Positions 1 to 64,000 of a stretch of 64,000 nt of DNA are shown here, piece after piece. Each line of letters opens with the position of its first letter. The stretch's first letter is position 1. Source of the DNA: Pontixanthobacter gangjinensis (GTDB lineage: Bacteria; Pseudomonadota; Alphaproteobacteria; Sphingomonadales; Sphingomonadaceae); contig NZ_WTYS01000001.1 in NCBI RefSeq assembly GCF_009827545.1, forward strand, positions 434,001 to 498,000, in the 5' to 3' direction. Made by a program: the position numbers and the translations under genes. The notes below the pieces were generated by a model that worked only from the letters and a program-made list of their open reading frames with translations, did not search any database and was not told the origin of the DNA.

Positions 1-8
1 GCACGTTA

Positions 9-24
9 CTTACATTCATGTAAG
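9..24. promoter_or_regulatory. TetR-type palindromic operator (candidate)
   Basis: Two 7-base arms (CTTACAT and ATGTAAG) face each other across two bases. Seen directly: a near-perfect palindrome of the TTACAT-N-ATGTAA kind that many TetR/AcrR-family repressors bind. No gene for such a repressor is in view, so the regulated gene probably lies left of the window. Function is inferred. Confidence 0.35.
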
Positions 25-27
25 CAA

Positions 28-101
28 AATGCCGCAAGCGCGCGGCCCGGGCAAGGGGCAGCGGCTGAATTATTTCAATTTATTGCGCGGCTTGCGGCAT
101 T
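28..101. repeat. Long inverted repeat after trcR
   Basis: An 11-base arm (AATGCCGCAAG, from 28) is matched by its exact reverse complement ending at 101, and G+C-rich bases inside both arms extend the match imperfectly. The loop is about 45 bases. It sits just past the 3' end of trcR (minus strand), so it could end that transcript or stabilise its 3' end. There is no clear T-run on either side, so it is not a textbook intrinsic terminator. Confidence 0.5.
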
Positions 102-143
102 CCTGCACTTTGGAACCAGAGCCGAACCGTTAATAGCGCGAAA

Positions 144-872
144 TTAGCCTTCGCTAGTGCCGTCAGCTTCCTCGGCACGCTTTGCTTCGAGCCAGGCCGC
201 AGCTTCGGCTTCTTGAGCGGCTTCTGACACGGCTTTCTCAGCTGCATCGCGCTCTGCATGCAGTTCGGCGATCAGCTTCTCACGGTCGGTTGGACCCTTG
301 GCCACTGGAACCTCATCAACCGCTTCTTCACCTTCAACAGGTTTGATGTTCTTGGCAGCCTTCGCCACCACCGCATCAAGCTCGCGCTGCGCGCACAGAC
401 CCAAAGTGACCGGATCTTTCGGTTGGATATTCTGGATGTTCCAGTGAGTCCGGTCGCGAATCGCGTTGATTGTGTTGCGAGTGGTCCCGATCAATTTGGA
501 AATCTGCGCATCGGAAATTTCCGGATGGTTACGTAGCAGCCAGTTGATGCCGTCAGGCTTGTCCTGACGCTTGGACACTGGCGTGTACCGAGGGCCCTTA
601 GTCCGCGTCACTTCAACCGGCGCTTTTTGCATAACCAAGCTGTAAGTTGGATCGGCCTGACCCTTATCAATCTCTGCCTGCGTCAATTCGCCCGAATGGA
701 GCGGGTCGCGGCCAGTAAATTTGCTGCCGGCAAGATCGTCCGCCATCGCCTGAACTTCCAAAATATGCAGACCGCAAAATTCCGAAATCTGCTCAAAGCC
801 GAGCGACGTATTATCGATCAGCCAAGTGGCAGTTGCATGCGGCATCAGCGGTTTGGGCTGGGTTTGGGCCAC
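144..872 (-). CDS. trcR: Cell-cycle transcriptional regulator TrcR (DUF1013)
   Basis: A 242-residue DUF1013-family protein. The family is typical of Alphaproteobacteria, where it has been named TrcR and linked to cell-cycle transcription. A helix-turn-helix-like stretch lies at about residues 106-145 (PDGINWLL...ISKLIGTTRNTINAIRD). The last 60 residues are rich in Glu and Ala and probably form a coiled coil. The start is GTG at 872, preceded by GGAGA at 881-885 with 9-base spacing. A strong hairpin plus T-run (887-920) lies only about 15 bases before the start, leaving no room for a promoter between them, so expression must read through it. The family assignment is firm; its DNA targets cannot be told from the sequence. 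Confidence 0.85.
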   Translation of the reverse strand: MAQTQPKPLMPHATATWLIDNTSLGFEQISEFCGLHILEVQAMADDLAGSKFTGRDPLHSGELTQAEIDKGQADPTYSLVMQKAPVEVTRTKGPRYTPVSKRQDKPDGINWLLRNHPEISDAQISKLIGTTRNTINAIRDRTHWNIQNIQPKDPVTLGLCAQRELDAVVAKAAKNIKPVEGEEAVDEVPVAKGPTDREKLIAELHAERDAAEKAVSEAAQEAEAAAWLEAKRAEEADGTSEG

Positions 873-886
873 GATTTGAATCTCCG

Positions 887-920
887 TAAAAATAATAGGG
901 CCGCCCCTTTCGGAGCGGCC
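887..920 (-). terminator. Intrinsic terminator or attenuator directly upstream of trcR
   Basis: On the minus strand GGCCGCTCC-GAAA-GGGGCGGCC forms a stable stem with a GNRA-type tetraloop, followed by TATTATTTTTA. It meets the usual criteria for a Rho-independent terminator. It may end the transcript of the upstream quinone oxidoreductase, a small RNA, or a trcR leader. Because the trcR ribosome-binding site begins two bases past the T-run, attenuation of trcR is a real possibility. Confidence 0.8.
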
Positions 921-1075
921 ACTTCATGGGTTGATCTAGGGCATCACCCGCAGTTCGGCAAGCTTTTACGCTGCCGCCTAATCTGGGGCCCCTCTTTAGT
1001 GGCGATTGGGTGGCATCCTAAAACCTAACAGATTCTGGCAACCGAGTGTAGGAAGATCGACAGTCCGGGTTTTGA
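899..1075 (-). ncRNA. Candidate structured leader RNA or small RNA upstream of trcR
   Basis: The 256-base gap between trcR and the quinone oxidoreductase has no convincing ORF but several nested pairings when read on the minus strand. An AGG...CACCC segment (about 1005-1020) can pair with GGGTG...CCT (about 938-950). A CGGCAGC/GCTTGCCG hairpin lies near 955-976, and ggggcccc is self-complementary near 985. The run ends in the terminator at 887-920. This suggests a rod-like RNA that is either a stand-alone sRNA or the trcR 5' leader. No Rfam family is recognised, and the 5' end is a guess. Confidence 0.35.
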
Positions 1076-1128
1076 GAACTTGAATTGCTCGCCTGCTGAA
1101 GCAATAATCTCCGTGGAGCGTTAGCCAC

Positions 1129-2115
1129 TCAGCCTTGCCCGACTTCCAGCACAATCTTTCCGATGTGATCACCGGCCTCCATGTGCGCGTGAGCAGCGCC
1201 TACATCGGCCAGGGCAAAAACCTGATCCATTTCGGGCCGAATTTTGCCGGTTTCGACTAACGGCCATGCGGTGCGAGAAATCTCGTCGCACAGCAAGGCT
1301 TTGAATTCGTCAGGCCTAGCCCGCAGGGTAGAGCCTGTCAGCGTCAAACGTTTGACCATGATCTGCGCCATATTCAATTCGGCCTGCATCCCGCCAAGCA
1401 CCGCAATTGTGATATGGCGGCCATCTTCCGCCAGACAGGCTAGGTTGCGCGTCACATAATCGCCTGAGACCATATCGAGCACCAGCTGGACACCTTTGCC
1501 AGCGGTGATCGTTTTAACTTCTTCAACAAAATCGGCAGCCTTGTAATTGATTGCGTGATCCGCGCCGATCGCCTTTGCCGCGGCGCATTTTGCATCATTC
1601 CCGCAAGTGACAATTACATCCAACCCGAATGCCTTGCCCAGTTTGATTGCCATCGTGCCGATGCCGCTGGTTCCGCCATGGACGAGCAATGTCTCACCTT
1701 CCCCCGCCCAGCCTCGTTCAAAGACATTGTGCCACACAGTAAACAAAGTCTCAGGCAGCGCCGCAGCTTCTGCCAAGGACAATCCATCAGAGACCGGCAG
1801 GCAATGCTCGATTTTGGCGAGGCAATATTCGGCATAGCCGCCGCCAGTCACTAGCGCGCAAACGCGTTGGCCCGTGGCATCCGGAATCACGCTCTCTCCG
1901 CTGGCAACGATTTCGCCTGCTATCTCAAGCCCGGGAATGGGCGAGGCCCCAGGTGGCGCAGGGTAATGTCCCATGCGCTGGATAACATCGGGACGGTTCA
2001 CTCCGGCAAATGCGACTTTGACAAGAACTTCATTCTCGCTTGGAATAGGAACGGGCAGAGTTTGCGGTCGGAATACTTCGGGGCCGCCAGGCACATCAAA
2101 GCCCATGGCGGTCAT
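1129..2115 (-). CDS. NAD(P)H:quinone oxidoreductase, zeta-crystallin/PIG3 type
   Basis: A medium-chain dehydrogenase/reductase of about 328 residues without zinc ligands, of the quinone oxidoreductase/PIG3 subgroup. It starts with the GroES-like domain (NEVLVKVAFAGVNRPDVIQR) and continues into a Rossmann fold with the cofactor motif LLVHGGTSGIGTMAIKL. Such enzymes reduce quinones with NADPH in the cytosol; the true substrate is unknown. An upstream GTG at 2148 would add 11 residues, but the ATG at 2115 begins where family members usually begin. It is transcribed alone toward trcR. Confidence 0.85.
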   Translation of the reverse strand: MTAMGFDVPGGPEVFRPQTLPVPIPSENEVLVKVAFAGVNRPDVIQRMGHYPAPPGASPIPGLEIAGEIVASGESVIPDATGQRVCALVTGGGYAEYCLAKIEHCLPVSDGLSLAEAAALPETLFTVWHNVFERGWAGEGETLLVHGGTSGIGTMAIKLGKAFGLDVIVTCGNDAKCAAAKAIGADHAINYKAADFVEEVKTITAGKGVQLVLDMVSGDYVTRNLACLAEDGRHITIAVLGGMQAELNMAQIMVKRLTLTGSTLRARPDEFKALLCDEISRTAWPLVETGKIRPEMDQVFALADVGAAHAHMEAGDHIGKIVLEVGQG

Positions 2116-2283
2116 CGTTTGAGGAACATTTTCTGGCAAATTACCCACGGACTAGACCCCAAATCGCCAATATCTATGACAACATAGCCCTGTTGCCCCC
2201 ATGCGACAGAACAACGCTATGCACCGCAACTAACCCCGCCGCGTATTGACAGCAAGCCCGCAGTCTTGCGAAACTGCCCGCCA

Positions 2284-2487
2284 ATGGAAGAAGATGATCG
2301 TCCCCGCCGCAAAGGCGACGCTGCTGGCAAACTTTCTGCAGAGGATCTTGCGCCCTATTCTCAAGATGAATTGGCCGAGCGGATCAATCTACTCGAATCC
2401 GAAATCACGCGTGTTAAAATGCACCGCGACAAGGCGGCGGCGCATATGGCAGCCGCAGACGCTTTATTCGGCAAAAGAGATTCTTAA
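2284..2487 (+). CDS. DUF1192 family small protein
   Basis: A 67-residue charged protein that fits DUF1192, a family of short alphaproteobacterial proteins of unknown function. It has an acidic/basic N-terminus (MEEDDRPRRK), a helical middle (DELAERINLLESEITRVKMHRDK) that looks like a short coiled coil, and an Ala-rich end. I place the start at the internal ATG (2284), because that is where the family-like sequence begins; an ATG 18 bases upstream is possible. It lies divergent from the quinone oxidoreductase and 166 bases before clpA. Confidence 0.7.
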   Translation: MEEDDRPRRKGDAAGKLSAEDLAPYSQDELAERINLLESEITRVKMHRDKAAAHMAAADALFGKRDS

Positions 2488-2608
2488 TGGTGAGCGGTCG
2501 CAATCGCCCGAACTCTTCCCATCTATATTACAGATGCCAGGCGGAATTTCCCGTAAGCTTTGCCCCCGATCATCGGTTTAGCTTTGGTTAACCATGTCTG
2601 TTCCATAG

Positions 2609-2628
2609 TCCCTTCGAAGGGAATTTTT
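2609..2628 (+). terminator. Short hairpin with T-run between the DUF1192 gene and clpA
   Basis: The 14-base palindrome TCCCTTCGAAGGGA is followed by ATTTTT. The stem is short (5-6 pairs) but the T-run is clear. It could end the DUF1192 transcript or attenuate clpA, whose ATG is 25 bases further on. Confidence 0.4.
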
Positions 2629-2653
2629 GCTCCTGATGCCGAAAGATAGCTGA

Positions 2654-5044
2654 ATGCCAAGCTTTGCCCAAAACCTCGAAAAGACGCTCCATTCGGCGCT
2701 CGCGAATGCCTCGGACCGCCGGCATGAATATGCCACGCTGGAACATTTATTGCTCGCGCTGATCGATGATGATGATGCTGCAAAAGTGATGAAATCATGC
2801 GGTGTCGAAATGGGTGAACTGCGCAAAGTAGTAGAGACCTATCTCGACCAAGAATATCAATCGCTTAAAACCGAGGAAGATTCAGATCCTCAACCGACCG
2901 CCGGTTTCCAACGGGTTATCCAGCGCGCGATCCTGCATGTTCAATCGTCGGGCAATGACACTGTAACTGGGGCAAATGTGCTAGTCGCCTTGTTCTCGGA
3001 ACGCGATTCTTACGCAGTTTATTTCCTTCAACAACAGGATATGAGCCGCCTCGACGCGGTCAGCTTTATCAGCCACGGTATCGGCAAGGGCGGCCAGCCG
3101 ATGGATCCAGCCGCTCCGCAAGGCGCAGACGAAACACCCGGCGAAGAAAAGAGCGGCGAGACGAGCAAAAAGGAAACTGCGCTCGATCAATTCACCGTCA
3201 ATCTCAACGAAAGGGCAGAGGCAGGCAAGATCGATCCGCTTATCGGTCGCGGTCCCGAAGTGGACCGGACGGTTCAGATCTTGTGTCGCCGCTCCAAGAA
3301 CAACCCGCTTTATGTCGGCGACCCTGGCGTTGGTAAAACCGCTATCGCTGAAGGTTTGGCGCGTAAGATTGTCGAGGGCGACGTGCCTGAAGTTCTGCTC
3401 GAAGCGGTTATCTACTCGCTTGATATGGGCGCACTGCTTGCTGGCACACGCTACCGCGGCGATTTCGAAGAGCGGCTCAAACAAGTTGTCAACGAGCTCG
3501 AACAGATGCCGCATGCGGTCCTGTTTATCGATGAAATTCATACTGTTATAGGCGCTGGTGCGACCAGCGGCGGGGCAATGGATGCTTCGAATTTGCTGAA
3601 GCCAGCGCTTAGTAGCGGCGCCATCCGCTGCATCGGCTCAACCACCTACAAAGAATTCCGCAATCACTTCGAAAAGGACCGCGCTTTGCTGCGTCGGTTC
3701 CAGAAAATTGACGTTAATGAGCCCACAATTGAGGATACCATCAAAATACTCAAGGGTCTGCGCAGCGCGTTCGAAGACCATCACAAGGTTCGCTACACGC
3801 CCGACGCACTGAAAACGGCGGTCGAATTGTCGGCGCGTTACATCAATGACCGGAAATTGCCCGATAAGGCAATCGACGTCATTGACGAGGTCGGCGCGAT
3901 GCAGATGCTTGTCCCGCCAAGTCGTAGGAAAAAGAAAATTACTGCGCGGGAGATCGAGCAAGTCATTGCGACGATGGCACGCATCCCGCCCAAATCGGTC
4001 AGCAAGGATGATAAAAAGGCCCTCGAAAACCTCGGTCGCGATCTGAAACACGTCGTCTTCGGTCAGGACGAAGCGATCGGCCGCCTGTCGACCGCGATGA
4101 AGTTGAGCCGCGCCGGATTGCGCGACCCAGACAAACCGATTGGCAGTTTCCTGTTCAGCGGGCCAACCGGCGTCGGCAAAACCGAAGTTGCCCGACAGCT
4201 TGCCAGCATTATGGGCATCGAGCTCAAGCGCTTCGACATGTCCGAATATATGGAACGCCATAGCGTATCGCGCCTGATTGGTGCGCCTCCTGGCTATGTC
4301 GGATATGATCAGGGCGGCTTGCTAACCGATGCGATCGATCAGAACCCGCATTGCGTGTTGCTGCTTGACGAAATCGAGAAGGCTCATCCCGATCTGTTCA
4401 ATATTCTGCTTCAGGTGATGGATAATGGCCGTCTGACAGATCACCATGGCAAGACAGTCGATTTCCGCAACGTCGTGCTCATCATGACCACCAATGCCGG
4501 CGCTTCCGATATGGCGCGCAGCGGTATCGGTTTTGGTGACGTATCGAAGGCTGACGCTGGGACCGAGGCGGTGAAAAAGATGTTCACGCCGGAATTTCGC
4601 AATCGCCTGGATGCAATTGTGCCATTTGCCTATCTTGGCACGGACACCGTCAGCCGCGTTGTCGACAAGTTCATCCTGCAGCTCGAATTGCAGCTCGCGG
4701 ACCAGAACGTGCACATTCAATTTGATACCGACGCGCGCGAATGGTTGGCGAAGAAGGGCTACGACAAAATGTACGGCGCCCGCCCGATGGGTCGCTTGAT
4801 TCAAGACGAGATCAAACAGCCATTGGCCGAAGAATTGCTGTTCGGAAAACTAACCGATGGCGGCGAGGTCCATGTCACCATGAAAGGTGGGAAACCGAGC
4901 TTCGAAGTAAGTCCGGCCCCGCCCAAAAGCGTGCCCAAGCGTAAGCCAGCAAAGAAGGCTTCTGCAAAGAAGGCTGCGAAACCGATAACGAAAAAGCCAG
5001 ACGCTCAGGCTGGTGAAGGTGGCGACGATAAAGGCGAGAGCTAG
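2654..5044 (+). CDS. clpA: ATP-dependent Clp protease ATP-binding subunit ClpA
   Basis: A 796-residue two-ring AAA+ unfoldase that feeds substrates to ClpP. In order: the Clp N-domain repeats (about 1-145), AAA-1 with GDPGVGKT at 222-229 and FIDEIH at 291-296, AAA-2 with GPTGVGKT at 503-510 and LLLDEIEK near 569-576, and an IGF-type ClpP-docking loop (SGIGFGD) near 630. The C-terminus carries an added Lys/Ala-rich tail of about 50 residues (KRKPAKKASAKKAAK), low-complexity and absent from E. coli ClpA. The adaptor gene clpS, which often sits just upstream, is not here. A bidirectional terminator follows. Confidence 0.95.
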   Translation: MPSFAQNLEKTLHSALANASDRRHEYATLEHLLLALIDDDDAAKVMKSCGVEMGELRKVVETYLDQEYQSLKTEEDSDPQPTAGFQRVIQRAILHVQSSGNDTVTGANVLVALFSERDSYAVYFLQQQDMSRLDAVSFISHGIGKGGQPMDPAAPQGADETPGEEKSGETSKKETALDQFTVNLNERAEAGKIDPLIGRGPEVDRTVQILCRRSKNNPLYVGDPGVGKTAIAEGLARKIVEGDVPEVLLEAVIYSLDMGALLAGTRYRGDFEERLKQVVNELEQMPHAVLFIDEIHTVIGAGATSGGAMDASNLLKPALSSGAIRCIGSTTYKEFRNHFEKDRALLRRFQKIDVNEPTIEDTIKILKGLRSAFEDHHKVRYTPDALKTAVELSARYINDRKLPDKAIDVIDEVGAMQMLVPPSRRKKKITAREIEQVIATMARIPPKSVSKDDKKALENLGRDLKHVVFGQDEAIGRLSTAMKLSRAGLRDPDKPIGSFLFSGPTGVGKTEVARQLASIMGIELKRFDMSEYMERHSVSRLIGAPPGYVGYDQGGLLTDAIDQNPHCVLLLDEIEKAHPDLFNILLQVMDNGRLTDHHGKTVDFRNVVLIMTTNAGASDMARSGIGFGDVSKADAGTEAVKKMFTPEFRNRLDAIVPFAYLGTDTVSRVVDKFILQLELQLADQNVHIQFDTDAREWLAKKGYDKMYGARPMGRLIQDEIKQPLAEELLFGKLTDGGEVHVTMKGGKPSFEVSPAPPKSVPKRKPAKKASAKKAAKPITKKPDAQAGEGGDDKGES

Positions 5045-5064
5045 GCATCCTCTCGTTACCAAAC

Positions 5065-5102
5065 AAAGGGGCGCGAACCGCTTAAGGTTCGCGCCCCTTT
5101 TT
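5065..5102. terminator. Bidirectional terminator between clpA and the convergent gene
   Basis: AAAGGGGCGCGAACC pairs with GGTTCGCGCCCCTTT around a short CTTAA-type loop, with TTTTT on the plus strand. On the minus strand the stem is followed by a T-rich TTTGTTT. It can serve both clpA and the gene ending at 5120. Confidence 0.85.
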
Positions 5103-5119
5103 CAATCTGGAAACAGCCT

Positions 5120-5455
5120 TCAGCTGAGCTCGGCAAGGCCTGAAGCAATTGCAGCGATCATTTCATCGGTGATCGCACCGCCGGAAAACGGTTGCACTTC
5201 TTTAAAGCTCATTCCTTTGATTTGGTCATAGGCAGGGTGCAATTCGACTCCGGGGACATTCGCATCAACAACCGCCTTGGCGCGCTCATCCGCCATCAGA
5301 TCCGCGATAGGCGAATCGATGGTTAGAGCAGCTGCCGCTTCAACCGCAGCCTCCTCAGCTGGCTGCGCCGTTTCAGCTGTTGGGGTCATCTCAACTTCTT
5401 GCGCATGAGCGCCAGAAGCGAGGAGCAAAGAAGCGGCAAAGAGAGTGGATTTCAT
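5120..5455 (-). CDS. Secreted/periplasmic protein of unknown function
   Basis: A 111-residue protein with a clear signal peptide (MKSTLFAASLLLASGAHA, cleavage after AHA) and then a Glu/Ala/Pro-rich linker to about residue 45. The C-terminal 65 residues look folded (IADLMADERAKAVVDANVPG, then a Phe/Gly-containing stretch and an Ala/Leu-rich helix). I do not recognise a domain; the ADLMADERAKAVVD pattern recalls short C-terminal modules of alphaproteobacterial secreted proteins, but this is weak. It is monocistronic and convergent with clpA. Confidence 0.65.
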   Translation of the reverse strand: MKSTLFAASLLLASGAHAQEVEMTPTAETAQPAEEAAVEAAAALTIDSPIADLMADERAKAVVDANVPGVELHPAYDQIKGMSFKEVQPFSGGAITDEMIAAIASGLAELS

Positions 5456-5646
5456 GGACGGGTTCCTTAAATTTTCATTCGAGCGGATTAACCCGCCGGC
5501 AATTCGGAGCTAGCAGAACCAGCTTGCCTCAAGATGAAGCAACGCCTTGGCCCTTATTGGTTCAGGTGCGCGGCCCACATATGCTTTGATTCACCCTCTG
5601 TCGCAATCTCGAATTATGCAGTGGCCATACCCACGAAGCCAAGCAT

Positions 5647-5675
5647 CCATTAAGTTGCAAATACGAACTTAATGG
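5647..5675. promoter_or_regulatory. Perfect 10+10 inverted repeat upstream of the DUF1993 gene
   Basis: CCATTAAGTT and its exact complement AACTTAATGG are separated by 9 bases. The centre is about 55 bases before the ATG at 5716, a typical place for a repressor or activator of that gene. The 260-base gap to the left gene holds no other feature that I can support. The bound protein is unknown. Confidence 0.55.
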
Positions 5676-5715
5676 AATATGCGGGCCAACAATTACCAAT
5701 CCAAGGAGCTTTTCC

Positions 5716-6231
5716 ATGACACTCTATGAACAAACTATCCCGGTTTACCGCCAAGGTTTAGCCATGCTTTCCGGCTTGCTTGCCAAGGCAGAGTTGCATG
5801 AAAAATGCGGCACGCTGCTAGAGGCGAGCCTGACTGAGGATATGCATCCACTGGCCGTGCAAATTCGCTTCCTGTCGAATCAGCCGGGCGAAGCGATGGA
5901 GCGCCTCACCGGTCAAAAATTCAATTCGCGCGACGAAAATGCCGCAAGTTTCGCTGATGCGCGCGCAACACTTGCCCAGATGGACACCCACCTTGCAGCG
6001 ATCACCGAAGGCGATTTGGTTAGTGCAACCGATCAACTGGTCGTTGACCTTCCCAACGGGATGGAATTCACAATGACTGCGGAGCAATATGTGCGCGACT
6101 GGTCGATCCCCAATTTCTACTTCCACCTGACAACTGCCTACGCGATCCTGCGGAAGGAAGGCGTAGAGGTCGGCAAGGCCGATTTCCTCCCTCATATGAT
6201 GAAATATGCGACAAAGATGCCAACCGGCTAA
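5716..6231 (+). CDS. DUF1993 family protein
   Basis: A 171-residue soluble, mainly helical protein of the DUF1993 family, found in bacteria and fungi and distantly related to the DinB/YfiT four-helix fold. Visible landmarks are the N-terminal helix (YEQTIPVYRQGLAMLSGLLAKAE), a middle MEFTMTAEQYVRDWSIPNFYFH stretch with a conserved-looking Trp-x-x-Pro-x-Phe-Tyr-Phe-His, and PHMMKYATK near the end. The His residues could bind a metal, as in DinB relatives, but this is inference. AAGGAG sits 8 bases before the ATG, and a perfect inverted repeat lies upstream, suggesting single-gene regulation. Confidence 0.8.
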   Translation: MTLYEQTIPVYRQGLAMLSGLLAKAELHEKCGTLLEASLTEDMHPLAVQIRFLSNQPGEAMERLTGQKFNSRDENAASFADARATLAQMDTHLAAITEGDLVSATDQLVVDLPNGMEFTMTAEQYVRDWSIPNFYFHLTTAYAILRKEGVEVGKADFLPHMMKYATKMPTG

Positions 6232-6277
6232 GTGAATGAGCGCTCGTGGCGGGGCTTGAATCGGATCGCTCCGCCGA

Positions 6278-6292
6278 GTTGCGCGGCGCAAC
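6278..6292. repeat. Short palindrome between convergent genes
   Basis: GTTGCGC and GCGCAAC flank a single G between the DUF1993 gene and the gamma-carbonic anhydrase gene. It may be a weak terminator for either gene, but no T-run is present. Confidence 0.3.
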
Positions 6293-6361
6293 ATATGCTT
6301 TAGTGGCAAAAATTTTGCGGGCATTTGCCAGCGATTACCCAGCGGATACGAGCCGATGCCC

Positions 6362-6937
6362 TCAGTCTGACAAATCAATCGCCGCAATCGCTGCGCCGTG
6401 GTGCTTCGCATTCTCGGTGTAATGCGCGACTCCGATGCGCATTCCTGCAATCGCGGGTTCGGGCAGATCGCGCAGGAATTTAGCGGGGCGGCCAGCCCAA
6501 AGCTGGCGCGGCTCCATTACCTTGTTTTCGGTCAGCATCGCGCCTGCAGCCAGCATTGCGTCTGATCCGATCACCGAATTGTTCATTGCAATCGCGCCGA
6601 GCCCGACAAAGCCGCGATCCTCAATCGTGCAACCATGCACCATCGCCATGTGGCCAACTAACACGTCATCGCCAATGATACAGGGAGAGCCATCAGGAGA
6701 ACCGGGCCGCTCGGGATCACAATGGACCACGCTGCCATCCTGAATATTGGTCCGCTCACCAATGACAATCCGGCTGACATCGGCGCGCAGTACACAATTG
6801 TACCAGATCGAGCTATCCGCCCCGATCTCCACGGCGCCGATAATAACGCATCCCGGCGCGACAAAAGCACTGTCATGAATTTTGGGCGTTTTACCGTGAA
6901 TTGGGACGATGGTTACACCGGGGCGTGCTGCGGTCAT
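6362..6937 (-). CDS. Gamma-carbonic-anhydrase-like hexapeptide-repeat protein
   Basis: A 191-residue left-handed beta-helix protein of the gamma-class carbonic anhydrase/PaaY family. Imperfect hexapeptide repeats (IIGAVEIGADSSIWY, VIGERTNIQDGSV) form the coils. The three zinc histidines are present in their usual context: VVHCD and the pair in HMAMVHG. The family hydrates CO2 or is inactive and structural; activity here is not proven. The start at 6937 gives an exact ATGA overlap with the stop of the upstream acetyltransferase (6934-6936), so the longer reading from 6955 is unlikely. It is last of the hemB-GNAT-GNAT-CA chain. Confidence 0.88.
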   Translation of the reverse strand: MTAARPGVTIVPIHGKTPKIHDSAFVAPGCVIIGAVEIGADSSIWYNCVLRADVSRIVIGERTNIQDGSVVHCDPERPGSPDGSPCIIGDDVLVGHMAMVHGCTIEDRGFVGLGAIAMNNSVIGSDAMLAAGAMLTENKVMEPRQLWAGRPAKFLRDLPEPAIAGMRIGVAHYTENAKHHGAAIAAIDLSD

Positions 6938-7486
6938 GCGATATGCTCCTGCCATTGTGCGCGAGTGAGGCTGTATAGAATGGTCGTGCGGTCTTCAGGC
7001 GGATAGGCTGGATCGTCAAAATCGAGGTCTTTGCGCCGCTCCATGCCGAGTTTTTGCATTAGCTTCCAACTGCCAATATTGGCTTCGCTGGTAAGCGCCA
7101 CAAGATGCGGCGCTTCGACAGGCCCAAAGGCCCAGTCGATAATGGCCCGCACCGCTTCTTCGGCATAGCCTCTGCGCCAGCGATCTTCACGAACCAACCA
7201 ACCCATTTCATGGTCACCCTGGTTGGAGGCGTGTGGACTGTCGACCCGCTTGATTCCGCAATAGCCGACCATTTCGCCAGTTGCTTTCTCGATCATGAAA
7301 AGAAACCCGAATCCTTCGCGAGCATAGAGCGCCATTACTTTAGCGTGTCTCGCTTCAATCTCATGCATCTCCATGACGCCGCCGAGCCGCGCCATCATAG
7401 CAGGCGTATTGAGCAGGCGATTGTGCAATTCTGCATCGTCATCATCCACCGTCCGCAGAACAAGCCGCTCGGTTTCGGCGACGATA

Positions 7487-7494
<8 letters not shown>
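6934..7494 (-). CDS. GNAT family N-acetyltransferase (RimJ/RimL type)
   Basis: About 186 residues of the GNAT fold, closest in style to RimJ/RimL-type acetyltransferases (Acetyltransf_3). It starts with the family opening (TERLVLRTVDDDD), contains a core beta-strand region (MVGYCGIKRV) and the acetyl-CoA loop (LVREDRWRRGYAEEAVRAII), and ends with the usual NIGSWKLMQKLGMERR motif. It overlaps the preceding acetyltransferase by 8 bases when started at 7494. It is probably a paralogue of that gene, since the two share motif order and length. The substrate is unknown. Confidence 0.85.
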
Positions 7495-9035
<1,541 letters not shown>

Positions 9036-9091
9036 TCATCCCTGTGCCGCAATTCTGCCGGCGGTTCAATCGGGACTGCACTCGTGGCCGT

Positions 9092-10720
9092 CTAAGGCAC
9101 CTTTTTCGGCACGGCTATCTTGTCAATTTCGCGGACAGGCACGTCTTCCTGTGGTGCCGCAGGCTTCAAATCGACCAGAGCAGCGCCTGCCTCCACTTGT
9201 TTCAATTGCGTCAGCTTCGCACGGAACTGGCTGAGCTCGGCACCCGACAATTGTGCGCGCGTAACAAATTTAACCGATGCAGGGTTAACCGCACGGCCAT
9301 TCCGGTACATTTCATAGTGCAAATGCGGGCCGGTCGAGAGGCCGGTTGACCCGACATAGCCGATTACTTGGCCGCGCCGGACCGATTGGCCGCTGCGAAC
9401 GGCAATACGGCTCATGTGGCAATAGCGCGTATCCATACCGCCGCCGTGGCGGAGCCGGACAGCATTACCGCAGCCACCCATCCGGCCCGAACCGACTACT
9501 TGTGCATCTGCTACCGCAACAATCGGAGTGCCGCTCGAAGCGCGGAAATCCATGCCGGAATGCATCCGGCGATAGCCAAGGATCGGATGTCGACGCATCC
9601 CAAAGCCTGAACTTATTCCCCCAGGAACCGGTGCCAGCAAGCCGCTGCGCTGTTCGCCAACGCCCGATGCCTCGAAGAAGCGTCCCTCGCTGCCCCATCG
9701 CATCAATTGTGTTTGTGACTTACCGCCGCGATCAATCCCTGCATAAAGCAATTGGCCTGCCTGACGGTCGCCAGTGGCGGCGCGCTTATGTGCCACGATA
9801 ATATCAAACGTGTCAGTAGAGCGGACCGAACGATCCATATCGATCTGGTCGCCCAGCGTGGACAGGAATTGCTGGACGGCGCTGGCCGGTGCACCTGCGG
9901 CTCTGGCTGAGCGATAAAGACTGCTGCCAACGAGACCGCGAATGCGGAGTGGAGTGTTATCCACCTGAATTGGAATGCGTTTTAGCGACAGATTGCCGTC
10001 AATGCGGTCTATTTGCAGGGCCAAATCAAACCGTGCACGGAAATTGATCGCATCGAGCGGGCGAGCTTGCCCAGCTGATGACCTTCTGCCCAAAGTAATG
10101 TCGATCTGTGTTCCGGGCTCGATGTCACTTAGCGACATGGTGCGGGCGATAAGCTCGCTCACCGTTTGCGCATCGCCGGACCCCACGCCTGAGCGCTGGA
10201 GCATCCGGCCAAAACTGTCGCCCTTTGCGAGGGTCGCCAAAAATTCGAGCTGCGGGCGCTCTGGCGCATTCTCAAGTTGTTTGACTGACGGGGTTGCCCC
10301 CATGTGCCGGCCGCTATCTGCTCCAAGCGCGAGCGGCATAATCATCTGGCTGCGGAATTCATCGCGCGCAGAATCATCCAATTCCATGGCAGGGGCTGCT
10401 TCGAGCGGTGAAAAATCGGGCCACATCGCAAGTGCGAGAGCAGATAGACCAACTAATGTCCCAACACCGCGAAACCATCGGCCACTCCCAATCGCCTCGG
10501 CCAAATCGGGGGCGAGATCAAGTTTCTCCATCTTTTCAGATGCAGAAAACCGCCATTCGTCGAATTTGTCGCTGAGCTTCCGCGCGCGCTGAATAACTTT
10601 GGGTGGTTGGTTTTCTAACAGAAGTGCATGCGACAGAGATGCCGCGCGCCAAGAGACATCGCCGCCGCCATGATCGTCGCCAGCCAGAATGGCCTCTTCG
10701 CTTTTGCGCGACTTAAACAA
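9092..10720 (-). CDS. M23 family metallopeptidase, membrane-anchored
   Basis: About 542 residues. One transmembrane segment lies at roughly 85-102 (GTLVGLSALALAM) after a cytoplasmic N-tail. A periplasmic middle part of the kind seen in OapA/MepM-type M23 proteins includes LAKGDSFGRMLQRSGVG. The C-terminal LytM domain has both zinc motifs, HSGMD near 387 and HLHYE near 466, so it should be an active peptidoglycan endopeptidase. I choose TTG at 10720 because AAGGAGG sits 5 bases upstream; the longer TTG at 10735 would place this ribosome site inside the gene. A perfect CtrA-type box lies about 90 bases upstream, suggesting cell-cycle control of wall remodelling. Confidence 0.9.
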   Translation of the reverse strand: MFKSRKSEEAILAGDDHGGGDVSWRAASLSHALLLENQPPKVIQRARKLSDKFDEWRFSASEKMEKLDLAPDLAEAIGSGRWFRGVGTLVGLSALALAMWPDFSPLEAAPAMELDDSARDEFRSQMIMPLALGADSGRHMGATPSVKQLENAPERPQLEFLATLAKGDSFGRMLQRSGVGSGDAQTVSELIARTMSLSDIEPGTQIDITLGRRSSAGQARPLDAINFRARFDLALQIDRIDGNLSLKRIPIQVDNTPLRIRGLVGSSLYRSARAAGAPASAVQQFLSTLGDQIDMDRSVRSTDTFDIIVAHKRAATGDRQAGQLLYAGIDRGGKSQTQLMRWGSEGRFFEASGVGEQRSGLLAPVPGGISSGFGMRRHPILGYRRMHSGMDFRASSGTPIVAVADAQVVGSGRMGGCGNAVRLRHGGGMDTRYCHMSRIAVRSGQSVRRGQVIGYVGSTGLSTGPHLHYEMYRNGRAVNPASVKFVTRAQLSGAELSQFRAKLTQLKQVEAGAALVDLKPAAPQEDVPVREIDKIAVPKKVP

Positions 10721-10805
10721 CGCGCCCTCCTTCAAAGGTCGCGGCTGTCATTGATGCGACCCGACCTACGCGGTCTTCTATGACGCTTTCTCTGGAGAAT
10801 TAAAG

Positions 10806-10820
10806 TTAACAACGGTTTAA
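10806..10820. promoter_or_regulatory. CtrA-type box TTAA-N7-TTAA
   Basis: TTAA, seven bases, TTAA matches exactly the full-site consensus of the alphaproteobacterial cell-cycle regulator CtrA. It lies in the 190-base divergent gap between the M23 peptidase (start 10720) and the Suv3-like helicase (start 10912), about 90 bases from each. Control of the peptidase is the more natural reading. One such site can occur by chance, though it lies in an intergenic region. Confidence 0.5.
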
Positions 10821-10911
10821 ATCACCAATATCCTAGCTTGCAATCAGATAGGCTGTTGAGGCTTTGCGATGAGCGGTTGCAGCAGCGGCAAGCGAGTGCC
10901 ACATTTGCCAA

Positions 10912-13434
10912 GTGAACTCTCGCCTTTCCGACCAATCCACGATCAAAGCGGTGCTGGGCCCGACCAACACGGGCAAGACGCACCTTGCGATTGAACGGAT
11001 GTGCGCACATTCGAGTGGCGCAATGGGTTTTCCGCTGCGCTTGCTGGCGCGGGAGGTTTATGACCGGGTCGTAGCAATTAAGGGAACAGCGCAAGTCGCA
11101 CTGCTAACTGGCGAAGAACGGATCGAGCCACCAGACGCCCGATATTTCTGCTGCACCGCCGAAGCGATGCCCAAAAGCACGGGCGGAACCAATGGCAAGC
11201 TCGCTTTTGTGGCACTGGATGAAGCCCAATTGGGCGGCAACCGCGAACGAGGGCATGTTTTCACCGACCACCTGCTCCATACCAGAGGGCGGGAAGAAAC
11301 GATGCTGCTCGGCGCTGCGACGCTGGAGCCGCTGGTTCGCGCGCTCGTGCCAAATGCCGAAATCATCAGCCGCCCACGATTTTCAACCTTAACCCATATC
11401 GGGCCGCGCAAATTGTCCCGCTTGCCGCCGCGCAGTGCCATCGTCGCCTTTTCGGCGGAGCAGGTTTACGCCGTAGCCGAAATGCTACGCCGGTTTCGCG
11501 GTGGCTCGGCGATTGTGATGGGAGCGCTAAGTCCCGAAACCCGCAACCGGCAAGTCGCGATGTTCCAATCAGGTGAGGTTGATTACATCGTCGCCACCGA
11601 CGCCATCGGAATGGGTCTTAATCTTGACATCAACCATGTCGCCTTTGCCTCGCTCAAAAAGTTTGATGGCATCCGCCAGCGCCGGCTTATTCCAGCGGAA
11701 ATTGCCCAGATTGCTGGCCGCGCAGGTAGACACCAAACCGACGGTACTTTCGGCATGCTTTCCGGCGCTGGCGGGAAAGGCCTCGAACCGGCCGATTTCA
11801 CCGAAGAGGAAATTTATGCGGTTGAGGAGCATCGCTTCGCCCCAATGACCAAGTTGCTTTGGCGAGATTCGCAGCCGAGGTTTGACTCAATTTCCACGTT
11901 GATTGCCGATCTGGAACGCATTCCCCATCAGACCCAATTGCAAGTGATGCCCGAGACAATTGATCTCGCAGTGTTGAAGCGACTGGCGGACGAGTCGCTC
12001 TCGTCAGACGTCAAGGGGCCGTCACAAGTGCGTAGATTCTGGGATGTTTGTTCACTACCCGACTTTCGCCAGCAAGGGGCGGAAACGCATTCGCGCTTCG
12101 TCGCGCGGCTCTGGCAGGATCTGCATGACGGCTACATCGGCGCAGATTTTGCCGCCGCCCGCATTGCCGAACTCGACAATATGCAAGGCGACATCCATGC
12201 TATCCAGGGCAGGATAGCCGCGATCCGCAGTTGGGCTTATATTTGTCAAAGGCCTGACTGGGTGTTGGCACGGGATGAAATGGCCAGCCGCGCGATGGCG
12301 GTCGAGGCTAAATTGTCAGACGCGCTTCATGGCAGGCTGACCGAACGTTTTGTGAATAGAAGGACTGCAATCCTGATGAAAACTCTGGGCCAGGATCCCG
12401 CAATGTTGCCGGTTAAGCTGGCAGAAGACGGTGCATTATGTGTCGAAGACGAACCGATCGGCAAGGTTGAGGGGTTCCGCTTCACCGTCGACCCGCTTGC
12501 CAACCATTCTGACCGCAAAATGCTGCTGTCCGCTGGTGAAAAAGCATTGCCGCGTATTTTGGGTGAGCGCGCTCGGAAATTGCTGGCTGGCAATCTGGAA
12601 GGTTTGCATCTCCGCAAGGGAGCAATCTGGTGGGGCAACCAGAAGGTCGCGTCGCTGGACATTGGTGTGGGTGCAGCTGCTGCCAAGATCGACTTATCGC
12701 GAGATCTGGATGCCCTGACAGAAACGGACCGCGCTGCTATGGCATCAGGGCTGGAGCAATGGCTTTCCAAAAAGACCGAGCCGGTTGCGCCGCTCCACAA
12801 GATGGAGGCCGCAACTCGCGATAAGGATGCTGGATCGCAAGCGCGCGCATTGCTTTTGACACTGATTGCGGGTCACGGTTTTGTGACTCGCGAGAAGGCC
12901 GGACTGGAGCATTTGCCCAAAGAAGTCAGGCCGTTCCTTCGCCGTCTTGGTGTCACATTTGGCGCGCTGGATATATTTGCACCCGCTTTGCTGAAGCCTG
13001 CGCCCCGCCAAATTCTGCATGCGTTGGGCGTAGATCGCAGGCCTTTACAGGAGAACATGCAGCCCGTGATTGAAGGTGCTGGCAAGCACCCATCGGGATA
13101 TCGGTCCGCTGGCAAGCAAGCAGTGCGGATCGATATTGCCGAGAAGATCATGCGTGCGGCGCACGAGGCAAAGGCTCAATCAGGAAAGAGGCGTTTTCGA
13201 ATTGATCCGGCGCTTGCGATTTCAACAGGGCTTACGCAGGATAGCTTCAAGCGGTTACTTAGCGCGGCTGGCTTTCGCATCCAGCCGGTACGTATTTTGA
13301 AAGAGGGGGCCTACGGACCGCCTGCACCTGATACTTGGGAATGGAAGCCAACGCGGCGCAAGCAACAGCATGTCGCAAATGCCGGCCCTCGTGAAGGCAG
13401 TGCATTTTCAGCTCTGGCAGATCTGGTTCGGTAA
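10912..13434 (+). CDS. Suv3-like DExH-box RNA helicase
   Basis: 840 residues resembling the mitochondrial Suv3 RNA helicase family, widespread in Alphaproteobacteria. Walker A is GPTNTGKT at 16-23 and the motif II equivalent is DEAQ at 104-107 (VALDEAQLGG). The helicase-C domain ends in QIAGRAGRH. The Suv3-type signature (NTGKTHLA...PLRLLAREVYDR) is plain. The C-terminal half (about 400-840) has no catalytic motif I recognise and ends in a basic tail. The start is GTG at 10912; an in-frame stop at 10870 rules out a much longer form. In mitochondria Suv3 works in RNA turnover; the bacterial role is unproven. It is followed by the S4 gene 12 bases later. Confidence 0.88.
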   Translation: MNSRLSDQSTIKAVLGPTNTGKTHLAIERMCAHSSGAMGFPLRLLAREVYDRVVAIKGTAQVALLTGEERIEPPDARYFCCTAEAMPKSTGGTNGKLAFVALDEAQLGGNRERGHVFTDHLLHTRGREETMLLGAATLEPLVRALVPNAEIISRPRFSTLTHIGPRKLSRLPPRSAIVAFSAEQVYAVAEMLRRFRGGSAIVMGALSPETRNRQVAMFQSGEVDYIVATDAIGMGLNLDINHVAFASLKKFDGIRQRRLIPAEIAQIAGRAGRHQTDGTFGMLSGAGGKGLEPADFTEEEIYAVEEHRFAPMTKLLWRDSQPRFDSISTLIADLERIPHQTQLQVMPETIDLAVLKRLADESLSSDVKGPSQVRRFWDVCSLPDFRQQGAETHSRFVARLWQDLHDGYIGADFAAARIAELDNMQGDIHAIQGRIAAIRSWAYICQRPDWVLARDEMASRAMAVEAKLSDALHGRLTERFVNRRTAILMKTLGQDPAMLPVKLAEDGALCVEDEPIGKVEGFRFTVDPLANHSDRKMLLSAGEKALPRILGERARKLLAGNLEGLHLRKGAIWWGNQKVASLDIGVGAAAAKIDLSRDLDALTETDRAAMASGLEQWLSKKTEPVAPLHKMEAATRDKDAGSQARALLLTLIAGHGFVTREKAGLEHLPKEVRPFLRRLGVTFGALDIFAPALLKPAPRQILHALGVDRRPLQENMQPVIEGAGKHPSGYRSAGKQAVRIDIAEKIMRAAHEAKAQSGKRRFRIDPALAISTGLTQDSFKRLLSAAGFRIQPVRILKEGAYGPPAPDTWEWKPTRRKQQHVANAGPREGSAFSALADLVR

Positions 13435-13446
13435 GTCACAGACACG

Positions 13447-13758
13447 ATGAGGATTGATCGGCTCCTGTGCTACTTGCGGTTCGTAAAAACGCGAAGTCAG
13501 GCACGAAGACTGATCGAGCAGGGGCACAGCCGCTGCAATGGCACCCGAATTATTCGTGCAAGCCTTCCGATTACCGAATCAGATATTCTGACCTTGGCGT
13601 TAGGCAAGACTGTACGAATCGTTGAAATTTTACAGCTGCCCACGCGGCGCGGATCGGTTCATGACGCTAAGGCTTGCTATCGCGTTCTTGACCCACAGGA
13701 GGAAGGTGCCATAGCAGAGGCCAAATCATTACAGGATAAAGGGAACACGCCACCATGA
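13447..13758 (+). CDS. S4-domain RNA-binding protein
   Basis: 103 residues starting with an S4 RNA-binding fold ([32 protein letters not shown]), as in HslR-type heat-shock proteins that bind ribosomal RNA. The tail after residue 75 is polar and unstructured. It is translationally coupled to the ferredoxin gene by an exact ATGA overlap (13755-13758). The order Suv3 helicase, S4 protein, fdxA, carD recurs in Alphaproteobacteria, hinting at shared RNA-related control, although the link with a ferredoxin is unexplained. Confidence 0.85.
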
Positions 13759-14093
13759 CATATGTCGTCACCGAAGCGTGCATTAAGTGCAAATATACCG
13801 ACTGCGTAGAAGTCTGCCCCGTGGACTGCTTCTATGAAGGCGAGAATATGCTGGTTATCAATCCCAGCGAATGCATTGACTGCGGCGTATGCGAACCAGA
13901 ATGCCCGGCCGAGGCCATTTTGCCTGATACAGAAGATGGTCTCGAAAAAGTTCTTGAGCTCAATACCAAATATTCCGCTGAATGGCCCAATATCACTACC
14001 CAGAAGGAGCCACCAGCCGACGCCGATGATTTTAAAGGCGTGGAAGGCAAGATGGAAAAGTTCTTCTCTCCCGAGCCGGGCGAAGGCGACTAG
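13755..14093 (+). CDS. fdxA: Ferredoxin FdxA (7Fe-8S type)
   Basis: 112 residues, the standard size of alphaproteobacterial FdxA. The N-terminal half carries [18 protein letters not shown], with Asp-Cys spacing typical of a 3Fe-4S site, and then [12 protein letters not shown] for a 4Fe-4S cluster. The remaining 50 residues are the usual acidic tail. It is a cytosolic one-electron carrier whose partner is not shown by its neighbours. The start overlaps the S4-gene stop as ATGA. Confidence 0.95.
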
Positions 14094-14121
14094 GTTTATG
14101 TCCGTATTGCGGTTGGTAAAA

Positions 14122-14145
14122 CCCTGATTCTCGTGAGAATCAGGG
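14122..14145. repeat. Perfect 11+11 inverted repeat after fdxA
   Basis: CCCTGATTCTC and GAGAATCAGGG are separated by two bases, 29 bases past the fdxA stop. This is a strong stem, but no T-run follows on the plus strand, so it is either an untypical terminator, a 3'-end stabiliser or a protein site. The rest of the 271-base gap up to carD has a further small hairpin near 14207-14236 and a candidate -10-like GCTATAT at 14194-14200. Confidence 0.5.
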
Positions 14146-14364
14146 CGCGATACGTTGCCAATCAATACCGACTCGCAATTTTGTTGCGCTCGTGCTATAT
14201 GAATTATTCACCGCACCGACGTAACCTCGGTGGAAGGTGCATAATTGAAAAGGGGCGCAACCACTTTTCGACAACAAGATTAGGATTGGACCGAGTCGCA
14301 CGATACGGCCTAAGCTAGATTTTGGCTGTCCTTAAGGTGACCGTACCGCACGAAAGGACTTTTT

Positions 14365-14901
14365 ATGGCTGGCAAGGCTCTCGCCTTCGATGTCGGCGAC
14401 TATGTCGTCTACCCAAAGCACGGTGTCGGCCGTGTCACCGAAATTCAAAATGAAGAAATCGCTGGAATGGCGCTGGAACTCTATGTTCTGCGCTTTGAAA
14501 AGGAGCGCATGACGCTCCGTGTTCCCACCAACAAGGTTGAAGCCATTGGCATGCGCAAGCTGTCGAGCGACAAGACTTTAAAAGAGGCCATGGAAACGCT
14601 CAAAGGCAAGCCCAAGGTCAAACGCACCATGTGGAGCCGCCGCGCTCAGGAATATGAAGCGAAGATCAATTCAGGCGATTTGGTATCTATTGCCGAAGTG
14701 ACCCGCGATCTGTTCCGCCCCGATGATCAGCCCGAGCAATCTTATTCTGAACGGCAGATCTTCGAGGCTGCATCGAGCCGTCTGGCGCGCGAATTGGCCG
14801 CAATGGACAAGACCGACGAGCCTACTGCCTTGGAAAAGGTTCTGGATATCCTGCGCGAGCACGCCCCGCAATATTATGACAATGGCGACGATGATAGCTG
14901 A
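14365..14901 (+). CDS. CarD family transcriptional regulator
   Basis: 178 residues of the CarD/CdnL family, which binds RNA polymerase beta and stabilises open promoter complexes. The N-terminal RNA-polymerase-interacting domain starts at about residue 6 (FDVGDYVVYPKHGVGRVTEI) and the C-terminal helical DNA-contact part contains LSSDKTLKEAMETLKGKPK and MWSRRAQEYEAKI. In Alphaproteobacteria the orthologue supports rRNA and biosynthetic gene transcription. A ribosome site (AAAGGA) precedes the ATG, and a strong terminator follows. The 271-base gap upstream suggests its own promoter. Confidence 0.94.
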   Translation: MAGKALAFDVGDYVVYPKHGVGRVTEIQNEEIAGMALELYVLRFEKERMTLRVPTNKVEAIGMRKLSSDKTLKEAMETLKGKPKVKRTMWSRRAQEYEAKINSGDLVSIAEVTRDLFRPDDQPEQSYSERQIFEAASSRLARELAAMDKTDEPTALEKVLDILREHAPQYYDNGDDDS

Positions 14902-14927
14902 TCGACGAACCGCCTGACCAATCCGAC

Positions 14928-14955
14928 AAGGGCTGCCTGAAAGGGCGGCCCTTTT
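14928..14955 (+). terminator. Intrinsic terminator of carD
   Basis: AAGGGCTGCC-TGAAA-GGGCGGCCCTTTT forms a GC-rich stem ending in TTTT, 27 bases after the carD stop. Confidence 0.85.
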
Positions 14956-15022
14956 CATTGTGGTGCCTTGTTTAAACGCCTTCACTGTATTATGTGTGCA
15001 ATACAGTTCTATGGAGGATCCA

Positions 15023-15805
15023 ATGTTTAATCAACTTCTCAAAAAAATGGCCCCTGCGGCGGTTATGGCACTCGGGCTGAGCCTCAGCGCATGCAACGTC
15101 AACATGTCGATCAATGGTGACGAAGGCGTGCCGCTCGCCGAACTTGACCAATCCGGCGATGCTCCGACCGGGGTCGCGTTGCTTGGTCCTGATACGGTTA
15201 TCATTACCGAAGGCGACACTCTGGGAATTACGGTTGAAGGTAAGAGCGAGGCAGTCGAGGCCATGCGCTTCACATTGGAAGGCGGGACGCTCGCCGTGAT
15301 GCGCGACTCAGATATTTGGGATGGCGACGACAAGGCCACAGTCCGCGTCACGATGCCCGCACCAGAAGATTTGAATATGGCCGGCTCCGGGCGTATCGAA
15401 GCGATGACTATGGCAAGCCAAGCAAATATTAACATTGCGGGGTCCGGCACGATTGAGGTTTCAGCAATCTCTTCCGAGGATCTTGAAGTTGCTATGGCGG
15501 GCTCAGGCAAAGTGAAAGTAAGCGGCACCGCCAATTCACTTGAAGTCGCTGTAATGGGGTCGGGCGAAACCGATCTTGCGGGACTGAAAGTTGAAACGGC
15601 AGAGGTTTCGATCGCTGGCTCGGGCAGCGTCAGCCTTGCCTCCGATGGCAAAGTCGAGGCCAACATTGCGGGATCGGGTAACGTGAATGTCAGCGGTAGC
15701 GCGACTTGCGAAGTGAATTCGATGGGTTCTGGCAAAGTGACCTGCAAATCACCCGCAGCGAAATCAGAGCCTGAGGCAACATCTGGAGACGGGCAAGCCG
15801 AATAA
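15023..15805 (+). CDS. Lipoprotein with GIN/DUF2807 auto-adhesin-like domain
   Basis: 260 residues. The start at 15023 is set by GGAGG at 15013-15017 and by the lipobox in MFNQLLKK...LGLSLSAC (Cys at about 23); longer forms would bury the signal peptide. The rest is a 'head GIN'/DUF2807 right-handed beta-helix-like domain, with a striking near-periodic Gly-Ser-Gly motif (AGSGRIE, AGSGTIE, AGSGKVK, MGSGETD, AGSGSVS, AGSGNVN, MGSGKVT) about every 20 residues. The protein should be a lipoprotein of the outer membrane or periplasmic face. The function of the family is unknown; adhesion is only the family label. Confidence 0.85.
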   Translation: MFNQLLKKMAPAAVMALGLSLSACNVNMSINGDEGVPLAELDQSGDAPTGVALLGPDTVIITEGDTLGITVEGKSEAVEAMRFTLEGGTLAVMRDSDIWDGDDKATVRVTMPAPEDLNMAGSGRIEAMTMASQANINIAGSGTIEVSAISSEDLEVAMAGSGKVKVSGTANSLEVAVMGSGETDLAGLKVETAEVSIAGSGSVSLASDGKVEANIAGSGNVNVSGSATCEVNSMGSGKVTCKSPAAKSEPEATSGDGQAE

Positions 15806-15857
15806 TCGCCTTGTTCATATATTCTGTGATAGGGCCGCGCGTCAAAGGAGAACCTTT

Positions 15858-16190
15858 ATGCGCGGCCTCTTGATTATAGCTGCTGTGGCCAGCTCGCTGA
15901 CGCTGTCAGGCTGCCTGGCTAAGGCGGCCTTAGATGTAGCCACCGCACCGGTTCGGGTGGCGAGCAAGGCAGTCGATCTCGCCACCACCAGTCAATCTGA
16001 AGCAGATGAAAAACGCGGCCGGGAAATCCGTCAACGAGAGGAGCGTTTAGGCAGGTTGCAGCGACAGTATGAAAAGGAGCAGCAAGATTGCACCGATGGC
16101 GATCGCAGGGCCTGCGAAAAAGCGCAGAAAACCTACGCCGAGATGCAGGTTCTGATGCCTGGCGTACCAGTGGAGCCCGTTACGCGGTGA
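15858..16190 (+). CDS. Small lipoprotein with charged coiled-coil region
   Basis: 110 residues with a lipobox (MRGLLIIAAVASSLTLSGC, Cys at about 19), then a short Ala/Val-rich helix and a highly charged stretch (EKRGREIRQREERLGRLQRQ) likely to form a coiled coil. It has two further Cys (about 76 and 86) that may form a disulfide. AAAGGAG precedes the ATG. It meets the minus-strand Sua5 gene tail to tail with no gap (16190/16191). It is not recognised as a named family. Confidence 0.75.
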   Translation: MRGLLIIAAVASSLTLSGCLAKAALDVATAPVRVASKAVDLATTSQSEADEKRGREIRQREERLGRLQRQYEKEQQDCTDGDRRACEKAQKTYAEMQVLMPGVPVEPVTR

Positions 16191-17144
16191 TCAGGCCGAT
16201 GCCCGGCGAAGACGGTCGTTGATTGCTTTGCCTAATCCGGTGTCAGCAATCGGAGCTACAGCAATCCGAGGCAAATCGGAACCGGTCGCTTCATGCAGAC
16301 AAGCATAAAGATTGGACCCGGCCTCGGCCAAATTGCCTGAAACTGACAGCGAGCAATCGCCAGCCACTGCCCCGAAACCGATGTGAAATTCGTCCGCTTC
16401 CGCGCGTTCGGCGTTGAGCCGGACTGGCTTGCCGGGGGCATAATGGCTCGCGAGCTGTCCGGGCGCTTCGATTGAATTTCCGCTAGCTCCTCTCTCCAAT
16501 CCCCGGTCAAAATAGTGTCTGTGCAAAGCATCCAGATCGACTGGGCCGGGCCGCAGCTCCTCCCAACTACCATCTTCGCGAACAGCCAGGATCGTCGATT
16601 CAAGCCCTTTTTCGCATGGTCCGGCATCAAGGATCAGATCAATTCTTTCATCAAGCGACGCCGCCACATGGCTAGCGCTGGTCGGACTGATAAAGCCGCT
16701 GCGGTTTGCCGAAGGGGCAGCAAGCGGGAACTCACAAATCTCTAGCAATGCCCGCATTACAGGATGTGCTGGGGCACGCAGCGCCACCGTTGGCAGCCCA
16801 GCGCTTACCGCGTCAGCCAAACCGGCATCTGGATTCAACGGAACAACGAGAGTGAGTGGCCCGGGCCATTCCAATTCTGCCAGCCATGATGCGCTGCCAG
16901 TCAAATTTGCATAGCTTCGCGCATGTTCAGCATCGCGGACATGAACAATTAGCGGATTGAAGCTCGGCCGCCCCTTTGCTGCATAGATCTTGGCGACCGC
17001 TTCCTCATTGTCAGCGCGGGCAGCGAGACCATAAACCGTCTCCGTCGGCACTGCGACCAAGCCCCCCGAACGCAGGATTTCGGCCGCACGGGCGATTCCG
17101 GCAGCGTCAGCAAGTATTGATTCCGTAGCGTTCTTGTCGCCCAT
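16191..17144 (-). CDS. L-threonylcarbamoyladenylate synthase (Sua5/YwlC type)
   Basis: 317 residues, the long Sua5 form. The N-terminal YrdC domain (about 10-205; GGLVAVPTETVYGLAARADN, AKGRPSFNPLIVHV, PLAAPSANRSGFISPT) makes threonylcarbamoyl-AMP from threonine, bicarbonate and ATP for the t6A base of ANN-reading tRNAs. The C-terminal Sua5 domain follows after a linker (APGQLASHYAPGKPVRL). It ends directly against the lipoprotein gene. The gap of 85 bases to the divergent acyl-CoA dehydrogenase should hold both promoters. Confidence 0.93.
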   Translation of the reverse strand: MGDKNATESILADAAGIARAAEILRSGGLVAVPTETVYGLAARADNEEAVAKIYAAKGRPSFNPLIVHVRDAEHARSYANLTGSASWLAELEWPGPLTLVVPLNPDAGLADAVSAGLPTVALRAPAHPVMRALLEICEFPLAAPSANRSGFISPTSASHVAASLDERIDLILDAGPCEKGLESTILAVREDGSWEELRPGPVDLDALHRHYFDRGLERGASGNSIEAPGQLASHYAPGKPVRLNAERAEADEFHIGFGAVAGDCSLSVSGNLAEAGSNLYACLHEATGSDLPRIAVAPIADTGLGKAINDRLRRASA

Positions 17145-17229
17145 GCCGCCGCGCTATAAGTGAGGGGCACAAAAAGCCAAGGGAATCGTTGTTCCTGCGC
17201 ATTCACAATACCTTTCAAGGAAACTGAAA

Positions 17230-18972
17230 TTGACCCCTTTCACACCTCCTACCCAGGACCAGTTGCTAGCAATCAAAATCAATTCCGGGATCGCGGAATT
17301 GGCTCAAAGTGAGCGCTTTGCTGCTGCCGAAGAGGATATGGTGCAGGCGATTGTCGAAGGTGTGGGCGCATTTGCCGCAGGCGAATTTGCTCCACTTAAT
17401 CGCATAGGCGATCTCGAAGGGGCGAAGCTCGAAAACAACATAGTCCGCCTACCCGATGGCTACAATGCGGCCTATGATCAATATGTTGCGCAGGGCTGGA
17501 ACGCGATTGCCTCTCCGCAAGAGTTTGGCGGCCAAGGCCTGCCGTTCACGCTCGCTTGCAATGTGATCGAGAACTTAGGTGCGGCTAATATGGCCTTCAC
17601 TTTGCTCCCGATGCTGTCGGTCGGTGCAATCGATGCGGTCGAAAACCACGGCAATGACGAACAAAAGTCGGTCTACTTGCCCAAGCTGGTCAGCGGCGAA
17701 TGGTCGGGCACAATGAATTTAACCGAGCCACAAGCAGGGAGCGATGTCGGCGCCCTCCGTTCCACCGCAACGCCAATCGAAAGCGGAGACCATGCGGGCA
17801 AATATCTGATCAACGGCCAGAAAATCTATATCACTTGGGGGGAGCACGAGCTTTCCAAGAACATAATCCATCTGGTGCTTGCCCGGCTACCCGGCGCGCC
17901 TGAGGGCACCCGCGGAATTTCATTGTTCATTGTGCCCAAATACCACGTGAACGATGATGGTTCTTTGGGCAGCAAAAATGACCTGCGCTGCGTCAGCCTT
18001 GAACATAAATTGGGGATCAATGCCTCTCCGACCTGCGTGATGAGTTACGGCGACAATGGCGAGTGTATTGGCGAGCTCATCGGTGAGGAAAATCGCGGTC
18101 TGGCAGCGATGTTCACGATGATGAACAATGCGCGGATCAATGTTGGCAGCCAAGGTGTGCAGATAGCCGAACGGGCGCTGCAACAGGCGGCCTATTATGC
18201 CAAGGACCGCGTCCAGTCGGCACGCGCCGGTTCGCCGGACCGCGCTCCTGTCGCGATTATAGAACATCCCGACGTCCGCCGGATGCTACTGCGAATGAAA
18301 TCCCTGACCGAAGCGATGCGCGCACTGCTCTATTACACTACAGGCCAGGTTGACCGCGGCACGTTGGGCGATGCCGCTGCTGGGGCGCGCGGCGATGTGC
18401 TCGTTCCGATGATTAAGGCCTGGGGCACCGATACGGGTATCGATGTTGCCAGCATCGGCGTGCAAATTCACGGAGGTATGGGATTTGTCGAAGAAACCGG
18501 CGCAGCACAACATTACCGCGACGCGCGCATCGCCCCCATCTATGAAGGCACGAATGGTATACAGGCGGCTGATCTAGTGACGCGTAAGCTCGGCCTTGAA
18601 AATGGTGAGGTTTATGCCCGCCTGATGGCCGATATTGCTCAGGCTGCGGCGGATGAACCAGCGCTCGCGTCGCTGGCACAGGATTGCGCAGCCATTGCAG
18701 AGTGGATGCGCGAAACTGCCTCGTTGGATGACAAATTGGCGGGTAGCGTGCCCTTCTGCACCATGTCGGCAGTTGCGGTTGCGGGCTGGCAGATGCTGCT
18801 TCAAAAACGCGCTGTCGAGAGCGGTGAAGCACCATCGTTGGCCGCGATCAAGCCGGTGACTGCGCAGTTCTTCATCGACCACGTCGTCCCGGAAGCAGCC
18901 GGCTTGAAAGCCTCAGCCACTGCGGGTTCAGACATATTCTATGCGCTGACTACAGACCAACTTGCCGGCTGA
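17230..18972 (+). CDS. Acyl-CoA dehydrogenase, large C-terminal-domain type
   Basis: 580 residues, the size of FadE-like or alkylation-response-protein-like acyl-CoA dehydrogenases with an extra C-terminal helical domain. The FAD-binding parts are clear: MNLTEPQAGSDVGALRSTA, KIYITWGEH, GVQIHGGMGFVEETGAAQHYRDARIAPIYEGTNGIQA (the last carrying the family's catalytic-region glutamate). It should oxidise acyl-CoA to enoyl-CoA and pass electrons to ETF; chain length is unknown. The start is TTG at 17230 with AAGGAAA some bases upstream, somewhat unusual. It converges with the sorbosone-dehydrogenase-like gene. Confidence 0.9.
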   Translation: MTPFTPPTQDQLLAIKINSGIAELAQSERFAAAEEDMVQAIVEGVGAFAAGEFAPLNRIGDLEGAKLENNIVRLPDGYNAAYDQYVAQGWNAIASPQEFGGQGLPFTLACNVIENLGAANMAFTLLPMLSVGAIDAVENHGNDEQKSVYLPKLVSGEWSGTMNLTEPQAGSDVGALRSTATPIESGDHAGKYLINGQKIYITWGEHELSKNIIHLVLARLPGAPEGTRGISLFIVPKYHVNDDGSLGSKNDLRCVSLEHKLGINASPTCVMSYGDNGECIGELIGEENRGLAAMFTMMNNARINVGSQGVQIAERALQQAAYYAKDRVQSARAGSPDRAPVAIIEHPDVRRMLLRMKSLTEAMRALLYYTTGQVDRGTLGDAAAGARGDVLVPMIKAWGTDTGIDVASIGVQIHGGMGFVEETGAAQHYRDARIAPIYEGTNGIQAADLVTRKLGLENGEVYARLMADIAQAAADEPALASLAQDCAAIAEWMRETASLDDKLAGSVPFCTMSAVAVAGWQMLLQKRAVESGEAPSLAAIKPVTAQFFIDHVVPEAAGLKASATAGSDIFYALTTDQLAG

Positions 18973-18993
18973 ACCGCATGAGGTAACTCGCGC

Positions 18994-20463
18994 CTAATCG
19001 CTAGTCGTCGGTATCGCGACCTTCCGGGCAAATTCCTCTGTAAAGGCTGCTCGCGGATCGCCTGTCAATTCGGTCCGCGGAGCCAGAGACTCACCCTTCA
19101 ACCGCTTGACCGCAAAGGCCGGCTCTGACTTAGGATTGAACACACGCCAGATAATGCCAGCAGTATCGTCGGTGACCAACAACGCTCCATCCTGCGCCCA
19201 TTCTACCCATGTCGGACGGCCTCGCGTTGTACCCTCACCCGTCAGGAAGTTGGTCAAAACCGGCAACGGCTTACCTGTCGGATTGCCGAGATCATCAAAC
19301 GCAACGAATACCACATCATAGCCCGAGGCTGGCTTACGGTTCCACGAACCATGCCGCGCGATAAACGCGCCTTGACCGAAGGCTTCGCCCATGCGGTGGC
19401 CTGCTTTTGAAAAGCGGAAACCGAGCGCTGCAACATGGGGACCAAGCGCATACTCAGGCTTCCGCGTATAGCTGACCAAAGATTGTGGCATCGGTTCCTT
19501 GACCCGGCGATCAACGTAATCACCGAAATAGAACCAAGGCCAGCCATAGTGCACGCCTAGCGGCACGTTAGTTAGATAATCAGGCACCAGATCGGACCCG
19601 AGCATGTCGCGCTCATTAACAGTTGTCCAAAGCTCATTGGTCCACGGACTCCAATCGAGACCGTTGGGATTACGCAAACCCGCCCCGAAAATCCGCGACT
19701 TCCCCGATTCGAGATTATGCTCCCAGATCGCCGCGCGGCCTTTTTCGGCTTCCATACCCTTGTCACCGATGTTGGTATCCGAACCAACTGCGACATAAAT
19801 TTTCGTTCCATCATTATTGAGCTCGACGTTACGCATCCAATGTCCGCCGCCGCCGGGCAAATCCATCAATTTGCGGGCGCCGCCAGTGATTTTGGTGTCA
19901 CCCGCGGTGAAAGGGAAGGCGAGCAAAGCGTCATGGTTGGCGACGAACAAAGTGCCATTCTTATAAGCCATGCCGGATGGCGAATCGAGTTCATCTGTGA
20001 GAACGAATCGCTCGTCCGATACGCCATCGCCGTTAGTGTCGCGAAGGAGGACTATCTCATTAGCCGAGTCGCCGGTGGCTCCGGCGCGCGTCATCAGCAT
20101 ATTCGCGATCCATGCAGCAATGCCGCCGTCCTCATCGGCTTTAGGTGAGCGGGTTAGCGTTACCAGGACGTCACCATTTGGAAGCAAGTGCATCACACGG
20201 GGGTGATCAAGCCCCTCTGCAAACCGGCTAACAACCAGGCCTTCAGCTGCATCCGGCTTCTCGCCATCGTTCCAGCCAATTGGCTCTGCAATATTGATGG
20301 TCGGGAAGGCTTCAGAATTGGGATCCTCCAGCACCGGATCCTCGCCGGTAACTTCGTCTACGCTCAGATTAGCGGTATCACCGCGGCTCAACCAAAACAG
20401 GACAATCGCGAGAATGGCGAAAATAGCGAGGACCCACAGGAGGATTTTGCGTTTTGTGCTCAT
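18994..20463 (-). CDS. PQQ-dependent sugar/L-sorbosone dehydrogenase-like protein
   Basis: About 489 residues with one N-terminal membrane anchor (ILLWVLAIFAILAIVLFWLS) and a six-bladed beta-propeller of the glucose/sorbosone dehydrogenase class. Landmarks are VSRFAEGLDHPRVMHLLPNGDVLV, a blade containing RNPNGLDWSPWTNELWTTVNERD, and HGSWNRKPASGYDVVFV. Members are periplasmic and use PQQ when available, but many have no proven activity. The ATG at 20463 starts just before the membrane helix; a GTG/ATG-type extension to 20499 would add 12 residues with no signal-like features. Confidence 0.83.
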   Translation of the reverse strand: MSTKRKILLWVLAIFAILAIVLFWLSRGDTANLSVDEVTGEDPVLEDPNSEAFPTINIAEPIGWNDGEKPDAAEGLVVSRFAEGLDHPRVMHLLPNGDVLVTLTRSPKADEDGGIAAWIANMLMTRAGATGDSANEIVLLRDTNGDGVSDERFVLTDELDSPSGMAYKNGTLFVANHDALLAFPFTAGDTKITGGARKLMDLPGGGGHWMRNVELNNDGTKIYVAVGSDTNIGDKGMEAEKGRAAIWEHNLESGKSRIFGAGLRNPNGLDWSPWTNELWTTVNERDMLGSDLVPDYLTNVPLGVHYGWPWFYFGDYVDRRVKEPMPQSLVSYTRKPEYALGPHVAALGFRFSKAGHRMGEAFGQGAFIARHGSWNRKPASGYDVVFVAFDDLGNPTGKPLPVLTNFLTGEGTTRGRPTWVEWAQDGALLVTDDTAGIIWRVFNPKSEPAFAVKRLKGESLAPRTELTGDPRAAFTEEFARKVAIPTTSD

Positions 20464-20524
20464 AGAGTGATGGATAAACACAGTCCGCCCTTGCGGCAAT
20501 GGCCCTTTGACCTAGATTGGAGAC

Positions 20525-21007
20525 ATGTTTGATTTTTCAGCCGATACTGGCCTTTCCAAGCCCGAACGCTACCGCCAATTAGCCGGCGCAGCCGAAGCGC
20601 TAGTTTCCGGCGAGCAGGATAGCGTCGCCAATATGGCAAATGTTGCCGCTCTAATGTGGGAATTCATTCCGCAGCTCAATTGGGCGGGCTTCTACCGAGT
20701 TCTGGGTGAAGAGTTAGTGCTCGGGCCGTTCGTAGGGCGCCCAGCATGCATCCGGATCCCGATGGGTAAAGGCGTATGCGGCACTGCGGCATCCGAAGGT
20801 ACGACGCAGCTGGTCGAGGATGTCCATGCGTTTCCGGGGCATATTGCTTGCGACTCCGCCAGCCGTTCCGAACTGGTCGTCCCCGTCTTGCGCGATGGCA
20901 AAGTGTGCGCGGTTATCGATCTCGACAGCCCTGACCTTGCTCGTTTTGATGCAGAAGATGCAGCTGGCGTCGAACTGTTGGCCGCACGATTGGCAGGCAC
21001 AATCTAA
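20525..21007 (+). CDS. msrC: Free methionine-(R)-sulfoxide reductase (GAF domain)
   Basis: 160 residues, a single GAF domain of the fRMsr family. The characteristic cysteines are present in MGKGVCGTAA, in the upstream RPACIRIP, and in the signature HAFPGHIACDSASRSELVVPV. The enzyme reduces free L-methionine-(R)-sulfoxide in the cytosol, with electrons from thioredoxin. The length fits the family. It lies divergent from the sorbosone-dehydrogenase-like gene across 61 bases. Confidence 0.93.
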   Translation: MFDFSADTGLSKPERYRQLAGAAEALVSGEQDSVANMANVAALMWEFIPQLNWAGFYRVLGEELVLGPFVGRPACIRIPMGKGVCGTAASEGTTQLVEDVHAFPGHIACDSASRSELVVPVLRDGKVCAVIDLDSPDLARFDAEDAAGVELLAARLAGTI

Positions 21008-21120
21008 CCGCCCCGAAACGGGACAGCCACGCTTCAAAGCTTGGGTTTCTGCGCGATGCGATGGTAGATTTTCGGTTAACGCCGGGAATCGACCGGCTTT
21101 CTGTTGCCAAGGGGAATGCC

Positions 21121-22044
21121 ATGAAGGCCCGTTATCTCGTCTCGATCAGCGCTTCGGCTTGCGCACTTGTGGCCGCAACGCCGGCACTGGCTCAGCCTGA
21201 AATGACCTATGAGCAGAAACCGTATGAATATGCTCAAGCAGCTCCAGCGCAAGGTCCACAGCCACCACCCGTCACCTATCGCCAGGAGCCTGTGGTTCAG
21301 CCAGCACCTCAGGCAATGCCACAACCGGTCGTGTATGAACGCGAATATGAGGCGGAATACGAGTATAGCGATGCTCCGCACGCCAATAGGCCGCACCGGG
21401 CCCTTCATGCCATGCCCCACCACGCAATGCCCGCCCATGGGATGCCTCCAATGGTGGCAATACCGCATCACGCCTATCCTCAGCACCCTATACCCCATCA
21501 AGCGCAGTTTGATCGCGGCGCATGGATTGAAGAATGCGTTACGCGTTATAATGGCGGTCAGTTGCGCCGTGACCGGAATGGCAACATCATTGGCGGCCTC
21601 GTCGGCGCGGTGGCTGGCGGTGTAATTGGCAACCGAGTTGCTGGCCGCGGTGATCGTTTGGCTGGTTCGCTAATCGGCGCCGGAGTGGGCGGCCTTGCCG
21701 GACTGGCGGTCGGCGCGGCTATCGATGCGGCAACCGACGATCGCGGACGTGACAGCGAAGAAGCATGGGCGTTCTGCGAAGACTATCTTGCTCGCTATAC
21801 TCACCAGAACATGGGTGGTTTTGGGTACTATGCACAGCCTATGATGCTGGTGCCAGTCATGATTCAAGTGCCCCAACACGCGGTTGTGCGTGAATATGTG
21901 ACTGAAGAAACTGTGCATGTTCAGGTTGTTACATATGAGGACGTGCCAGCACGCCCCGTGGTCAAGCCAGCGCCGCAACCAGTCAAACGAGTGCCCATCA
22001 AGAGCGTTCCAACCAAGCGCGTGCGCTCTGTCAAAGGCAATTGA
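21121..22044 (+). CDS. Glycine-zipper 2TM-domain envelope protein
   Basis: 307 residues. The start at 21121 follows AAGGGG and begins a clear signal peptide (MKARYLVSISASACALVAATPALA). A long His/Pro/Met-rich segment (about 80-140: HAMPHHAMPAHGMPPM) could bind metals. A Gly-zipper (GGLVGAVAGGVIGNRVAGRGD...GLAGLAVGAAI) at about 160-205, as in the Rick_17kDa/SlyB families, probably inserts in or contacts a membrane. The C-terminal region is Val/Pro-rich and basic. It should be in the periplasm or outer membrane. The His-rich region is unusual for this family. Confidence 0.8.
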   Translation: MKARYLVSISASACALVAATPALAQPEMTYEQKPYEYAQAAPAQGPQPPPVTYRQEPVVQPAPQAMPQPVVYEREYEAEYEYSDAPHANRPHRALHAMPHHAMPAHGMPPMVAIPHHAYPQHPIPHQAQFDRGAWIEECVTRYNGGQLRRDRNGNIIGGLVGAVAGGVIGNRVAGRGDRLAGSLIGAGVGGLAGLAVGAAIDAATDDRGRDSEEAWAFCEDYLARYTHQNMGGFGYYAQPMMLVPVMIQVPQHAVVREYVTEETVHVQVVTYEDVPARPVVKPAPQPVKRVPIKSVPTKRVRSVKGN

Positions 22045-22147
22045 CGGCTACGCGATTCAGCGGACCGATTTATAGCTGCAAGCCGCCAATGGATTCTTTG
22101 AAGCGCCACTTAGCGAGATATTAACTACAATTCGCGCACTAGAGCCT

Positions 22148-22912
22148 ATGGGCCGCGCGCAAACCAAGACACAATCGCCTCAGGCAACGTGCGAATCTCT
22201 GCCAAGCCAGGGGTTCGCGCCGCGCGTTTTATTGGCCGAAGACAATCCGATTGTTGGTGAACTCATGAGCATGGTTGCCCGCCGAACGGGGATCCATCTG
22301 GTACATGCTGATAATGGCCAAGAGGCCTACGAGATGATCCTTGCCAAGAAAGCGCAGGGAGAACCTTTTACCCTTCTACTGGCTGACGCGATGATGCCGG
22401 TGCTAGGTGGGGTGGAGTTGACCCGGCGCTTGAGGGCGCACGGCTTCAGTCCGGAAGAACTGCCGATCATTGCAGTTACCGCAGCAACGGCGCAGGACGA
22501 ACTACGCGAATATATGCAAGCGGGGATGCAGGCTTATCTGGCAAAACCAGTGAGCCTGGCAGATTTTTCGGCAACCATCGAAGCCTGGAATCCATCGGAA
22601 GTCAGACATGTTCTCGCGCCGAACCAACCGCTATCTGCTTCATTGCGTCTTCGCTACAAGCTGCGCAAGGCTGAAACGATCGAAATTTTAGAAGCTGCCG
22701 CCAAGGCGAAAGAGCCAGATATTGCGGCGATCTCGCAAGTACGGCACATGCTCCATAGGCTGGCCGGAACAGCGGGTTCGTTTGGCGAGCAAGACCTAAG
22801 CAGGGCTTCTGCGCGTTGCGAAACCATGCTGATTGAAGCCACGCCGGATGAATTTGGGCTACGATTGCAAGAATGCCTAAAGCTGATGAACGAGGCGGGG
22901 CTGGCATCATGA
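22148..22912 (+). CDS. Receiver-HPt phosphorelay protein
   Basis: 254 residues. A receiver domain spans about 25-145, with Asp32-type acidic pocket (LLAEDNP), phospho-acceptor Asp80 (LLLADAMMP), Thr111 and Lys133 (AYLAKPV). A C-terminal histidine phosphotransfer domain has His203 in MLHRLAGTAGSFG. This is the tail of a hybrid kinase without the kinase, so it should accept phosphate from a separate protein. It overlaps the next gene by ATGA, so it and the outer-membrane barrel are made together. The pair converges on the PgsBC-like operon, whose own sensor lacks a phospho-histidine, so cross-talk is possible but unproven. Confidence 0.87.
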   Translation: MGRAQTKTQSPQATCESLPSQGFAPRVLLAEDNPIVGELMSMVARRTGIHLVHADNGQEAYEMILAKKAQGEPFTLLLADAMMPVLGGVELTRRLRAHGFSPEELPIIAVTAATAQDELREYMQAGMQAYLAKPVSLADFSATIEAWNPSEVRHVLAPNQPLSASLRLRYKLRKAETIEILEAAAKAKEPDIAAISQVRHMLHRLAGTAGSFGEQDLSRASARCETMLIEATPDEFGLRLQECLKLMNEAGLAS

Positions 22913-23820
22913 CGCCAGCAACTAATTTCTATAAAACATTGGCTTGGACTCTTTCGGCCATCTTCTTATGCGCGGCAAACCCTGCCAGCAGCAAAGACGG
23001 TATTGAGATCAGTGGCGATCTTTCTGTCCGCGCCGTTCAAGCCGAACGCGGTGTGTTTCAAGGCGAAGATGTTGAGAGTTCAGGTGCCGGTGCCAGGGCA
23101 GAAGCAGGCTTCGAATGGACACGAGGTAAAACCGAAATACAGTTTGACCTTTCGGCCACCGTATTTGATTTCAGCGACGAAAACAGAGAGACCCGAGAAA
23201 GCGCCAGCGCCGGGCTGACGATAGCCCATTCGGTCAGCGATACCGTGACATTGGCCGTCTATGCACGGCGATCGGAGAACATCGTTACGCTTGAATCTCG
23301 TAGCGCCGATCAAACGAGTGCTGGTGCTGAGTTCCAATATGAAGACGATGACAATCGCATCCGTTTGCGTGCTGAATACAGAACCCGCGACTATGACGGA
23401 ACCACAACTTCTTCCGGCAGTGGAATGCGCTTTGATGCCCAATATAATCGCCGCTTTGGCAGTTGGCATTGGGCGCGGATTGATCTGCGAGCCGAGGATA
23501 TTGACAGCGACAATCCCAGACGTGGGTACGAGCGATACACGGCCAAATTCAGCTACAGCCTGCCGATCGCCAAAAGACTCCGCCTCCGCCCTGAAATATC
23601 GATGCGAGCGTGGGAATACGATAATCGTGCGGTGCCGGATGGCCAAAATGACATCTTGAGAAAGGACTCGATGGTAGCTCCGGAAATCGGATTGGCCTAC
23701 GGGAAACTAACCGGATTTTATGGTCGTGCCCGAGCTAGTTATGAGTTTCGCAGCTCTAATGATCCCCGCTATCGCGAAGACGCGCCACGCTTCGAACTTT
23801 CTATCGGTTATCGCTTTTAA
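22909..23820 (+). CDS. Outer-membrane beta-barrel protein of unknown function
   Basis: 303 residues from the ATG at 22909, which overlaps the previous stop (ATGA). A signal peptide (TLAWTLSAIFLCAANPASS) is followed by alternating amphipathic strands rich in Arg, Asp and Tyr, ending in SIGYRF, the C-terminal aromatic signature of BAM substrates. I count roughly 12-14 strand-like segments. I do not recognise the family. The gene ends inside the 3' end of the PgsB-like gene on the other strand (20-base overlap). This tail-to-tail lock with the polymer-synthase-like operon makes a role as its outer-membrane partner attractive, but this is inference. Confidence 0.75.
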   Translation: MTPATNFYKTLAWTLSAIFLCAANPASSKDGIEISGDLSVRAVQAERGVFQGEDVESSGAGARAEAGFEWTRGKTEIQFDLSATVFDFSDENRETRESASAGLTIAHSVSDTVTLAVYARRSENIVTLESRSADQTSAGAEFQYEDDDNRIRLRAEYRTRDYDGTTTSSGSGMRFDAQYNRRFGSWHWARIDLRAEDIDSDNPRRGYERYTAKFSYSLPIAKRLRLRPEISMRAWEYDNRAVPDGQNDILRKDSMVAPEIGLAYGKLTGFYGRARASYEFRSSNDPRYREDAPRFELSIGYRF

Positions 23821-26800
23821 CCAACCAACCGGACAAACGATTACGTATGGAGTCCAACGCGCTTGTCATCCAGCCACCCTTCTGCCGTGCTGTGATATAT
23901 TTCAATTCGACTGCTGCGCGGCCACTGCTGATTTGCTCGGCAATTAGAGCCTCATAAATGCGATCTGCTGCCCGTTTGCGATTTACAGCATCGCCGCCGT
24001 CAAGGATACCTTCTGCCAGCTCGAGGAAATATTTCTTCGGTTTGCCAAGAAATTCCCAGCCTTTTCCGTTCTCGGGTTCGTCTGTCTGACTAACCGACTG
24101 ATAAGCCGCCTGCTGTTCAATCAGCCGTGACAAGATCGTTTCAAGCTGAGGCTTGCCAAATGCTTGTGGCAGGTTTGGGCGCTCCGCGAGACGGGCAATT
24201 GTTTCCTTTACTTTCGTATCGCTCAGCGCGCCAAATTCCTGAAATGCGGCCAAAGCAGCAATACCTTTTTCGCTGGTGGCAGCATCGCTATCTAACGCCT
24301 GCTCGCAGGCTTTATTCGCCGCCTCCCAGGCTTGGAACCGGTAAACAAGATCAAGCCCTGTGCCCTTGATATTCTGCATACCCATGATCCGATTGACCAA
24401 GCCAGGGGGCGAATTGCGAGCTATCAGGCGGACAACAGCCTCCCCCTTGATATAGAAATCGCGGACAGGGACGATCTTGGCCATGAAGACGCGCTTCAGG
24501 AAATCGCGAACTTCAGCCAGATGCTGGTCGGCAGCTTGCGATGAAGAAATTGCGCCGCGCAACTTTTGGTAGTCTGAAAAAAATCCAGCCTGTTGCTCGA
24601 AATATGCGGCGATGTCATCGCCATGCTCGATGGAGTGGTCTTTGAGGATTTGCGCAATTTCCTGACTTTCAAAAGCCTTGGACAGAATAGCGGGATCGGC
24701 GGTTCCCCCCACCCCGTCAACCATCGCTTGTAATCGGCCTAACAATTGCTCTGGATTGATCGGAACGCGCTGTCGCCGCACCAATTGGTCGAATTGCTCA
24801 GCTGCAGTCCCTAAACCATCCTCCAAGTTTACGGACAACGCGTAAGTGTCCCATTCCTCGGCGATAAAACTTACCAAGCCTTCAATATTCGACCCTATCA
24901 GAAAGTGCCGGTCAACCGAGATGTCGTTGACCAACAAACGGGCGAACACCCTCGAACGCGGGACACGATCAGCGCGGTTATTGACCACCGTAGTGACAAA
25001 TATTTCGGGATCTTTGGCCAAATCATGCTCAGCGAATCCCATGCGGTCCCAATTGCCCATTGCACCGAACCGTTCGTTGGCAGAATTGCCCATTACATAC
25101 TCAAGTATACGCCCGTCTATCAGCGAACGCGGATAGGTTTTGAGCACACCTAGATCGGCAACGACCCGGTCGGACATTTCCTTGATGCAGTAATCGGCTT
25201 CCAGCCCCAGCTCGTCGCCCATCGCCGTTACAAGCGCAATATTGTATGGGTGCTCCTCATACGGAAAACGGTCCAAAAGGCGCTGATGGATCAAACCCGC
25301 TTGTTTCCAATTAATTGCCCTAAGCCGCGTCCCGACCTTGTCTGATCCCTCTTGCAGGATTGGCAGCATCTCTTCTTCGGTAGTCAGCAAGATTGAATCT
25401 TGCGGTATAAACTCGCACATGACCTCGGGGATATTCCGGCCCGCGGGTCCTTGTACGTCTTCATGGTCGGGGTAAGTATTCGTTATCGTGCCAATATCGT
25501 CTCGCATCCAATCCTGCTGGAGAACGTGCACATAGGTGGGGTTAAGCCCCATACATTCCCAAAGGAAAACGCGCGCCTTTAGTCGGCGCGCAATCTTGAT
25601 CAGGGAATATTGCTCCCAGATCGTCGCCTTGTCATAGGGCCTGAATAGGAACATCTCGGTTAGTTCACCAAATGACTCGCCATTCAGGAACATCGCTTCA
25701 CAGCCCGTTGTCTTCGAGACAAGCGGAGCGCCAAGCGCATTGATAAGCCCGGCCTTAAGCCGCTCGGTGCCGGATTTTCCGCGCGTGCCCCAGCCACCTA
25801 GCATTAGCGGAATTTCTTTGCGAACGCGCTTGGCATGATAGCCGAGCACGATGTGCCGTCCAAAAAACCACAAACAGACAATCACGAGGAACAACGCCAA
25901 TTGCGCAAGCGTGTTGGCGAAAACTGTGGCGAAATATGCGACCGCATTGTCCCAGAAAATTGGTGCTGCGGCCAAAATTCCTCCAGCGCTAAAAAAGCGG
26001 GTTACGCTGGTGTCAGCCGGGACTTCCGGACCCGATTCACCGACTACGTACGCGTCCGAGTGCGGCGCAAATTCCAATTCCACGCCGTATTTTCGCAATG
26101 CCGCGCTATATTCACCACCAGTGCGATTGCGTAGATCTGCCAATGCCGCAAATTTCTCACTGATTGACCAGAAGGTTTTGAACCGCCGCAGAACTCCCGT
26201 TGGCGGGGTGATTGTAGTGATGCCTTCGCTTGTATAAACCTTTATAGGCTTACCCAGATCAATCGCGCCCAGCACCTGATCGAGCAACGGAACAAAGTTA
26301 CGCCAATTGCCATCCTCGCTCTGGAAAAGTGGTTCGCCAGGGACCTTGGTCGGGGCCAACTCTGCTAGCCGGGCGGATGGCGCCGAGATCGTTCCGCGGT
26401 AAGAGCGCCCTATAGTATGAAGGAACGCCTGCCGCTTGTCGGTTGCGCTGATCCTAAGTTCAAACAATGTCCGCCACAGTCGGCGGCTGAATTTGTCGCC
26501 CTTCTGCAATTTTGGCCTGGAACCTTGTGTCAGATCAAAACCGAACCCCTGCTGTGCGAGCACTGCCATTACCCGCCCAAGCTTATCGGGATCCTCGAAG
26601 ACATGCTCTTGTAAGTCAGACGCCAGGCGCGACTGCCCTTCTTTGAGGCGTGCCGAATGCGCAGTTAAGACGGCAGCAATTGCTCGTGCCTCTTTGTCTG
26701 ATAGCAACCATAGCTTCTCAGATGCTTCGCTCGCCCATCGCCGGATCTTGGGGCTTTCAATGCGTTGTTTCACTTCCGCCAGTGAACTGCGCAGAATCCC

Positions 26801-27982
26801 GATGACCTCGCTTGAACGGTCAGGGATTGATGCCGCAGCCCACTGGCCCAAGCCAAAGGCCCCGTCGATAGCAATTCTTAGAACAAAGGTGTCCTCATCA
26901 CGCGATAGAACGCGCACGAGATGCGGGAGGTAGGCGTCAATGCCGCAAGCATCAGCCGTGGCTGGAACGTCAGCGAACACCATCGCTCTTACTTGTGGAT
27001 CGCGATCGACACGCAAGCGCGCTATGTGTCCGTGCAAGATCTTGGGAGGTAACAGAGGCAGGCTTTCCGCCACGGCTTGGCGCACGGCACCATCGCGGTC
27101 GTTCACCAATCGCTTCAGAAAGGTGTCGAGTTTTTTGTTCTTGCCGGCGAATGTGCACAGCAAGCGTGCAATATGACGGCGTACGAATATGCGATTATCT
27201 TGTCGTGTCGGGCTCCCGCGATCACTTGTGGCTGCAAGCCGCTTCTCCAAAACAGAAATCAACGATTGAGGAGACAATGCCAGTAACGTGCTGATGGCAT
27301 CACACTGGGCCCAAGCAGCTTCGTCCGCGTCCAAGGCGACCCTGCGCGTGTCACGGACGGCCATATCTATCCAAAAACCTGAGAGCCGCTTGGTGGATTT
27401 CTCAGCCACCAATCTAAGCGCACGATGCGCCGCCTGCCTTACACGGCTATCACCCTGATATGCTCGCGCTTTTTCTAGGAGAGTAGCTAGGTCGCGGCTA
27501 AACAATTCCGATGAGTGCTCCAGTTCATTACCGGCAAGCAATTCACCCGCCTCATGTCCTGCCCGCTCCAGTGCGAATGCCAGCGCTCTTTCGCGTTCGC
27601 CAACTCTGCGACGGTATCGTTCCGTGACCGCGTCCCCATCGAAAAAATTACTCAGCGCTTTTGCGTCTCGGCGCAATTGCTGGCGATCCGCACCCAACTT
27701 ACCAGCAAAGTCTAGAATAGCAGCGTTGCGCTCGGAATCATCTTGGGCGTGACTGAAGCGGGCGCTGTAAAGTGCCGCAAGTTCGTGCATTGTCGCAATC
27801 TTTGACAATTGGGATGTGGCAAAACGAACAAGTGTCGTCAGATGCACTCCGCCAGAATTATCATCCGCATCGGTTGAGGCGGCGGCGATCTCATCGATAA
27901 TGTCTTGGTATACCCCCAGCAACAAGGGAGCGATATCAGCGCTAAGCGTGCCACGAAGACCACTGTGAATATTATCCGTCAA
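23801..27982 (-). CDS. HEAT-repeat protein fused to a PgsB/CapB-type amide ligase
   Basis: 1393 residues. The N-terminal 650 are soluble and helical, with HEAT-like repeats at about 225-400 (FLKRLVNDRDGAVRQAVAE, HIARLRVDRDPQVRAM). A membrane segment lies at about 686-707. The ligase domain (about 720-1045) matches Bacillus PgsB motif by motif: GTRGKSG P-loop at 732-738, KTTGCEA at 757-763, ECMGLNP at 809-815, NTYPDHEDVQGP at 835-846, NNRADRVPRSR at 1001-1011, FLIGSNIEG at 1027. PgsB is a Mur-ligase-like enzyme that builds poly-gamma-glutamate with ATP. A further 340 residues of unknown type follow. Bacillus PgsB has about 390 residues, so this is a large fusion. The polymer made is unknown. 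It is last in the operon, with ATGA overlap. Confidence 0.88.
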   Translation of the reverse strand: MTDNIHSGLRGTLSADIAPLLLGVYQDIIDEIAAASTDADDNSGGVHLTTLVRFATSQLSKIATMHELAALYSARFSHAQDDSERNAAILDFAGKLGADRQQLRRDAKALSNFFDGDAVTERYRRRVGERERALAFALERAGHEAGELLAGNELEHSSELFSRDLATLLEKARAYQGDSRVRQAAHRALRLVAEKSTKRLSGFWIDMAVRDTRRVALDADEAAWAQCDAISTLLALSPQSLISVLEKRLAATSDRGSPTRQDNRIFVRRHIARLLCTFAGKNKKLDTFLKRLVNDRDGAVRQAVAESLPLLPPKILHGHIARLRVDRDPQVRAMVFADVPATADACGIDAYLPHLVRVLSRDEDTFVLRIAIDGAFGLGQWAAASIPDRSSEVIGILRSSLAEVKQRIESPKIRRWASEASEKLWLLSDKEARAIAAVLTAHSARLKEGQSRLASDLQEHVFEDPDKLGRVMAVLAQQGFGFDLTQGSRPKLQKGDKFSRRLWRTLFELRISATDKRQAFLHTIGRSYRGTISAPSARLAELAPTKVPGEPLFQSEDGNWRNFVPLLDQVLGAIDLGKPIKVYTSEGITTITPPTGVLRRFKTFWSISEKFAALADLRNRTGGEYSAALRKYGVELEFAPHSDAYVVGESGPEVPADTSVTRFFSAGGILAAAPIFWDNAVAYFATVFANTLAQLALFLVIVCLWFFGRHIVLGYHAKRVRKEIPLMLGGWGTRGKSGTERLKAGLINALGAPLVSKTTGCEAMFLNGESFGELTEMFLFRPYDKATIWEQYSLIKIARRLKARVFLWECMGLNPTYVHVLQQDWMRDDIGTITNTYPDHEDVQGPAGRNIPEVMCEFIPQDSILLTTEEEMLPILQEGSDKVGTRLRAINWKQAGLIHQRLLDRFPYEEHPYNIALVTAMGDELGLEADYCIKEMSDRVVADLGVLKTYPRSLIDGRILEYVMGNSANERFGAMGNWDRMGFAEHDLAKDPEIFVTTVVNNRADRVPRSRVFARLLVNDISVDRHFLIGSNIEGLVSFIAEEWDTYALSVNLEDGLGTAAEQFDQLVRRQRVPINPEQLLGRLQAMVDGVGGTADPAILSKAFESQEIAQILKDHSIEHGDDIAAYFEQQAGFFSDYQKLRGAISSSQAADQHLAEVRDFLKRVFMAKIVPVRDFYIKGEAVVRLIARNSPPGLVNRIMGMQNIKGTGLDLVYRFQAWEAANKACEQALDSDAATSEKGIAALAAFQEFGALSDTKVKETIARLAERPNLPQAFGKPQLETILSRLIEQQAAYQSVSQTDEPENGKGWEFLGKPKKYFLELAEGILDGGDAVNRKRAADRIYEALIAEQISSGRAAVELKYITARQKGGWMTSALDSIRNRLSGWLVKSDNR

Positions 27983-28863
27983 CGGCCAGCCACATCACGC
28001 TTGAGACCGCTTTCAAGACAGGCGCGGAACGCAGCGCGTAAATCACCATCGTCGATAAGCGATTGCCTCGTCTCAGCTGCTATCTCAATATGCGCGAACC
28101 CCTTAAATCCCTCCGCACGCAGCACCTGGCCTTGTTTGTTTTGCAGCGCACCCAGTTCTTTTGATTCCATCGGGTAAACCGCGACGCGCAGCGGCCGAAG
28201 ATTGATCGAAAGGCAATCCGCCAAATCTAGCAATTGGCTGGATGGCTCATCACTACCATCGCTTACGATAATGTCGGCATTGCGGGCCACAGTAGTTTCG
28301 CGCCGCATTCGATCGAATCCATGAAGCTGAACAACCCGCCCTTGCGGGTATTTCTTCGCGAAAGCACTGGAAAAAGCGGTCAAATAATGCGTTTCATGAC
28401 GCGCCGGATCGCCCCCTCCTTTGCAATCTTTTGTTGGACGGCGGGGCGCAGAATTCCACGCGACAGCAGCGGCTTCACCTTCGCCAAAAAGCGCAATTGC
28501 GAGCGTGCCAGTGTGCCGGTCAGACGCACGGTGAGGGGCAGTCAGCGCCAAACCAATCGGCGGTCTGCGGCGCAGAAGATACCCGCCTCGCCCAAGGCAT
28601 TCCCCTTCTTTTTCACGATAAAGTGTGCTGTTTGGCCAGTCAGAAATATTTGTCTTCAGTAATCCCGTGGGAATCTTAGCGCCTGGCTTTTCGGCCAGCA
28701 GGTCAAGGAAGGATGCCTCGGCTCGGTCAAACTCGGCTGCCGTCGGCACAGCAAATGCTGCGCTGTCTTTCAGCGGACGAAATAGCTGATAAGCTAGGGT
28801 AGATGCCACAATAACCATACTGACAATCAGAATTCCGCGCGAGAATCGCGGCATTGCTCTCAT
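27979..28863 (-). CDS. Membrane-anchored putative amidohydrolase in the PgsBC-like operon
   Basis: 294 residues. An N-terminal anchor or uncleaved signal (ILIVSMVIVASTLAYQLF) sends the rest to the periplasm. Motifs recall zinc amidohydrolases of the N-formylglutamate amidohydrolase/poly-gamma-glutamate hydrolase type: TAPHRASD at 108-115, HETHY at 156-160, QLHGF at 179-183 and HIEIAAETR at 258-266, offering His, His and Glu as metal or catalytic residues. Cys89, Cys147, Cys217 and Cys282 may form disulfides. It sits between the 257-residue gene and the ligase with ATGA overlaps on both sides. A role in cutting or releasing the polymer fits, but the family assignment is only a motif-level guess. 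Confidence 0.6.
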   Translation of the reverse strand: MRAMPRFSRGILIVSMVIVASTLAYQLFRPLKDSAAFAVPTAAEFDRAEASFLDLLAEKPGAKIPTGLLKTNISDWPNSTLYREKEGECLGRGGYLLRRRPPIGLALTAPHRASDRHTGTLAIALFGEGEAAAVAWNSAPRRPTKDCKGGGDPARHETHYLTAFSSAFAKKYPQGRVVQLHGFDRMRRETTVARNADIIVSDGSDEPSSQLLDLADCLSINLRPLRVAVYPMESKELGALQNKQGQVLRAEGFKGFAHIEIAAETRQSLIDDGDLRAAFRACLESGLKRDVAGR

Positions 28864-29633
28864 TGCTCCTCCCCGTCATCGCTAATTGCCTTTCCTTCAT
28901 AGACAACATGCACGGAATAATCGCGTCCATCGATACCCATAGGGCCAAGAACGCGCCAACGATTGGTAAAGAGATTGGCGCGCTCCGAATTTGTTAAGAA
29001 TTCTGGCGGTAAGGCGTTGGCCTTCGCAAGATTGGCTTGTTCTTCCGGACTACGGCGGCGAAAAGCTGCCAAAGCTGTGGAACCAATAAACGAAACACGT
29101 TCATAAGTCCTCACATCAATCTTCTGCACCCCTTCACCCAATTCGATTGCCGAGATTTCAATAGAGGAGGCGGCCGGATCGCTAACCAGAACCGCATCAT
29201 CTTGCAGGGCAATAAGCCCCTTATCTTTCCCGCGAAATATCCGCACCGGGCGCTTATACGGAAGAAGTTTGTCGGGCCGCAAAGAGAGCGAAAAGATGTC
29301 CCTATTGTAGATCAATGCGCCCTGTGCATCCTTCAACGTCACGCGATAACCGTATGTCCAATTGTCTCGTTCTTCCCAAGATTCTGGGGCAATAACCGGC
29401 TGAGAGATTATTCGGATTAAGCTCGCTGGCTGTGTAAAGGCAAATCTTGTCGGAGTTTCCGAAGACAACCGGTAAACCAATGTCCGACTGGCCGCTGCCA
29501 GTTCTTCGCGCGTTTCTTCTGGTTTCGGGACAACCAAATCGGTAATTTCATCACCAAAAACAGACCAAGCAAGCAATAAAGCGAAGCCTGATCCGCAAAC
29601 AGCCGCGATCACGGTAAGGTCGCGCAAGCGCAT
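28860..29633 (-). CDS. Membrane-anchored periplasmic protein of unknown function in the PgsBC-like operon
   Basis: 257 residues with one N-terminal membrane segment (LTVIAAVCGSGFALLLAWSVF) and a mostly beta-rich periplasmic part (RFAFTQPASLIRIISQP, YGYRVTLKDAQGALIYNRDIF). No catalytic motif or known domain is recognised. It starts with a TAATG overlap against the PgsC-like gene (base 29633) and ends with ATGA into the hydrolase-like gene. In Gram-positive systems small PgsE/CapE peptides and the larger PgsA/CapA are the other subunits; this protein resembles neither. It may be a structural subunit of the synthase complex. Confidence 0.7.
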   Translation of the reverse strand: MRLRDLTVIAAVCGSGFALLLAWSVFGDEITDLVVPKPEETREELAAASRTLVYRLSSETPTRFAFTQPASLIRIISQPVIAPESWEERDNWTYGYRVTLKDAQGALIYNRDIFSLSLRPDKLLPYKRPVRIFRGKDKGLIALQDDAVLVSDPAASSIEISAIELGEGVQKIDVRTYERVSFIGSTALAAFRRRSPEEQANLAKANALPPEFLTNSERANLFTNRWRVLGPMGIDGRDYSVHVVYEGKAISDDGEEQ

Positions 29634-32212
29634 TAGTCAGTCTCGCTTTTGTCAGGATTTATCATCAAGACCGCGGCGCGCTTATTTTGCGAGTGATTCA
29701 GATACCGCAAAGCAGTCAGTGGAAATGCCTCATATCCAGCGAAAGCCTTGCTACGCTCCGCAAATGCAGAACTGAAACCAGCGTTGAATGCATATTGCCG
29801 AAGTCGCCCCCTCTCTTCTGCAGAGATGCCAATATGCAAAGGTATGATGATGACTTTTGGGTCGCCCTTCAGCGGGCCAGCCCTTTGCGGGAAGGGGCGG
29901 ATTTGTAACGTTAGCGCCGGCCTGTCTTCCAATTGACGAATGACAGTTTGGTTGATCACACCGAAAGCGTGAGATTGCTTTCCGTCATACTGTAGCTCTC
30001 TTGGCGCCAACAAAACGGAGCCCGCGCCACTTCCCCACTGCAAGGACAGAGCGGCGCTGACAAATTCCATGGCGGCGACCGGTTCTGCCGCACCTTCTTG
30101 CCGCAATTCGCGTCGCAGAAACCCCAAAATTGTTGTGTCACCTCCTCCAGAAGCGGTGAACAAATAAGCACCATCGCCTCCATCCCTGGAAGTTAACAGC
30201 CAATTGGGACGGTCTTCAATCGCGCACATCTCCAGAGCGAGCCCCAGCATTCGCGAATTATTGATAGAAACGGAAGGGGCAACGCTAGCTGCCAAATCTT
30301 TCAGTAGCGGCTCAGCCACTTCAAAACGCAGGAATGCCAATTCTTCGACATCGGTCAGGGTTTCGGTGATCGGACTTTCCGTGGGGATTACGCATTGCCC
30401 GAGCTCATTAGAATCAGGAATCAGCGCTTTGTTCAGTTCGTTAATCGAAGCAGGCGTTAGAACGGCCCGCGACGCCGCACGCGAGCCGTCTTCATTTTGG
30501 TCAATTCTTGATACGTCAAACCTGGTAACGAGCTCTGGTATCGCTTTACGTAACTCTGGAAGGTTTGTGGTTATTGCAGCGCGATCTACAAACGACACAA
30601 TCGGTATCTCGTTCGAGCCATCAAAACCGACTAGCATTTCATTGCTCGAGGCGGATTGCCGAAATGTCTGAAGGACGGTCTGAGCAGGAATGGAGCCGGG
30701 CGCGCGCGGCGCAGTAAAGACCAGCCAGCGCGCATCAGTTAACTCAGATATCCGCTGCGCAGCATGCGCCAAACCGGGCGTCAGAGTGGGGTCGGGGACG
30801 GTAATTGCCAAATTCTCTTCCGCCGCCGGATCATACAACAGAACATCCCGCCCTATCCCGTCTTCCCTTCGTAAGGCGACTATGCCATTCGACAACACTT
30901 CGACCCGCCAGCCACCGGAAGAAGCGACAGCGCCAGCCTGTACTGGTGGCAAACCAGCTTCGAGCAACTCTATTGCATCACCAAGAGCTCTGGCGGATTT
31001 AATGCTAAGTGCCGCTGTTTCGCTTCTGACGACGCGCGAATATGCATCACCGACGGCAGCCACGATAAACTCATCTTGCCGTTTGATTGCCTCGGCTGCT
31101 GCATCGTCGGTGCTTCTTGTCCCTCCAAGCGCCGCCTGGGGCAGAATTAGGGCAAGTAGGAAACCTGCAAGATTACCCATAGCGGCCCCGACAAAAGAGA
31201 CCTGCAAGGTCGATCGCATCAAGCGTGGGAAGATGTTCTTGTCGTGGGCCTTGATCGCCAAGAGTGTCGATAGGAGATACCCAAAACCATAAAAATCAGT
31301 GGTTTTGACATCTAATGCAAAATACACGATCGCGTGGCCAACAATCAATTTCAATGCGAAGCTGATGTTGAAAAACAACAGCATCTTGCGCCCACCCTCG
31401 ATCGTCATATTTTCAAGCCAAGGGGTTTTGAGCAGCATTCTGGCAATTGCGTAAATGACAATAGCCTCACCAAAAGATGCAAGGATTTTTGTCGGTTGAT
31501 ACCATTGCAGGGCAATCAGCGCCGGGATCAAGATTCCCGAGAAATCCCAGCCATATTTAACGTTCATATGCGACGCATAAAGGGCGGTGAGAACCAAAAT
31601 CATATAGGCTTTGGGACTCGCCAAGACCGAACTGGCCAACCCTTCGTATAGGTAAGAAACGCCGCTGATCCGGAAGTTTGTGAATTCCATCAGACCATAT
31701 CTGATGATCAACAACGACAACGCAGTCACCACGACTAGCGAGAACATTCCGCGTATTATTCCAGGCTTCCAGAACTGGTTTGCCATGAGCGATATGATGA
31801 CGAGGCCGAAGCTTTGCATATCGCTGCGCCAGTCAAATTCTCGGTTCCAATTTTGCGTCATCCATTCTGCGACTTCTGGAAGCACAAACCCGTCTAATGT
31901 CATCCGAACCGCGACGCTGGCTAGGATCAAGCCCATAAAACGGTCACGGCCGAACAGGCTCGGCCATTTGCCGCGTCCAATTTTCTCTGAGAACACCCAG
32001 ACAATTGTATAGGTCAAGACTGCTTCGATAACGATGACACCGGCCGCCAAGGGCTTCACAATCAAGAGCGGGACCAAGTAGCCTGGAACAACCAAGCCGG
32101 ACAAGACCCAGCCAAAGCGGAGGTTGAAGAAACACAGAACAAAAACGCCAACCCAAACGGTGGTAATAACCGAACTGGCCAGGCCTCCCTCAGGGAAAAT
32201 GGGAAGGATCAT
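29633..32212 (-). CDS. Duplicated PgsC/CapC-like membrane protein with large soluble tail
   Basis: 859 residues. Residues 1-360 contain two tandem PgsC-like units. The first has FGWVLSGLVVPGYLVPLL at about 33-50, then an AVLTYTIVW segment and a second half with SFGLVIISLMANQ, just as in Bacillus PgsC. The second has YGWDFSGILIPALIAL at about 220-235 with FGYLLSTLLAIKAHD. About 10-11 membrane helices are likely. Residues 370-859 are soluble, probably periplasmic, and of unknown fold, possibly two related halves. Bacillus PgsC has about 150 residues, so this is a duplication plus an added domain. PgsC is thought to form the membrane part of the polyglutamate synthase. The gene starts 22 bases after the response regulator. 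Confidence 0.85.
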   Translation of the reverse strand: MILPIFPEGGLASSVITTVWVGVFVLCFFNLRFGWVLSGLVVPGYLVPLLIVKPLAAGVIVIEAVLTYTIVWVFSEKIGRGKWPSLFGRDRFMGLILASVAVRMTLDGFVLPEVAEWMTQNWNREFDWRSDMQSFGLVIISLMANQFWKPGIIRGMFSLVVVTALSLLIIRYGLMEFTNFRISGVSYLYEGLASSVLASPKAYMILVLTALYASHMNVKYGWDFSGILIPALIALQWYQPTKILASFGEAIVIYAIARMLLKTPWLENMTIEGGRKMLLFFNISFALKLIVGHAIVYFALDVKTTDFYGFGYLLSTLLAIKAHDKNIFPRLMRSTLQVSFVGAAMGNLAGFLLALILPQAALGGTRSTDDAAAEAIKRQDEFIVAAVGDAYSRVVRSETAALSIKSARALGDAIELLEAGLPPVQAGAVASSGGWRVEVLSNGIVALRREDGIGRDVLLYDPAAEENLAITVPDPTLTPGLAHAAQRISELTDARWLVFTAPRAPGSIPAQTVLQTFRQSASSNEMLVGFDGSNEIPIVSFVDRAAITTNLPELRKAIPELVTRFDVSRIDQNEDGSRAASRAVLTPASINELNKALIPDSNELGQCVIPTESPITETLTDVEELAFLRFEVAEPLLKDLAASVAPSVSINNSRMLGLALEMCAIEDRPNWLLTSRDGGDGAYLFTASGGGDTTILGFLRRELRQEGAAEPVAAMEFVSAALSLQWGSGAGSVLLAPRELQYDGKQSHAFGVINQTVIRQLEDRPALTLQIRPFPQRAGPLKGDPKVIIIPLHIGISAEERGRLRQYAFNAGFSSAFAERSKAFAGYEAFPLTALRYLNHSQNKRAAVLMINPDKSETD

Positions 32213-32233
32213 CCACCCATTCCTGAGGTTAGG

Positions 32234-32620
32234 CTACTTCTTTGTTTCATTGGCTTTTTTCAAAACCGACTGAACAGTTTCGACTATGAGGTTCGTGCTT
32301 ACTGGCTTGCGGATCATGCCAGCAATCCCGAGGTCCTGACCCAATTCCAATATTTGAGCGGTTACGGAAGCAGACATGACAACAATTGGCGGCGCATCGG
32401 GAAATCGGCTTGGAACTTGGCGAAGGAACTGGATGCCATCGATTTTTGGCATAACCAAATCGAGTAAGATCAAATCAAACTGACGCTTGGCCAGCATTTC
32501 GAGCCCAGCTTGGCCATCATGTGCAATCGTCGCGGCAAACCCCTCAAGCTCAAGCAGTGAAGCAATCATATCGCACAGCAGATCGTCATCATCGATGATC
32601 AATATCGATTTGCCGTTCAT
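32234..32620 (-). CDS. Single-domain response regulator
   Basis: 128 residues, a bare receiver domain. Acidic pocket at Asp10-13 (LIIDDDD), phospho-acceptor Asp54 (LILLDLVMP), Ser83 and Lys105 (MIRKPV) are all present, so it should be phosphorylatable. There is no output domain; it should act by protein contact. The ATG at 32620 overlaps the stop of the CHASE2 gene (ATGA), so the longer reading from 32695 is rejected. It comes 22 bases before the PgsC-like gene, placing it inside the polymer-synthase-like operon, perhaps switching the complex on or off directly. Confidence 0.88.
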   Translation of the reverse strand: MNGKSILIIDDDDLLCDMIASLLELEGFAATIAHDGQAGLEMLAKRQFDLILLDLVMPKIDGIQFLRQVPSRFPDAPPIVVMSASVTAQILELGQDLGIAGMIRKPVSTNLIVETVQSVLKKANETKK

Positions 32621-35223
32621 CCTATCCGCCTTAATTGAATGTTGAAGCGGTATCCCGTGCCGACGGCACTCCAATAGGAAACTCCGCCCCGCCATGCCAG
32701 TGCCTCTAAGATACCGGCTGCAATAATTTGGTATTCGGATGGCACATCTTTAGCAGATGCATCGAAGGACTCGCAAAGCCGCTCGAACGGAATGCCAAAG
32801 CCACCTTGAATTCTAATCCAGCTCTGATCCGGCTGTTCATCGAGCAAAATTTTCACCGTCCCGCCAAGCGTGGTGTCCAAGATCACCAGCCGCAGCATTG
32901 CCTCTACCATATCCGAAAGCATTAGCGGCTCGGCCATAGTGAAGCCGCTGATTCCCGGCAGATCAGCGTCGATTTGAACCTGCATTTCATTGGCCAGCGG
33001 ACGGGCCCGATCTATGGCTTTGGTCACAGCCTTAAGCGCGTCAATTGGATAGCAGGGCCCAGGCGTATCAACTGGTGAATCGCTCAACAATTGAGCCACT
33101 GTTTCGAGCCTGTCAGTGGCCCTAGTGGCAACATCCCGAATGCGTCCGATCACTTTGGCCAACGCTGTTGGCTTTAGCCTAGGATCGGCCGCTATGTTTG
33201 CGCCCAAGCCAATGGCTTCCAAATCATTGCGCAGTTGTTTGTCGATAAACATACCGACTGCCAGTCGGAGTTCGGCAAGCTGATCAAGGTCGCTAATATC
33301 AATTGCCTCGATAACAATGACTCTTTCCCATGCCCGGTCTTGCCTGGTGGGGGCAGCAACTCGCAGAATTCGTTGCCGTGTTCCGATTTCTCGCATCGGG
33401 ATGCGCATTTCCCCTCCATTCAGCAGGATATCGGAGATTATCCGCTCTATTTGTTCGATCTCAAGTTGGGTAAATGCGGCAATCACATCGGTCAAATTTG
33501 AATCGGCCAGACTAATTTCTGCCTCTCCATACAAATTCGACATCCGCGTATTGGATTGAATTGGGTATCCGATCATATGGAAAATCATGACCGCCGTATT
33601 GAGCGAATCCAATCCATTACGGATTTGTTCGCCTTGGATGGTGATCAAATTGGCCGCGCTTGCCACCCGGTCATCAAGATATTTGGCTTGTTTGCGAACA
33701 CCGGAACCAGACGACAGGTCGCTGCGCCAGCGTTGGATATCCTTGATGCTCGACGCCATAGCTGAAGCAATCCTGCCGATGCCTACTGAGCTTGCGCCAC
33801 TGGGCAGCTCAAAGAGCCAATACAAAGGCGCAGAAGAAGTGCCGAGCGAGGCCAAATAGGTATCTTGGGTCCATTGAGGCGCCAGGGAGCTGGCTGGTAC
33901 TGGAGAACTGGACCTATCGGCCCGCCTAAGCAGCTGAGTGCTGTGACGCCCTGTGAGGGCTAGCTTCGCTTGGGATGCGGATTGCACGCTAAGAATCTCG
34001 GGGGCTTGGTTTCGGTAATGCGTAAAAAGGACCATCTTAGGGATTCCCAAGATTTTGGCTGTCGATCCGAAGAATTCGATGAGCCGTCCATGATCTTGAA
34101 TTGCCGAACGGCGAAAAGACAGGTTGATTGCTTGCTCAAGGATTTCACCCAACCTGCGATCCTGCAACTTCTCTCGGCGTAACAGGTACCAGATTGTCAC
34201 AATTCCCACACCAGCAAGCATTGCTGATGCGGGCAACAGTACATTGGCGTATTGCAACGCCACCCAGCTGGCGCCGAGTACCCCAATAGCCACAGCCGCT
34301 GCGACCGGAAGAATTAGCCGCTTTTCGGCAAAGATATCTTGGGCTCCTCGGGCCAAGGCACATGCTGCAAGAAGGCTTAGAAATGTCAATAACATACCAG
34401 CTGGACGAACTGAGCGGCCATCGAGATATGCTTGTGTAACATAAGCACTAAAAACGCTTGCCCGCATTTCTCCCGTTGACGGATTCATCGAAGTTGCAAG
34501 CCGTCGCTCGGCATGGTCGCGGGGTGGGACCACGAGGGCAGTGAGGCCAGCCAATTCACGACCTTGGAAGTTCTTTGCCAGCAACTGGCTGGCAGATATC
34601 CTCGGGATGTTCTGACTGCGCGGCATGCGGACGTAGGTTGGCGCGCCATCCGGGTCGATATCTGCCAGCGCAGATTCAAATAGCGGAAGCCTACCTTCTG
34701 CACCTCCAATTCCGCGCCAATGCCGTCTGAATATCCCATATTCTGGAGAGGTTACTAGCGCAGCGCCGAATGTGACATTATCGGCTTTTTCGTCGCTTGA
34801 GGTAACAAACTCCCATGCGCTGCTTGCGGGCCGCTTTCTAGCCTTTCGCGAAATGACGACTGGAAGTTCAGTCGCCATTGAAATGGCCTGGTTCCCCGGA
34901 TCACTGGCGAATCCAATCCGACTAATACCTGCCTCAGACGCGGCTGTGATCAGATCCTGATAAGCTTGACCGTCTCGCCGAACGAAATCGGCATCTTGTT
35001 CGATGATCACGACTGCAGGTTTTTGTCCGGATTCGGACCGCGTGACCATATCAAACAGCAATCCGTCCGCGATCTGGAATGAGCCCGACGAGGCCAATCC
35101 AAATAATGCAATTGCCGCCAAAACAGGCACAATGATCGCCGCAAACCGGTCGAAATTCATCAGCGCCGCGGACGAAAAGCGCTGCAGGAGTGTTCCGTTC
35201 TGAACCTGGATATCAGAACCCAC
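32617..35223 (-). CDS. CHASE2-domain sensor with degenerate histidine-kinase module
   Basis: 868 residues. A first membrane segment (about 27-45), an extracytoplasmic CHASE2 domain (about 50-270), then three further segments (about 275-347), the normal CHASE2 topology. GAF/PAS-like regions follow. The C-terminus looks like a histidine kinase, but the helix expected to carry the phospho-histidine reads DKQLRNDLEAIGL at 661-673, with Lys where His should be. The ATPase N-box lacks its Asn (EAMLRLVILD near 774), while glycine-rich ends (GGFGIP 807-812, GTGYRFNIQL 855-864) remain. I therefore call it a probable pseudokinase or signal scaffold. It leads the six-gene operon. Confidence 0.83.
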   Translation of the reverse strand: MGSDIQVQNGTLLQRFSSAALMNFDRFAAIIVPVLAAIALFGLASSGSFQIADGLLFDMVTRSESGQKPAVVIIEQDADFVRRDGQAYQDLITAASEAGISRIGFASDPGNQAISMATELPVVISRKARKRPASSAWEFVTSSDEKADNVTFGAALVTSPEYGIFRRHWRGIGGAEGRLPLFESALADIDPDGAPTYVRMPRSQNIPRISASQLLAKNFQGRELAGLTALVVPPRDHAERRLATSMNPSTGEMRASVFSAYVTQAYLDGRSVRPAGMLLTFLSLLAACALARGAQDIFAEKRLILPVAAAVAIGVLGASWVALQYANVLLPASAMLAGVGIVTIWYLLRREKLQDRRLGEILEQAINLSFRRSAIQDHGRLIEFFGSTAKILGIPKMVLFTHYRNQAPEILSVQSASQAKLALTGRHSTQLLRRADRSSSPVPASSLAPQWTQDTYLASLGTSSAPLYWLFELPSGASSVGIGRIASAMASSIKDIQRWRSDLSSGSGVRKQAKYLDDRVASAANLITIQGEQIRNGLDSLNTAVMIFHMIGYPIQSNTRMSNLYGEAEISLADSNLTDVIAAFTQLEIEQIERIISDILLNGGEMRIPMREIGTRQRILRVAAPTRQDRAWERVIVIEAIDISDLDQLAELRLAVGMFIDKQLRNDLEAIGLGANIAADPRLKPTALAKVIGRIRDVATRATDRLETVAQLLSDSPVDTPGPCYPIDALKAVTKAIDRARPLANEMQVQIDADLPGISGFTMAEPLMLSDMVEAMLRLVILDTTLGGTVKILLDEQPDQSWIRIQGGFGIPFERLCESFDASAKDVPSEYQIIAAGILEALAWRGGVSYWSAVGTGYRFNIQLRRIG

Positions 35224-35383
35224 CGCTCAGCAACTCCCTATTTTGTAATTTTTTAACATGCGCCGCCCATCAAGAGATGGGGTAATAGGCCCACGTGAAT
35301 CTCTGGGCAAGAGTCGCCGCATAACATCGCAGCATTTGGAACATCATAGCCAACAGGATGCTCTCAACACATTGATCTATATG

Positions 35384-36361
35384 TTAAATATCGCCACCAG
35401 TGAGGCGTTGACAGATTAGGTCAAGCTGATCCAACGTGCGATAGCGGATTGTCACGGCCCCAGAACGCGGGTCGGTATCGGTCTTGATCTTAACCGAAAG
35501 GCCAAGAAATTCCTCCAAATGGGCCTGAACCGCAGCAATATCTGCATCTTTGGCGGGATCGCGCGACGGTCTGGCTTGCCGGCGAGCGGTCTCACCATGC
35601 TGTTCCTCACCACCGCGTACAAGTTTTTCGACTTCCCGGACCGATAGCTTTTTGGCAACCGCTTGCTTGGCCAATTCGCCAGCATTCTCGTTGCCGATCA
35701 ATGCCCGCGCGTGCCCCATGGTCAGCGCACCATCTTCAACCAAATCAAGGACATCAACAGGAAGTGCCAACAAGCGCTGGATATTAGCGACGTGACTGCG
35801 AGATTTATCAACTAAATTAGCAATCTCGGCCTGTGTCATCGATTCCTGATCGGAAAGCCGCTGATACGCACGCGCCTCTTCGACCGGATTGAGATCTTCG
35901 CGCTGAAGGTTTTCGATCAAAGCAAGTGCCATCACCTCGCGCTCGTCCAACTCGCGGATGATCGCAGGAATAGTGTGTAACTGGGCCTTTTGCGCAGCGC
36001 GCCAGCGACGCTCACCGGCAACAAGCTGATACCGTCCGCCATCGACCGGGCGAACTATAATAGGCTGAATGACCCCGCGCGAGGCGATCGAGGCTGCCAA
36101 TTCATCCAAAGCGGTCCCATCGAACTTGGTTCGGGGCTGGCCCGGTAGTGGCTCGATTAGCGAGATTGACAATGAAGCCAAGCCAGAGTTTGGCGCGCCC
36201 CCACCTTCGTCTTGCTGCGCAGCCGAGTTTCGCTGATTGGGATTTTGCCGGACCAGCGGCTCTTCACGGCGGGTTTCGCCAAGCAACGCCCCTAGACCGC
36301 GGCCAAGCTTCCGCTTCTTATCAATAGGCCTGGTTGCGGATTGATCCTGTTCGCGGCTCAT
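35384..36361 (-). CDS. parB: Chromosome-partitioning protein ParB
   Basis: 325 residues. A conserved N-terminal ParA-contact motif (KLGRGLGALL, about 18-27), the CTPase box with GERRWRAA at 116-123, a helix-turn-helix (MTQAEIANLVDKSRSHVANI, about 178-197) and a C-terminal dimerisation domain. It binds parS sites, of which three are visible 0.8-3.4 kb upstream, and spreads as a CTP clamp. It overlaps the parA stop as ATGA. The 160 bases to the CHASE2 gene hold nothing I can name. Confidence 0.97.
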   Translation of the reverse strand: MSREQDQSATRPIDKKRKLGRGLGALLGETRREEPLVRQNPNQRNSAAQQDEGGGAPNSGLASLSISLIEPLPGQPRTKFDGTALDELAASIASRGVIQPIIVRPVDGGRYQLVAGERRWRAAQKAQLHTIPAIIRELDEREVMALALIENLQREDLNPVEEARAYQRLSDQESMTQAEIANLVDKSRSHVANIQRLLALPVDVLDLVEDGALTMGHARALIGNENAGELAKQAVAKKLSVREVEKLVRGGEEQHGETARRQARPSRDPAKDADIAAVQAHLEEFLGLSVKIKTDTDPRSGAVTIRYRTLDQLDLICQRLTGGDI

Positions 36362-37134
36362 GCGGCCTTCCTCTTCTCAGGCAAACGTCCAATCAATTCC
36401 CGCGCCAGTGCGATATAAGCCCGGCTCCCGGCACAGGAGTGATCGTAGACCAAGGCAGGCAGTCCATGGCTTGGTGCTTCCGAAAGGCGGACATTGCGCG
36501 GAATTACCGCCTCAAACACCAAATTTCCGAGACAATCGCGCACATCGTCCGAGACTTGGTCGGTCAAACGATTGCGGCGGTCGAACATGGTCAGAACGAC
36601 ACCGATAATTCCTAAGTCCGGGTTGAAGCGCTGCTGAACCTGTTCAACGGTTTTGAGTAGCTGGCTTAGCCCCTCGAGCGCAAAGAATTCACATTGCAGC
36701 GGAACCATCAAGGTATCTGCAGCGCCAAGGGCGTTCAGCGTCAAGAGGCCGAGCGATGGCGGACAATCGATGAAGCAAATATCGTGATCGTGATGATTCG
36801 CCAGAGCAGTACCGAGGCGACTTGTGCGGTCCTGAACCGATACAAGCTCAACTTCGGCCCCGCTCAAATCGACTGTCGCGGGAACTACGTCTAGACCGGG
36901 AATGGTGCTCGGTTGGGTGCAATCGGCAATTGCCATCTCGTCGATCAAAACGTCGTAGCTCGAACGTGGGCGGTTGCCACTCTCAATACCCATGCCAGTT
37001 GAAGCGTTTCCTTGCGGATCAAGATCAATCAGCAGAGTCTTCCAGCCGGTTGCAGCCATCGCGGTGGCGATGTTGATGGCTGTGGTGGTTTTACCAACTC
37101 CGCCCTTTTGATTGGCAATTGCGATTGTGATCAT
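36358..37134 (-). CDS. parA: Chromosome-partitioning ATPase ParA
   Basis: 258 residues of the small chromosomal ParA (Soj) type, lacking the N-terminal DNA-binding domain of plasmid ParA. The deviant Walker A box KGGVGKTT is at 10-17 and Walker A' (CFIDCPPSLGLL) near 116. With ParB and parS it moves the new origin to the opposite pole, where PopZ (encoded at 60.0-60.5 kb) usually anchors it. ATGA overlaps on both sides tie rsmG, parA and parB together. Confidence 0.97.
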   Translation of the reverse strand: MITIAIANQKGGVGKTTTAINIATAMAATGWKTLLIDLDPQGNASTGMGIESGNRPRSSYDVLIDEMAIADCTQPSTIPGLDVVPATVDLSGAEVELVSVQDRTSRLGTALANHHDHDICFIDCPPSLGLLTLNALGAADTLMVPLQCEFFALEGLSQLLKTVEQVQQRFNPDLGIIGVVLTMFDRRNRLTDQVSDDVRDCLGNLVFEAVIPRNVRLSEAPSHGLPALVYDHSCAGSRAYIALARELIGRLPEKRKAA

Positions 37135-37769
37135 GTCTTTGTCCGCGCCCCTTTCGCTAACTTCCCAATCAGTATGCCTGCTTCATCATCGGTCTGAGAC
37201 TGTTCCACGTGAAACATCTTTTGGACCTTCTTCGGCAAGGTTTCCAATTCTTGCGCCGCCGACCGCCCTTTGGGCAACAGAAAAGTAGTCTTGGCTGTGG
37301 AGAATCTTGCGGACAAATCTAGTAAACGGGGCAAAGGAGCAAATGCACGGGCCGAAATGACCGCAACCGGGACAGTTTCAAGCAATTCAAGTCGCATGCC
37401 CGCCACCTCGCATTTCGGCAACATCAATTCATGCCGCATACGCTCCAGCCATTCAATTCGCTTTCGACGGGATTCTACCAGAACAACTGGCCATTTCGGT
37501 CGCATTATCGAAATGACTACTCCAGGCAGACCTGCTCCGGTGCCGAGATCAAGCCATATACCTTTTGTTTCATGTGAAACATGGTCAAGTAGCTGCGCAC
37601 TGTCAGCGATATGCCGCTGCCAGGCGATGTCGAGCGTCGGGTTTGCAACCAGATTCTGGGATGAATTCTCTTCGCGCAACGCAGCGACAAATCGCTCAAG
37701 CTTGTCGAACGCTTCTGTGTCACAACGCTCGGCAACAAATGCCTTGGCGGTATCCTCACCCCGGATCAT
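37131..37769 (-). CDS. rsmG: 16S rRNA (guanine527-N7)-methyltransferase RsmG
   Basis: 212 residues of the GidB/RsmG family, using S-adenosylmethionine to methylate G527 of 16S rRNA; loss can give low-level streptomycin resistance. The SAM motif [20 protein letters not shown] lies at about 90-109. The gene contains two parS sites in its coding sequence. It is coupled upstream to mnmG and downstream to parA by ATGA overlaps. Confidence 0.95.
37201..37216. promoter_or_regulatory. parS site (1)
   Basis: TGTTCCACGTGAAACA matches the bacterial parS consensus TGTTTCACGTGAAACA with one change. It lies inside rsmG, 65 bases from parA, and should be bound by ParB. Confidence 0.9.
37566..37581. promoter_or_regulatory. 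parS site (2)
   Basis: TGTTTCATGTGAAACA differs from the parS consensus at one central base. It lies inside rsmG, 350 bases from the first site. Confidence 0.88.
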
Positions 37770-39622
37770 GCTGCAATCTGCTCTAGTCGGCGGGCATAAA
37801 CGAGCAAGGCTGAAAGCGCTGCAGGTGTAACACCAGAGACCCGCCCCGCTGCAGATAACGTGCTCGGTCTAGCTTTGGAGAGGCGTTCAATCATTTCGTT
37901 GGAGAGGCCAGGGACCTTCTCGTAAGGGAAGTCTGCCGGAAGGCTCACCGCATCGCTCGCCCTTAAATCGCGAAGTTCTGATTCCTGCCTCTCAAGATAA
38001 GGCGCGTAAGCAGCATCTTCGACCAATTCACTCGCAAGATCGAGGTCGGAAGACAGGTCCCCCCCTATCCAAGGGGTAAGCTCGGCAAGTCCAACTCCTT
38101 TTATCCTCAGCCATTCGCTCAACGGCTTCCGGCCGCCATCTCGGCGAACGGGTAGGCCAGCATTATGCAATTCGGTTGCCAGAACCTCTTTCCCAAACTT
38201 GGCCGACCAGAGAGCCCGCTTTTGGCTCCGAACATTGAACCATTCGCTGCGCCCTTCACCCACACAACCTGATGCAATGGCAAGTGGTGTTAGACGAGAA
38301 CTCGCATTGTTAGCACGCAATCTAAGCCGGTACTCAGCACGCGATGTGAGCATCCGGTACGGCTCGGAAACGCCGTGGAGGGTTAGGTCATCTATCATTA
38401 CGGCCATATAGGAATTCGCCCTGTCTAGCGCAGGTGGGGATTTTCCAAGGATTTTTGCAGCAGCATGCATACCCGCAATCAAGCCCTGTGCAGCAGCTTC
38501 CTCATAACCAGTAGTTCCGTTGATTTGCCCTGCACAATACAGACCCGGCATTTGGCGAAGCTCAAGGCCGCTTGTTAACGCTCGCGGATCGATATGATCA
38601 TATTCAACCGCATAGCCAGGTACAACCATCTCGACGCGAGAAAGCCCCTCCATAGCTCGCAACATCGCCAGTTGAACATCAACTGGTAGCGAAGTGCTAA
38701 TTCCATTGGGATAAACTAAATGCGTATCGAGCCCCTCTGGCTCCAAAAATATCTGGTGTCCGTCACGATCGCCAAACCGGTGGATCTTGTCCTCAATCGA
38801 TGGGCAATAGCGCGGCCCTTGCGCATCGATCGCCCCTGAAAACAGGGGTGACCGATCCAAATTGGCGCGGATGATATCGTGGCTCCGCGTGTTCGTCCGA
38901 GTTATAGCGCAGAAAACTTGCGGGTTAACTCTAGCCGAGGTCATGGGCGACATAGTCCAGTGATCGGCATCAGAGGGCTGCTCCTCCAACGCGGCCCAAT
39001 CGATGGTGCGGCCATCCAAACGCGGCGGCGTTCCAGTTTTGAGCCGAGCCATCGGTAACTTCGCCTCCCGCATTTGCGCGGCAAGCTTCTTTGCAGAATC
39101 TTCGCCAATGCGCCCACCGGTCAGCCGTTCCTCCCCGCGAAACAATGTCCCACCCAGGAACGTGCCGGTACACAGAATGACAGCACGGGAATAAATGCAA
39201 GTTCCGTCAGCAAGGGAAATTCCCGTCACGCTATCGCCAGAAAACAACAGCGAAGCTGCTTCACCCTCAATAAACTGCAGGTCGCCCTGCTGCTTGATCA
39301 TTCCCTGTACAGCCTGCTTGAATAAGCGCCGGTCAGCCTGAATACGCGGCCCCCAAACAGCACTGCCTTTCGAGCGATTGAGCATTCGGTAATGTATTGC
39401 AGCGGCATCAGCGGCGCGGCCGAGCAGGCCATCAAAAGCATCAACCTCGCGCACAAGATGGCCTTTGCCCAATCCGCCGATGGCCGGATTGCAGCTCATC
39501 GCCCCGACTGCATTAAGATCGAAACTTACCAACCCAGCGCGCGCACCCATGCGCGCCGCAACCGAAGCCGCTTCTACCCCTGCATGTCCCCCGCCGATAA
39601 TTAGGATGTCGAATTTCTGCAT
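37766..39622 (-). CDS. mnmG: tRNA uridine-5-carboxymethylaminomethyl enzyme MnmG
   Basis: 618 residues, the normal MnmG (GidA) length. The FAD motif [10 protein letters not shown] opens the protein at 10-19, and the GidA signatures [19 protein letters not shown] (about 45-63) and [17 protein letters not shown] are intact. With MnmE it makes cmnm5U34 in tRNAs. It overlaps rsmG by ATGA and is separated from mnmE by 92 bases that end in parS site 3. Confidence 0.97.
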
Positions 39623-39698
39623 AGATGCCCGATAGTCGAGCTGGATTGTATGGTCAAAGACATTGGTCCTCAGGGAGAGGCCCCTCGGTCACTAAAAT

Positions 39699-39714
39699 TG
39701 TTCCACGTGGAACA
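39699..39714. promoter_or_regulatory. parS site (3)
   Basis: TGTTCCACGTGGAACA is a perfectly symmetrical 16-base parS variant. It abuts the mnmE stop codon (39715) in the mnmE-mnmG gap and may also lie within the mnmG promoter region. Confidence 0.88.
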
Positions 39715-40989
39715 TCATTTGCCGATACAAAATCGTCCAAATAACGCGTCAAGCATATCCTCAGTCGAGGTTCGACCTATCAAACGATCAAACGCAAGTC
39801 TTGCTAGCCGCAGTTGCTCTGCGATCAGCAGAGGGTCTTCTTGCTCACCTAATTGCTCCAGCGCGTTTTTGGCTTCTGCAATTAATCCATGCTGACGCGC
39901 GTTGAGTGCGACGGCGCCTGGAGCCGGCATGGAACTCCGCGCATAGTCGATTAGCAGCCCGATCAACTGATCTAACCCCTCACCAGACAAAGCGGACAGA
40001 GAGGCGATCGGTGAATGCTTCGCCTCACGATCCAACCAATCACACTTCGCATCAATCTCCCAAGACCCCTTCGGGCCCTGTCCCTCCCGTCCGAGCCACA
40101 ACACCAGATCCGCAATCTCGGTTTGCGCGACCGCTCGCGCAATACCAATTGCCTCAATCGAATCTTGGCTGTCATTGCGAAGCCCAGCAGTGTCGACAAA
40201 AGTGAACGGAATTCCTTCAAGTGCGACAGGCCGCTCTAGGACATCCCTGGTAGTGCCTGCCGTTTCTGCTGTTATTGCCGCTTCATCGCCAAGCATTGCA
40301 TTGAAAAGAGTGGATTTTCCGGCATTAGGAGGACCCGCAAGAACCACTCTGAATCCATCACGCAGTTTGTCCGCTCGGGGCCTTAACAGCCATGTTTCCA
40401 GTTCTTGTTTAAAATCAGACACTTGTTGGTGAAACACCGCTGGGAGACTGGAAACATCGTCCTCATCGGAAAAATCGAGCGCTGCTTCCACTTGTGCCGA
40501 GAGATGCAGAACCGTCTCACGCCAACCTTCAATCTGCCGTGATAAGGCGCCACCCACCATCGCCATCGCAGATCGGCGGTGCAGTTCTGTTTCGGCCGAT
40601 AACAAGTCTGCGAGACCTTCAGCTTCGGCCAAATCCATCTTGCCATTGGCAAAGGCGCGGCGGGTGAATTCTCCGGGCTGCGCTTTGCGCAAGCCCGTTA
40701 CCATCGACAACACGTTCTCGGCCGCTGCGACTACCGCCCTACCCCCGTGAAGGTGGAGTTCGGCAATATCCTCGCCGGTCACAGTTGATGGACCAGGTAG
40801 CCATAAGACCATCGCATGGTCGAGCACTTCGCCTTGAGCATCGCGCAAGGTTGCCACGCTCGCTCTCCGTGCTTCTGGCAATTTTCCAGCCAAGCTCTGC
40901 AACGCCGGGCCAGCCTTGCTGCCACTGACACGGATCACGGCAATACCTGCTGGCGGACTTCCGCTTGAAAGGGCGTAAATTGTGTCCAT
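39715..40989 (-). CDS. mnmE: tRNA modification GTPase MnmE
   Basis: 424 residues. An N-terminal folate-binding TrmE domain (DTIYALSSGSPPAGIAVIRVSG), a helical domain with an inserted G domain (GPPNAGKST at about 219-227, DTAGLR, and an NKxD-equivalent region that reads poorly), and the C-terminal FCIGK with the catalytic Cys. Where most MnmE have NKxD, the stretch after LVLWLGREGQG has no clear Asn-Lys-x-Asp; instead AKCDWLDRE follows. This is a real deviation that would alter guanine specificity if confirmed. The ATG at 40989 is preferred over TTG at 40992. Confidence 0.94.
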   Translation of the reverse strand: MDTIYALSSGSPPAGIAVIRVSGSKAGPALQSLAGKLPEARRASVATLRDAQGEVLDHAMVLWLPGPSTVTGEDIAELHLHGGRAVVAAAENVLSMVTGLRKAQPGEFTRRAFANGKMDLAEAEGLADLLSAETELHRRSAMAMVGGALSRQIEGWRETVLHLSAQVEAALDFSDEDDVSSLPAVFHQQVSDFKQELETWLLRPRADKLRDGFRVVLAGPPNAGKSTLFNAMLGDEAAITAETAGTTRDVLERPVALEGIPFTFVDTAGLRNDSQDSIEAIGIARAVAQTEIADLVLWLGREGQGPKGSWEIDAKCDWLDREAKHSPIASLSALSGEGLDQLIGLLIDYARSSMPAPGAVALNARQHGLIAEAKNALEQLGEQEDPLLIAEQLRLARLAFDRLIGRTSTEDMLDALFGRFCIGK

Positions 40990-41021
40990 CAATTTATTAC
41001 ACCTGCCAGCGGGGTGTCAGA

Positions 41022-41282
41022 TCAATCTTTCTTGGAAGGTTTCGTGCCACCAAGGCCGCCCGCGACCGCGCCTTCAACAAAATTCTGGAACATCTTGAAG
41101 CCAACTTGCCCCATCGGAGCGAGCTGTTTAGCGAATTGTTGCAATTGCTCTGGGTTGCTGACGCCCTTCATCGCTTTGGTCACGGTGTCGACATACAGAT
41201 CATTAGCCTTCGATACATCGGGCAATCCCATGAAGCTCCGCGCCTCCTCTGGCGAACAATCGATTTCGATCTGGACCTTCAT
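41022..41282 (-). CDS. DUF6489 family small protein
   Basis: 86 residues of a small family found near mnmE in sphingomonads (DUF6489). It has a beta-strand start (MKVQIEIDCSPEEARSFMGLPDVS), a helical middle, and a Gly-rich, phasin-like end (FKMFQNFVEGAVAGGLGGTKPSKKD). No catalytic residue is apparent. It is 32 bases upstream of mnmE on the same strand and divergent from the glutamate-synthase-like gene. Function is unknown. Confidence 0.8.
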   Translation of the reverse strand: MKVQIEIDCSPEEARSFMGLPDVSKANDLYVDTVTKAMKGVSNPEQLQQFAKQLAPMGQVGFKMFQNFVEGAVAGGLGGTKPSKKD

Positions 41283-41445
41283 AGCAATTCCTCCGTTATC
41301 AAACGGTCACCTCTTGGGTGACGCTTATCCTTATCTGGGTTTGGCAAGCCAAGGCACAAGGGTTAAGCCTATTCTAAGAAAATCCCAAGGAGTCATTCGT
41401 GAAAATCTTAAACTATCAGGTCACCTATTCCTTGGGTGTCTCCGA

Positions 41446-43035
41446 ATGAATCTACTCACTCCGCGCTATCTGATCCCCTTCAGCCTCCTCATCCTCACCA
41501 TATTGTCCGCTGCGATACCGGCGCTGCGGTGGGGATTACTGCCCCTCACCCCTCTACTCGCAATCGCATGGTGGGACTTCTTTCAAGAACGTCACAGCCT
41601 GCGAAAGAACTATCCGCTGATCGCCCGCATCCGCTGGATAATGGAGGATCTGCGGCCCTTCGCTCAGGCCTATATTGTCGAAAGCGACATGGAAGGTCGT
41701 CCCTTCAGTCATCAGGCGCGCGCGCTCGTTTATGCACGGGCCAAGGGTGACAATGATGCCCACCCGATGGGCACTGAGCTAGACGTTTATTCGGATGAAT
41801 ATGAATGGTTGAGCCATTCGGTCGTACCCAACGACCATGCGCCGAAAGAATGGCGCACCGAAATCGGCGAAGATGATTGCAAAAGGCCCTATTCTTCGGC
41901 GCTTCTGAATATCTCGGCCATGAGTTTCGGGTCGCTCTCCGCTCGCGCGATCGAAGCCCTCAACCAAGGTGCCCTTCTGGGCGGCTTTGCTCATAACACC
42001 GGCGAAGGCAGCATTAGCCGGTACCACCAGATACATGGCGGTGACCTGATCTGGGAAATTGGAAGTGGATATTTCGGCTGCAGAGCTAAAGACGGAAGAT
42101 TTGACGCGAGCCAGTTCGCTGAAACCGCTGCCAGCGAACAAGTTAAGATGATCGAGATCAAGCTAAGCCAAGGTGCAAAGCCGGGACATGGCGGCGTCCT
42201 GCCTGGCCGCAAGGTGACTGAAGAGATAGCCGAAGCCCGGGGTATTCCGGTTGGCGAGGACTGTCTCTCGCCAGCAGCGCATTCGAAGTTCTCGACTCCC
42301 ATCGAAATGCTTGAATGGATTGCCGATTTGCGCGAATTAAGCGGCGGGAAGCCAGTCGGCATAAAGCTCTGCGTCGGGCAGCCACACGAAGTGTTCGCGA
42401 TTGCCAAAGCTATGTTGAAAACTGATATCACTCCTGATTTTATCACAGTTGATGGCGCAGAAGGTGGCACCGGAGCCGCTCCATTGGAATTATCGAACAG
42501 CGTAGGCATGCCCCTGCGCGAAGGACTCATTTTCGTACGCAATGCGCTAATAGGAACAGGCCTCAAGCACCGTGTTAAAGTGGCCGCTTCGGGCAAAATT
42601 CACTCTGGTGCCCAGATGGCAAAAGCCTTCGCCTTGGGTGCCGATTGGTGCAACGCTGCCCGACCGTTCATGTTCTCGCTCGGGTGTGTCCAGTCAATGC
42701 AATGCCACACCGGCAATTGTCCGACAGGTGTCGCCACGCAGGAGAAATGGCGTCAAGAAGGCCTAGTTGTTGATCAAAAGGGACCGCGCGTGGCCCGTTT
42801 CCAAAGCCAAACGTTGCAGAGCCTGCGCGAAATCGTCGTGGCAATGGGCCTTAATTCGCCATGGGAAATCGAACCACGAGATATGCGCGAGCGCGTCAAT
42901 GGCGCACGCTCTAACGCGATAGATTCAATTTACACATTTGTGCCGGAAAATGCGTTTCTTGATGGTGTCGAAAGCCATCTACTCAAGACCCATTGGGATC
43001 TGGCAAGTGCAGAGAGTTTCAGGAGAATGCGATGA
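41446..43035 (+). CDS. FMN-binding glutamate-synthase-like protein
   Basis: About 529 residues. Two N-terminal membrane segments (YLIPFSLLILTILSAAIPAL and the WGLLPLTPLLAIAWW stretch) precede a glutamate synthase FMN/alpha-subunit barrel (about 90-500): ALNQGALLGGFAHNTGEGSIS, GAKPGHGGVLPG, DGAEGGTGAAPLELSNSVG and the 3Fe-4S cysteines in CVQSMQCHTGNCPTG. No glutaminase domain is present, so it is not a full glutamate synthase. Members of this group are annotated only by domain; the substrate is unknown. The ATG at 41446 is the family-like start; the upstream open frame would overlap the DUF6489 gene. ATGA overlap with the next gene. Confidence 0.87.
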   Translation: MNLLTPRYLIPFSLLILTILSAAIPALRWGLLPLTPLLAIAWWDFFQERHSLRKNYPLIARIRWIMEDLRPFAQAYIVESDMEGRPFSHQARALVYARAKGDNDAHPMGTELDVYSDEYEWLSHSVVPNDHAPKEWRTEIGEDDCKRPYSSALLNISAMSFGSLSARAIEALNQGALLGGFAHNTGEGSISRYHQIHGGDLIWEIGSGYFGCRAKDGRFDASQFAETAASEQVKMIEIKLSQGAKPGHGGVLPGRKVTEEIAEARGIPVGEDCLSPAAHSKFSTPIEMLEWIADLRELSGGKPVGIKLCVGQPHEVFAIAKAMLKTDITPDFITVDGAEGGTGAAPLELSNSVGMPLREGLIFVRNALIGTGLKHRVKVAASGKIHSGAQMAKAFALGADWCNAARPFMFSLGCVQSMQCHTGNCPTGVATQEKWRQEGLVVDQKGPRVARFQSQTLQSLREIVVAMGLNSPWEIEPRDMRERVNGARSNAIDSIYTFVPENAFLDGVESHLLKTHWDLASAESFRRMR

Positions 43036-43451
43036 GCGCGCAGAACGCAATCAAACATTGGCACCAGGTTGCCGAAAGTGGCAGCACTATAGAAGGGTTA
43101 ATGGAAATTCTCGATGAGAATGCAGTCTTCCACTCCCCAGTCGTGCACACACCACAGGAAGGCCGTGAGAAGGTCATCGCTTACCTGTCCGCGGCCGGGC
43201 AAGTGCTTGGAAGCGGGTCGTTCGAATACATCCGGGAGGTAATCGATGGCAATGACGCAATTCTCGAGTTTCAAAATGAAATCGACGGCATTACGATTAA
43301 CGGCATCGATATGATCCGCTTTACCGATCAAGGCAAAATCATCGATTTCAAAGTGATGGTTAGACCGATGAAAGCGATGAACAAATTGTGGGAGCTCATG
43401 GCCGCTCAATTGGAAGCCGATCAATCAGCAATTTCGGCAGACAAGAAATAA
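43032..43451 (+). CDS. NTF2-like (SnoaL-fold) protein
   Basis: 139 residues of the NTF2-like/SnoaL alpha-beta cone fold. The typical opening helix (AIKHWHQVAESGSTIEGLMEILDENAVFHSPVVHTPQEGREKVIAYL) and a strand with FTDQGKIIDFKVMVRPM are present. Such domains bind small hydrophobic molecules or act as simple isomerases; no catalytic pair can be assigned. The start overlaps the previous stop as ATGA. Its last 31 bases overlap the convergent gene at 43421. Confidence 0.8.
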   Translation: MSAQNAIKHWHQVAESGSTIEGLMEILDENAVFHSPVVHTPQEGREKVIAYLSAAGQVLGSGSFEYIREVIDGNDAILEFQNEIDGITINGIDMIRFTDQGKIIDFKVMVRPMKAMNKLWELMAAQLEADQSAISADKK

Positions 43452-43846
43452 TCTCCCCTGCCCTGCGGGTTAATTGGCATTGCGAGGATAGACAGAGGCA
43501 CAAACACAAACGACCAAAGCGCCGCCGCACACTGCAAGCCACCCCACGAGCAAAGAAGCCGTACTACCGCTTTTCTGTGGCCAAATGAGAACTCCCAACT
43601 GTCGGCAGCCCCCGTTTCCCGAATGAGCGCGGACGCCTTACCATAGTCACACTTTAAAATGCGGATGCGGTGCCCACCAAGAGCCAGTGAAATAAAATCG
43701 ACCGACGCGTGGTTCGAACCATCAACGTGCACAAATATGCCGTTATCTTCGAGCATTGAAGCAAGGCAGAGAGCTTCAACCCTCGAAACTAAGATGGCAA
43801 TTATCGGAAGTTCGCTGAAGCCTTCAAGATTTACCTGAGCTCGCAA
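43421..43846 (-). CDS. Possible DUF2007-like small signalling protein with C-terminal membrane segment
   Basis: 141 residues if started at TTG 43846; an internal start is possible. The first 70 residues resemble the DUF2007 'putative signal transducing protein' fold (VSRVEALCLASMLEDNGIFVHVD, then GGHRIRIL). A hydrophobic stretch near the C-terminus (GLQCAAALWSFVFVPLSILAM) may be a membrane segment. It lies just after the BLUF gene (10-base gap). The weak start and the overlap with the convergent NTF2-like gene lower my confidence that all of it is translated. Confidence 0.5.
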   Translation of the reverse strand: MRAQVNLEGFSELPIIAILVSRVEALCLASMLEDNGIFVHVDGSNHASVDFISLALGGHRIRILKCDYGKASALIRETGAADSWEFSFGHRKAVVRLLCSWGGLQCAAALWSFVFVPLSILAMPINPQGRGDYFLSAEIAD

Positions 43847-43856
43847 TCACGCAACC

Positions 43857-44249
43857 TCAATTCAAAGAAGCGAAATTCAAGATTGTCTTGCGGATATGCG
43901 GTTGCAGAGATGTTGGTAAAACCGCATCGAGCTCTTCCCGCCGCGCATTAACGCTGTCTGACAGACGAATTTGCCTCATTGTCCATTCTGCACAATCTCG
44001 TTTGTCGATCGCAATATCGACCAAACGAACGATACCGTTATGGCGTTTATCCAACGCTAATTTTTCCATCAGCTTGGTGAGAGCCTCTTGCTCACCTTCG
44101 ACCAGCTGCAAGAAATTACGCCCATTAAAAATCAACAAACCGGTGATCCCGCTGCCAACATTGTTTCGTAACGCGGCAGCCAGAATATCTGAGACATCTT
44201 CGTTTCGCAGATTGTCTGTGGCCGTGCTGATATAGACATACTGACGCAT
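43857..44249 (-). CDS. BLUF-domain blue-light sensor protein
   Basis: 130 residues, a BLUF domain with a short C-terminal extension. The flavin-switch residues are in place: Tyr6 (YVYIS), Asn30 before GSGITGLL, and Gln48 (NFLQLVEG). FAD is bound without covalent links and blue light rearranges the Gln hydrogen bonds. There is no EAL or other output domain, so it must signal through a partner. The nearest candidates are the DUF2007-like neighbour and, divergent in function, the P4H-like enzyme upstream. It lies about 4 kb from the origin. A+T content appears higher than in flanking housekeeping genes by eye. Confidence 0.88.
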   Translation of the reverse strand: MRQYVYISTATDNLRNEDVSDILAAALRNNVGSGITGLLIFNGRNFLQLVEGEQEALTKLMEKLALDKRHNGIVRLVDIAIDKRDCAEWTMRQIRLSDSVNARREELDAVLPTSLQPHIRKTILNFASLN

Positions 44250-44339
44250 AAATTTTGTTACCGCCTCCGCTAAAATTCGAATTGTTGCTGACTGTGAAAC
44301 AGGCGGATGTCAATCGAACTGACACCGCAAAAAATTGAA

Positions 44340-45287
44340 CTAATCTCTAATCCATGGGTGGTAGGGTTCTTCCCTAATCCAACGGGTTGCTATCCATTTC
44401 TCGCCCGCAATCACCGGCAAGCCGGCGTGCTTGCTCAGATCAAGGCGCCTCCCGTCGCTGCCAACATTATCGAATAATAACATGTCGCCAGATTTCATTC
44501 TAAGCTTCAGATCAAGCTCAGGAAAAGTTGTTTCACCGCCCTTAAAATCATCATTCAGAAATACAATTGCAGTTTTGATACGCTGATTAGTTACAGCGGG
44601 AAGAGCATCAAAATGTGGCCGATATTGCTGTCCGGGAAGATATCGGAGCACGTGCAAAGGCTCGCCCCAAGAATAATCAGTCTCAGACCACTTCGCGATG
44701 CGCCGATTGATCCGGTTCACCGGCAAATTTTCCTGCAATGGACCAAAACTCATGCCGTGTGATGTTCGGATCGGGTGAGGAATACGCTCGCCAGTTTGGG
44801 GGTCTTCTACAAATGAAGGTTGAACCAATCCCGCTGCTAGCGATCTAATCCACTCACACTCAGCAATGGAAAGAAACCCGCTAAATTTGGTAATGTTCGG
44901 CCCGGTTGCGCGGATCACATCTGGTGACAAATCGGCTTCTAATTCTCCGCTTAGAAGAGCTATTTCAGCAGCAGAAAACTTATCCTGCGGCGCAAATGAA
45001 GAAACTATTTCATGCGCCCTTTCAAACGAGTTCTTCGTGCCGGTGCCGGTTGCGTAGAGCCGCGCCAACCTCAAATTACTAGGCAAGTGACCTAAACTAG
45101 CCGCCCGTCGATAAAGCTCAAAAGCAGCGTCAATATCGCGGGGCATCCCCTGACCTGCGATTTTCCACTCAGCGAGGCAAAAACATGCCCAGGTATCGTT
45201 TTTAATGGCAGCTTCTTCAGCAAGGAGCACGGCCCCCTTCTGATCCCCATTGGATAAGAGCGAACGCACCTGTTGTTCGACAGACAT
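44340..45287 (-). CDS. 2-oxoglutarate/Fe(II) oxygenase, prolyl-4-hydroxylase type, with Sel1 repeats
   Basis: 315 residues. Sel1-like repeats fill about 15-115 (AAFELYRRAASLGHLPSNLRLARLYATG). A P4H-type double-stranded beta-helix follows, with the iron ligands His225 and Asp227 (RPHFDA) and His287 (SKHAG), and Lys297 for 2-oxoglutarate. All catalytic residues are present. It should hydroxylate a protein or peptide residue; the target is unknown. The ATG at 45287 follows AGGAG by 6 bases. It lies upstream of the BLUF gene on the same strand. Confidence 0.87.
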   Translation of the reverse strand: MSVEQQVRSLLSNGDQKGAVLLAEEAAIKNDTWACFCLAEWKIAGQGMPRDIDAAFELYRRAASLGHLPSNLRLARLYATGTGTKNSFERAHEIVSSFAPQDKFSAAEIALLSGELEADLSPDVIRATGPNITKFSGFLSIAECEWIRSLAAGLVQPSFVEDPQTGERIPHPIRTSHGMSFGPLQENLPVNRINRRIAKWSETDYSWGEPLHVLRYLPGQQYRPHFDALPAVTNQRIKTAIVFLNDDFKGGETTFPELDLKLRMKSGDMLLFDNVGSDGRRLDLSKHAGLPVIAGEKWIATRWIREEPYHPWIRD

Positions 45288-45345
45288 CACTCGCTCCTAT
45301 TCCGGTTCTCATCGCTGATTTTTGGTAGGATAATTAGATCTTCGA

Positions 45346-46611
45346 CTATTGGTTCATGGTATCGAAGAAATCTTCGTTTGTCTTGGAATCCTTCATCTTG
45401 TCGAGCAGGAATTCCATAGCGTCGATTGTACCCATTTGCATGAGGATACGGCGCAAGACCCACATCTTGGAAAGCTTGTCCTTCTCGACCAGCAATTCTT
45501 CCTTGCGAGTACCTGATTTACCGACATCAAGAGCCGGGAATATCCTCTTATCAGCGACCTTCCGGTCGAGCACGATTTCCGAGTTACCCGTGCCTTTAAA
45601 CTCTTCGAAGATCACCTCGTCCATTCGGCTACCGGTATCGATCAACGCGGTTGCGATAATCGACAGCGAGCCGCCTTCTTCGATGTTACGCGCGGCACCA
45701 AAGAAGCGCTTCGGACGTTGAAGCGCATTGGCATCGACACCGCCTGTCAAGACTTTGCCCGAGCTTGGGACGACCGTGTTGTAGGCACGGCCAAGGCGGG
45801 TGATTGAATCGAGCAAGATTACCACATCGCGCTTATGTTCTACTAAGCGTTTGGCTTTTTCAATAACCATTTCAGCTACTTGAACGTGCCGTGTAGCTGG
45901 TTCATCAAAGGTCGAGGAAATCACTTCACCCTTCACGCTACGTTGCATGTCGGTAACTTCTTCTGGACGCTCGTCGACCAGCAGGACCAGCAAGAACACT
46001 TCTGGGTGATTATCGGTAATTGCCTTGGCAATATTTTGTAAAAGCACGGTTTTACCGGTGCGCGGTGGCGCTACGATCAATGCGCGCTGGCCCTTGCCCT
46101 GAGGGCTAATGATATCGATGACTCTTGCCGATTTGTCTTTAACCGTAGGATCGAGCGTATCGAGCGATAGCTTTTCCTCAGGATAAAGCGGCGTGAGATT
46201 GTCAAAATTAGTCCGCAACCGAACCTGGTCAGGATCTTCGAAATTGACCGTAGTCAGTTTCTCAATCGCGAAATAGCGTTCGCCTTCTTTGGGTGCACGA
46301 ATTTCGCCTTCGACAGTATCGCCAGTGCGCAAGCCCCATTTGCGAACCTGATTGGGCGAAACGTAAATATCGTCCGGTCCGGCAAGATAATTAGCTTCAG
46401 GACTACGCAAGAAACCGAAGCCGTCCTGCATCACCTCAATGGTGCCAATTCCCATGATTTCAGAAGTATATTCTTCATCTTCGGCCAGTTCGCGCAGGAT
46501 GCAGAACATCAAATCCTGGCGGCGCATGGTGGAGGCGCCTTCGACGCCCAGTTCTTCGGCCATGCTCACAAGGTCAGCCGGGGCTTTAAGTTTCAGATCT
46601 TTAAGATGCAT
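45346..46611 (-). CDS. rho: Transcription termination factor Rho
   Basis: 421 residues, normal Rho length. An N-terminal Rho_N helical part, the RNA-binding cold-shock-like domain ([26 protein letters not shown]) and the RecA-like ATPase with APPRTGKT at 181-188 and [13 protein letters not shown] near 215. The hexamer translocates on RNA and releases it from polymerase. Two tandem hairpins sit in its leader just before the ATG. Confidence 0.98.
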
Positions 46612-46627
46612 TTAGATGTCTTTCATT

Positions 46628-46655
46628 CCCGCAAACAGCGGGTGCCCGAACGGGC
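46628..46655 (-). promoter_or_regulatory. Tandem hairpins in the rho leader
   Basis: GCCCG-AA-CGGGC (46644-46655) and CCCGC-AAACA-GCGGG (46628-46642) stand side by side, 17 bases before the rho ATG (minus strand). The 216-base rho/hemJ gap has no ORF. Leader control of rho is known in enteric bacteria; whether these stems act likewise is inference. Confidence 0.4.
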
Positions 46656-46827
46656 GAATGTGATTTTTGGCCGGTCAGTCGTAAGACTAGATCATTGGGC
46701 TTGGAGAAAGCAGATCCAGATCGCATTGAATGCAAACCTCAACCGGTGATGCCAAACAAATACGCTGGCATAGAGCCCGCGTCAATTCGTTTGCTGTCGA
46801 TTCCGTGTTGGAACACCGACGCATTTC

Positions 46828-47271
46828 TCAGAACGGTTTAACGACGACCAGAATCACGATAATTGCCGCCGCAATACCGGGAACTTCGTTGATCATCCGC
46901 AATGCTTTTCCCTGCAAAGGCCGTTCTCCGCGTGCCAATTTCTTCGCATATCCTGCCATCCAGCCGTGATAACCAGACAACAAAATCACGATCAGAAACT
47001 TTGCATGAAACCAGCCCTGCGTGTGCGCCTGGATTGCTGACATCAATGCCAGTCCAAGCACCCAAACAATAATAATCGAAGGCAAGAGGATGATCTTGAG
47101 CAGTTTTTGCTCACGCTCGGCCCAGAGGGTATCTTCTAGAGAACCGGCTTCCGTTTCTTGATGATAGACAAAGAACCGCGGCAACATGAACAGGCCCGCC
47201 ATCCAGAAGATAACAAAAATGACGTGGCCGGCCTTCAGCCATAGATAAATCGGGGCGAGAAATTCTTGCAT
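46828..47271 (-). CDS. hemJ: Protoporphyrinogen oxidase HemJ
   Basis: About 147 residues, four membrane helices, HemJ/UPF0093 family. Conserved His in LKAGHVIFVIFWMAGLF and Lys/His in WFHAKFLIVILLSGYHGWM fit the heme-b-bearing enzyme that oxidises protoporphyrinogen IX. The ATG at 47271 is preferred; a GTG at 47280 would add three residues. It sits between rho and hemE, near the origin, as in other Alphaproteobacteria. Confidence 0.93.
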   Translation of the reverse strand: MQEFLAPIYLWLKAGHVIFVIFWMAGLFMLPRFFVYHQETEAGSLEDTLWAEREQKLLKIILLPSIIIVWVLGLALMSAIQAHTQGWFHAKFLIVILLSGYHGWMAGYAKKLARGERPLQGKALRMINEVPGIAAAIIVILVVVKPF

Positions 47272-47316
47272 GGAGTTCACTTAAGCGATGACGCAGGTTT
47301 CGTCACGCCCTTCTGC

Positions 47317-48342
47317 TCAAGATTTCCAATTCCGTACGAATTCTACCAAATTCTCGACATGTTCAATCGGGGTGAACTGACCAATACCGTGACCCAAATT
47401 GAAAACATGCGGCCTATCAACGAACGCTTCAAGAATTCGCCGGGCGCCGCTTTCCAACGCTTTGCCCCCTGCAAGCAATAGTAATGGATCGAGATTTCCC
47501 TGAACAGGCAAATTGGCTGGCAGTTCCTTCGCGGCCCACACTGGATCGATTGTCTCGTCAAGGCCAGCTGCAGAAACACCCGTTTCACGCATGTAAGCGG
47601 GCAATTTCTCGCCTGCACCTTTGGGAAATCCGATGACTGGCAAATCGGGGAAACGCGTCTGTAATGCTGCAACAATTTTTGCGTTGGGGGCAATAACCCA
47701 GCGTTCAAATTCAGTAGGCGATAGACTGCCAGACCAACTGTCAAACAATTGCACAGCCTCCGCGCCTGCCTCGACCTGTCCAGCCAGATATTCGATAGTC
47801 AAATTTGCAATGGCATCGATGATCGCCCCAAAAGCACCGGAATCGCGATAGGCCATTGCGCGGGTGTCATGCTGATCACGGCTTCCTTCGCCAGCGACCA
47901 TATATGTCGCAACGGTCCACGGAGAACCGGCAAAGCCCAACAAGGTGGTCTCCAGCCCCAGTCCAGCCTTAACCTTCGCAACGGTGTCATAAATCGGCGA
48001 AAGGCGCTGTGGCACGGCTTCAAGGCTGCTTAGGGCATGATCCACCAGCTTAGGCGAGAGCTTGGGCCCTTCACCTGCGAGAAATTCCAGATTCTGACCC
48101 ATCGCATAGGGAATGATCAAAATATCCGAAAACAGGATTGCGCCATCGAAACCAAACCTGCGGATCGGCTGTAAGGTGACCTCGGTGGCTGCGTCGCAAT
48201 CATAAACGAGTTCTAGAAACCCGCCCTTGTCCGCCCGCAAGGCGCGATATTCGGGCAGGTACCTGCCAGCTTGGCGCATTAGCCACAACGGAACTTTATC
48301 AGCGCGCTTTCCGCGTAAAGTTTCGAGAAGAATTCCGGGCAT
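47317..48342 (-). CDS. hemE: Uroporphyrinogen decarboxylase
   Basis: 341 residues, standard HemE. The N-terminal signature PLWLMRQAGRYLPEYR and the second signature GFAGSPWTVATYM are present. It removes four carboxyl groups from uroporphyrinogen III. The ATG at 48342 follows GAGG by 7 bases. Its promoter lies in the origin interval, as in Caulobacter, where transcription from hemE runs out of the origin. Confidence 0.97.
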   Translation of the reverse strand: MPGILLETLRGKRADKVPLWLMRQAGRYLPEYRALRADKGGFLELVYDCDAATEVTLQPIRRFGFDGAILFSDILIIPYAMGQNLEFLAGEGPKLSPKLVDHALSSLEAVPQRLSPIYDTVAKVKAGLGLETTLLGFAGSPWTVATYMVAGEGSRDQHDTRAMAYRDSGAFGAIIDAIANLTIEYLAGQVEAGAEAVQLFDSWSGSLSPTEFERWVIAPNAKIVAALQTRFPDLPVIGFPKGAGEKLPAYMRETGVSAAGLDETIDPVWAAKELPANLPVQGNLDPLLLLAGGKALESGARRILEAFVDRPHVFNLGHGIGQFTPIEHVENLVEFVRNWKS

Positions 48343-48667
48343 CGGAGAGCCTCTTACTAAATAATATAGTATTATAAATAGGTTGATGGAGGTTGTTGGC
48401 CCTGTGGATATTGGGGACAAGGCCGCTTTGCCCGACTTTTCCCGCTTTGAACAGAGCTTTCAGTGTCGCGAATCCCGACTCTAGCGCGTCAAGCAAAACA
48501 TATCCACGCTGTCCCCAGCCTGTCGAAAACCCCTTTTGCATGGTTACAAACCTACCTGAACAGGACTCGCATTGGGCACGGAATCACACCCTCTACTTGT
48601 CGTCAGCTTTGTCCCGTGGTTTATGCCCGTTAGTTTCCACAGCCCGTTATGGTGATAAAATCTGCTC
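48343..48667. other. Candidate chromosomal replication origin (oriC)
   Basis: 325 gene-free bases between divergent hemE and ppsR, the place of the origin in Caulobacter and many other Alphaproteobacteria. An A+T-rich stretch (48357-48381, AAATAATATAGTATTATAAA) suits duplex opening. DnaA-box-like 9-mers are ATATCCACA (minus, 48403-48411), ATATCCACG (48500-48508) and GTTTCCACA (48633-48641), each 1-2 changes from TTATCCACA. Gene direction flips here: nearly all genes from 24 to 48 kb are on the minus strand and those from 48.7 to 55.3 kb on the plus strand. parABS lies 9-12 kb away. No CtrA box is found inside. Confidence 0.82.
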
Positions 48668-49513
48668 ATGAGCCGCCTGCATTTACACCTTTTATCGGAC
48701 TCGACCGGGGAAACTCTCGAAATGGTGGCCAAGGCCGCTTTGGCGCAATTCGAAGACGCCGATATAGTCCGTCATTTCTGGCCGATGGTGCGGTCTAAGC
48801 AGCATCTCGACCGGATAGTCCCCGAATTGGCCCAGCACCCCGGCCTGGTCCTGTTTACTCTGGTCAATCCCGAAACGCGAGAGCGGCTGGAAGACCATTG
48901 CCGCCAATTGAGTCTGCCAGCCGTACCAGCGCTGGATGCGGTAACCGCCGCATTGGAAGATCAACTTGGGCAAGCCGCGCAGGGCCGGCCTGGCCGGCAG
49001 CATTTGATGGATGATGCTTATTTCCGCCGGGTTGACGCGATACATTACACCATTGCGCATGATGACGGGATTGGCTCAGACAATTGGGAAGAGGCTGACA
49101 TTGTTCTGGCCGGCGTTTCGCGGTCGTCAAAAACGCCAACCAGTATCTATCTCGCAAATCGCGGTTACAAAACTGCCAATATTCCTCTTGTGGTTGAAAG
49201 CCCGCCCCCTGATATCCTGTTCAAACTGACCAAGCCGCTGGTTGTCGGCCTTACCACAGCGCCAGAACGGCTGGTACAAATCCGCCGAAACCGCTTGCTG
49301 AGTATGAACGAGCAAACCGAAACCTCCTATGTCGACGATGAACGCGTTCGGGCCGAGGTGAAGTTCGCCCGCCGGATGTTTGCCGACAACGGCTGGCCAG
49401 TAATCGACGTGACACGCCGCTCTATTGAAGAAACCGCGGCGGCGGTAATCAATCTTGTCGGTGAACGAGAACGCCGCGATGTCTCCCCAAGTGTTGGAAC
49501 CAAACCAATATGA
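48668..49513 (+). CDS. ppsR: Pyruvate, phosphate dikinase/PEP synthase regulatory protein
   Basis: 281 residues of the DUF299/PPSR family, a bifunctional ADP-dependent kinase and Pi-dependent phosphorylase that switches PEP synthase or pyruvate phosphate dikinase off and on. Landmarks are LHLLSDSTGETLEMVAKAAL at the N-terminus, the P-loop-like ADIVLAGVSRSSKTPTSIYLA at about 134-154, and NIPLVVESPPP. This is the first gene right of the origin. Confidence 0.94.
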   Translation: MSRLHLHLLSDSTGETLEMVAKAALAQFEDADIVRHFWPMVRSKQHLDRIVPELAQHPGLVLFTLVNPETRERLEDHCRQLSLPAVPALDAVTAALEDQLGQAAQGRPGRQHLMDDAYFRRVDAIHYTIAHDDGIGSDNWEEADIVLAGVSRSSKTPTSIYLANRGYKTANIPLVVESPPPDILFKLTKPLVVGLTTAPERLVQIRRNRLLSMNEQTETSYVDDERVRAEVKFARRMFADNGWPVIDVTRRSIEETAAAVINLVGERERRDVSPSVGTKPI

Positions 49514-49535
49514 TCTTAGATATTCGAAATTCTCT

Positions 49536-50120
49536 ATGCTGATCCTCGCCTCCAAAAGCGCGTCGCGCCGCGCTATGCTTGATGCAGCCGGAGTGGCTTA
49601 TACCAGCGTTCCAGCAGCTATAGATGAACGCGCTGTTGAAGCAGTGATGGGCAGTGCCTCGCCTCAAGCAATTGCCACCGGCCTCGCAGTGGCAAAGGCG
49701 CAAGCGATCAGCACATCACACTCTAACGACGTGATCCTTGGCAGTGATTCACTTGTCATTGTAGGCGGCAAGCGCTTCGATAAGCCCGCAACGATAGACG
49801 CTGCCGCAGAACATTTGCGCTTTTTCTCTGGCAGGGAAATGCAACTCCACAGTGGTGCAGCGCTGGTTCGAGATGGCAAAGTCCTGTGGCAAGATGCTGC
49901 CAAGGCGTCTCTCTATGTCCGTGAATTATCCGAGGAATTCATACAAACCTATCTGTCGGTAGAATGGCCGGCGGTAGCAGGTTGTGTCGGCGTTTTTCGG
50001 ATTGAAGCGCTTGGCGTTCAGCTGTTTGACCGGATTGATGGTGACCAATTCACCGTGCTCGGTATGCCGTTGCTGCCTGTGCTCGGTGCGCTGCGAGAGC
50101 TGGAGTTGTTGGACAAATGA
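49536..50120 (+). CDS. maf: Maf-family nucleotide pyrophosphatase
   Basis: 194 residues from the ATG at 49536, where the family signature begins (MLILASKSASRRAMLDAAGV). It also has DVILGSDSLVIVGGKRFDKP with the catalytic Asp. The family hydrolyses non-canonical or pyrimidine nucleoside triphosphates. An upstream in-frame ATG within ppsR is rejected because it adds 27 unrelated residues. It overlaps aroE by ATGA. Confidence 0.92.
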   Translation: MLILASKSASRRAMLDAAGVAYTSVPAAIDERAVEAVMGSASPQAIATGLAVAKAQAISTSHSNDVILGSDSLVIVGGKRFDKPATIDAAAEHLRFFSGREMQLHSGAALVRDGKVLWQDAAKASLYVRELSEEFIQTYLSVEWPAVAGCVGVFRIEALGVQLFDRIDGDQFTVLGMPLLPVLGALRELELLDK

Positions 50121-50995
50121 GTCCTGACGAGCGCTTGGAAGGCGTAAAATATGCCGAAGTTATCGGCGATCCCATCGTCCAATCGAAATCTCCGCTAATT
50201 CATAATTTCTGGCTGCGTGAGGCGGGCATCGAGGCGATGTATCAGCACCAAGCCGTATCGTCTGAAGGCCTTGCCGACTTTTTGATGCGTCGCCGCAAGT
50301 CCCCGCTTTGGCTTGGCTGCAATGTTACCATGCCACACAAGCAAGCGATCATTTCGCTGCTCGACACCCTAGATCCATTGGCCGAGAAGGTGGGCGCGGT
50401 AAATACGGTCATCAGGCAGCAAGATGGGTCGCTAAAAGGATATAATACCGATGTCGCCGGATTTCTGGAACCTTTACGAAGCACGCTATCCAACAACCAT
50501 TTGTTCAGAATGGCGCGTATCCTCGGCACAGGTGGCGCTGCAAGAGCTATCGTTACTGCCTTGCAAGGCGAAGGTATGGTATTGGTAGTCGCTGGACGCC
50601 GAATTGACCGGGCTGAGGCGTTATTGAGTGAACTCACTCACGCCAACGATCATCATGCCGTGCCCATTTCACATTTCGCACAGCCAACCGACTTTGAATT
50701 TGATGACCGCGATGGCTGCCTTGATCTGGTGGTCAACACTACACCTCTCGGGATGCGCGGCCAGATGCCTTTGGCATTTGACTTTAGCCACGCGCCGCCG
50801 GGCAGCATAATTTATGATATCGTTACAGATCCGGTTGAAACAGAATTTCTCAAATCCGCGCAACAAGCCGGATTCGAGACAGTCGACGGGCTTACAATGC
50901 TTGTTGGACAGGCCGCCGCCGCATATGAGTTGTTCTTCGGTGCTGCCCCTCCACGCGGCCGCGATGCTGAACTGCGCCAAAGGTTAATTGCATGA
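50117..50995 (+). CDS. aroE: Shikimate dehydrogenase
   Basis: 292 residues. Substrate-binding part: VIGDPIVQSKSPLIHNFWL and CNVTMPHKQ with the catalytic Lys; NADP-binding part: ILGTGGAARAIVTAL and VNTTPLGM. It reduces 3-dehydroshikimate in the aromatic amino acid pathway. ATGA overlaps join it to maf and coaE, a common alphaproteobacterial order beside the origin. Confidence 0.95.
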   Translation: MSPDERLEGVKYAEVIGDPIVQSKSPLIHNFWLREAGIEAMYQHQAVSSEGLADFLMRRRKSPLWLGCNVTMPHKQAIISLLDTLDPLAEKVGAVNTVIRQQDGSLKGYNTDVAGFLEPLRSTLSNNHLFRMARILGTGGAARAIVTALQGEGMVLVVAGRRIDRAEALLSELTHANDHHAVPISHFAQPTDFEFDDRDGCLDLVVNTTPLGMRGQMPLAFDFSHAPPGSIIYDIVTDPVETEFLKSAQQAGFETVDGLTMLVGQAAAAYELFFGAAPPRGRDAELRQRLIA

Positions 50996-51588
50996 GCAAA
51001 CCGCTGATCATCGGGCTTACAGGCTCCATCGGCATGGGCAAATCGACCGTCGCAGCTATGTTTGAAAAGGCCGGAGTGCCGGTGTTTGATGCCGATGCTG
51101 AGGTGCGCGCTATGCAGGGCCCTGCAGGCGAATTACTCCCCGCAATCGAAGCAGAATTTCCGGGTAGCACTGGTCCCTGCGGACTGGATCGGGAAGCCCT
51201 TGGAGCCTTGGTGTTTGGTGATGCAAGCGCAAGGGCCCGGCTCGAGGCGATTGTACATCCTGCAGTCGCTGCCAGACGGCAGCTGTTTATGGTCGAACAT
51301 GGGGCAGCGCCCATGGTGCTGTTCGATATACCATTGTTGTTCGAGAAAGGCGGCCATGAAGCGGTCGATCGGATTGTAGTCGTATCCGCACCCGCGGATG
51401 TTCAGCGCGCCCGCGTGCTTGCCCGCGACGGAATGACGCCCGAAAAATTTGCTCACATCCTCGAAATTCAGGTTCCTGATGCGGAAAAGCGCGAGCGCGC
51501 TGATCATGTGATCAATACCGGCACTACGCTTAGCAAGACAGAGCGCCAAGTTGCCCAACTGATTGAAAGCTTGCGAAGCCCGGATTGA
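50992..51588 (+). CDS. coaE: Dephospho-CoA kinase
   Basis: 198 residues. The P-loop GSIGMGKS is at 11-18, and the DADAEVR and LFDIPLLFE motifs of CoaE are present. It phosphorylates dephospho-CoA in the last step of CoA synthesis. It starts on the aroE stop (ATGA), and dnaQ follows after 80 bases. Confidence 0.95.
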   Translation: MSKPLIIGLTGSIGMGKSTVAAMFEKAGVPVFDADAEVRAMQGPAGELLPAIEAEFPGSTGPCGLDREALGALVFGDASARARLEAIVHPAVAARRQLFMVEHGAAPMVLFDIPLLFEKGGHEAVDRIVVVSAPADVQRARVLARDGMTPEKFAHILEIQVPDAEKRERADHVINTGTTLSKTERQVAQLIESLRSPD

Positions 51589-51668
51589 TAAGCTGGTTGC
51601 CGTGAAGCGCCAAAAAATACCTACGAAGCCTCTTGCACATACCGGGTTTCGAGCCGATACTTACGCCA

Positions 51669-52355
51669 ATGCGCGAAATCGTTTTTGATACCGAAACCAC
51701 CGGCCTTGACCCCAAGGCAGGGGATCGGATGGTTGAAATCGGCTGCGTGGAAATGGTCAATCGCGTCGAAACCGGCGCAAGCTACCATTCCTATTATAAC
51801 CCGCAGCGTGACATGCCCGCCGGAGCAGAAGCGGTTCACGGATTGTCAGAGGCATTCCTGTCCGACAAGCCGCTCTTTCGCGATATTGCTGAAGAATTGC
51901 TCGACTTTATTGGTGATGCGCCGCTGGTTGCACACAACGCAGGATTTGATTTCGGCTTTCTGAATAATGAACTCGCGCTGATTCAGCGTGAGCCAATCAA
52001 TCTGGACCGAATGGTCGATACGGTAAAGATAGCGCGTAAGAAGCATCCTGGTGCAAAGAACTCGCTTGATGCTCTGTGTTCGCGTTACGGCGTAGATCGT
52101 AGCCACCGGGTTAAACATGGCGCACTGCTCGATGCGGAATTGCTTGCGCAGGTGTATGTCGAGTTGCTTGGCGGACGGCAAATTGGTCTTGAGCTTGCTG
52201 CCGAAACCGAAGCCAATAACTCACCAGCTTCTCACGCTGCTGCCTCCATCATTAAAGTGCGCCGCGAACCTCGCCCACATTTTGCATCGGCAGAAGAACT
52301 CGTGCGGCATCAAGCGTTTGTTAAACAGATAGAGTCACCTCTGTGGGGCAAATAG
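51669..52355 (+). CDS. dnaQ: DNA polymerase III epsilon subunit (3'-5' exonuclease)
   Basis: 228 residues. ExoI motif FDTETTG with Asp7 and Glu9, ExoII LVAHNAGFDFGFLNNEL and ExoIII HGALLDAELLAQVY are all intact, so it should proofread. The ATG at 51669 starts directly at the exonuclease domain; a TTG 36 bases upstream is less likely. The origin-coaE-dnaQ order is conserved in the class. Confidence 0.95.
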   Translation: MREIVFDTETTGLDPKAGDRMVEIGCVEMVNRVETGASYHSYYNPQRDMPAGAEAVHGLSEAFLSDKPLFRDIAEELLDFIGDAPLVAHNAGFDFGFLNNELALIQREPINLDRMVDTVKIARKKHPGAKNSLDALCSRYGVDRSHRVKHGALLDAELLAQVYVELLGGRQIGLELAAETEANNSPASHAAASIIKVRREPRPHFASAEELVRHQAFVKQIESPLWGK

Positions 52356-52370
52356 ATCCGGATAAACCGG

Positions 52371-52397
52371 TATAATCAATTGGAGGCCCCCGCCTCC
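52371..52397 (+). promoter_or_regulatory. Candidate -10 element and hairpin before hpf
   Basis: A perfect TATAAT (52371-52376) is followed by the hairpin GGAGGC-CCCC-GCCTCC (52382-52397), which lies just before the hpf ribosome site AAGGAG. The hairpin could fold at the 5' end of the message. No convincing -35 element is seen. Confidence 0.4.
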
Positions 52398-52417
52398 GGA
52401 AAAAGGAGAGAATCGCC

Positions 52418-52981
52418 ATGGATATTCGTGTCTCAGGTCATCAGGTAGAAACAGGTGCCGCTCTTCAAGATCACGCTACGGACCGCCTCAATGCGATGGC
52501 TGCGAAGTATTTTGGCCGAGCGATTTCTGCTAATGTTACCTTTGGCAAAGCACCGGCTAATGCGTTCAGCTGCGATATTGTTGCACATGTCATACACGGC
52601 CTGACGGTAAAAGGTCATGCTGAAGCGCACGACGCCCATCAAGCATTCGACCGGGCGGCTGAAAAGGTCGATAAGCAAATCCGTCGCTACAAACGTCGGC
52701 TGAATGACAGGCATGAGCAGGCCGATCACGCTGTTCGGGAAGAGGAAGCCGCGTATACAGTGTTTGCGGTTGAAGAACCTGAGGCAGAAGAAGTTGATGA
52801 CTCGCCGCCAATCATTGCTGAAACCACTGTCGACATTCCCGAAGCCAGCGTAGCCGATGCAGTCATGATGCTCGATTTGCGCGACACCAATGCGATGCTC
52901 TTCAAAAATGCTGGAAGCGGGCGCCATAATATGGTTTATCGCCGGGGTGACGGTTCGATCGGATGGGTTGAGCCGCGTTAA
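52418..52981 (+). CDS. hpf: Ribosome hibernation promoting factor, long form
   Basis: 187 residues. The N-terminal S30AE domain (MDIRVSGHQVETGAALQDHATDRL) binds the small subunit's decoding site, and a charged linker leads to the C-terminal dimerisation motif (MMLDLRDTNAMLFKNAGSG...YRRGDGSIGWVEP). The long form makes 100S ribosome dimers alone. It is followed by ptsN, the same pairing seen in rpoN-hpf-ptsN operons, though no rpoN is here. Confidence 0.94.
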   Translation: MDIRVSGHQVETGAALQDHATDRLNAMAAKYFGRAISANVTFGKAPANAFSCDIVAHVIHGLTVKGHAEAHDAHQAFDRAAEKVDKQIRRYKRRLNDRHEQADHAVREEEAAYTVFAVEEPEAEEVDDSPPIIAETTVDIPEASVADAVMMLDLRDTNAMLFKNAGSGRHNMVYRRGDGSIGWVEPR

Positions 52982-53116
52982 TTTCCATTCAGCACCCCCT
53001 GCTGAATCGCTCCAGTTCTAGGCGATCTTGACTGATCAAACCGGACCAACCGAAGAGGTGCGGTGCGCATCCGCCGGCGGACTTGGAGAATCTATTGAAC
53101 AAAAGTTTTGATAAAG

Positions 53117-53578
53117 ATGGACGCTAATTTTAGATTTTTGCCCGAGGCCGTGGGAACTACCGGTGCCGGCTCGAAACAAGCCATTCTGGAACAACTCGCT
53201 GTGCGATTCGCATCTGCATATGGGGTAAATGAAACCGAGGTGCTCGAATCTCTTGAAGAACGCGAGTCTCTCGGGAGCACGGGTTTTGGTCGCGGAATTG
53301 CCATTCCGCACGCCCGAAGCCGATCTGTGAATCGTCCGGTGGTTGTGTTGTTGAAGCTCGACAATTCTGTTGATTTCGGCTCTGCAGACAAAATGCCTGT
53401 CAATTTGGTCTTTGGTTTGTTGTCACCCGTTGATGCGGGGGCGAGCCATCTGTACGCACTCGCCGCAATTTCGAGAATCGCGCGGGATGAACAAATGTAC
53501 GAAGCGCTGGTTGACGCGGTAGACTCCGAGGCAATCTATGCGCTTTTATCCGATATCGCGGATAAAGCAGTTGCCTGA
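53117..53578 (+). CDS. ptsN: PTS IIA-like nitrogen-regulatory protein PtsN
   Basis: 153 residues, one EIIA-Ntr domain. The phospho-accepting His65 lies in GFGRGIAIPHAR. It receives phosphate from NPr and regulates potassium and nitrogen functions by protein contact. ATG at 53117 is chosen; TTG at 53108 would add three residues. It overlaps the thioesterase gene by 41 bases. Confidence 0.92.
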   Translation: MDANFRFLPEAVGTTGAGSKQAILEQLAVRFASAYGVNETEVLESLEERESLGSTGFGRGIAIPHARSRSVNRPVVVLLKLDNSVDFGSADKMPVNLVFGLLSPVDAGASHLYALAAISRIARDEQMYEALVDAVDSEAIYALLSDIADKAVA

Positions 53579-54056
53579 TTTGTCGGACCCAGTTGCAGCA
53601 GGTCGCTCGGCAAGCGGCGCGGATACGCATTTTCGCGCGCTTGAACGCCTTTACGCATCTGCTCCGGTAAACTCCCTGTTCGATTCCGATTTGGAAATTA
53701 CCGGGGAAGGTCTCGCGCGATTGGTCTTCAATGTGACTGAGCAATCTTACCATGCAGCGGGTGCAGCGCATGGCACTGTCTATTTTAAGATGCTCGATGA
53801 TGCAGCATTCTATGCCGCCAATACGCTGGTCACAGATCGCTTCCTGCTGACCACATCCTTCAATCTTCACTTTACCAAGCCTGTTCGAAAAGGCCGGGTT
53901 ATTGCAGAGGGTCATTGGGTCAGCGGTAAACGGCGGGTGTTTGTCGCCGAATCACGCTTGATTGATGAAGAGGGCGACGAAATTGGCCGTGGCACTGGCA
54001 CCTTCATGCGGTCTCACATAGCTCTATCGGGTTTGCCCGGGTATAGTGCGGAATAG
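53538..54056 (+). CDS. PaaI-type hotdog-fold thioesterase
   Basis: 172 residues with a hotdog fold. The helix and catalytic loop read YHAAGAAHGTVYFKMLDDAAFYAAN, where His-Gly and Asp match the PaaI layout, and FLLTTSFNLHFTKPVRKGRVIAEG forms the central strand. It should hydrolyse an acyl-CoA or similar thioester. The ATG at 53538 has GAGG 6 bases upstream, which favours this start in spite of the 41-base overlap with ptsN. TTG at 53571 or 53580 are alternatives. Confidence 0.85.
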   Translation: MRFYPISRIKQLPDLSDPVAAGRSASGADTHFRALERLYASAPVNSLFDSDLEITGEGLARLVFNVTEQSYHAAGAAHGTVYFKMLDDAAFYAANTLVTDRFLLTTSFNLHFTKPVRKGRVIAEGHWVSGKRRVFVAESRLIDEEGDEIGRGTGTFMRSHIALSGLPGYSAE

Positions 54057-54064
54057 GCTTTGAA

Positions 54065-54400
54065 ATGGACGACCGGCTCCCCGCCCATCTCGAAATATCA
54101 GGAATAATTCGCGCCGTGCAGTCGCAGGGCGGCTTTGCAACTGTGCTGTCCAAAGGCGAGCGTGACGCCGGTACAATCCTTCTCTTGATGACAGAGCGCG
54201 GCAAGCCAGATCGCCTGTATGAGCGTATGCCTCAACTCGACGGTTCGAGGGTGTTCGCGCTCACCAAAACTCAAGATCCTGAAAAACCGAAGGAATTTGA
54301 AGAGTATCTTACCAGAAGGGCACAGCAAGACCCCGATATGTGGGTTTTGGAGCTGGATATCGCAGATGCAGAACGTTTTGCCGCAGTGCAGCATAAATGA
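54065..54400 (+). CDS. DUF1491 family protein
   Basis: 111 residues of DUF1491, a small family restricted to Alphaproteobacteria. Landmarks are the start (DDRLPAHLEISGIIRAVQSQGGFATVLSKGERDAGTIL), a Leu/Tyr-rich strand and the WVLELDIADAERF end. No catalytic motif is recognised. It lies 8 bases after the thioesterase gene, at the end of the hpf-ptsN run. Confidence 0.85.
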   Translation: MDDRLPAHLEISGIIRAVQSQGGFATVLSKGERDAGTILLLMTERGKPDRLYERMPQLDGSRVFALTKTQDPEKPKEFEEYLTRRAQQDPDMWVLELDIADAERFAAVQHK

Positions 54401-54401
54401 G

Positions 54402-54429
54402 TTGACATAATTTCATTTGAAACTATTTC
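54402..54429 (+). promoter_or_regulatory. Candidate promoter upstream of the cell wall hydrolase gene
   Basis: TTGACA (54402-54407) and TATTTC (54424-54429) are 16 bases apart, in the 196-base gap before the hydrolase gene. It would give a leader of about 160 bases. The rest of the gap holds nothing else I can support. Confidence 0.4.
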
Positions 54430-54596
54430 CACCATCGAACTTCCGATGCGCAGGCGGCGGAATGGCACTCGGCCATTCAGTTAGCACGCAGACGGGGGGC
54501 GGCCGGCAGGCCAATTCTGGACCCTTACATTACCGACTACCCTATAAAGGTCCCAGCCTGCGACAGCGCTCGTCCACCGCCTAACGACAAGAACTT

Positions 54597-55265
54597 ATGG
54601 CTCGTAAGACTCACTTTGTTGGATTTGCCGCAATCGCAGCGACCGTCAGCATAACCTTTGCCAGCACCGCGATCTCCGGTGCCAATGCCCAGCAGGGTGT
54701 TGAAGACGAGATTCAAGAAATTTCCCAGCCTGTGACCAATGAAACGGTTCCGCTGTTTGTATCAGAAGAAGTGGTTCAACCGCTTCCACCGGTCACCACA
54801 CCCGAAAATTCTGCTGAAGCCGCAACCGCTGTCAGCGTTCCCGCTGCTTCGAACCTTCGCGAGCTCGTTCGTAACACCGACGCTGGGTATGAGTTATCCC
54901 GCGAAATGGAATGCTTGGCTGGCACTGTCTATTTCGAGGCACGCGGCGAACCGCTTTCTGGACAACTCGCTGTTGCACAGGTTGTTATCAACCGGGCCGA
55001 ATCGGATGTCTTTCCCTCAAGCTATTGCAGCGTTGTGCATCAGCGTTCGCAGTTCAGCTTCATCAAAAACGGCCGGATGCCTCGCATTAGCCGTAGTTCT
55101 GCTGCCTGGAAGAAGGCGAAGGCTATCGCGCGAATAGCGCATGAAGGTCACTGGGAAAGCGAAGTGCGCGATGCGCTTTATTTCCACGCCAAATATGTGA
55201 GCCCGAAATGGCGCCACCGCAAAACTGCGCGCGCCACCATTAATACACACATTTTCTATCGCTAA
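54597..55265 (+). CDS. Cell wall hydrolase (SleB/Hydrolase_2 domain)
   Basis: 222 residues with a signal peptide (ending near ISGANA) and a Glu/Pro/Val-rich linker. The C-terminal SleB-type domain opens at about 103: ECLAGTVYFEARGEPLSGQLAVAQVVINR, with Glu of YFEARGE as the likely catalytic residue, then CSVVHQRSQFSF. It should be a lytic transglycosylase-like peptidoglycan hydrolase in the periplasm. In non-sporing Alphaproteobacteria the family takes part in wall remodelling. A bidirectional terminator follows. Confidence 0.88.
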   Translation: MARKTHFVGFAAIAATVSITFASTAISGANAQQGVEDEIQEISQPVTNETVPLFVSEEVVQPLPPVTTPENSAEAATAVSVPAASNLRELVRNTDAGYELSREMECLAGTVYFEARGEPLSGQLAVAQVVINRAESDVFPSSYCSVVHQRSQFSFIKNGRMPRISRSSAAWKKAKAIARIAHEGHWESEVRDALYFHAKYVSPKWRHRKTARATINTHIFYR

Positions 55266-55289
55266 ATCCTGCGCTGATTGAGCAAATTG

Positions 55290-55326
55290 AAAAGGCCCTC
55301 TCTGGGAATGGGGGGCCTTTTCTTTT
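55290..55326. terminator. Bidirectional terminator between the hydrolase gene and xth
   Basis: AAAAGGCCC.C pairs with GGGGGCCTTTT around a 10-base loop, with TTCTTTT after it on the plus strand and TTTTC on the minus strand. It serves both converging genes. Confidence 0.82.
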
Positions 55327-55331
55327 GCTGC

Positions 55332-56120
55332 CTATTCCGGCGCTATTTCCACCCAAACCGGAGTGTGGTCACTAGCTTTTTCACGCCCACGATATTCTTT
55401 GTCCACGCCCACAGCCGTCATTCGGTCTGCCAATTCAGGTGTGAGGAGCAAATGATCGATCCTGAAACCATGGTCGCGTGGCCAAGCGCCCGCCTGATAG
55501 TCCCAATAGGTCCATACGCCGCCGCGCGGATTGAGCGTGCGTATCGCATCAGTCCAACCATCGGCTAGCAGCCTTTGATACGCATCCCGCGATTCGGGCT
55601 GCATCAGTGCATCCTTTTCCATGGCCTTGGGCGCCCACACATCATCGTCATGCGGTATCACATTATAATCGCCGACGACGGCGCACGGAATTTCCAGTTC
55701 CCAAAGCTCAGCCATCCGCGCCCTCAGCCGCTTCATCCAAGAAAGCTTGTAATCGAATTTCGGGCCCGGCAGCGGATTGCCATTGGGCAGATAAATGCAG
55801 GCAATTCTGATACCGTCCACTTCGGCCTCAAGATAGCGCGATTGAATATCCTCGGGCTCATCGGGGGTGAGAAGCGGAAGGCCGCGCTGGGTCTCGATGG
55901 GCTTTACTCCATCGGCAAGGATCGCGACACCGTTGAAACTTTTCTGGCCATGCCAGATCGCGTGGTAGCCAATTTTTTCGAATTCTTCTGCGGGGAAGCC
56001 CTCATCCTGGCTCTTCACTTCCTGAAGACACGCCACCTTGGGTCGCGTTTCGTCAAGCCATTCCAGCAAACGCGGCAGGCGCGCTTTCACGCCATTAATG
56101 TTGTAGGTAGCGATCCGCAC
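55332..56120 (-). CDS. xth: Exodeoxyribonuclease III
   Basis: 262 residues from GTG at 56120, which overlaps the erpA stop (TAGTG) and begins at the family start VRIATYNINGVKARLPRLL. Catalytic motifs: LQEVKS (Glu), GDYNVIPHDDDVW (Asp, Asn) and SDHTPVWVEI (Asp, His). It nicks abasic sites and trims 3' ends in base excision repair. A longer reading would add 10 residues within erpA. Confidence 0.95.
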   Translation of the reverse strand: MRIATYNINGVKARLPRLLEWLDETRPKVACLQEVKSQDEGFPAEEFEKIGYHAIWHGQKSFNGVAILADGVKPIETQRGLPLLTPDEPEDIQSRYLEAEVDGIRIACIYLPNGNPLPGPKFDYKLSWMKRLRARMAELWELEIPCAVVGDYNVIPHDDDVWAPKAMEKDALMQPESRDAYQRLLADGWTDAIRTLNPRGGVWTYWDYQAGAWPRDHGFRIDHLLLTPELADRMTAVGVDKEYRGREKASDHTPVWVEIAPE

Positions 56121-56449
56121 TAGATGCCAAAGCTCGACCCGCAACCACAACCGGCTGCCGCATTGGGGTTTTCGACTTTGAATGCAGCGCCGCCGAGCGA
56201 TTCCACAAAGTCGACGATGCTTCCGCCGACCAGATCCAAGCTTATCGGATCGACTACCAGCCTCACGCCGTCGGTTTCACTAACTAGATCGTCTGCTTCC
56301 GCTTCATCAGCGAGATCGAATTTATATTGGAAGCCAGAACATCCGCCACCTTCGACCGAAAGACGAAGGATTGCTGGCTTGGCCTGCTTATCCGCAATCC
56401 AGGCTACGCGCTTTGCAGCAGATTCTGTAAGTTTCAGTGTTTCAGCCAT
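56120..56449 (-). CDS. erpA: Iron-sulfur cluster insertion protein ErpA/IscA type
   Basis: 109 residues of the A-type carrier family. The three cluster-binding cysteines are Cys37 (GGGCSGFQY), Cys101 and Cys103 (GCGCGSSF). It hands 4Fe-4S or 2Fe-2S clusters to apo-enzymes. The TAGTG overlap couples it with xth, an association repeated in other Alphaproteobacteria. Confidence 0.93.
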   Translation of the reverse strand: MAETLKLTESAAKRVAWIADKQAKPAILRLSVEGGGCSGFQYKFDLADEAEADDLVSETDGVRLVVDPISLDLVGGSIVDFVESLGGAAFKVENPNAAAGCGCGSSFGI

Positions 56450-56480
56450 ATACTCTATGTAGGGAACTTGGTGCCGCCGC

Positions 56481-56912
56481 TCAAGCGGTCTGGATGTAGT
56501 TCCTCATCGCTTCGGCTTCCAGTTCGACTTCGTCCATCCGAGATTTCACTAGATCGCCGATTGAAATGAATCCGATCATCGCCCCATCGTCGACCACCGG
56601 TAGATGCCGGATTCTCCTACGCGACATCATTCCCAGCGCTTCGTCAACTTTAGCTGATCTGTCGACGGTTATTGCGGGCGCGGTCATAACCTCGCCAACC
56701 GGACGATCAAGGCACGCCGCGCCGACTTCTGCCATCCGGTAGATCACGTCGCGTTCAGAGAAAATTCCAGCAAGCTGACCGTTCTGCATGACTGGCAATG
56801 CGCCAATGCGCTTCTGCGCCAATTGGGCGATAACTTGCCCGACGCTGTCATTCACGTCGCAAGTGATGGTTTCCGAACTTGCGCGATCGGCGATTAGTTG
56901 CGCGATATCCAT
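56481..56912 (-). CDS. CBS-domain pair protein
   Basis: 143 residues from the ATG at 56912 (GGAGAGG upstream), where the family begins (MDIAQLIADRASSETITCDVND). Two CBS motifs follow (IGALPVMQNGQLAGIFSERDVIYR and IRHLPVVDDGAMIGFISIGDLVK), forming one Bateman module, which usually senses adenine nucleotides. No enzyme domain is attached. Partner unknown. Confidence 0.9.
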   Translation of the reverse strand: MDIAQLIADRASSETITCDVNDSVGQVIAQLAQKRIGALPVMQNGQLAGIFSERDVIYRMAEVGAACLDRPVGEVMTAPAITVDRSAKVDEALGMMSRRRIRHLPVVDDGAMIGFISIGDLVKSRMDEVELEAEAMRNYIQTA

Positions 56913-57026
56913 GGGCGAGACCTCTCCTATTTCACTTGGTGAGTGTGACATGAACAATAACGAAATGCGAATCTCTTTCACAGCTACCTGGTTGCAAGGT
57001 TAGTTGCCGCACGGCATGAGGCCCAC

Positions 57027-57338
57027 ATGATTCCCAAATCCCCCCTCGACAATCCTGAAACTGCCGCCTTTGCGTGGGCGCGTTACAAGCGCCTGATGCG
57101 CTTTATGATGATGGTCACCATCGGTGTGGTTTTAATCGCTTTGGCGCTGCTTTATGATGGCGAAAGCTCGGTTTCCGTGCATTTTTACATCGCAACTGCG
57201 CTTGGTATCGGCTTCATGATGCTTTTGACATCGGCGCTGATGGGCTTGGTCTTCTTATCGAGTGGCACGGGCCATGATGAAAGTGTCACCGATCTAACCG
57301 ACGACGACACTTGGGACCGCGACAAGACTGAGGATTGA
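57027..57338 (+). CDS. Small two-helix inner-membrane protein
   Basis: 103 residues with two membrane helices (MMMVTIGVVLIALALLY at about 27-43 and FYIATALGIGFMMLLTSALMGLVF at about 53-76) and an acidic C-terminal tail (DLTDDDTWDRDKTED). I know the pattern from sphingomonad genomes but not its function. It lies divergent from the CBS gene and convergent with the ferredoxin gene 34 bases on. Confidence 0.75.
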   Translation: MIPKSPLDNPETAAFAWARYKRLMRFMMMVTIGVVLIALALLYDGESSVSVHFYIATALGIGFMMLLTSALMGLVFLSSGTGHDESVTDLTDDDTWDRDKTED

Positions 57339-57372
57339 AGTATTGGGAATTGCGAGACTGGGCCCCAGCAGA

Positions 57373-57765
57373 TCAAATCGCCGGAGCGCTTTGCAGTCGA
57401 AATTCCTCTACAATTTCGCCTTTGATCAAATGGCCTTGGATAATTTTCTCAAGCACCTCCTCGTCGCAGGAATGATACCAGACATTGTCAGGCCAAACGA
57501 CCGCGATAGGGCCTGCTGCGCAAACCTGCAGGCAATCCGCTTTGGCTCGTTGCACTCCGCCTGATCCATCCGCGCGTTTGGGTCCGACCAATCCGAGTTG
57601 CTTCAGTCGTTTCTTGAGATAGCTCCACGCACGCTTGCCGTCGTCAGCCTTGCAGCACTTTTGTTTCTCGGACACGGCACATAGAAATATCTGCCTATCA
57701 ACTGTCTCACCGCCAATCTTGCCAAGTGCAAGCTGAGCCTTGAGCAATTCCTGCTTTTTGCTCAT
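57373..57765 (-). CDS. (2Fe-2S) thioredoxin-like ferredoxin
   Basis: 130 residues. Cysteines in FLCAVSEKQKCC and in ADCLQVCAAGPIAVVWPDNVWY match the thioredoxin-like 2Fe-2S ferredoxin fold (Shethna-type/NuoE-like). It is a small electron carrier without a known partner here. It follows the S9 peptidase-type gene order only by coupling: its start and that gene's stop share ATGA (57762-57765), where the ferredoxin gene is downstream of the peptidase's end in sequence but is a separate minus-strand cistron. Confidence 0.85.
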   Translation of the reverse strand: MSKKQELLKAQLALGKIGGETVDRQIFLCAVSEKQKCCKADDGKRAWSYLKKRLKQLGLVGPKRADGSGGVQRAKADCLQVCAAGPIAVVWPDNVWYHSCDEEVLEKIIQGHLIKGEIVEEFRLQSAPAI

Positions 57766-59945
57766 TTTCCAGCCGGACCTTTGGCGCTCTCTTCAGCTAG
57801 ATATTTCCCGAGCCAATCAAACACGGTGTTGTGCCATTGGAGTGAATTCTTCGGCTTCAGGACCCAGTGGTTTTCATCGGGGAAAACCAGCAATTGCGCG
57901 TCCACACCTTGTTCCTGCAATGCGGTAAAGCTTTGCAGCCCTTGCGAATACGGGACGCGGTAATCTTTCTCGCCCGTGATCACGAGCATCGGCGTCTTCC
58001 AATTGCTAACATGGTTGACTGGATTCCACTTTTCGTAAGCATCGGGATTTTCCACGTAAGAGCCGCCGAAATCCCAGCGGGGAAACCACAATTCTTCAGT
58101 CGAATAATAGAAGCTGCGCATGTCGAACAGCCCATCATGCTGGATTAGACAATCGAACCGGTCGGCCCACTTTCCGGCAATCCAATTCATCATATATCCG
58201 CCATAGGACGCACCCATCGCGCAGGTGCGCTCACCGTCAATCTGCGTATCGAGCGCTAATGCCGCAGCAAGGCCTTTTTGCAGATCTTCCAGTGGTTTGC
58301 CGCCCCAATCCTGATTGATGCTATCGGTGAATTCTTGGCCGTATCCGGTGCTACCATGGAAATCGACGGAGATTACAGCGTAGCCTTGGCTCGCCAGGAC
58401 GCGCGGGTTCCACCTGCTGGACCAACCATCATTGAATGAGCCTTGTGGCCCGCCATGAACGTAGAGAATTGCTGGCATTTCGCCTTCGAACCCATCCAGT
58501 TTGGTAATCTGACCCCAAACCGTATCGCCTTCCGCGCCTTCAAAGTTGAACCGGGTCGTCACTATTCCAGCGCGTTTTCCAATGGTCGGCCTAGTGATAT
58601 TGGTGATCGGGATGGCTTGCGACCAATCTTTGGTGAGGAACAGCTCCGCAGGACCACCAATAGAATCGCGGGTAAACAGTAACCCATTGCCAGCGATTGG
58701 TGTCAGATTGCCGATATGAGCCTCATAACCAGCCATCAAATCAAGCCGTTCTACCTTGCCGTTTTGCGGGTCAATTTTGAATGCTGGCGTGTCGAGCACA
58801 TCTTGCGCGCTAGCGATGATCCAGCGCGAATCGGGCGTCCACGCGAGCGAACCGAAACTGCGATCAAATCCTTTGGTTAGCGCGCGCGTCTCGCCCGTTT
58901 TAATGTTCCGCAACTGGATCACAAGGCGATCGGCCTCGTAAGTTGGCCGCTCCATCGCCAAGTAGGCGAGCCATTTCCCATCGGGCGAAGGGGCGGGAAG
59001 AGTATCTGTTGCTAGGTTGGCGGAGGTCAAATTCTTGGGTGTGTCGCCGTCCAATGCAGACCAATAAATATCGACATTGGTTGATAGCGGCTCTTCTGCG
59101 TTCGATTGGCGGGCAGCGAAGTAAATGCCTGACCCGTCGGCGGACCAAGCAATTTCCTCCCCGCCGCCAAACGGTTTAGTCGGCGTGTCACCAATCAGCG
59201 CATTTTCATCATTAGGGCCATCGGCTGCATAGCCATCTCCCGTTGCGACACCATCGACTAGATTGAAGCCAAATACACGACTGTAGCTGCCCGGCGTTTC
59301 CCATTGATCCCAGTGGCGGTAAAAACCGCCCTTCGCATCATAGATTCTGCCAGTGCCAGGTCCTGGTAAATGTGCCGTTCCATCGCCATCACAACCAAAT
59401 TGGGCGCAATCGCGGCCAACATCGCCAAACACCGCGATCTTGCTCCCGTCTGGGGAGATATGGAAGCCCTGTACGTCTGCAGGCAAGTCGGTGACTTGCA
59501 TTGGGCCGGCAACATTCCCGTCTACCTCAAGCGCAGCGCGCCAAACCTGCGTGCTGATATTAGCGCCTTCTTCCGCATCATTCGATGGCCTGTCTGACAA
59601 GAAATAGAGCCAATCGTCCGCCCCGAAACTTAAGCTGTTTGCGTCGCCGCGCAAATCAATCACCACAGGCAAAGCGTCGGCAGAGCGCAGGTCTCTCAAA
59701 TAATGGATAGTTGACCGAGCCAGCGTTTCGCGATCAGTTTGCGTGATGGAATAAACCGCGTATTTGCCATCTGCCGTTACCGCCGGTGTGCCCAACCTGG
59801 GCATTGCCACAAGATCTAGCGCGCTCATCGGGGCGGGTTCTGCGACGGGTTCTTCAGAATCGCCTTCGGTATGATGGTGTGCGACTGCGGGCACCGAGAC
59901 AGCGAGTGCCGCGAACGAGGCTGTGAGCTTGAGCGTTTTTATCAT
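57762..59945 (-). CDS. S9-family (prolyl-oligopeptidase-like) serine peptidase, exported
   Basis: About 727 residues. A signal peptide (MIKTLKLTASFAALAVSVPAVA), a beta-propeller (about 35-450) and an alpha/beta-hydrolase peptidase domain. The nucleophile is Ser580 (CAMGASYGGYM), and DENHWVL near the end gives the His. It should be a periplasmic dipeptidyl- or acylaminoacyl-peptidase. The ATG at 59945 begins the signal peptide; the 59990 reading would add 15 residues. Spacing to popZ is 85 bases. Confidence 0.92.
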   Translation of the reverse strand: MIKTLKLTASFAALAVSVPAVAHHHTEGDSEEPVAEPAPMSALDLVAMPRLGTPAVTADGKYAVYSITQTDRETLARSTIHYLRDLRSADALPVVIDLRGDANSLSFGADDWLYFLSDRPSNDAEEGANISTQVWRAALEVDGNVAGPMQVTDLPADVQGFHISPDGSKIAVFGDVGRDCAQFGCDGDGTAHLPGPGTGRIYDAKGGFYRHWDQWETPGSYSRVFGFNLVDGVATGDGYAADGPNDENALIGDTPTKPFGGGEEIAWSADGSGIYFAARQSNAEEPLSTNVDIYWSALDGDTPKNLTSANLATDTLPAPSPDGKWLAYLAMERPTYEADRLVIQLRNIKTGETRALTKGFDRSFGSLAWTPDSRWIIASAQDVLDTPAFKIDPQNGKVERLDLMAGYEAHIGNLTPIAGNGLLFTRDSIGGPAELFLTKDWSQAIPITNITRPTIGKRAGIVTTRFNFEGAEGDTVWGQITKLDGFEGEMPAILYVHGGPQGSFNDGWSSRWNPRVLASQGYAVISVDFHGSTGYGQEFTDSINQDWGGKPLEDLQKGLAAALALDTQIDGERTCAMGASYGGYMMNWIAGKWADRFDCLIQHDGLFDMRSFYYSTEELWFPRWDFGGSYVENPDAYEKWNPVNHVSNWKTPMLVITGEKDYRVPYSQGLQSFTALQEQGVDAQLLVFPDENHWVLKPKNSLQWHNTVFDWLGKYLAEESAKGPAGK

Positions 59946-60030
59946 GGCCGCAGAACTAAAGCCTGGGCCCAAACGCGCAAGTGCAATCATGCCCCCGAGA
60001 TGTTCGGCTTAATAGCCAAGTCAGTTGGGC

Positions 60031-60510
60031 TTAACCGCGCTTTCCGGCAATTCTCGAAATTTCGTCTTTGACCATCTTTTCGACCATTCCAGGCAAATTC
60101 TCATCGAGCCATTCGGACAGCATCGGGCGAAGCAAATCGCGTACCAAGCCTTCAAGCGAGGTTTCGCCGCTCCGCACGATTTGCGGAGGTACGCCGGGTT
60201 CGGCCAGCATTGCCAGCGCGGCAAGGTTGTCGCGCATTGAGTCGCGAGCTTTCTCGGTGATTAGTGGAACTTTTTCATCACCAAGCTCCTCGTCAGGCGC
60301 TTCTTCGATCAGCTCAGCTGTGCTCAGCTCTAAGATTCTATCGGAATCGTCTTCGGCGGATTCAGATTTGGCTTCTGGCTTAGTCTCGACCACGCCTTCT
60401 TCCTCGCGCTTGCGCCGCTCGATAACTGCCCCAGTCCGGTTATCCCGGGCGATAACTTTTTTGATCGATTCTAGGATTTCCTCGACCGAAGATTCGTTTT
60501 GCTCGCGCAT
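60031..60510 (-). CDS. popZ: Polar organising protein PopZ (DUF2497)
   Basis: 159 residues with the PopZ layout. An N-terminal conserved helix (SSVEEILESIKKVIARDN), a long acidic Glu/Ser-rich disordered stretch (about 35-85) and a C-terminal assembly region (SLEGLVRDLLRPMLSEWLDENLPGMVEKMVKDEISRIAGKRG). PopZ forms a polar matrix that holds ParB-parS at the pole. The acidic region is without the Pro density of Caulobacter PopZ. It is located after tolC on the same strand, as in several Alphaproteobacteria. Confidence 0.88.
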   Translation of the reverse strand: MREQNESSVEEILESIKKVIARDNRTGAVIERRKREEEGVVETKPEAKSESAEDDSDRILELSTAELIEEAPDEELGDEKVPLITEKARDSMRDNLAALAMLAEPGVPPQIVRSGETSLEGLVRDLLRPMLSEWLDENLPGMVEKMVKDEISRIAGKRG

Positions 60511-60540
60511 ATTGAATCTGACACCCCCACTTTTCACCGA

Positions 60541-62031
60541 TTATTGGTTAATATTTGATTCGGCATCCGCCGCACCGCTTTGTGGAATGTCAGCGTCAGG
60601 AGCTGTAATGTCAACGGTTCTTGTCGATACAGCGACCGGATCTGGGTCACGGTCCCAATCCCAAAATGCGCCGTCTACGCGGTTTAAATTGACCACCGGA
60701 TCATATAGCAGGCCTTCGTCATCGAGGCCAAGGTCGCGTGCTTCGGCCCGGCCCATGGCAGCCAGCAAGCTGAACCCGGCGACGTAGGCATTGCGCCGCG
60801 CGGTCACCAATTGCACTCGTGCCGAGAGCAATTCTTGCTCGGCATTCAGCACGTCCAAAATAGTCCGATTGCCGATGGAGTTTTCTGCCCGCACTCCTTC
60901 GAGGCCCAATTCAGCGGCGGCAACGGCGGTTTGCGACGAGACGATAATCGAATTTGCCGCAATCCAGCTGGAATAAGAAGCGCGAACTTGGGCAATAACA
61001 TCGCGCTCTGCGGCGATCACTTGCTCAAAAGCAGAAGTCGCCCGGGCGGTCGCTTGCCGTTGAAGCGCGGCTGGCCGGCCGCCTTGGAAAATCGGAATGC
61101 GCAGAGAGATTCCGGCATTAGCGGTGGTTTCGCTTTGCGCGAAATTGTTCGAGGTCGGCCCGCCCAATGTTCCGTAAAAGTTGGTGTAATCGGTGTTGGC
61201 GAACAAGGAGACAGTGGGCAAACGGCTCGCGCCCGCCACTTTGATGTCTAATTCAGAGGCGGCAGCGCGTTCTTTCGCGGCCATCAAATCAGGATTAAAC
61301 TCTAAAGCAATATCAACGGCTTCGGAGGCACTGCTTGGCAGACCTGACAGTGGCGGCGGCGGCTGAAGGTCGGTTGGAGCGCGGCCGACGAGCTGGATAT
61401 AGACCTCGCGTGCGCCTATCAGATTGGCTTGGGCAGAGCGAAAATCGCTTTCCGCCACAGCCAAGCGTGACTGCGATTGGGCAATGTCGGTTCTTGTCAA
61501 ATCGCCGATCTCGAAGCGGTCTGCGGTTGCTTGCAAATTGATCGACAACACGTCGATTTGATTGGCCGTCAACCCGACAATCGCTTCGTTGCGAATAACA
61601 CTCATATAGGCAGCGACGACCAAGCTGAAAATCGACGATTCGGTTGCACGCAAATCAGCCTGTCCGGCGCTCACACGTTCTCTGGCGGCGCGAACAGAAT
61701 TCTTGACCGAGCCGCCCGAATAAATCGGCACGCCCAAATCAATACCTGCTTGCAGGGTGCGCTCCGGCGCGGTGAAACTGTTGCCGCTGGTCCTGACGAA
61801 TTCGATATGCTGCGCGGTGAAGCTGGCTGAGGGCAAGCCGCTTGATTGCTGGATTGGCACATTTTCATCATTGGCGCGTTGCTGGGCCCGGGCGGACTGC
61901 AATGTCGGATTGGTCTGGTAGGCTTCGGCCAAGGCTTCGCGCAGTGTATCGGCCTGTGCCGGGCTTGCCAGCGGCGCTGCCAGTGCGGCGGCACCAGCCA
62001 AGAATGCCAATCTGGTTGCCCGAATATTCAC
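60541..62031 (-). CDS. tolC: TolC family outer-membrane efflux/secretion channel
   Basis: 496 residues, TolC family. A signal peptide ends near PAQA (residue 27). Two internally homologous halves carry the long helices of the tunnel (about 33-225 and 240-430). The start is GTG at 62031, two bases after the stop of the upstream methyltransferase gene. It joins inner-membrane pumps or type I secretion. popZ follows 30 bases after it. Confidence 0.93.
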   Translation of the reverse strand: MNIRATRLAFLAGAAALAAPLASPAQADTLREALAEAYQTNPTLQSARAQQRANDENVPIQQSSGLPSASFTAQHIEFVRTSGNSFTAPERTLQAGIDLGVPIYSGGSVKNSVRAARERVSAGQADLRATESSIFSLVVAAYMSVIRNEAIVGLTANQIDVLSINLQATADRFEIGDLTRTDIAQSQSRLAVAESDFRSAQANLIGAREVYIQLVGRAPTDLQPPPPLSGLPSSASEAVDIALEFNPDLMAAKERAAASELDIKVAGASRLPTVSLFANTDYTNFYGTLGGPTSNNFAQSETTANAGISLRIPIFQGGRPAALQRQATARATSAFEQVIAAERDVIAQVRASYSSWIAANSIIVSSQTAVAAAELGLEGVRAENSIGNRTILDVLNAEQELLSARVQLVTARRNAYVAGFSLLAAMGRAEARDLGLDDEGLLYDPVVNLNRVDGAFWDWDRDPDPVAVSTRTVDITAPDADIPQSGAADAESNINQ

Positions 62032-62033
62032 AA

Positions 62034-62636
62034 TTAGAAACTCCAGCTTGCCGCTTTGTCAAATTCAGATAGGCGCGGAATGCCAATTTCGGCGAGTGGT
62101 AGCAGCGCCACGTCGCTTGCAGACTTGCGACCGGTGGCGAGACGCGTGACCCCGTTCTTAAGCACTCCGGTGACGATGCGTCCGCCATCGGCCAGCCTTT
62201 TGGCGAGGGGTGCGGGCACATGCTCTATCGCGCCGTCGACTAAAACCAATGAATAGGCCGACTTTTTGCGGCTCTTCGTGATTGCTTCGTTTGGAGAAAT
62301 TACGTCAACGCTGGCAACCAACGTGCGGATTAGCTCGGGCAAATATCCGCTACCTGCATCAACCACGAGCACAGTGTCATCAAGCTTCGGCTGGGCCTCA
62401 GCCAGAACCATACCGTAGAATAAGGGGGCAGCGATCCGGCGACCGTTCTCAAGCGTAATTGCGCGGTCGATATAGGCTGTTCCGCGTGCAGCCTCAGGCA
62501 CAAAATCTTCGCGCGGCACGGTGTTCATCCGGTTGAGAACAAATTCCTCATTCACTCCGCTGGTGCGCAATTGGCTGTCGACCATTGCACGGCGTGCCGT
62601 GCTGTGATTTCCTGATGGTGCTTCTAAAGTGGTCAA
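62034..62636 (-). CDS. Protein-L-isoaspartate O-methyltransferase-like protein
   Basis: 200 residues of the Pcm family. The SAM-binding region VLVVDAGSGYLPELIRTLVA at about 89-108 has Asp-Ala-Gly-Ser-Gly where classic Pcm has Glu-x-Gly-x-Gly, and the N-terminal ARRAMVDSQLRTSGVNEEFVLNRMNTVPREDFVP matches. The catalytic N-terminal region is short. In Alphaproteobacteria the paralogue next to tolC has been linked to no repair activity; I infer only a methyltransferase-like role. Immediately upstream of tolC. Confidence 0.85.
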   Translation of the reverse strand: MTTLEAPSGNHSTARRAMVDSQLRTSGVNEEFVLNRMNTVPREDFVPEAARGTAYIDRAITLENGRRIAAPLFYGMVLAEAQPKLDDTVLVVDAGSGYLPELIRTLVASVDVISPNEAITKSRKKSAYSLVLVDGAIEHVPAPLAKRLADGGRIVTGVLKNGVTRLATGRKSASDVALLPLAEIGIPRLSEFDKAASWSF

Positions 62637-62817
62637 AATTCTGGCTCTCTATTTTCAAACGCTGTATTACCAGCATAACACAGCCCGTCAATCCGTGGCG
62701 TGTCAATTCTATCTCTCGGACGCTTTAGGATGATAGTGGGGAGTGGCCAAGTGCTTTGACCGTAATGCCAAGTCCCGCCTATGGGACATTCATTCGACCG
62801 GCAGGAGTATGGAATCG

Positions 62818-64000
62818 ATGAGCGACATGATCACAATCCGCGAAGAAGACCTTATCGAAAGCGTTGCCGACGCTTTGCAATATATTTCTTACTATCACCC
62901 GATGGATTATATTCGCGCTTTGGGCGAGGCATATAAGGTCGAGCAAGGCCCCGCTGCAAAGGATGCAATTGCGCAAATTTTGACCAACAGCCGGATGTGC
63001 GCAGAGGGGCACCGTCCGATCTGTCAGGACACTGGCATCGTCAATGTGTTCGTCAGATGGGGGCAGAATTGCCGTCTCGATTCCGAGCGCAGCCTGCAAG
63101 AAGTAGTCGATGAAGGGGTTCGCAAGGCATACACCCACCCGGAAAATAAGCTGCGCGCTTCGATACTGGCCGATCCTGCCTTCACTCGCCGCAACACGCG
63201 CGACAATACGCCATCTGTGTTGTCGGTTGAAATGGTCCCAGGCGATAAGGTTTCGATTGATGTTGCGGCCAAGGGTGGGGGCAGCGAGAATAAGTCAAAG
63301 TTCAAGATGATGAACCCGAGCGACAATATCGTCGATTGGGTCATCGAACAGATACCTAGCATGGGTGCGGGTTGGTGCCCACCGGGCATGCTCGGCATTG
63401 GTATCGGCGGCACAGCCGAACATTGCATGAAACTTGCCAAGCAAAGCTTGATGGACCCAATCGATATGGCTCAGCTTAAGCTGCGCGGTGCTCAAAATGA
63501 TATCGAGCAGCTGCGGATTGATATTTTCGACGCGGTCAATGCACAGGGTGTCGGCGCGCAGGGCCTGGGTGGGCTCTCTACTGTGCTTGATGTAAAGATT
63601 TATGACGCGCCGTGCCACGCCGCGGGCAAGCCGGTCGCGATGATTCCCAATTGTGCCGCGACGCGACACGCACATTTCACGCTTGATGGTTCTGGGCCGA
63701 CCTATCTTGAACAGCCCAAGCTGGATGAATGGCCAGACGTGAATTGGGCGCCCGATGCCGCGGCAAAGCGGGTTAACCTTGACACATTGACTCAAGAGGA
63801 GGTCGCCAGCTGGGAGCATGGAGACCGGATATTGCTTTCGGGCAAGATGCTGACCGGGCGTGATGCCGCGCATAAACGGATTCAGGATATGCTTGCCAAG
63901 GGCGAAGAGTTGCCAGTGAACTTTAGAGGACGGGCGATTTATTATGTCGGGCCGGTGGATCCGGTCATGGGCGAGGCGGTTGGCCCAGCCGGGCCGACCA
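62818..64000 (+). CDS. Fumarate hydratase class I (4Fe-4S), partial at the window edge
   Basis: About 394 residues visible, the C-terminus lies beyond the window. The class I (FumA/FumB, fumarase I beta-barrel) layout is plain: MCAEGHRPICQDTGIVNVFVRWG with an Fe-S Cys, AKGGGSENKSKFKMMNPSDN, MGAGWCPPGMLGIGIGGTAEHCMKLAKQSL with the next Cys residues. It interconverts fumarate and malate with an oxygen-sensitive 4Fe-4S cluster. I choose ATG at 62818, 10 bases after GGAG; ATG at 62809 is too close to it. Confidence 0.93.
   Translation, partial: MSDMITIREEDLIESVADALQYISYYHPMDYIRALGEAYKVEQGPAAKDAIAQILTNSRMCAEGHRPICQDTGIVNVFVRWGQNCRLDSERSLQEVVDEGVRKAYTHPENKLRASILADPAFTRRNTRDNTPSVLSVEMVPGDKVSIDVAAKGGGSENKSKFKMMNPSDNIVDWVIEQIPSMGAGWCPPGMLGIGIGGTAEHCMKLAKQSLMDPIDMAQLKLRGAQNDIEQLRIDIFDAVNAQGVGAQGLGGLSTVLDVKIYDAPCHAAGKPVAMIPNCAATRHAHFTLDGSGPTYLEQPKLDEWPDVNWAPDAAAKRVNLDTLTQEEVASWEHGDRILLSGKMLTGRDAAHKRIQDMLAKGEELPVNFRGRAIYYVGPVDPVMGEAVGPAGPT

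Follow-up and report, generated by a model that had tools for sequence, protein, structure and literature searches.

A PgsBC-like synthase locus with a doubled PgsC protein and a predicted trans-envelope route for a gamma-glutamyl polymer in Pontixanthobacter gangjinensis

Related systems

The gamma-polyglutamate (gamma-PGA) synthase of Bacillus, PgsBCA(E) or CapBCA(E), is the closest described counterpart of the locus analyzed here: in both, a PgsB-type ATP ligase and a PgsC-type membrane protein are encoded together. The present locus differs in that its PgsB has approximately 690 additional N-terminal and approximately 350 additional C-terminal residues, its PgsC is a double copy joined to two hydrolase-fold domains, and its operon has no PgsA but has its own barrel and signalling genes. 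Gamma-PGA is cleaved by PghP and PghL (YndL) (PF05908, MEROPS M86), and excerpts of two papers describe the Bacillus enzymes of this type as phage-derived (PMC4497714, PMC6506827). PgsBC-type genes are also on record from a Gram-negative phylum, the Cloacimonadota, where the excerpted source describes CapB, CapC and CapA as having the typical organization of Gram-positive producers (PMC13082233). In excerpts of two further sources, CapB/CapC of lucinid symbionts are already annotated as a gamma-PGA synthase (PMC11168628) and ORFs of Novosphingobium PP1Y as a gamma-PGA polymerase (PMC4059872); both are described there by gene name or count.

Locus organization and conservation

The window (the whole stretch of DNA analyzed, 64,000 nucleotides of contig NZ_WTYS01000001.1) carries the following features:

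22148-22912, plus strand: receiver-Hpt protein, 254 aa, first gene of a convergent pair (PF00072, E-value: 1.8e-19; PF01627 Hpt, E-value: 1.5e-6)
22909-23820, plus strand: predicted outer-membrane beta-barrel, about 303 aa, C-terminal GYRF (family barrel profiles; ATGA overlap)
23801-27982, minus strand: HEAT-PgsB, 1393 aa (TIGR04012 match at residues 699-1042; hydropathy)
24857-25888, minus strand: PgsB ligase domain, with the invariant stretch GTRGKSGTERLKA
27979-28863, minus strand: membrane-anchored hydrolase, 294 aa (AlphaFold2 model, fold matches, conserved residues)
28860-29633, minus strand: anchored protein of no known family, 257 aa (one N-terminal hydrophobic segment)
29633-32212, minus strand: double PgsC with two degenerate hydrolase-fold domains, 859 aa (PF14102; half-to-half alignment; hydrolase-profile alignment)
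29636-30397, minus strand: degenerate hydrolase-fold domain 2, PgsC residues 606-859 (hhalign against the hydrolase profile)
30398-31105, minus strand: degenerate hydrolase-fold domain 1, PgsC residues 370-605 (hhalign against the hydrolase profile)
32234-32620, minus strand: single-domain receiver, 128 aa (PF00072, E-value: 4.3e-24; ATGA overlap with the CHASE2 gene)
32617-35223, minus strand: CHASE2-type membrane sensor, 868 aa, kinase-like part without the phospho-acceptor histidine (PnpS kinase model)

An earlier reading of this DNA, made from the sequence only, had placed all six minus-strand ORFs correctly and described them as a chain of ATGA or TAATG overlaps broken by one 22-base gap. 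The chain stands with two corrections. Read from the DNA, the junctions are ATGA (CHASE2/receiver, with the receiver starting at 32620), a 21-base gap (receiver/PgsC), TAATG (PgsC/257-aa protein), ATGA (257-aa protein/hydrolase) and TTGA (hydrolase/PgsB); the PgsB start codon is TTG, hence the last join is not ATGA. That reading ended the operon at six genes and did not mention the convergent plus-strand pair (22148-23820), which is part of the locus and brings it to eight genes. The receiver-Hpt and barrel genes are themselves joined by ATGA, and the barrel and PgsB genes overlap end to end by 20 bases.

Loci of the near type (n = 29) and more distant loci (n = 30) were surveyed. Each of the 10 intact near relatives fetched has the same genes in the same order, and the eight-gene unit is kept despite differing genomic surroundings; because of this conservation, the arrangement is not attributed to chance. 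The co-occurrence in related genomes and the ordered operon expected by the sequence-only reading were thus both found. In the order, 13 genomes matched; 11 of 296 carry the intact HEAT-PgsB form, a count that leaves out a relic (G294) and a genome with a short, canonical-type PgsB (G013). Members of the Gammaproteobacteria, Desulfobacterota, Bdellovibrionales, Acidobacteriota and Planctomycetia also carry the core, which by sequence matches occurs in many lineages of two-membraned bacteria.

The PgsB-like ligase

The 1393-residue protein consists, in order, of a HEAT-like helical N-terminal part, a hydrophobic segment (residues ~681-715), the ligase domain and a C-terminal part. The ligase matches TIGR04012 (E-value: 2.3e-50, 171.4 bits) below the NCBIfam equivalog cut-off of 222.7, and this match identifies it as a PgsB-type ATP-dependent amide ligase. 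No Mur-ligase or folylpolyglutamate synthase family is listed for the protein at E ≤ 1 in Pfam or NCBIfam, and these enzymes were rejected as its closest kin; the profile searches thus uphold its proposed likeness to PgsB over folylpolyglutamate synthase or MurC-F. The HEAT half of the proposed name fared less well, as PF13646 is matched weakly and below cut-off (E-value: 0.032). All 17 carrier genomes searched, namely those of L074 and of 16 distant loci from the set of 30, gave a PgsB profile match. Among 398 sampled genomes of the phylum, seven match PgsB at E ≤ 1e-20, in each case within a very long reading frame (1109 to 1431 residues) and with a score short of the canonical PgsB cut-off.

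The anchored hydrolase

The AlphaFold2 model of the 294-aa protein (pLDDT 88.8) has as its five best fold matches 2odf (Z 13.2), 5onj (gamma-PGA hydrolase PghL/YndL, Z 12.7), 2q7s (N-formylglutamate amidohydrolase, Z 12.4), 3a9l (PghP, Z 12.4) and the gamma-PGA hydrolase of phage PM1 (Z 12.2). M17 peptidases rank next (Z 11.5), and the fold is also common to carboxypeptidases and aminopeptidases (Z 10-11.5). The match to the PghP/PghL folds (Z 12.2-12.7) extends over 181-182 residues with an rmsd of 3.8-4.0; that to the N-formylglutamate amidohydrolase family (2q7s, with 2odf as a fold neighbour) has Z 12.4-13.2. After reduction of 63 homologues to 56 distinct ones, H111, D115, R141, D152 and H181 were present in 56/56 and E260 in 55/56, with one gap. 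The zinc site of PghL is given as His41/Glu46/His102, plus Glu165, in an excerpt of its description (PMC6506827); matched by residue pattern, H111-x3-D115, H181 and E260 are comparable with this set.

By this pattern, the 294-aa protein may share the His/acid/His plus Glu arrangement of PghP and PghL, but with Asp as the acid and a spacer of three residues (Glu and four in the known enzymes); it has no Pfam match, it is membrane-anchored and it is encoded in synthase loci. Neither PF05908 nor PF05013, the family of N-formylglutamate amidohydrolase, is matched at E ≤ 1 by the window protein or by 19 distant members. A sequence search of PDB chains gave nothing credible; matches at E about 2, and those to CRISPR endonucleases (E about 0.8), were set aside as chance. 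As modelled, the protein resembles gamma-polyglutamate and N-formylglutamate hydrolases in fold, and it retains the H/D/H/E set, in agreement with the hydrolase-like fifth gene previously proposed. The fold also serves small N-acyl-glutamates.

The double PgsC protein

The 859-residue protein matches PF14102 in two stretches (E-value: 5.1e-40, 137.1 bits; cut-off 27), and its score against the NCBIfam equivalog is 69.9 bits, below the cut-off of 96.45. An hhalign comparison pairs the first half of its membrane part with the second (probability 85.5%, E-value: 5.7e-6). The protein is therefore a duplicated PgsC, as the sequence-only reading held, and with the PgsB profile match it supports a PgsBC-type synthase in a Gram-negative bacterium.

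The C-terminal half might have been taken as unique, a view rejected by profile comparison with the hydrolase family. Domain 1 (probability 96.5%, E-value: 7.6e-10) and domain 2 (96.5%, E-value: 7.2e-10) each align with the hydrolase profile, and with one another (98.0%, E-value: 1.5e-13), while three controls gave probabilities of 0.1-0.2%; with 11 near sequences only, the hydrolase comparison is not significant (E-value: 0.28). No column of the domain 1 alignment holds histidine in half of its 57 rows, the best having 23. The structure model of the whole protein is poor (pLDDT 60), and the fold similarities found with it are weak (Z about 5), including that of domain 2 to 2odf (Z 5.0). By these profile alignments, the second half of PgsC is assigned as two tandem, degenerate copies of the hydrolase fold. 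A search of viral contigs for the PgsC protein yielded none that was confirmed.

The 257-aa protein and the barrel

All 11 members of the 257-aa family lack a Pfam match at E ≤ 0.1. The protein is fused to the hydrolase in L076, and the hydrolase fold was not found in the long C-terminal part of distant proteins of this type (probability 0.1-0.2%). In both the 257-aa protein and the hydrolase, an N-terminal hydrophobic segment after basic residues suggests that the protein faces outward.

For the window barrel protein the only match is SlipAM (E-value: 0.084). Its family matches OMP_b-brl in 7 of 11 members (best 7.1e-8) and BBP2_2 in three (best 1.5e-7) at E ≤ 0.1, and ends in G(Y/F)RF in 11/11. 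The gene is present in 25 of the 29 near-type loci, the remaining four being short or cut contigs, and so in 25/25 with enough flank. A search of the 30 distant loci found it in none, and a different large envelope protein can occur there in its stead; a role in exit would for this reason be lineage-specific at best.

The signalling genes

The CHASE2-type protein matches the PnpS kinase model at residues 509-815 (E-value: 3.5e-6) and has no CHASE2 match in Pfam at E ≤ 1; its profile matches no PDB entry at E ≤ 0.1. The domain call comes from relatives, with CHASE2 in 1 of 11 near members (E-value: 6.6e-4) and in 5 of 10 distant members at E ≤ 0.01, four of them over cut-off. At the H-box position the window protein has a lysine, within FIDKQLRNDLEAI. 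Homologues that scored below 60 bits or had fewer than 540 residues were excluded beforehand, and five of the 50 rows (L069, L081, L083, L084 and L085) were left out as having no kinase region. Among the 45 aligned rows, the H-box column holds histidine in two (L065 and L089), and two others (L068 and L072) have it one column off, so that the phospho-acceptor is absent from the window protein and 41/45 rows. All four exceptions are Desulfobacterota, and the near family has no such histidine; as aligned, these relatives keep a histidine at or next to the H-box, and the pseudo-kinase state is not universal.

An ordinary two-component sensor was thus rejected for the window. The CHASE2 domain proposed earlier is probable from the relatives. 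As the signalling head is kinase-like without its histidine, the two-component control proposed with it is, as a plain switch, unlikely to run the locus. The receiver-Hpt gene is found in 24 of the 29 near-type loci. The receiver is also present in L023 and L025, where a count of near-type loci that assumed one strand shows it as missing.

Proposed function and alternatives

We consider it probable (roughly 0.6) that the locus provides Gram-negative bacteria with a trans-envelope machine for the synthesis and export of a polymer of the gamma-glutamyl type, most likely poly-gamma-glutamate. For the substrate, the zinc, the direction of export, the compartments of the domains and the role of each accessory part, we infer the following. 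HEAT-PgsB would join glutamates with ATP on the cytoplasmic side, and the chain would leave through the double PgsC, the inner-membrane part. The two degenerate hydrolase-fold domains of PgsC may hold or guide the chain in the periplasm, the anchored, putatively zinc-dependent hydrolase may trim or release it, the 257-residue protein may act as a scaffold and the barrel may be the exit through the outer membrane. The CHASE2 pseudo-kinase would sense a signal in the envelope; together with the single receiver and the receiver-Hpt protein, it would set activity, the phosphate coming from another kinase. The sequence-only reading had allowed a poly-amino-acid or any amide-linked polymer; since the modelled hydrolase fold points that way, a gamma-glutamyl polymer is more likely. 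As both the ligase and PgsC score below the NCBI equivalog cut-offs, the substrate may differ from glutamate.

The locus could instead be part of an ordinary PgsBCA system with PgsA supplied in trans. PgsA was earlier held to be absent; neither the ORF list nor Pfam places PgsA/CapA in the operon, but the same genome encodes a CapA-family protein elsewhere (PF09587, E-value: 2.5e-55; 680 residues, gene adjoining a bamD-like gene), and strict absence was rejected for this genome. In L060 and L079, CapA is the immediate neighbour of the PgsC gene. Within the order, full-length CapA relatives (the 19 matches with E < 1e-95; a further 18 genomes have partial matches) occur in 7 of 11 carriers and 12 of 285 non-carriers, with a Fisher p of 3.9e-7 that kinship makes too small. 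Those twelve non-carriers nevertheless hold a long CapA without the locus. Moreover, when 21 other carriers were searched for PF09587 at E ≤ 1e-3, 12 gave no match; of these, four are 99-100% complete and eight have no completeness figure. The 21 are a non-random set (the 17 genomes searched for PgsB plus four near carriers without long CapA). On this evidence, a trans-acting PgsA is quite unlikely.

The ligase might also add gamma-glutamyl or other amino-acid tails to an envelope acceptor (peptidoglycan or lipid), with the hydrolase as editor and no free homopolymer. A ligase under the equivalog cut-off, with large additional N- and C-terminal parts, is consistent with such a role, as are the small N-acyl-glutamates served by the hydrolase fold and an OmpA domain, of the type that binds peptidoglycan, in a large protein of distant locus L061. 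Against this, we know PgsC-type proteins solely from polymer synthesis and export, and the near family's outer-membrane barrel agrees with export; we regard tailing as unlikely. A glutamate store, internal or periplasmic and neither surface-bound nor secreted, is very improbable. An excerpt on lucinid symbionts places CapB and CapC under storage compounds (PMC11168628), and the hydrolase could recover glutamate, but the N-terminal segments suggest that it and the 257-aa protein face outward and the barrel gene adjoins the synthase genes.

Within the preferred reading of a trans-envelope gamma-glutamyl machine, we propose tentatively, at somewhat less than even odds, that such loci form a separate, widespread, PgsA-independent polymer class of diderms, that PgsC captured two dead hydrolase copies for chain handling and that, in most lineages, a dead kinase acts with a receiver/Hpt relay to set the enzyme and not transcription. 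To our knowledge, there is no settled route for a poly-gamma-glutamate chain across both membranes of Gram-negative bacteria, and the locus gives a candidate part for each step of this transit. The capture of degenerate hydrolase copies is a testable idea of how PgsC handles its chain, and the PgsA-free carriers test whether PgsA is necessary to the reaction. Because all seven PgsB matches in the phylum sample are very long and none reaches the canonical cut-off, the genes listed as PgsB in such genomes may mostly belong to the long-frame machine described here.

Gene set, order and surroundings

The genome is a single contig of 2.89 Mb, with the window at G000:C1:434001-498000. Read from the DNA, the six minus-strand genes are chained in turn by ATGA, a 21-base gap, TAATG, ATGA and TTGA; the sequence-only reading, which had them locked by overlaps apart from a 22-base gap, was right in its coordinates but not in the exact junctions (the gap and the one TTGA). 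Two plus-strand genes belong to the same system:

22148-22912, plus strand: receiver-Hpt protein gene, joined to the barrel gene by ATGA
22909-23820, plus strand: outer-membrane barrel gene, converging on the PgsB gene, the ends overlapping by 20 bases

A gene-neighbourhood survey bore out the conserved co-occurrence, as each of the 10 intact near relatives (L020-L029) has all eight genes together. The receiver-Hpt/barrel pair lies downstream of the operon in most of these and upstream in L024, L028 and L029. The locus adjoins parA-parB in L020-L023 and is located elsewhere, without parA-parB beside it, in L024-L029. Because the eight genes stay together despite changing surroundings, they form one travelling unit.

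In the window, parB (PF02195) and, by eye, parA, gidB-like and gidA-like genes precede the operon (35384-39622). A 160 aa gene (GAF-like by eye) and a 327 aa protein are encoded beside the locus (20525-22044); as both are kept in L020, L021 and L023 (only the 160 aa gene in L022), they seem to be part of the site rather than of the system. A relic of the locus is present in G294 (L030:4942-8233), with a PgsB frame lacking the ligase core and a shortened hydrolase; no PgsC, anchored-protein, CHASE2 or barrel gene was found nearby.

Synthase proteins

The proposed PgsB-like ligase and duplicated PgsC were both upheld by profile searches. The NCBIfam PgsB profile matches residues 699-1042 of the 1393 aa protein (E-value: 2.3e-50, under the equivalog cut-off); Mur ligase families are absent from the matches listed for this protein. 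The 859 aa protein contains two CapC copies (PF14102, E-value: 5.1e-40, over the cut-off), and its membrane halves align with each other (probability 85.5%, E-value: 5.7e-6). The HEAT part of the ligase protein is a module of its own, since HEAT and ligase parts are encoded by separate adjacent genes in 6 of 59 loci (L047, L048, L054, L056, L058 and L087). Sulfidibacter corallicola (G677) carries two HEAT-PgsB genes, one of them approximately 10 kb from a CapA gene.

Distribution

Genome contigs were scanned with two peptide patterns and at least 59 loci were found, a lower bound because this was a single scan. Twenty-nine of these (near-type) are from Erythrobacteraceae, Sphingomonadaceae and relatives. 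The 30 distant loci are from Acetobacteraceae, Silicimonas, many Gammaproteobacteria (five of them Pseudoalteromonas), Desulfobacterota, Bdellovibrionales, Silvanigrellales, Acidobacteriota, Planctomycetia, Hydrogenedentes and Nitrospinota; for L076 no lineage is given. All lineages listed here are known diderms. The CHASE2 gene is found in 26 of the distant loci, a relative of the 257 aa anchored protein (257-type) in 22 and the hydrolase in 23; in the remaining seven the contig ends inside the PgsC gene before any hydrolase gene.

All 17 carrier genomes searched have PgsB profile matches. In 16, the matched parts are in one long frame of 1276-1652 residues (one with an internal stop); G684 has a free-standing ligase gene, with the HEAT part on another contig and interrupted by two stops. 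The intact locus is present in 11 of 296 genomes of the order. Across the phylum, PgsB matches at E ≤ 1e-20 were found in 7 of 398 genomes, within frames 1109-1431 residues long; not one of the seven reaches the canonical PgsB cut-off, and six of them also match the double PgsC.

Anchored hydrolase and related domains of PgsC

Pfam and PDB sequence searches with the 294 aa protein returned nothing credible. Its AlphaFold2 model (from 11 sequences, pLDDT 88.8) is structurally closest to 2odf (Z 13.2), followed by the B. subtilis γ-PGA hydrolase YndL/PghL with bound polymer (5onj, Z 12.7), N-formylglutamate amidohydrolase 2q7s (Z 12.4), phage PghP (3a9l, Z 12.4) and, fifth, the phage PM1 γ-PGA hydrolase (Z 12.2); M17 aminopeptidases (Z 11.5) and carboxypeptidases (approximately 11) come next. 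For PghL itself, the folds reported as closest after PghP are likewise 2odf and 2q7s, the zinc ligands are His41, Glu46 and His102, and Glu165 is also required for activity (PMC6506827). Among 56 distinct homologues of the 294 aa protein, H111, D115, R141, D152, Q179 and H181 are invariant; 55 of them also have H258 and E260, the remaining one having a gap. This protein is probably an active zinc amidohydrolase, with ligands mapped to those of PghL by pattern rather than by superposition. In L076 (12781-14439) a 257-type protein and the hydrolase are fused, which suggests that they cooperate on one side of the membrane.

Profile comparison (56 hydrolases, 57 PgsC proteins) showed that two PgsC regions, residues 370-605 (probability 96.5%, E-value: 7.6e-10) and 606-859 (96.5%, E-value: 7.2e-10), align with the hydrolase, and with each other (98.0%, E-value: 1.5e-13); three control comparisons gave 0.1-0.2%. 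A plain profile search also matched the PgsC proteins of L061 (E-value: 1e-6) and L066 (E-value: 3e-5) to the hydrolase, and a comparison from 11 near sequences only was not significant. These domains have very likely lost their metal site, as the best histidine column in the C-terminal half of PgsC is occupied in 23 of 57 rows and none reaches half. A basic stretch precedes the last membrane helix ahead of them, which by the positive-inside rule would place them in the periplasm.

Barrel and other envelope proteins

The 303 aa barrel protein is the candidate exit of the polymer; its sole Pfam match is SlipAM (E-value: 0.084). In its family, OMP_b-brl is matched in 7 of 11 members and BBP2_2 in three (E ≤ 0.1), and a C-terminal G(Y/F)RF is found in all 11. 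Of 29 near-type loci, 25 have the barrel gene; the others are short contigs (L036, L043 and L055) or, in L051, a contig that stops just past the PgsB gene. The receiver-Hpt gene is present in 24, being also missing from L074. Neither gene was found in the 30 distant loci.

Some distant loci have a very large frame between hydrolase and ligase: L061:16567-22404 (1945 aa, with an OmpA domain, PF00691, E-value: 2.7e-20) and L081:16080-20336 (1418 aa, no good domain match). Carriers of this type have 257-type proteins with approximately 470 to 610 extra residues of no known family.

CHASE2 sensor

The suggested two-component control is unlikely in its plain form. CHASE2 was not detected in the window's protein, but four of ten distant homologues match it above the cut-off. 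In its C-terminal part the window's protein resembles a histidine kinase (model match, E-value: 3.5e-6), but the H-box, FIDKQLRNDLEAI, lacks the acceptor histidine. Of 50 aligned sensors, 45 include the H-box region; four Pseudoalteromonas rows have no kinase part. A histidine is at the acceptor column in two rows (L065 and L089) and one column off in two more (L068 and L072), all four from Desulfobacterota; the other 41, including the window and near relatives, have none at or beside this column. A second alignment, of C-terminal parts only, gave the same H-box columns. The ATP-site Gly-x-Gly is kept in 45 of 45 rows.

Because the acceptor histidine is missing, the window's protein is, judging by its sequence, most likely a pseudo-kinase, and phosphate would have to come from another source, reaching the system through the Hpt domain. 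The H-box histidine in L065 and L089 (Desulfobacteraceae) suggests that an active-kinase form may exist, and the pseudo-kinase may derive from a functional kinase of this Desulfobacterota kind.

PgsA/CapA

The reported absence of PgsA applies to the operon, which does not encode it, but not to the genome, which has one CapA-family gene (680 aa, G000:C1:1670056-1672095; L019:8057-10099). Its neighbours, named by eye, are bamD-like and recN-like genes, and the bamD-like neighbour is shared by five other carriers (L102, L103, L105, L106 and L107). In L028 the polymer locus itself adjoins a bamD-like gene. A CHASE2 adenylate/guanylate cyclase is encoded a few genes upstream of CapA (L019:3368-5665; PF05226, E-value: 5.7e-59; PF00211, E-value: 2e-19).

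Within the order, long CapA relatives are present in 7 of 11 carriers versus 12 of 285 genomes lacking the locus (Fisher p 3.9e-7, significance inflated by kinship), and in L060 and L079 CapA is encoded next to PgsC. CapA may assist the locus. In 12 of 21 carriers tested, a non-random set, PF09587 was not matched at E ≤ 1e-3, and four of these 12 genomes (G182, G192, G160 and G124) are 99-100% complete; the locus exists without CapA.

Relation to known systems

Fusobacterium nucleatum is reportedly the first Gram-negative in which polyglutamate production was demonstrated. Published work counts PgsB and PgsC homologues by BLAST in 250 species of 58 genera (PMC4497714) and mentions γ-PGA genes for Novosphingobium PP1Y (PMC4059872), lucinid symbionts (PMC11168628) and Cloacimonadota (PMC13082233; PMC8542988). 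Among the matches listed in full-text searches of mainly open-access journal articles, no description of such an architecture came up.

In contrast to PgsBCA, this locus has no encoded PgsA and scores under the equivalog cut-offs, and for these reasons membership in PgsBCA is not claimed. The original observation holds up, and its interpretation stands at the core: the machine is predicted to work like a γ-PGA synthase, and is larger and stranger than first described.
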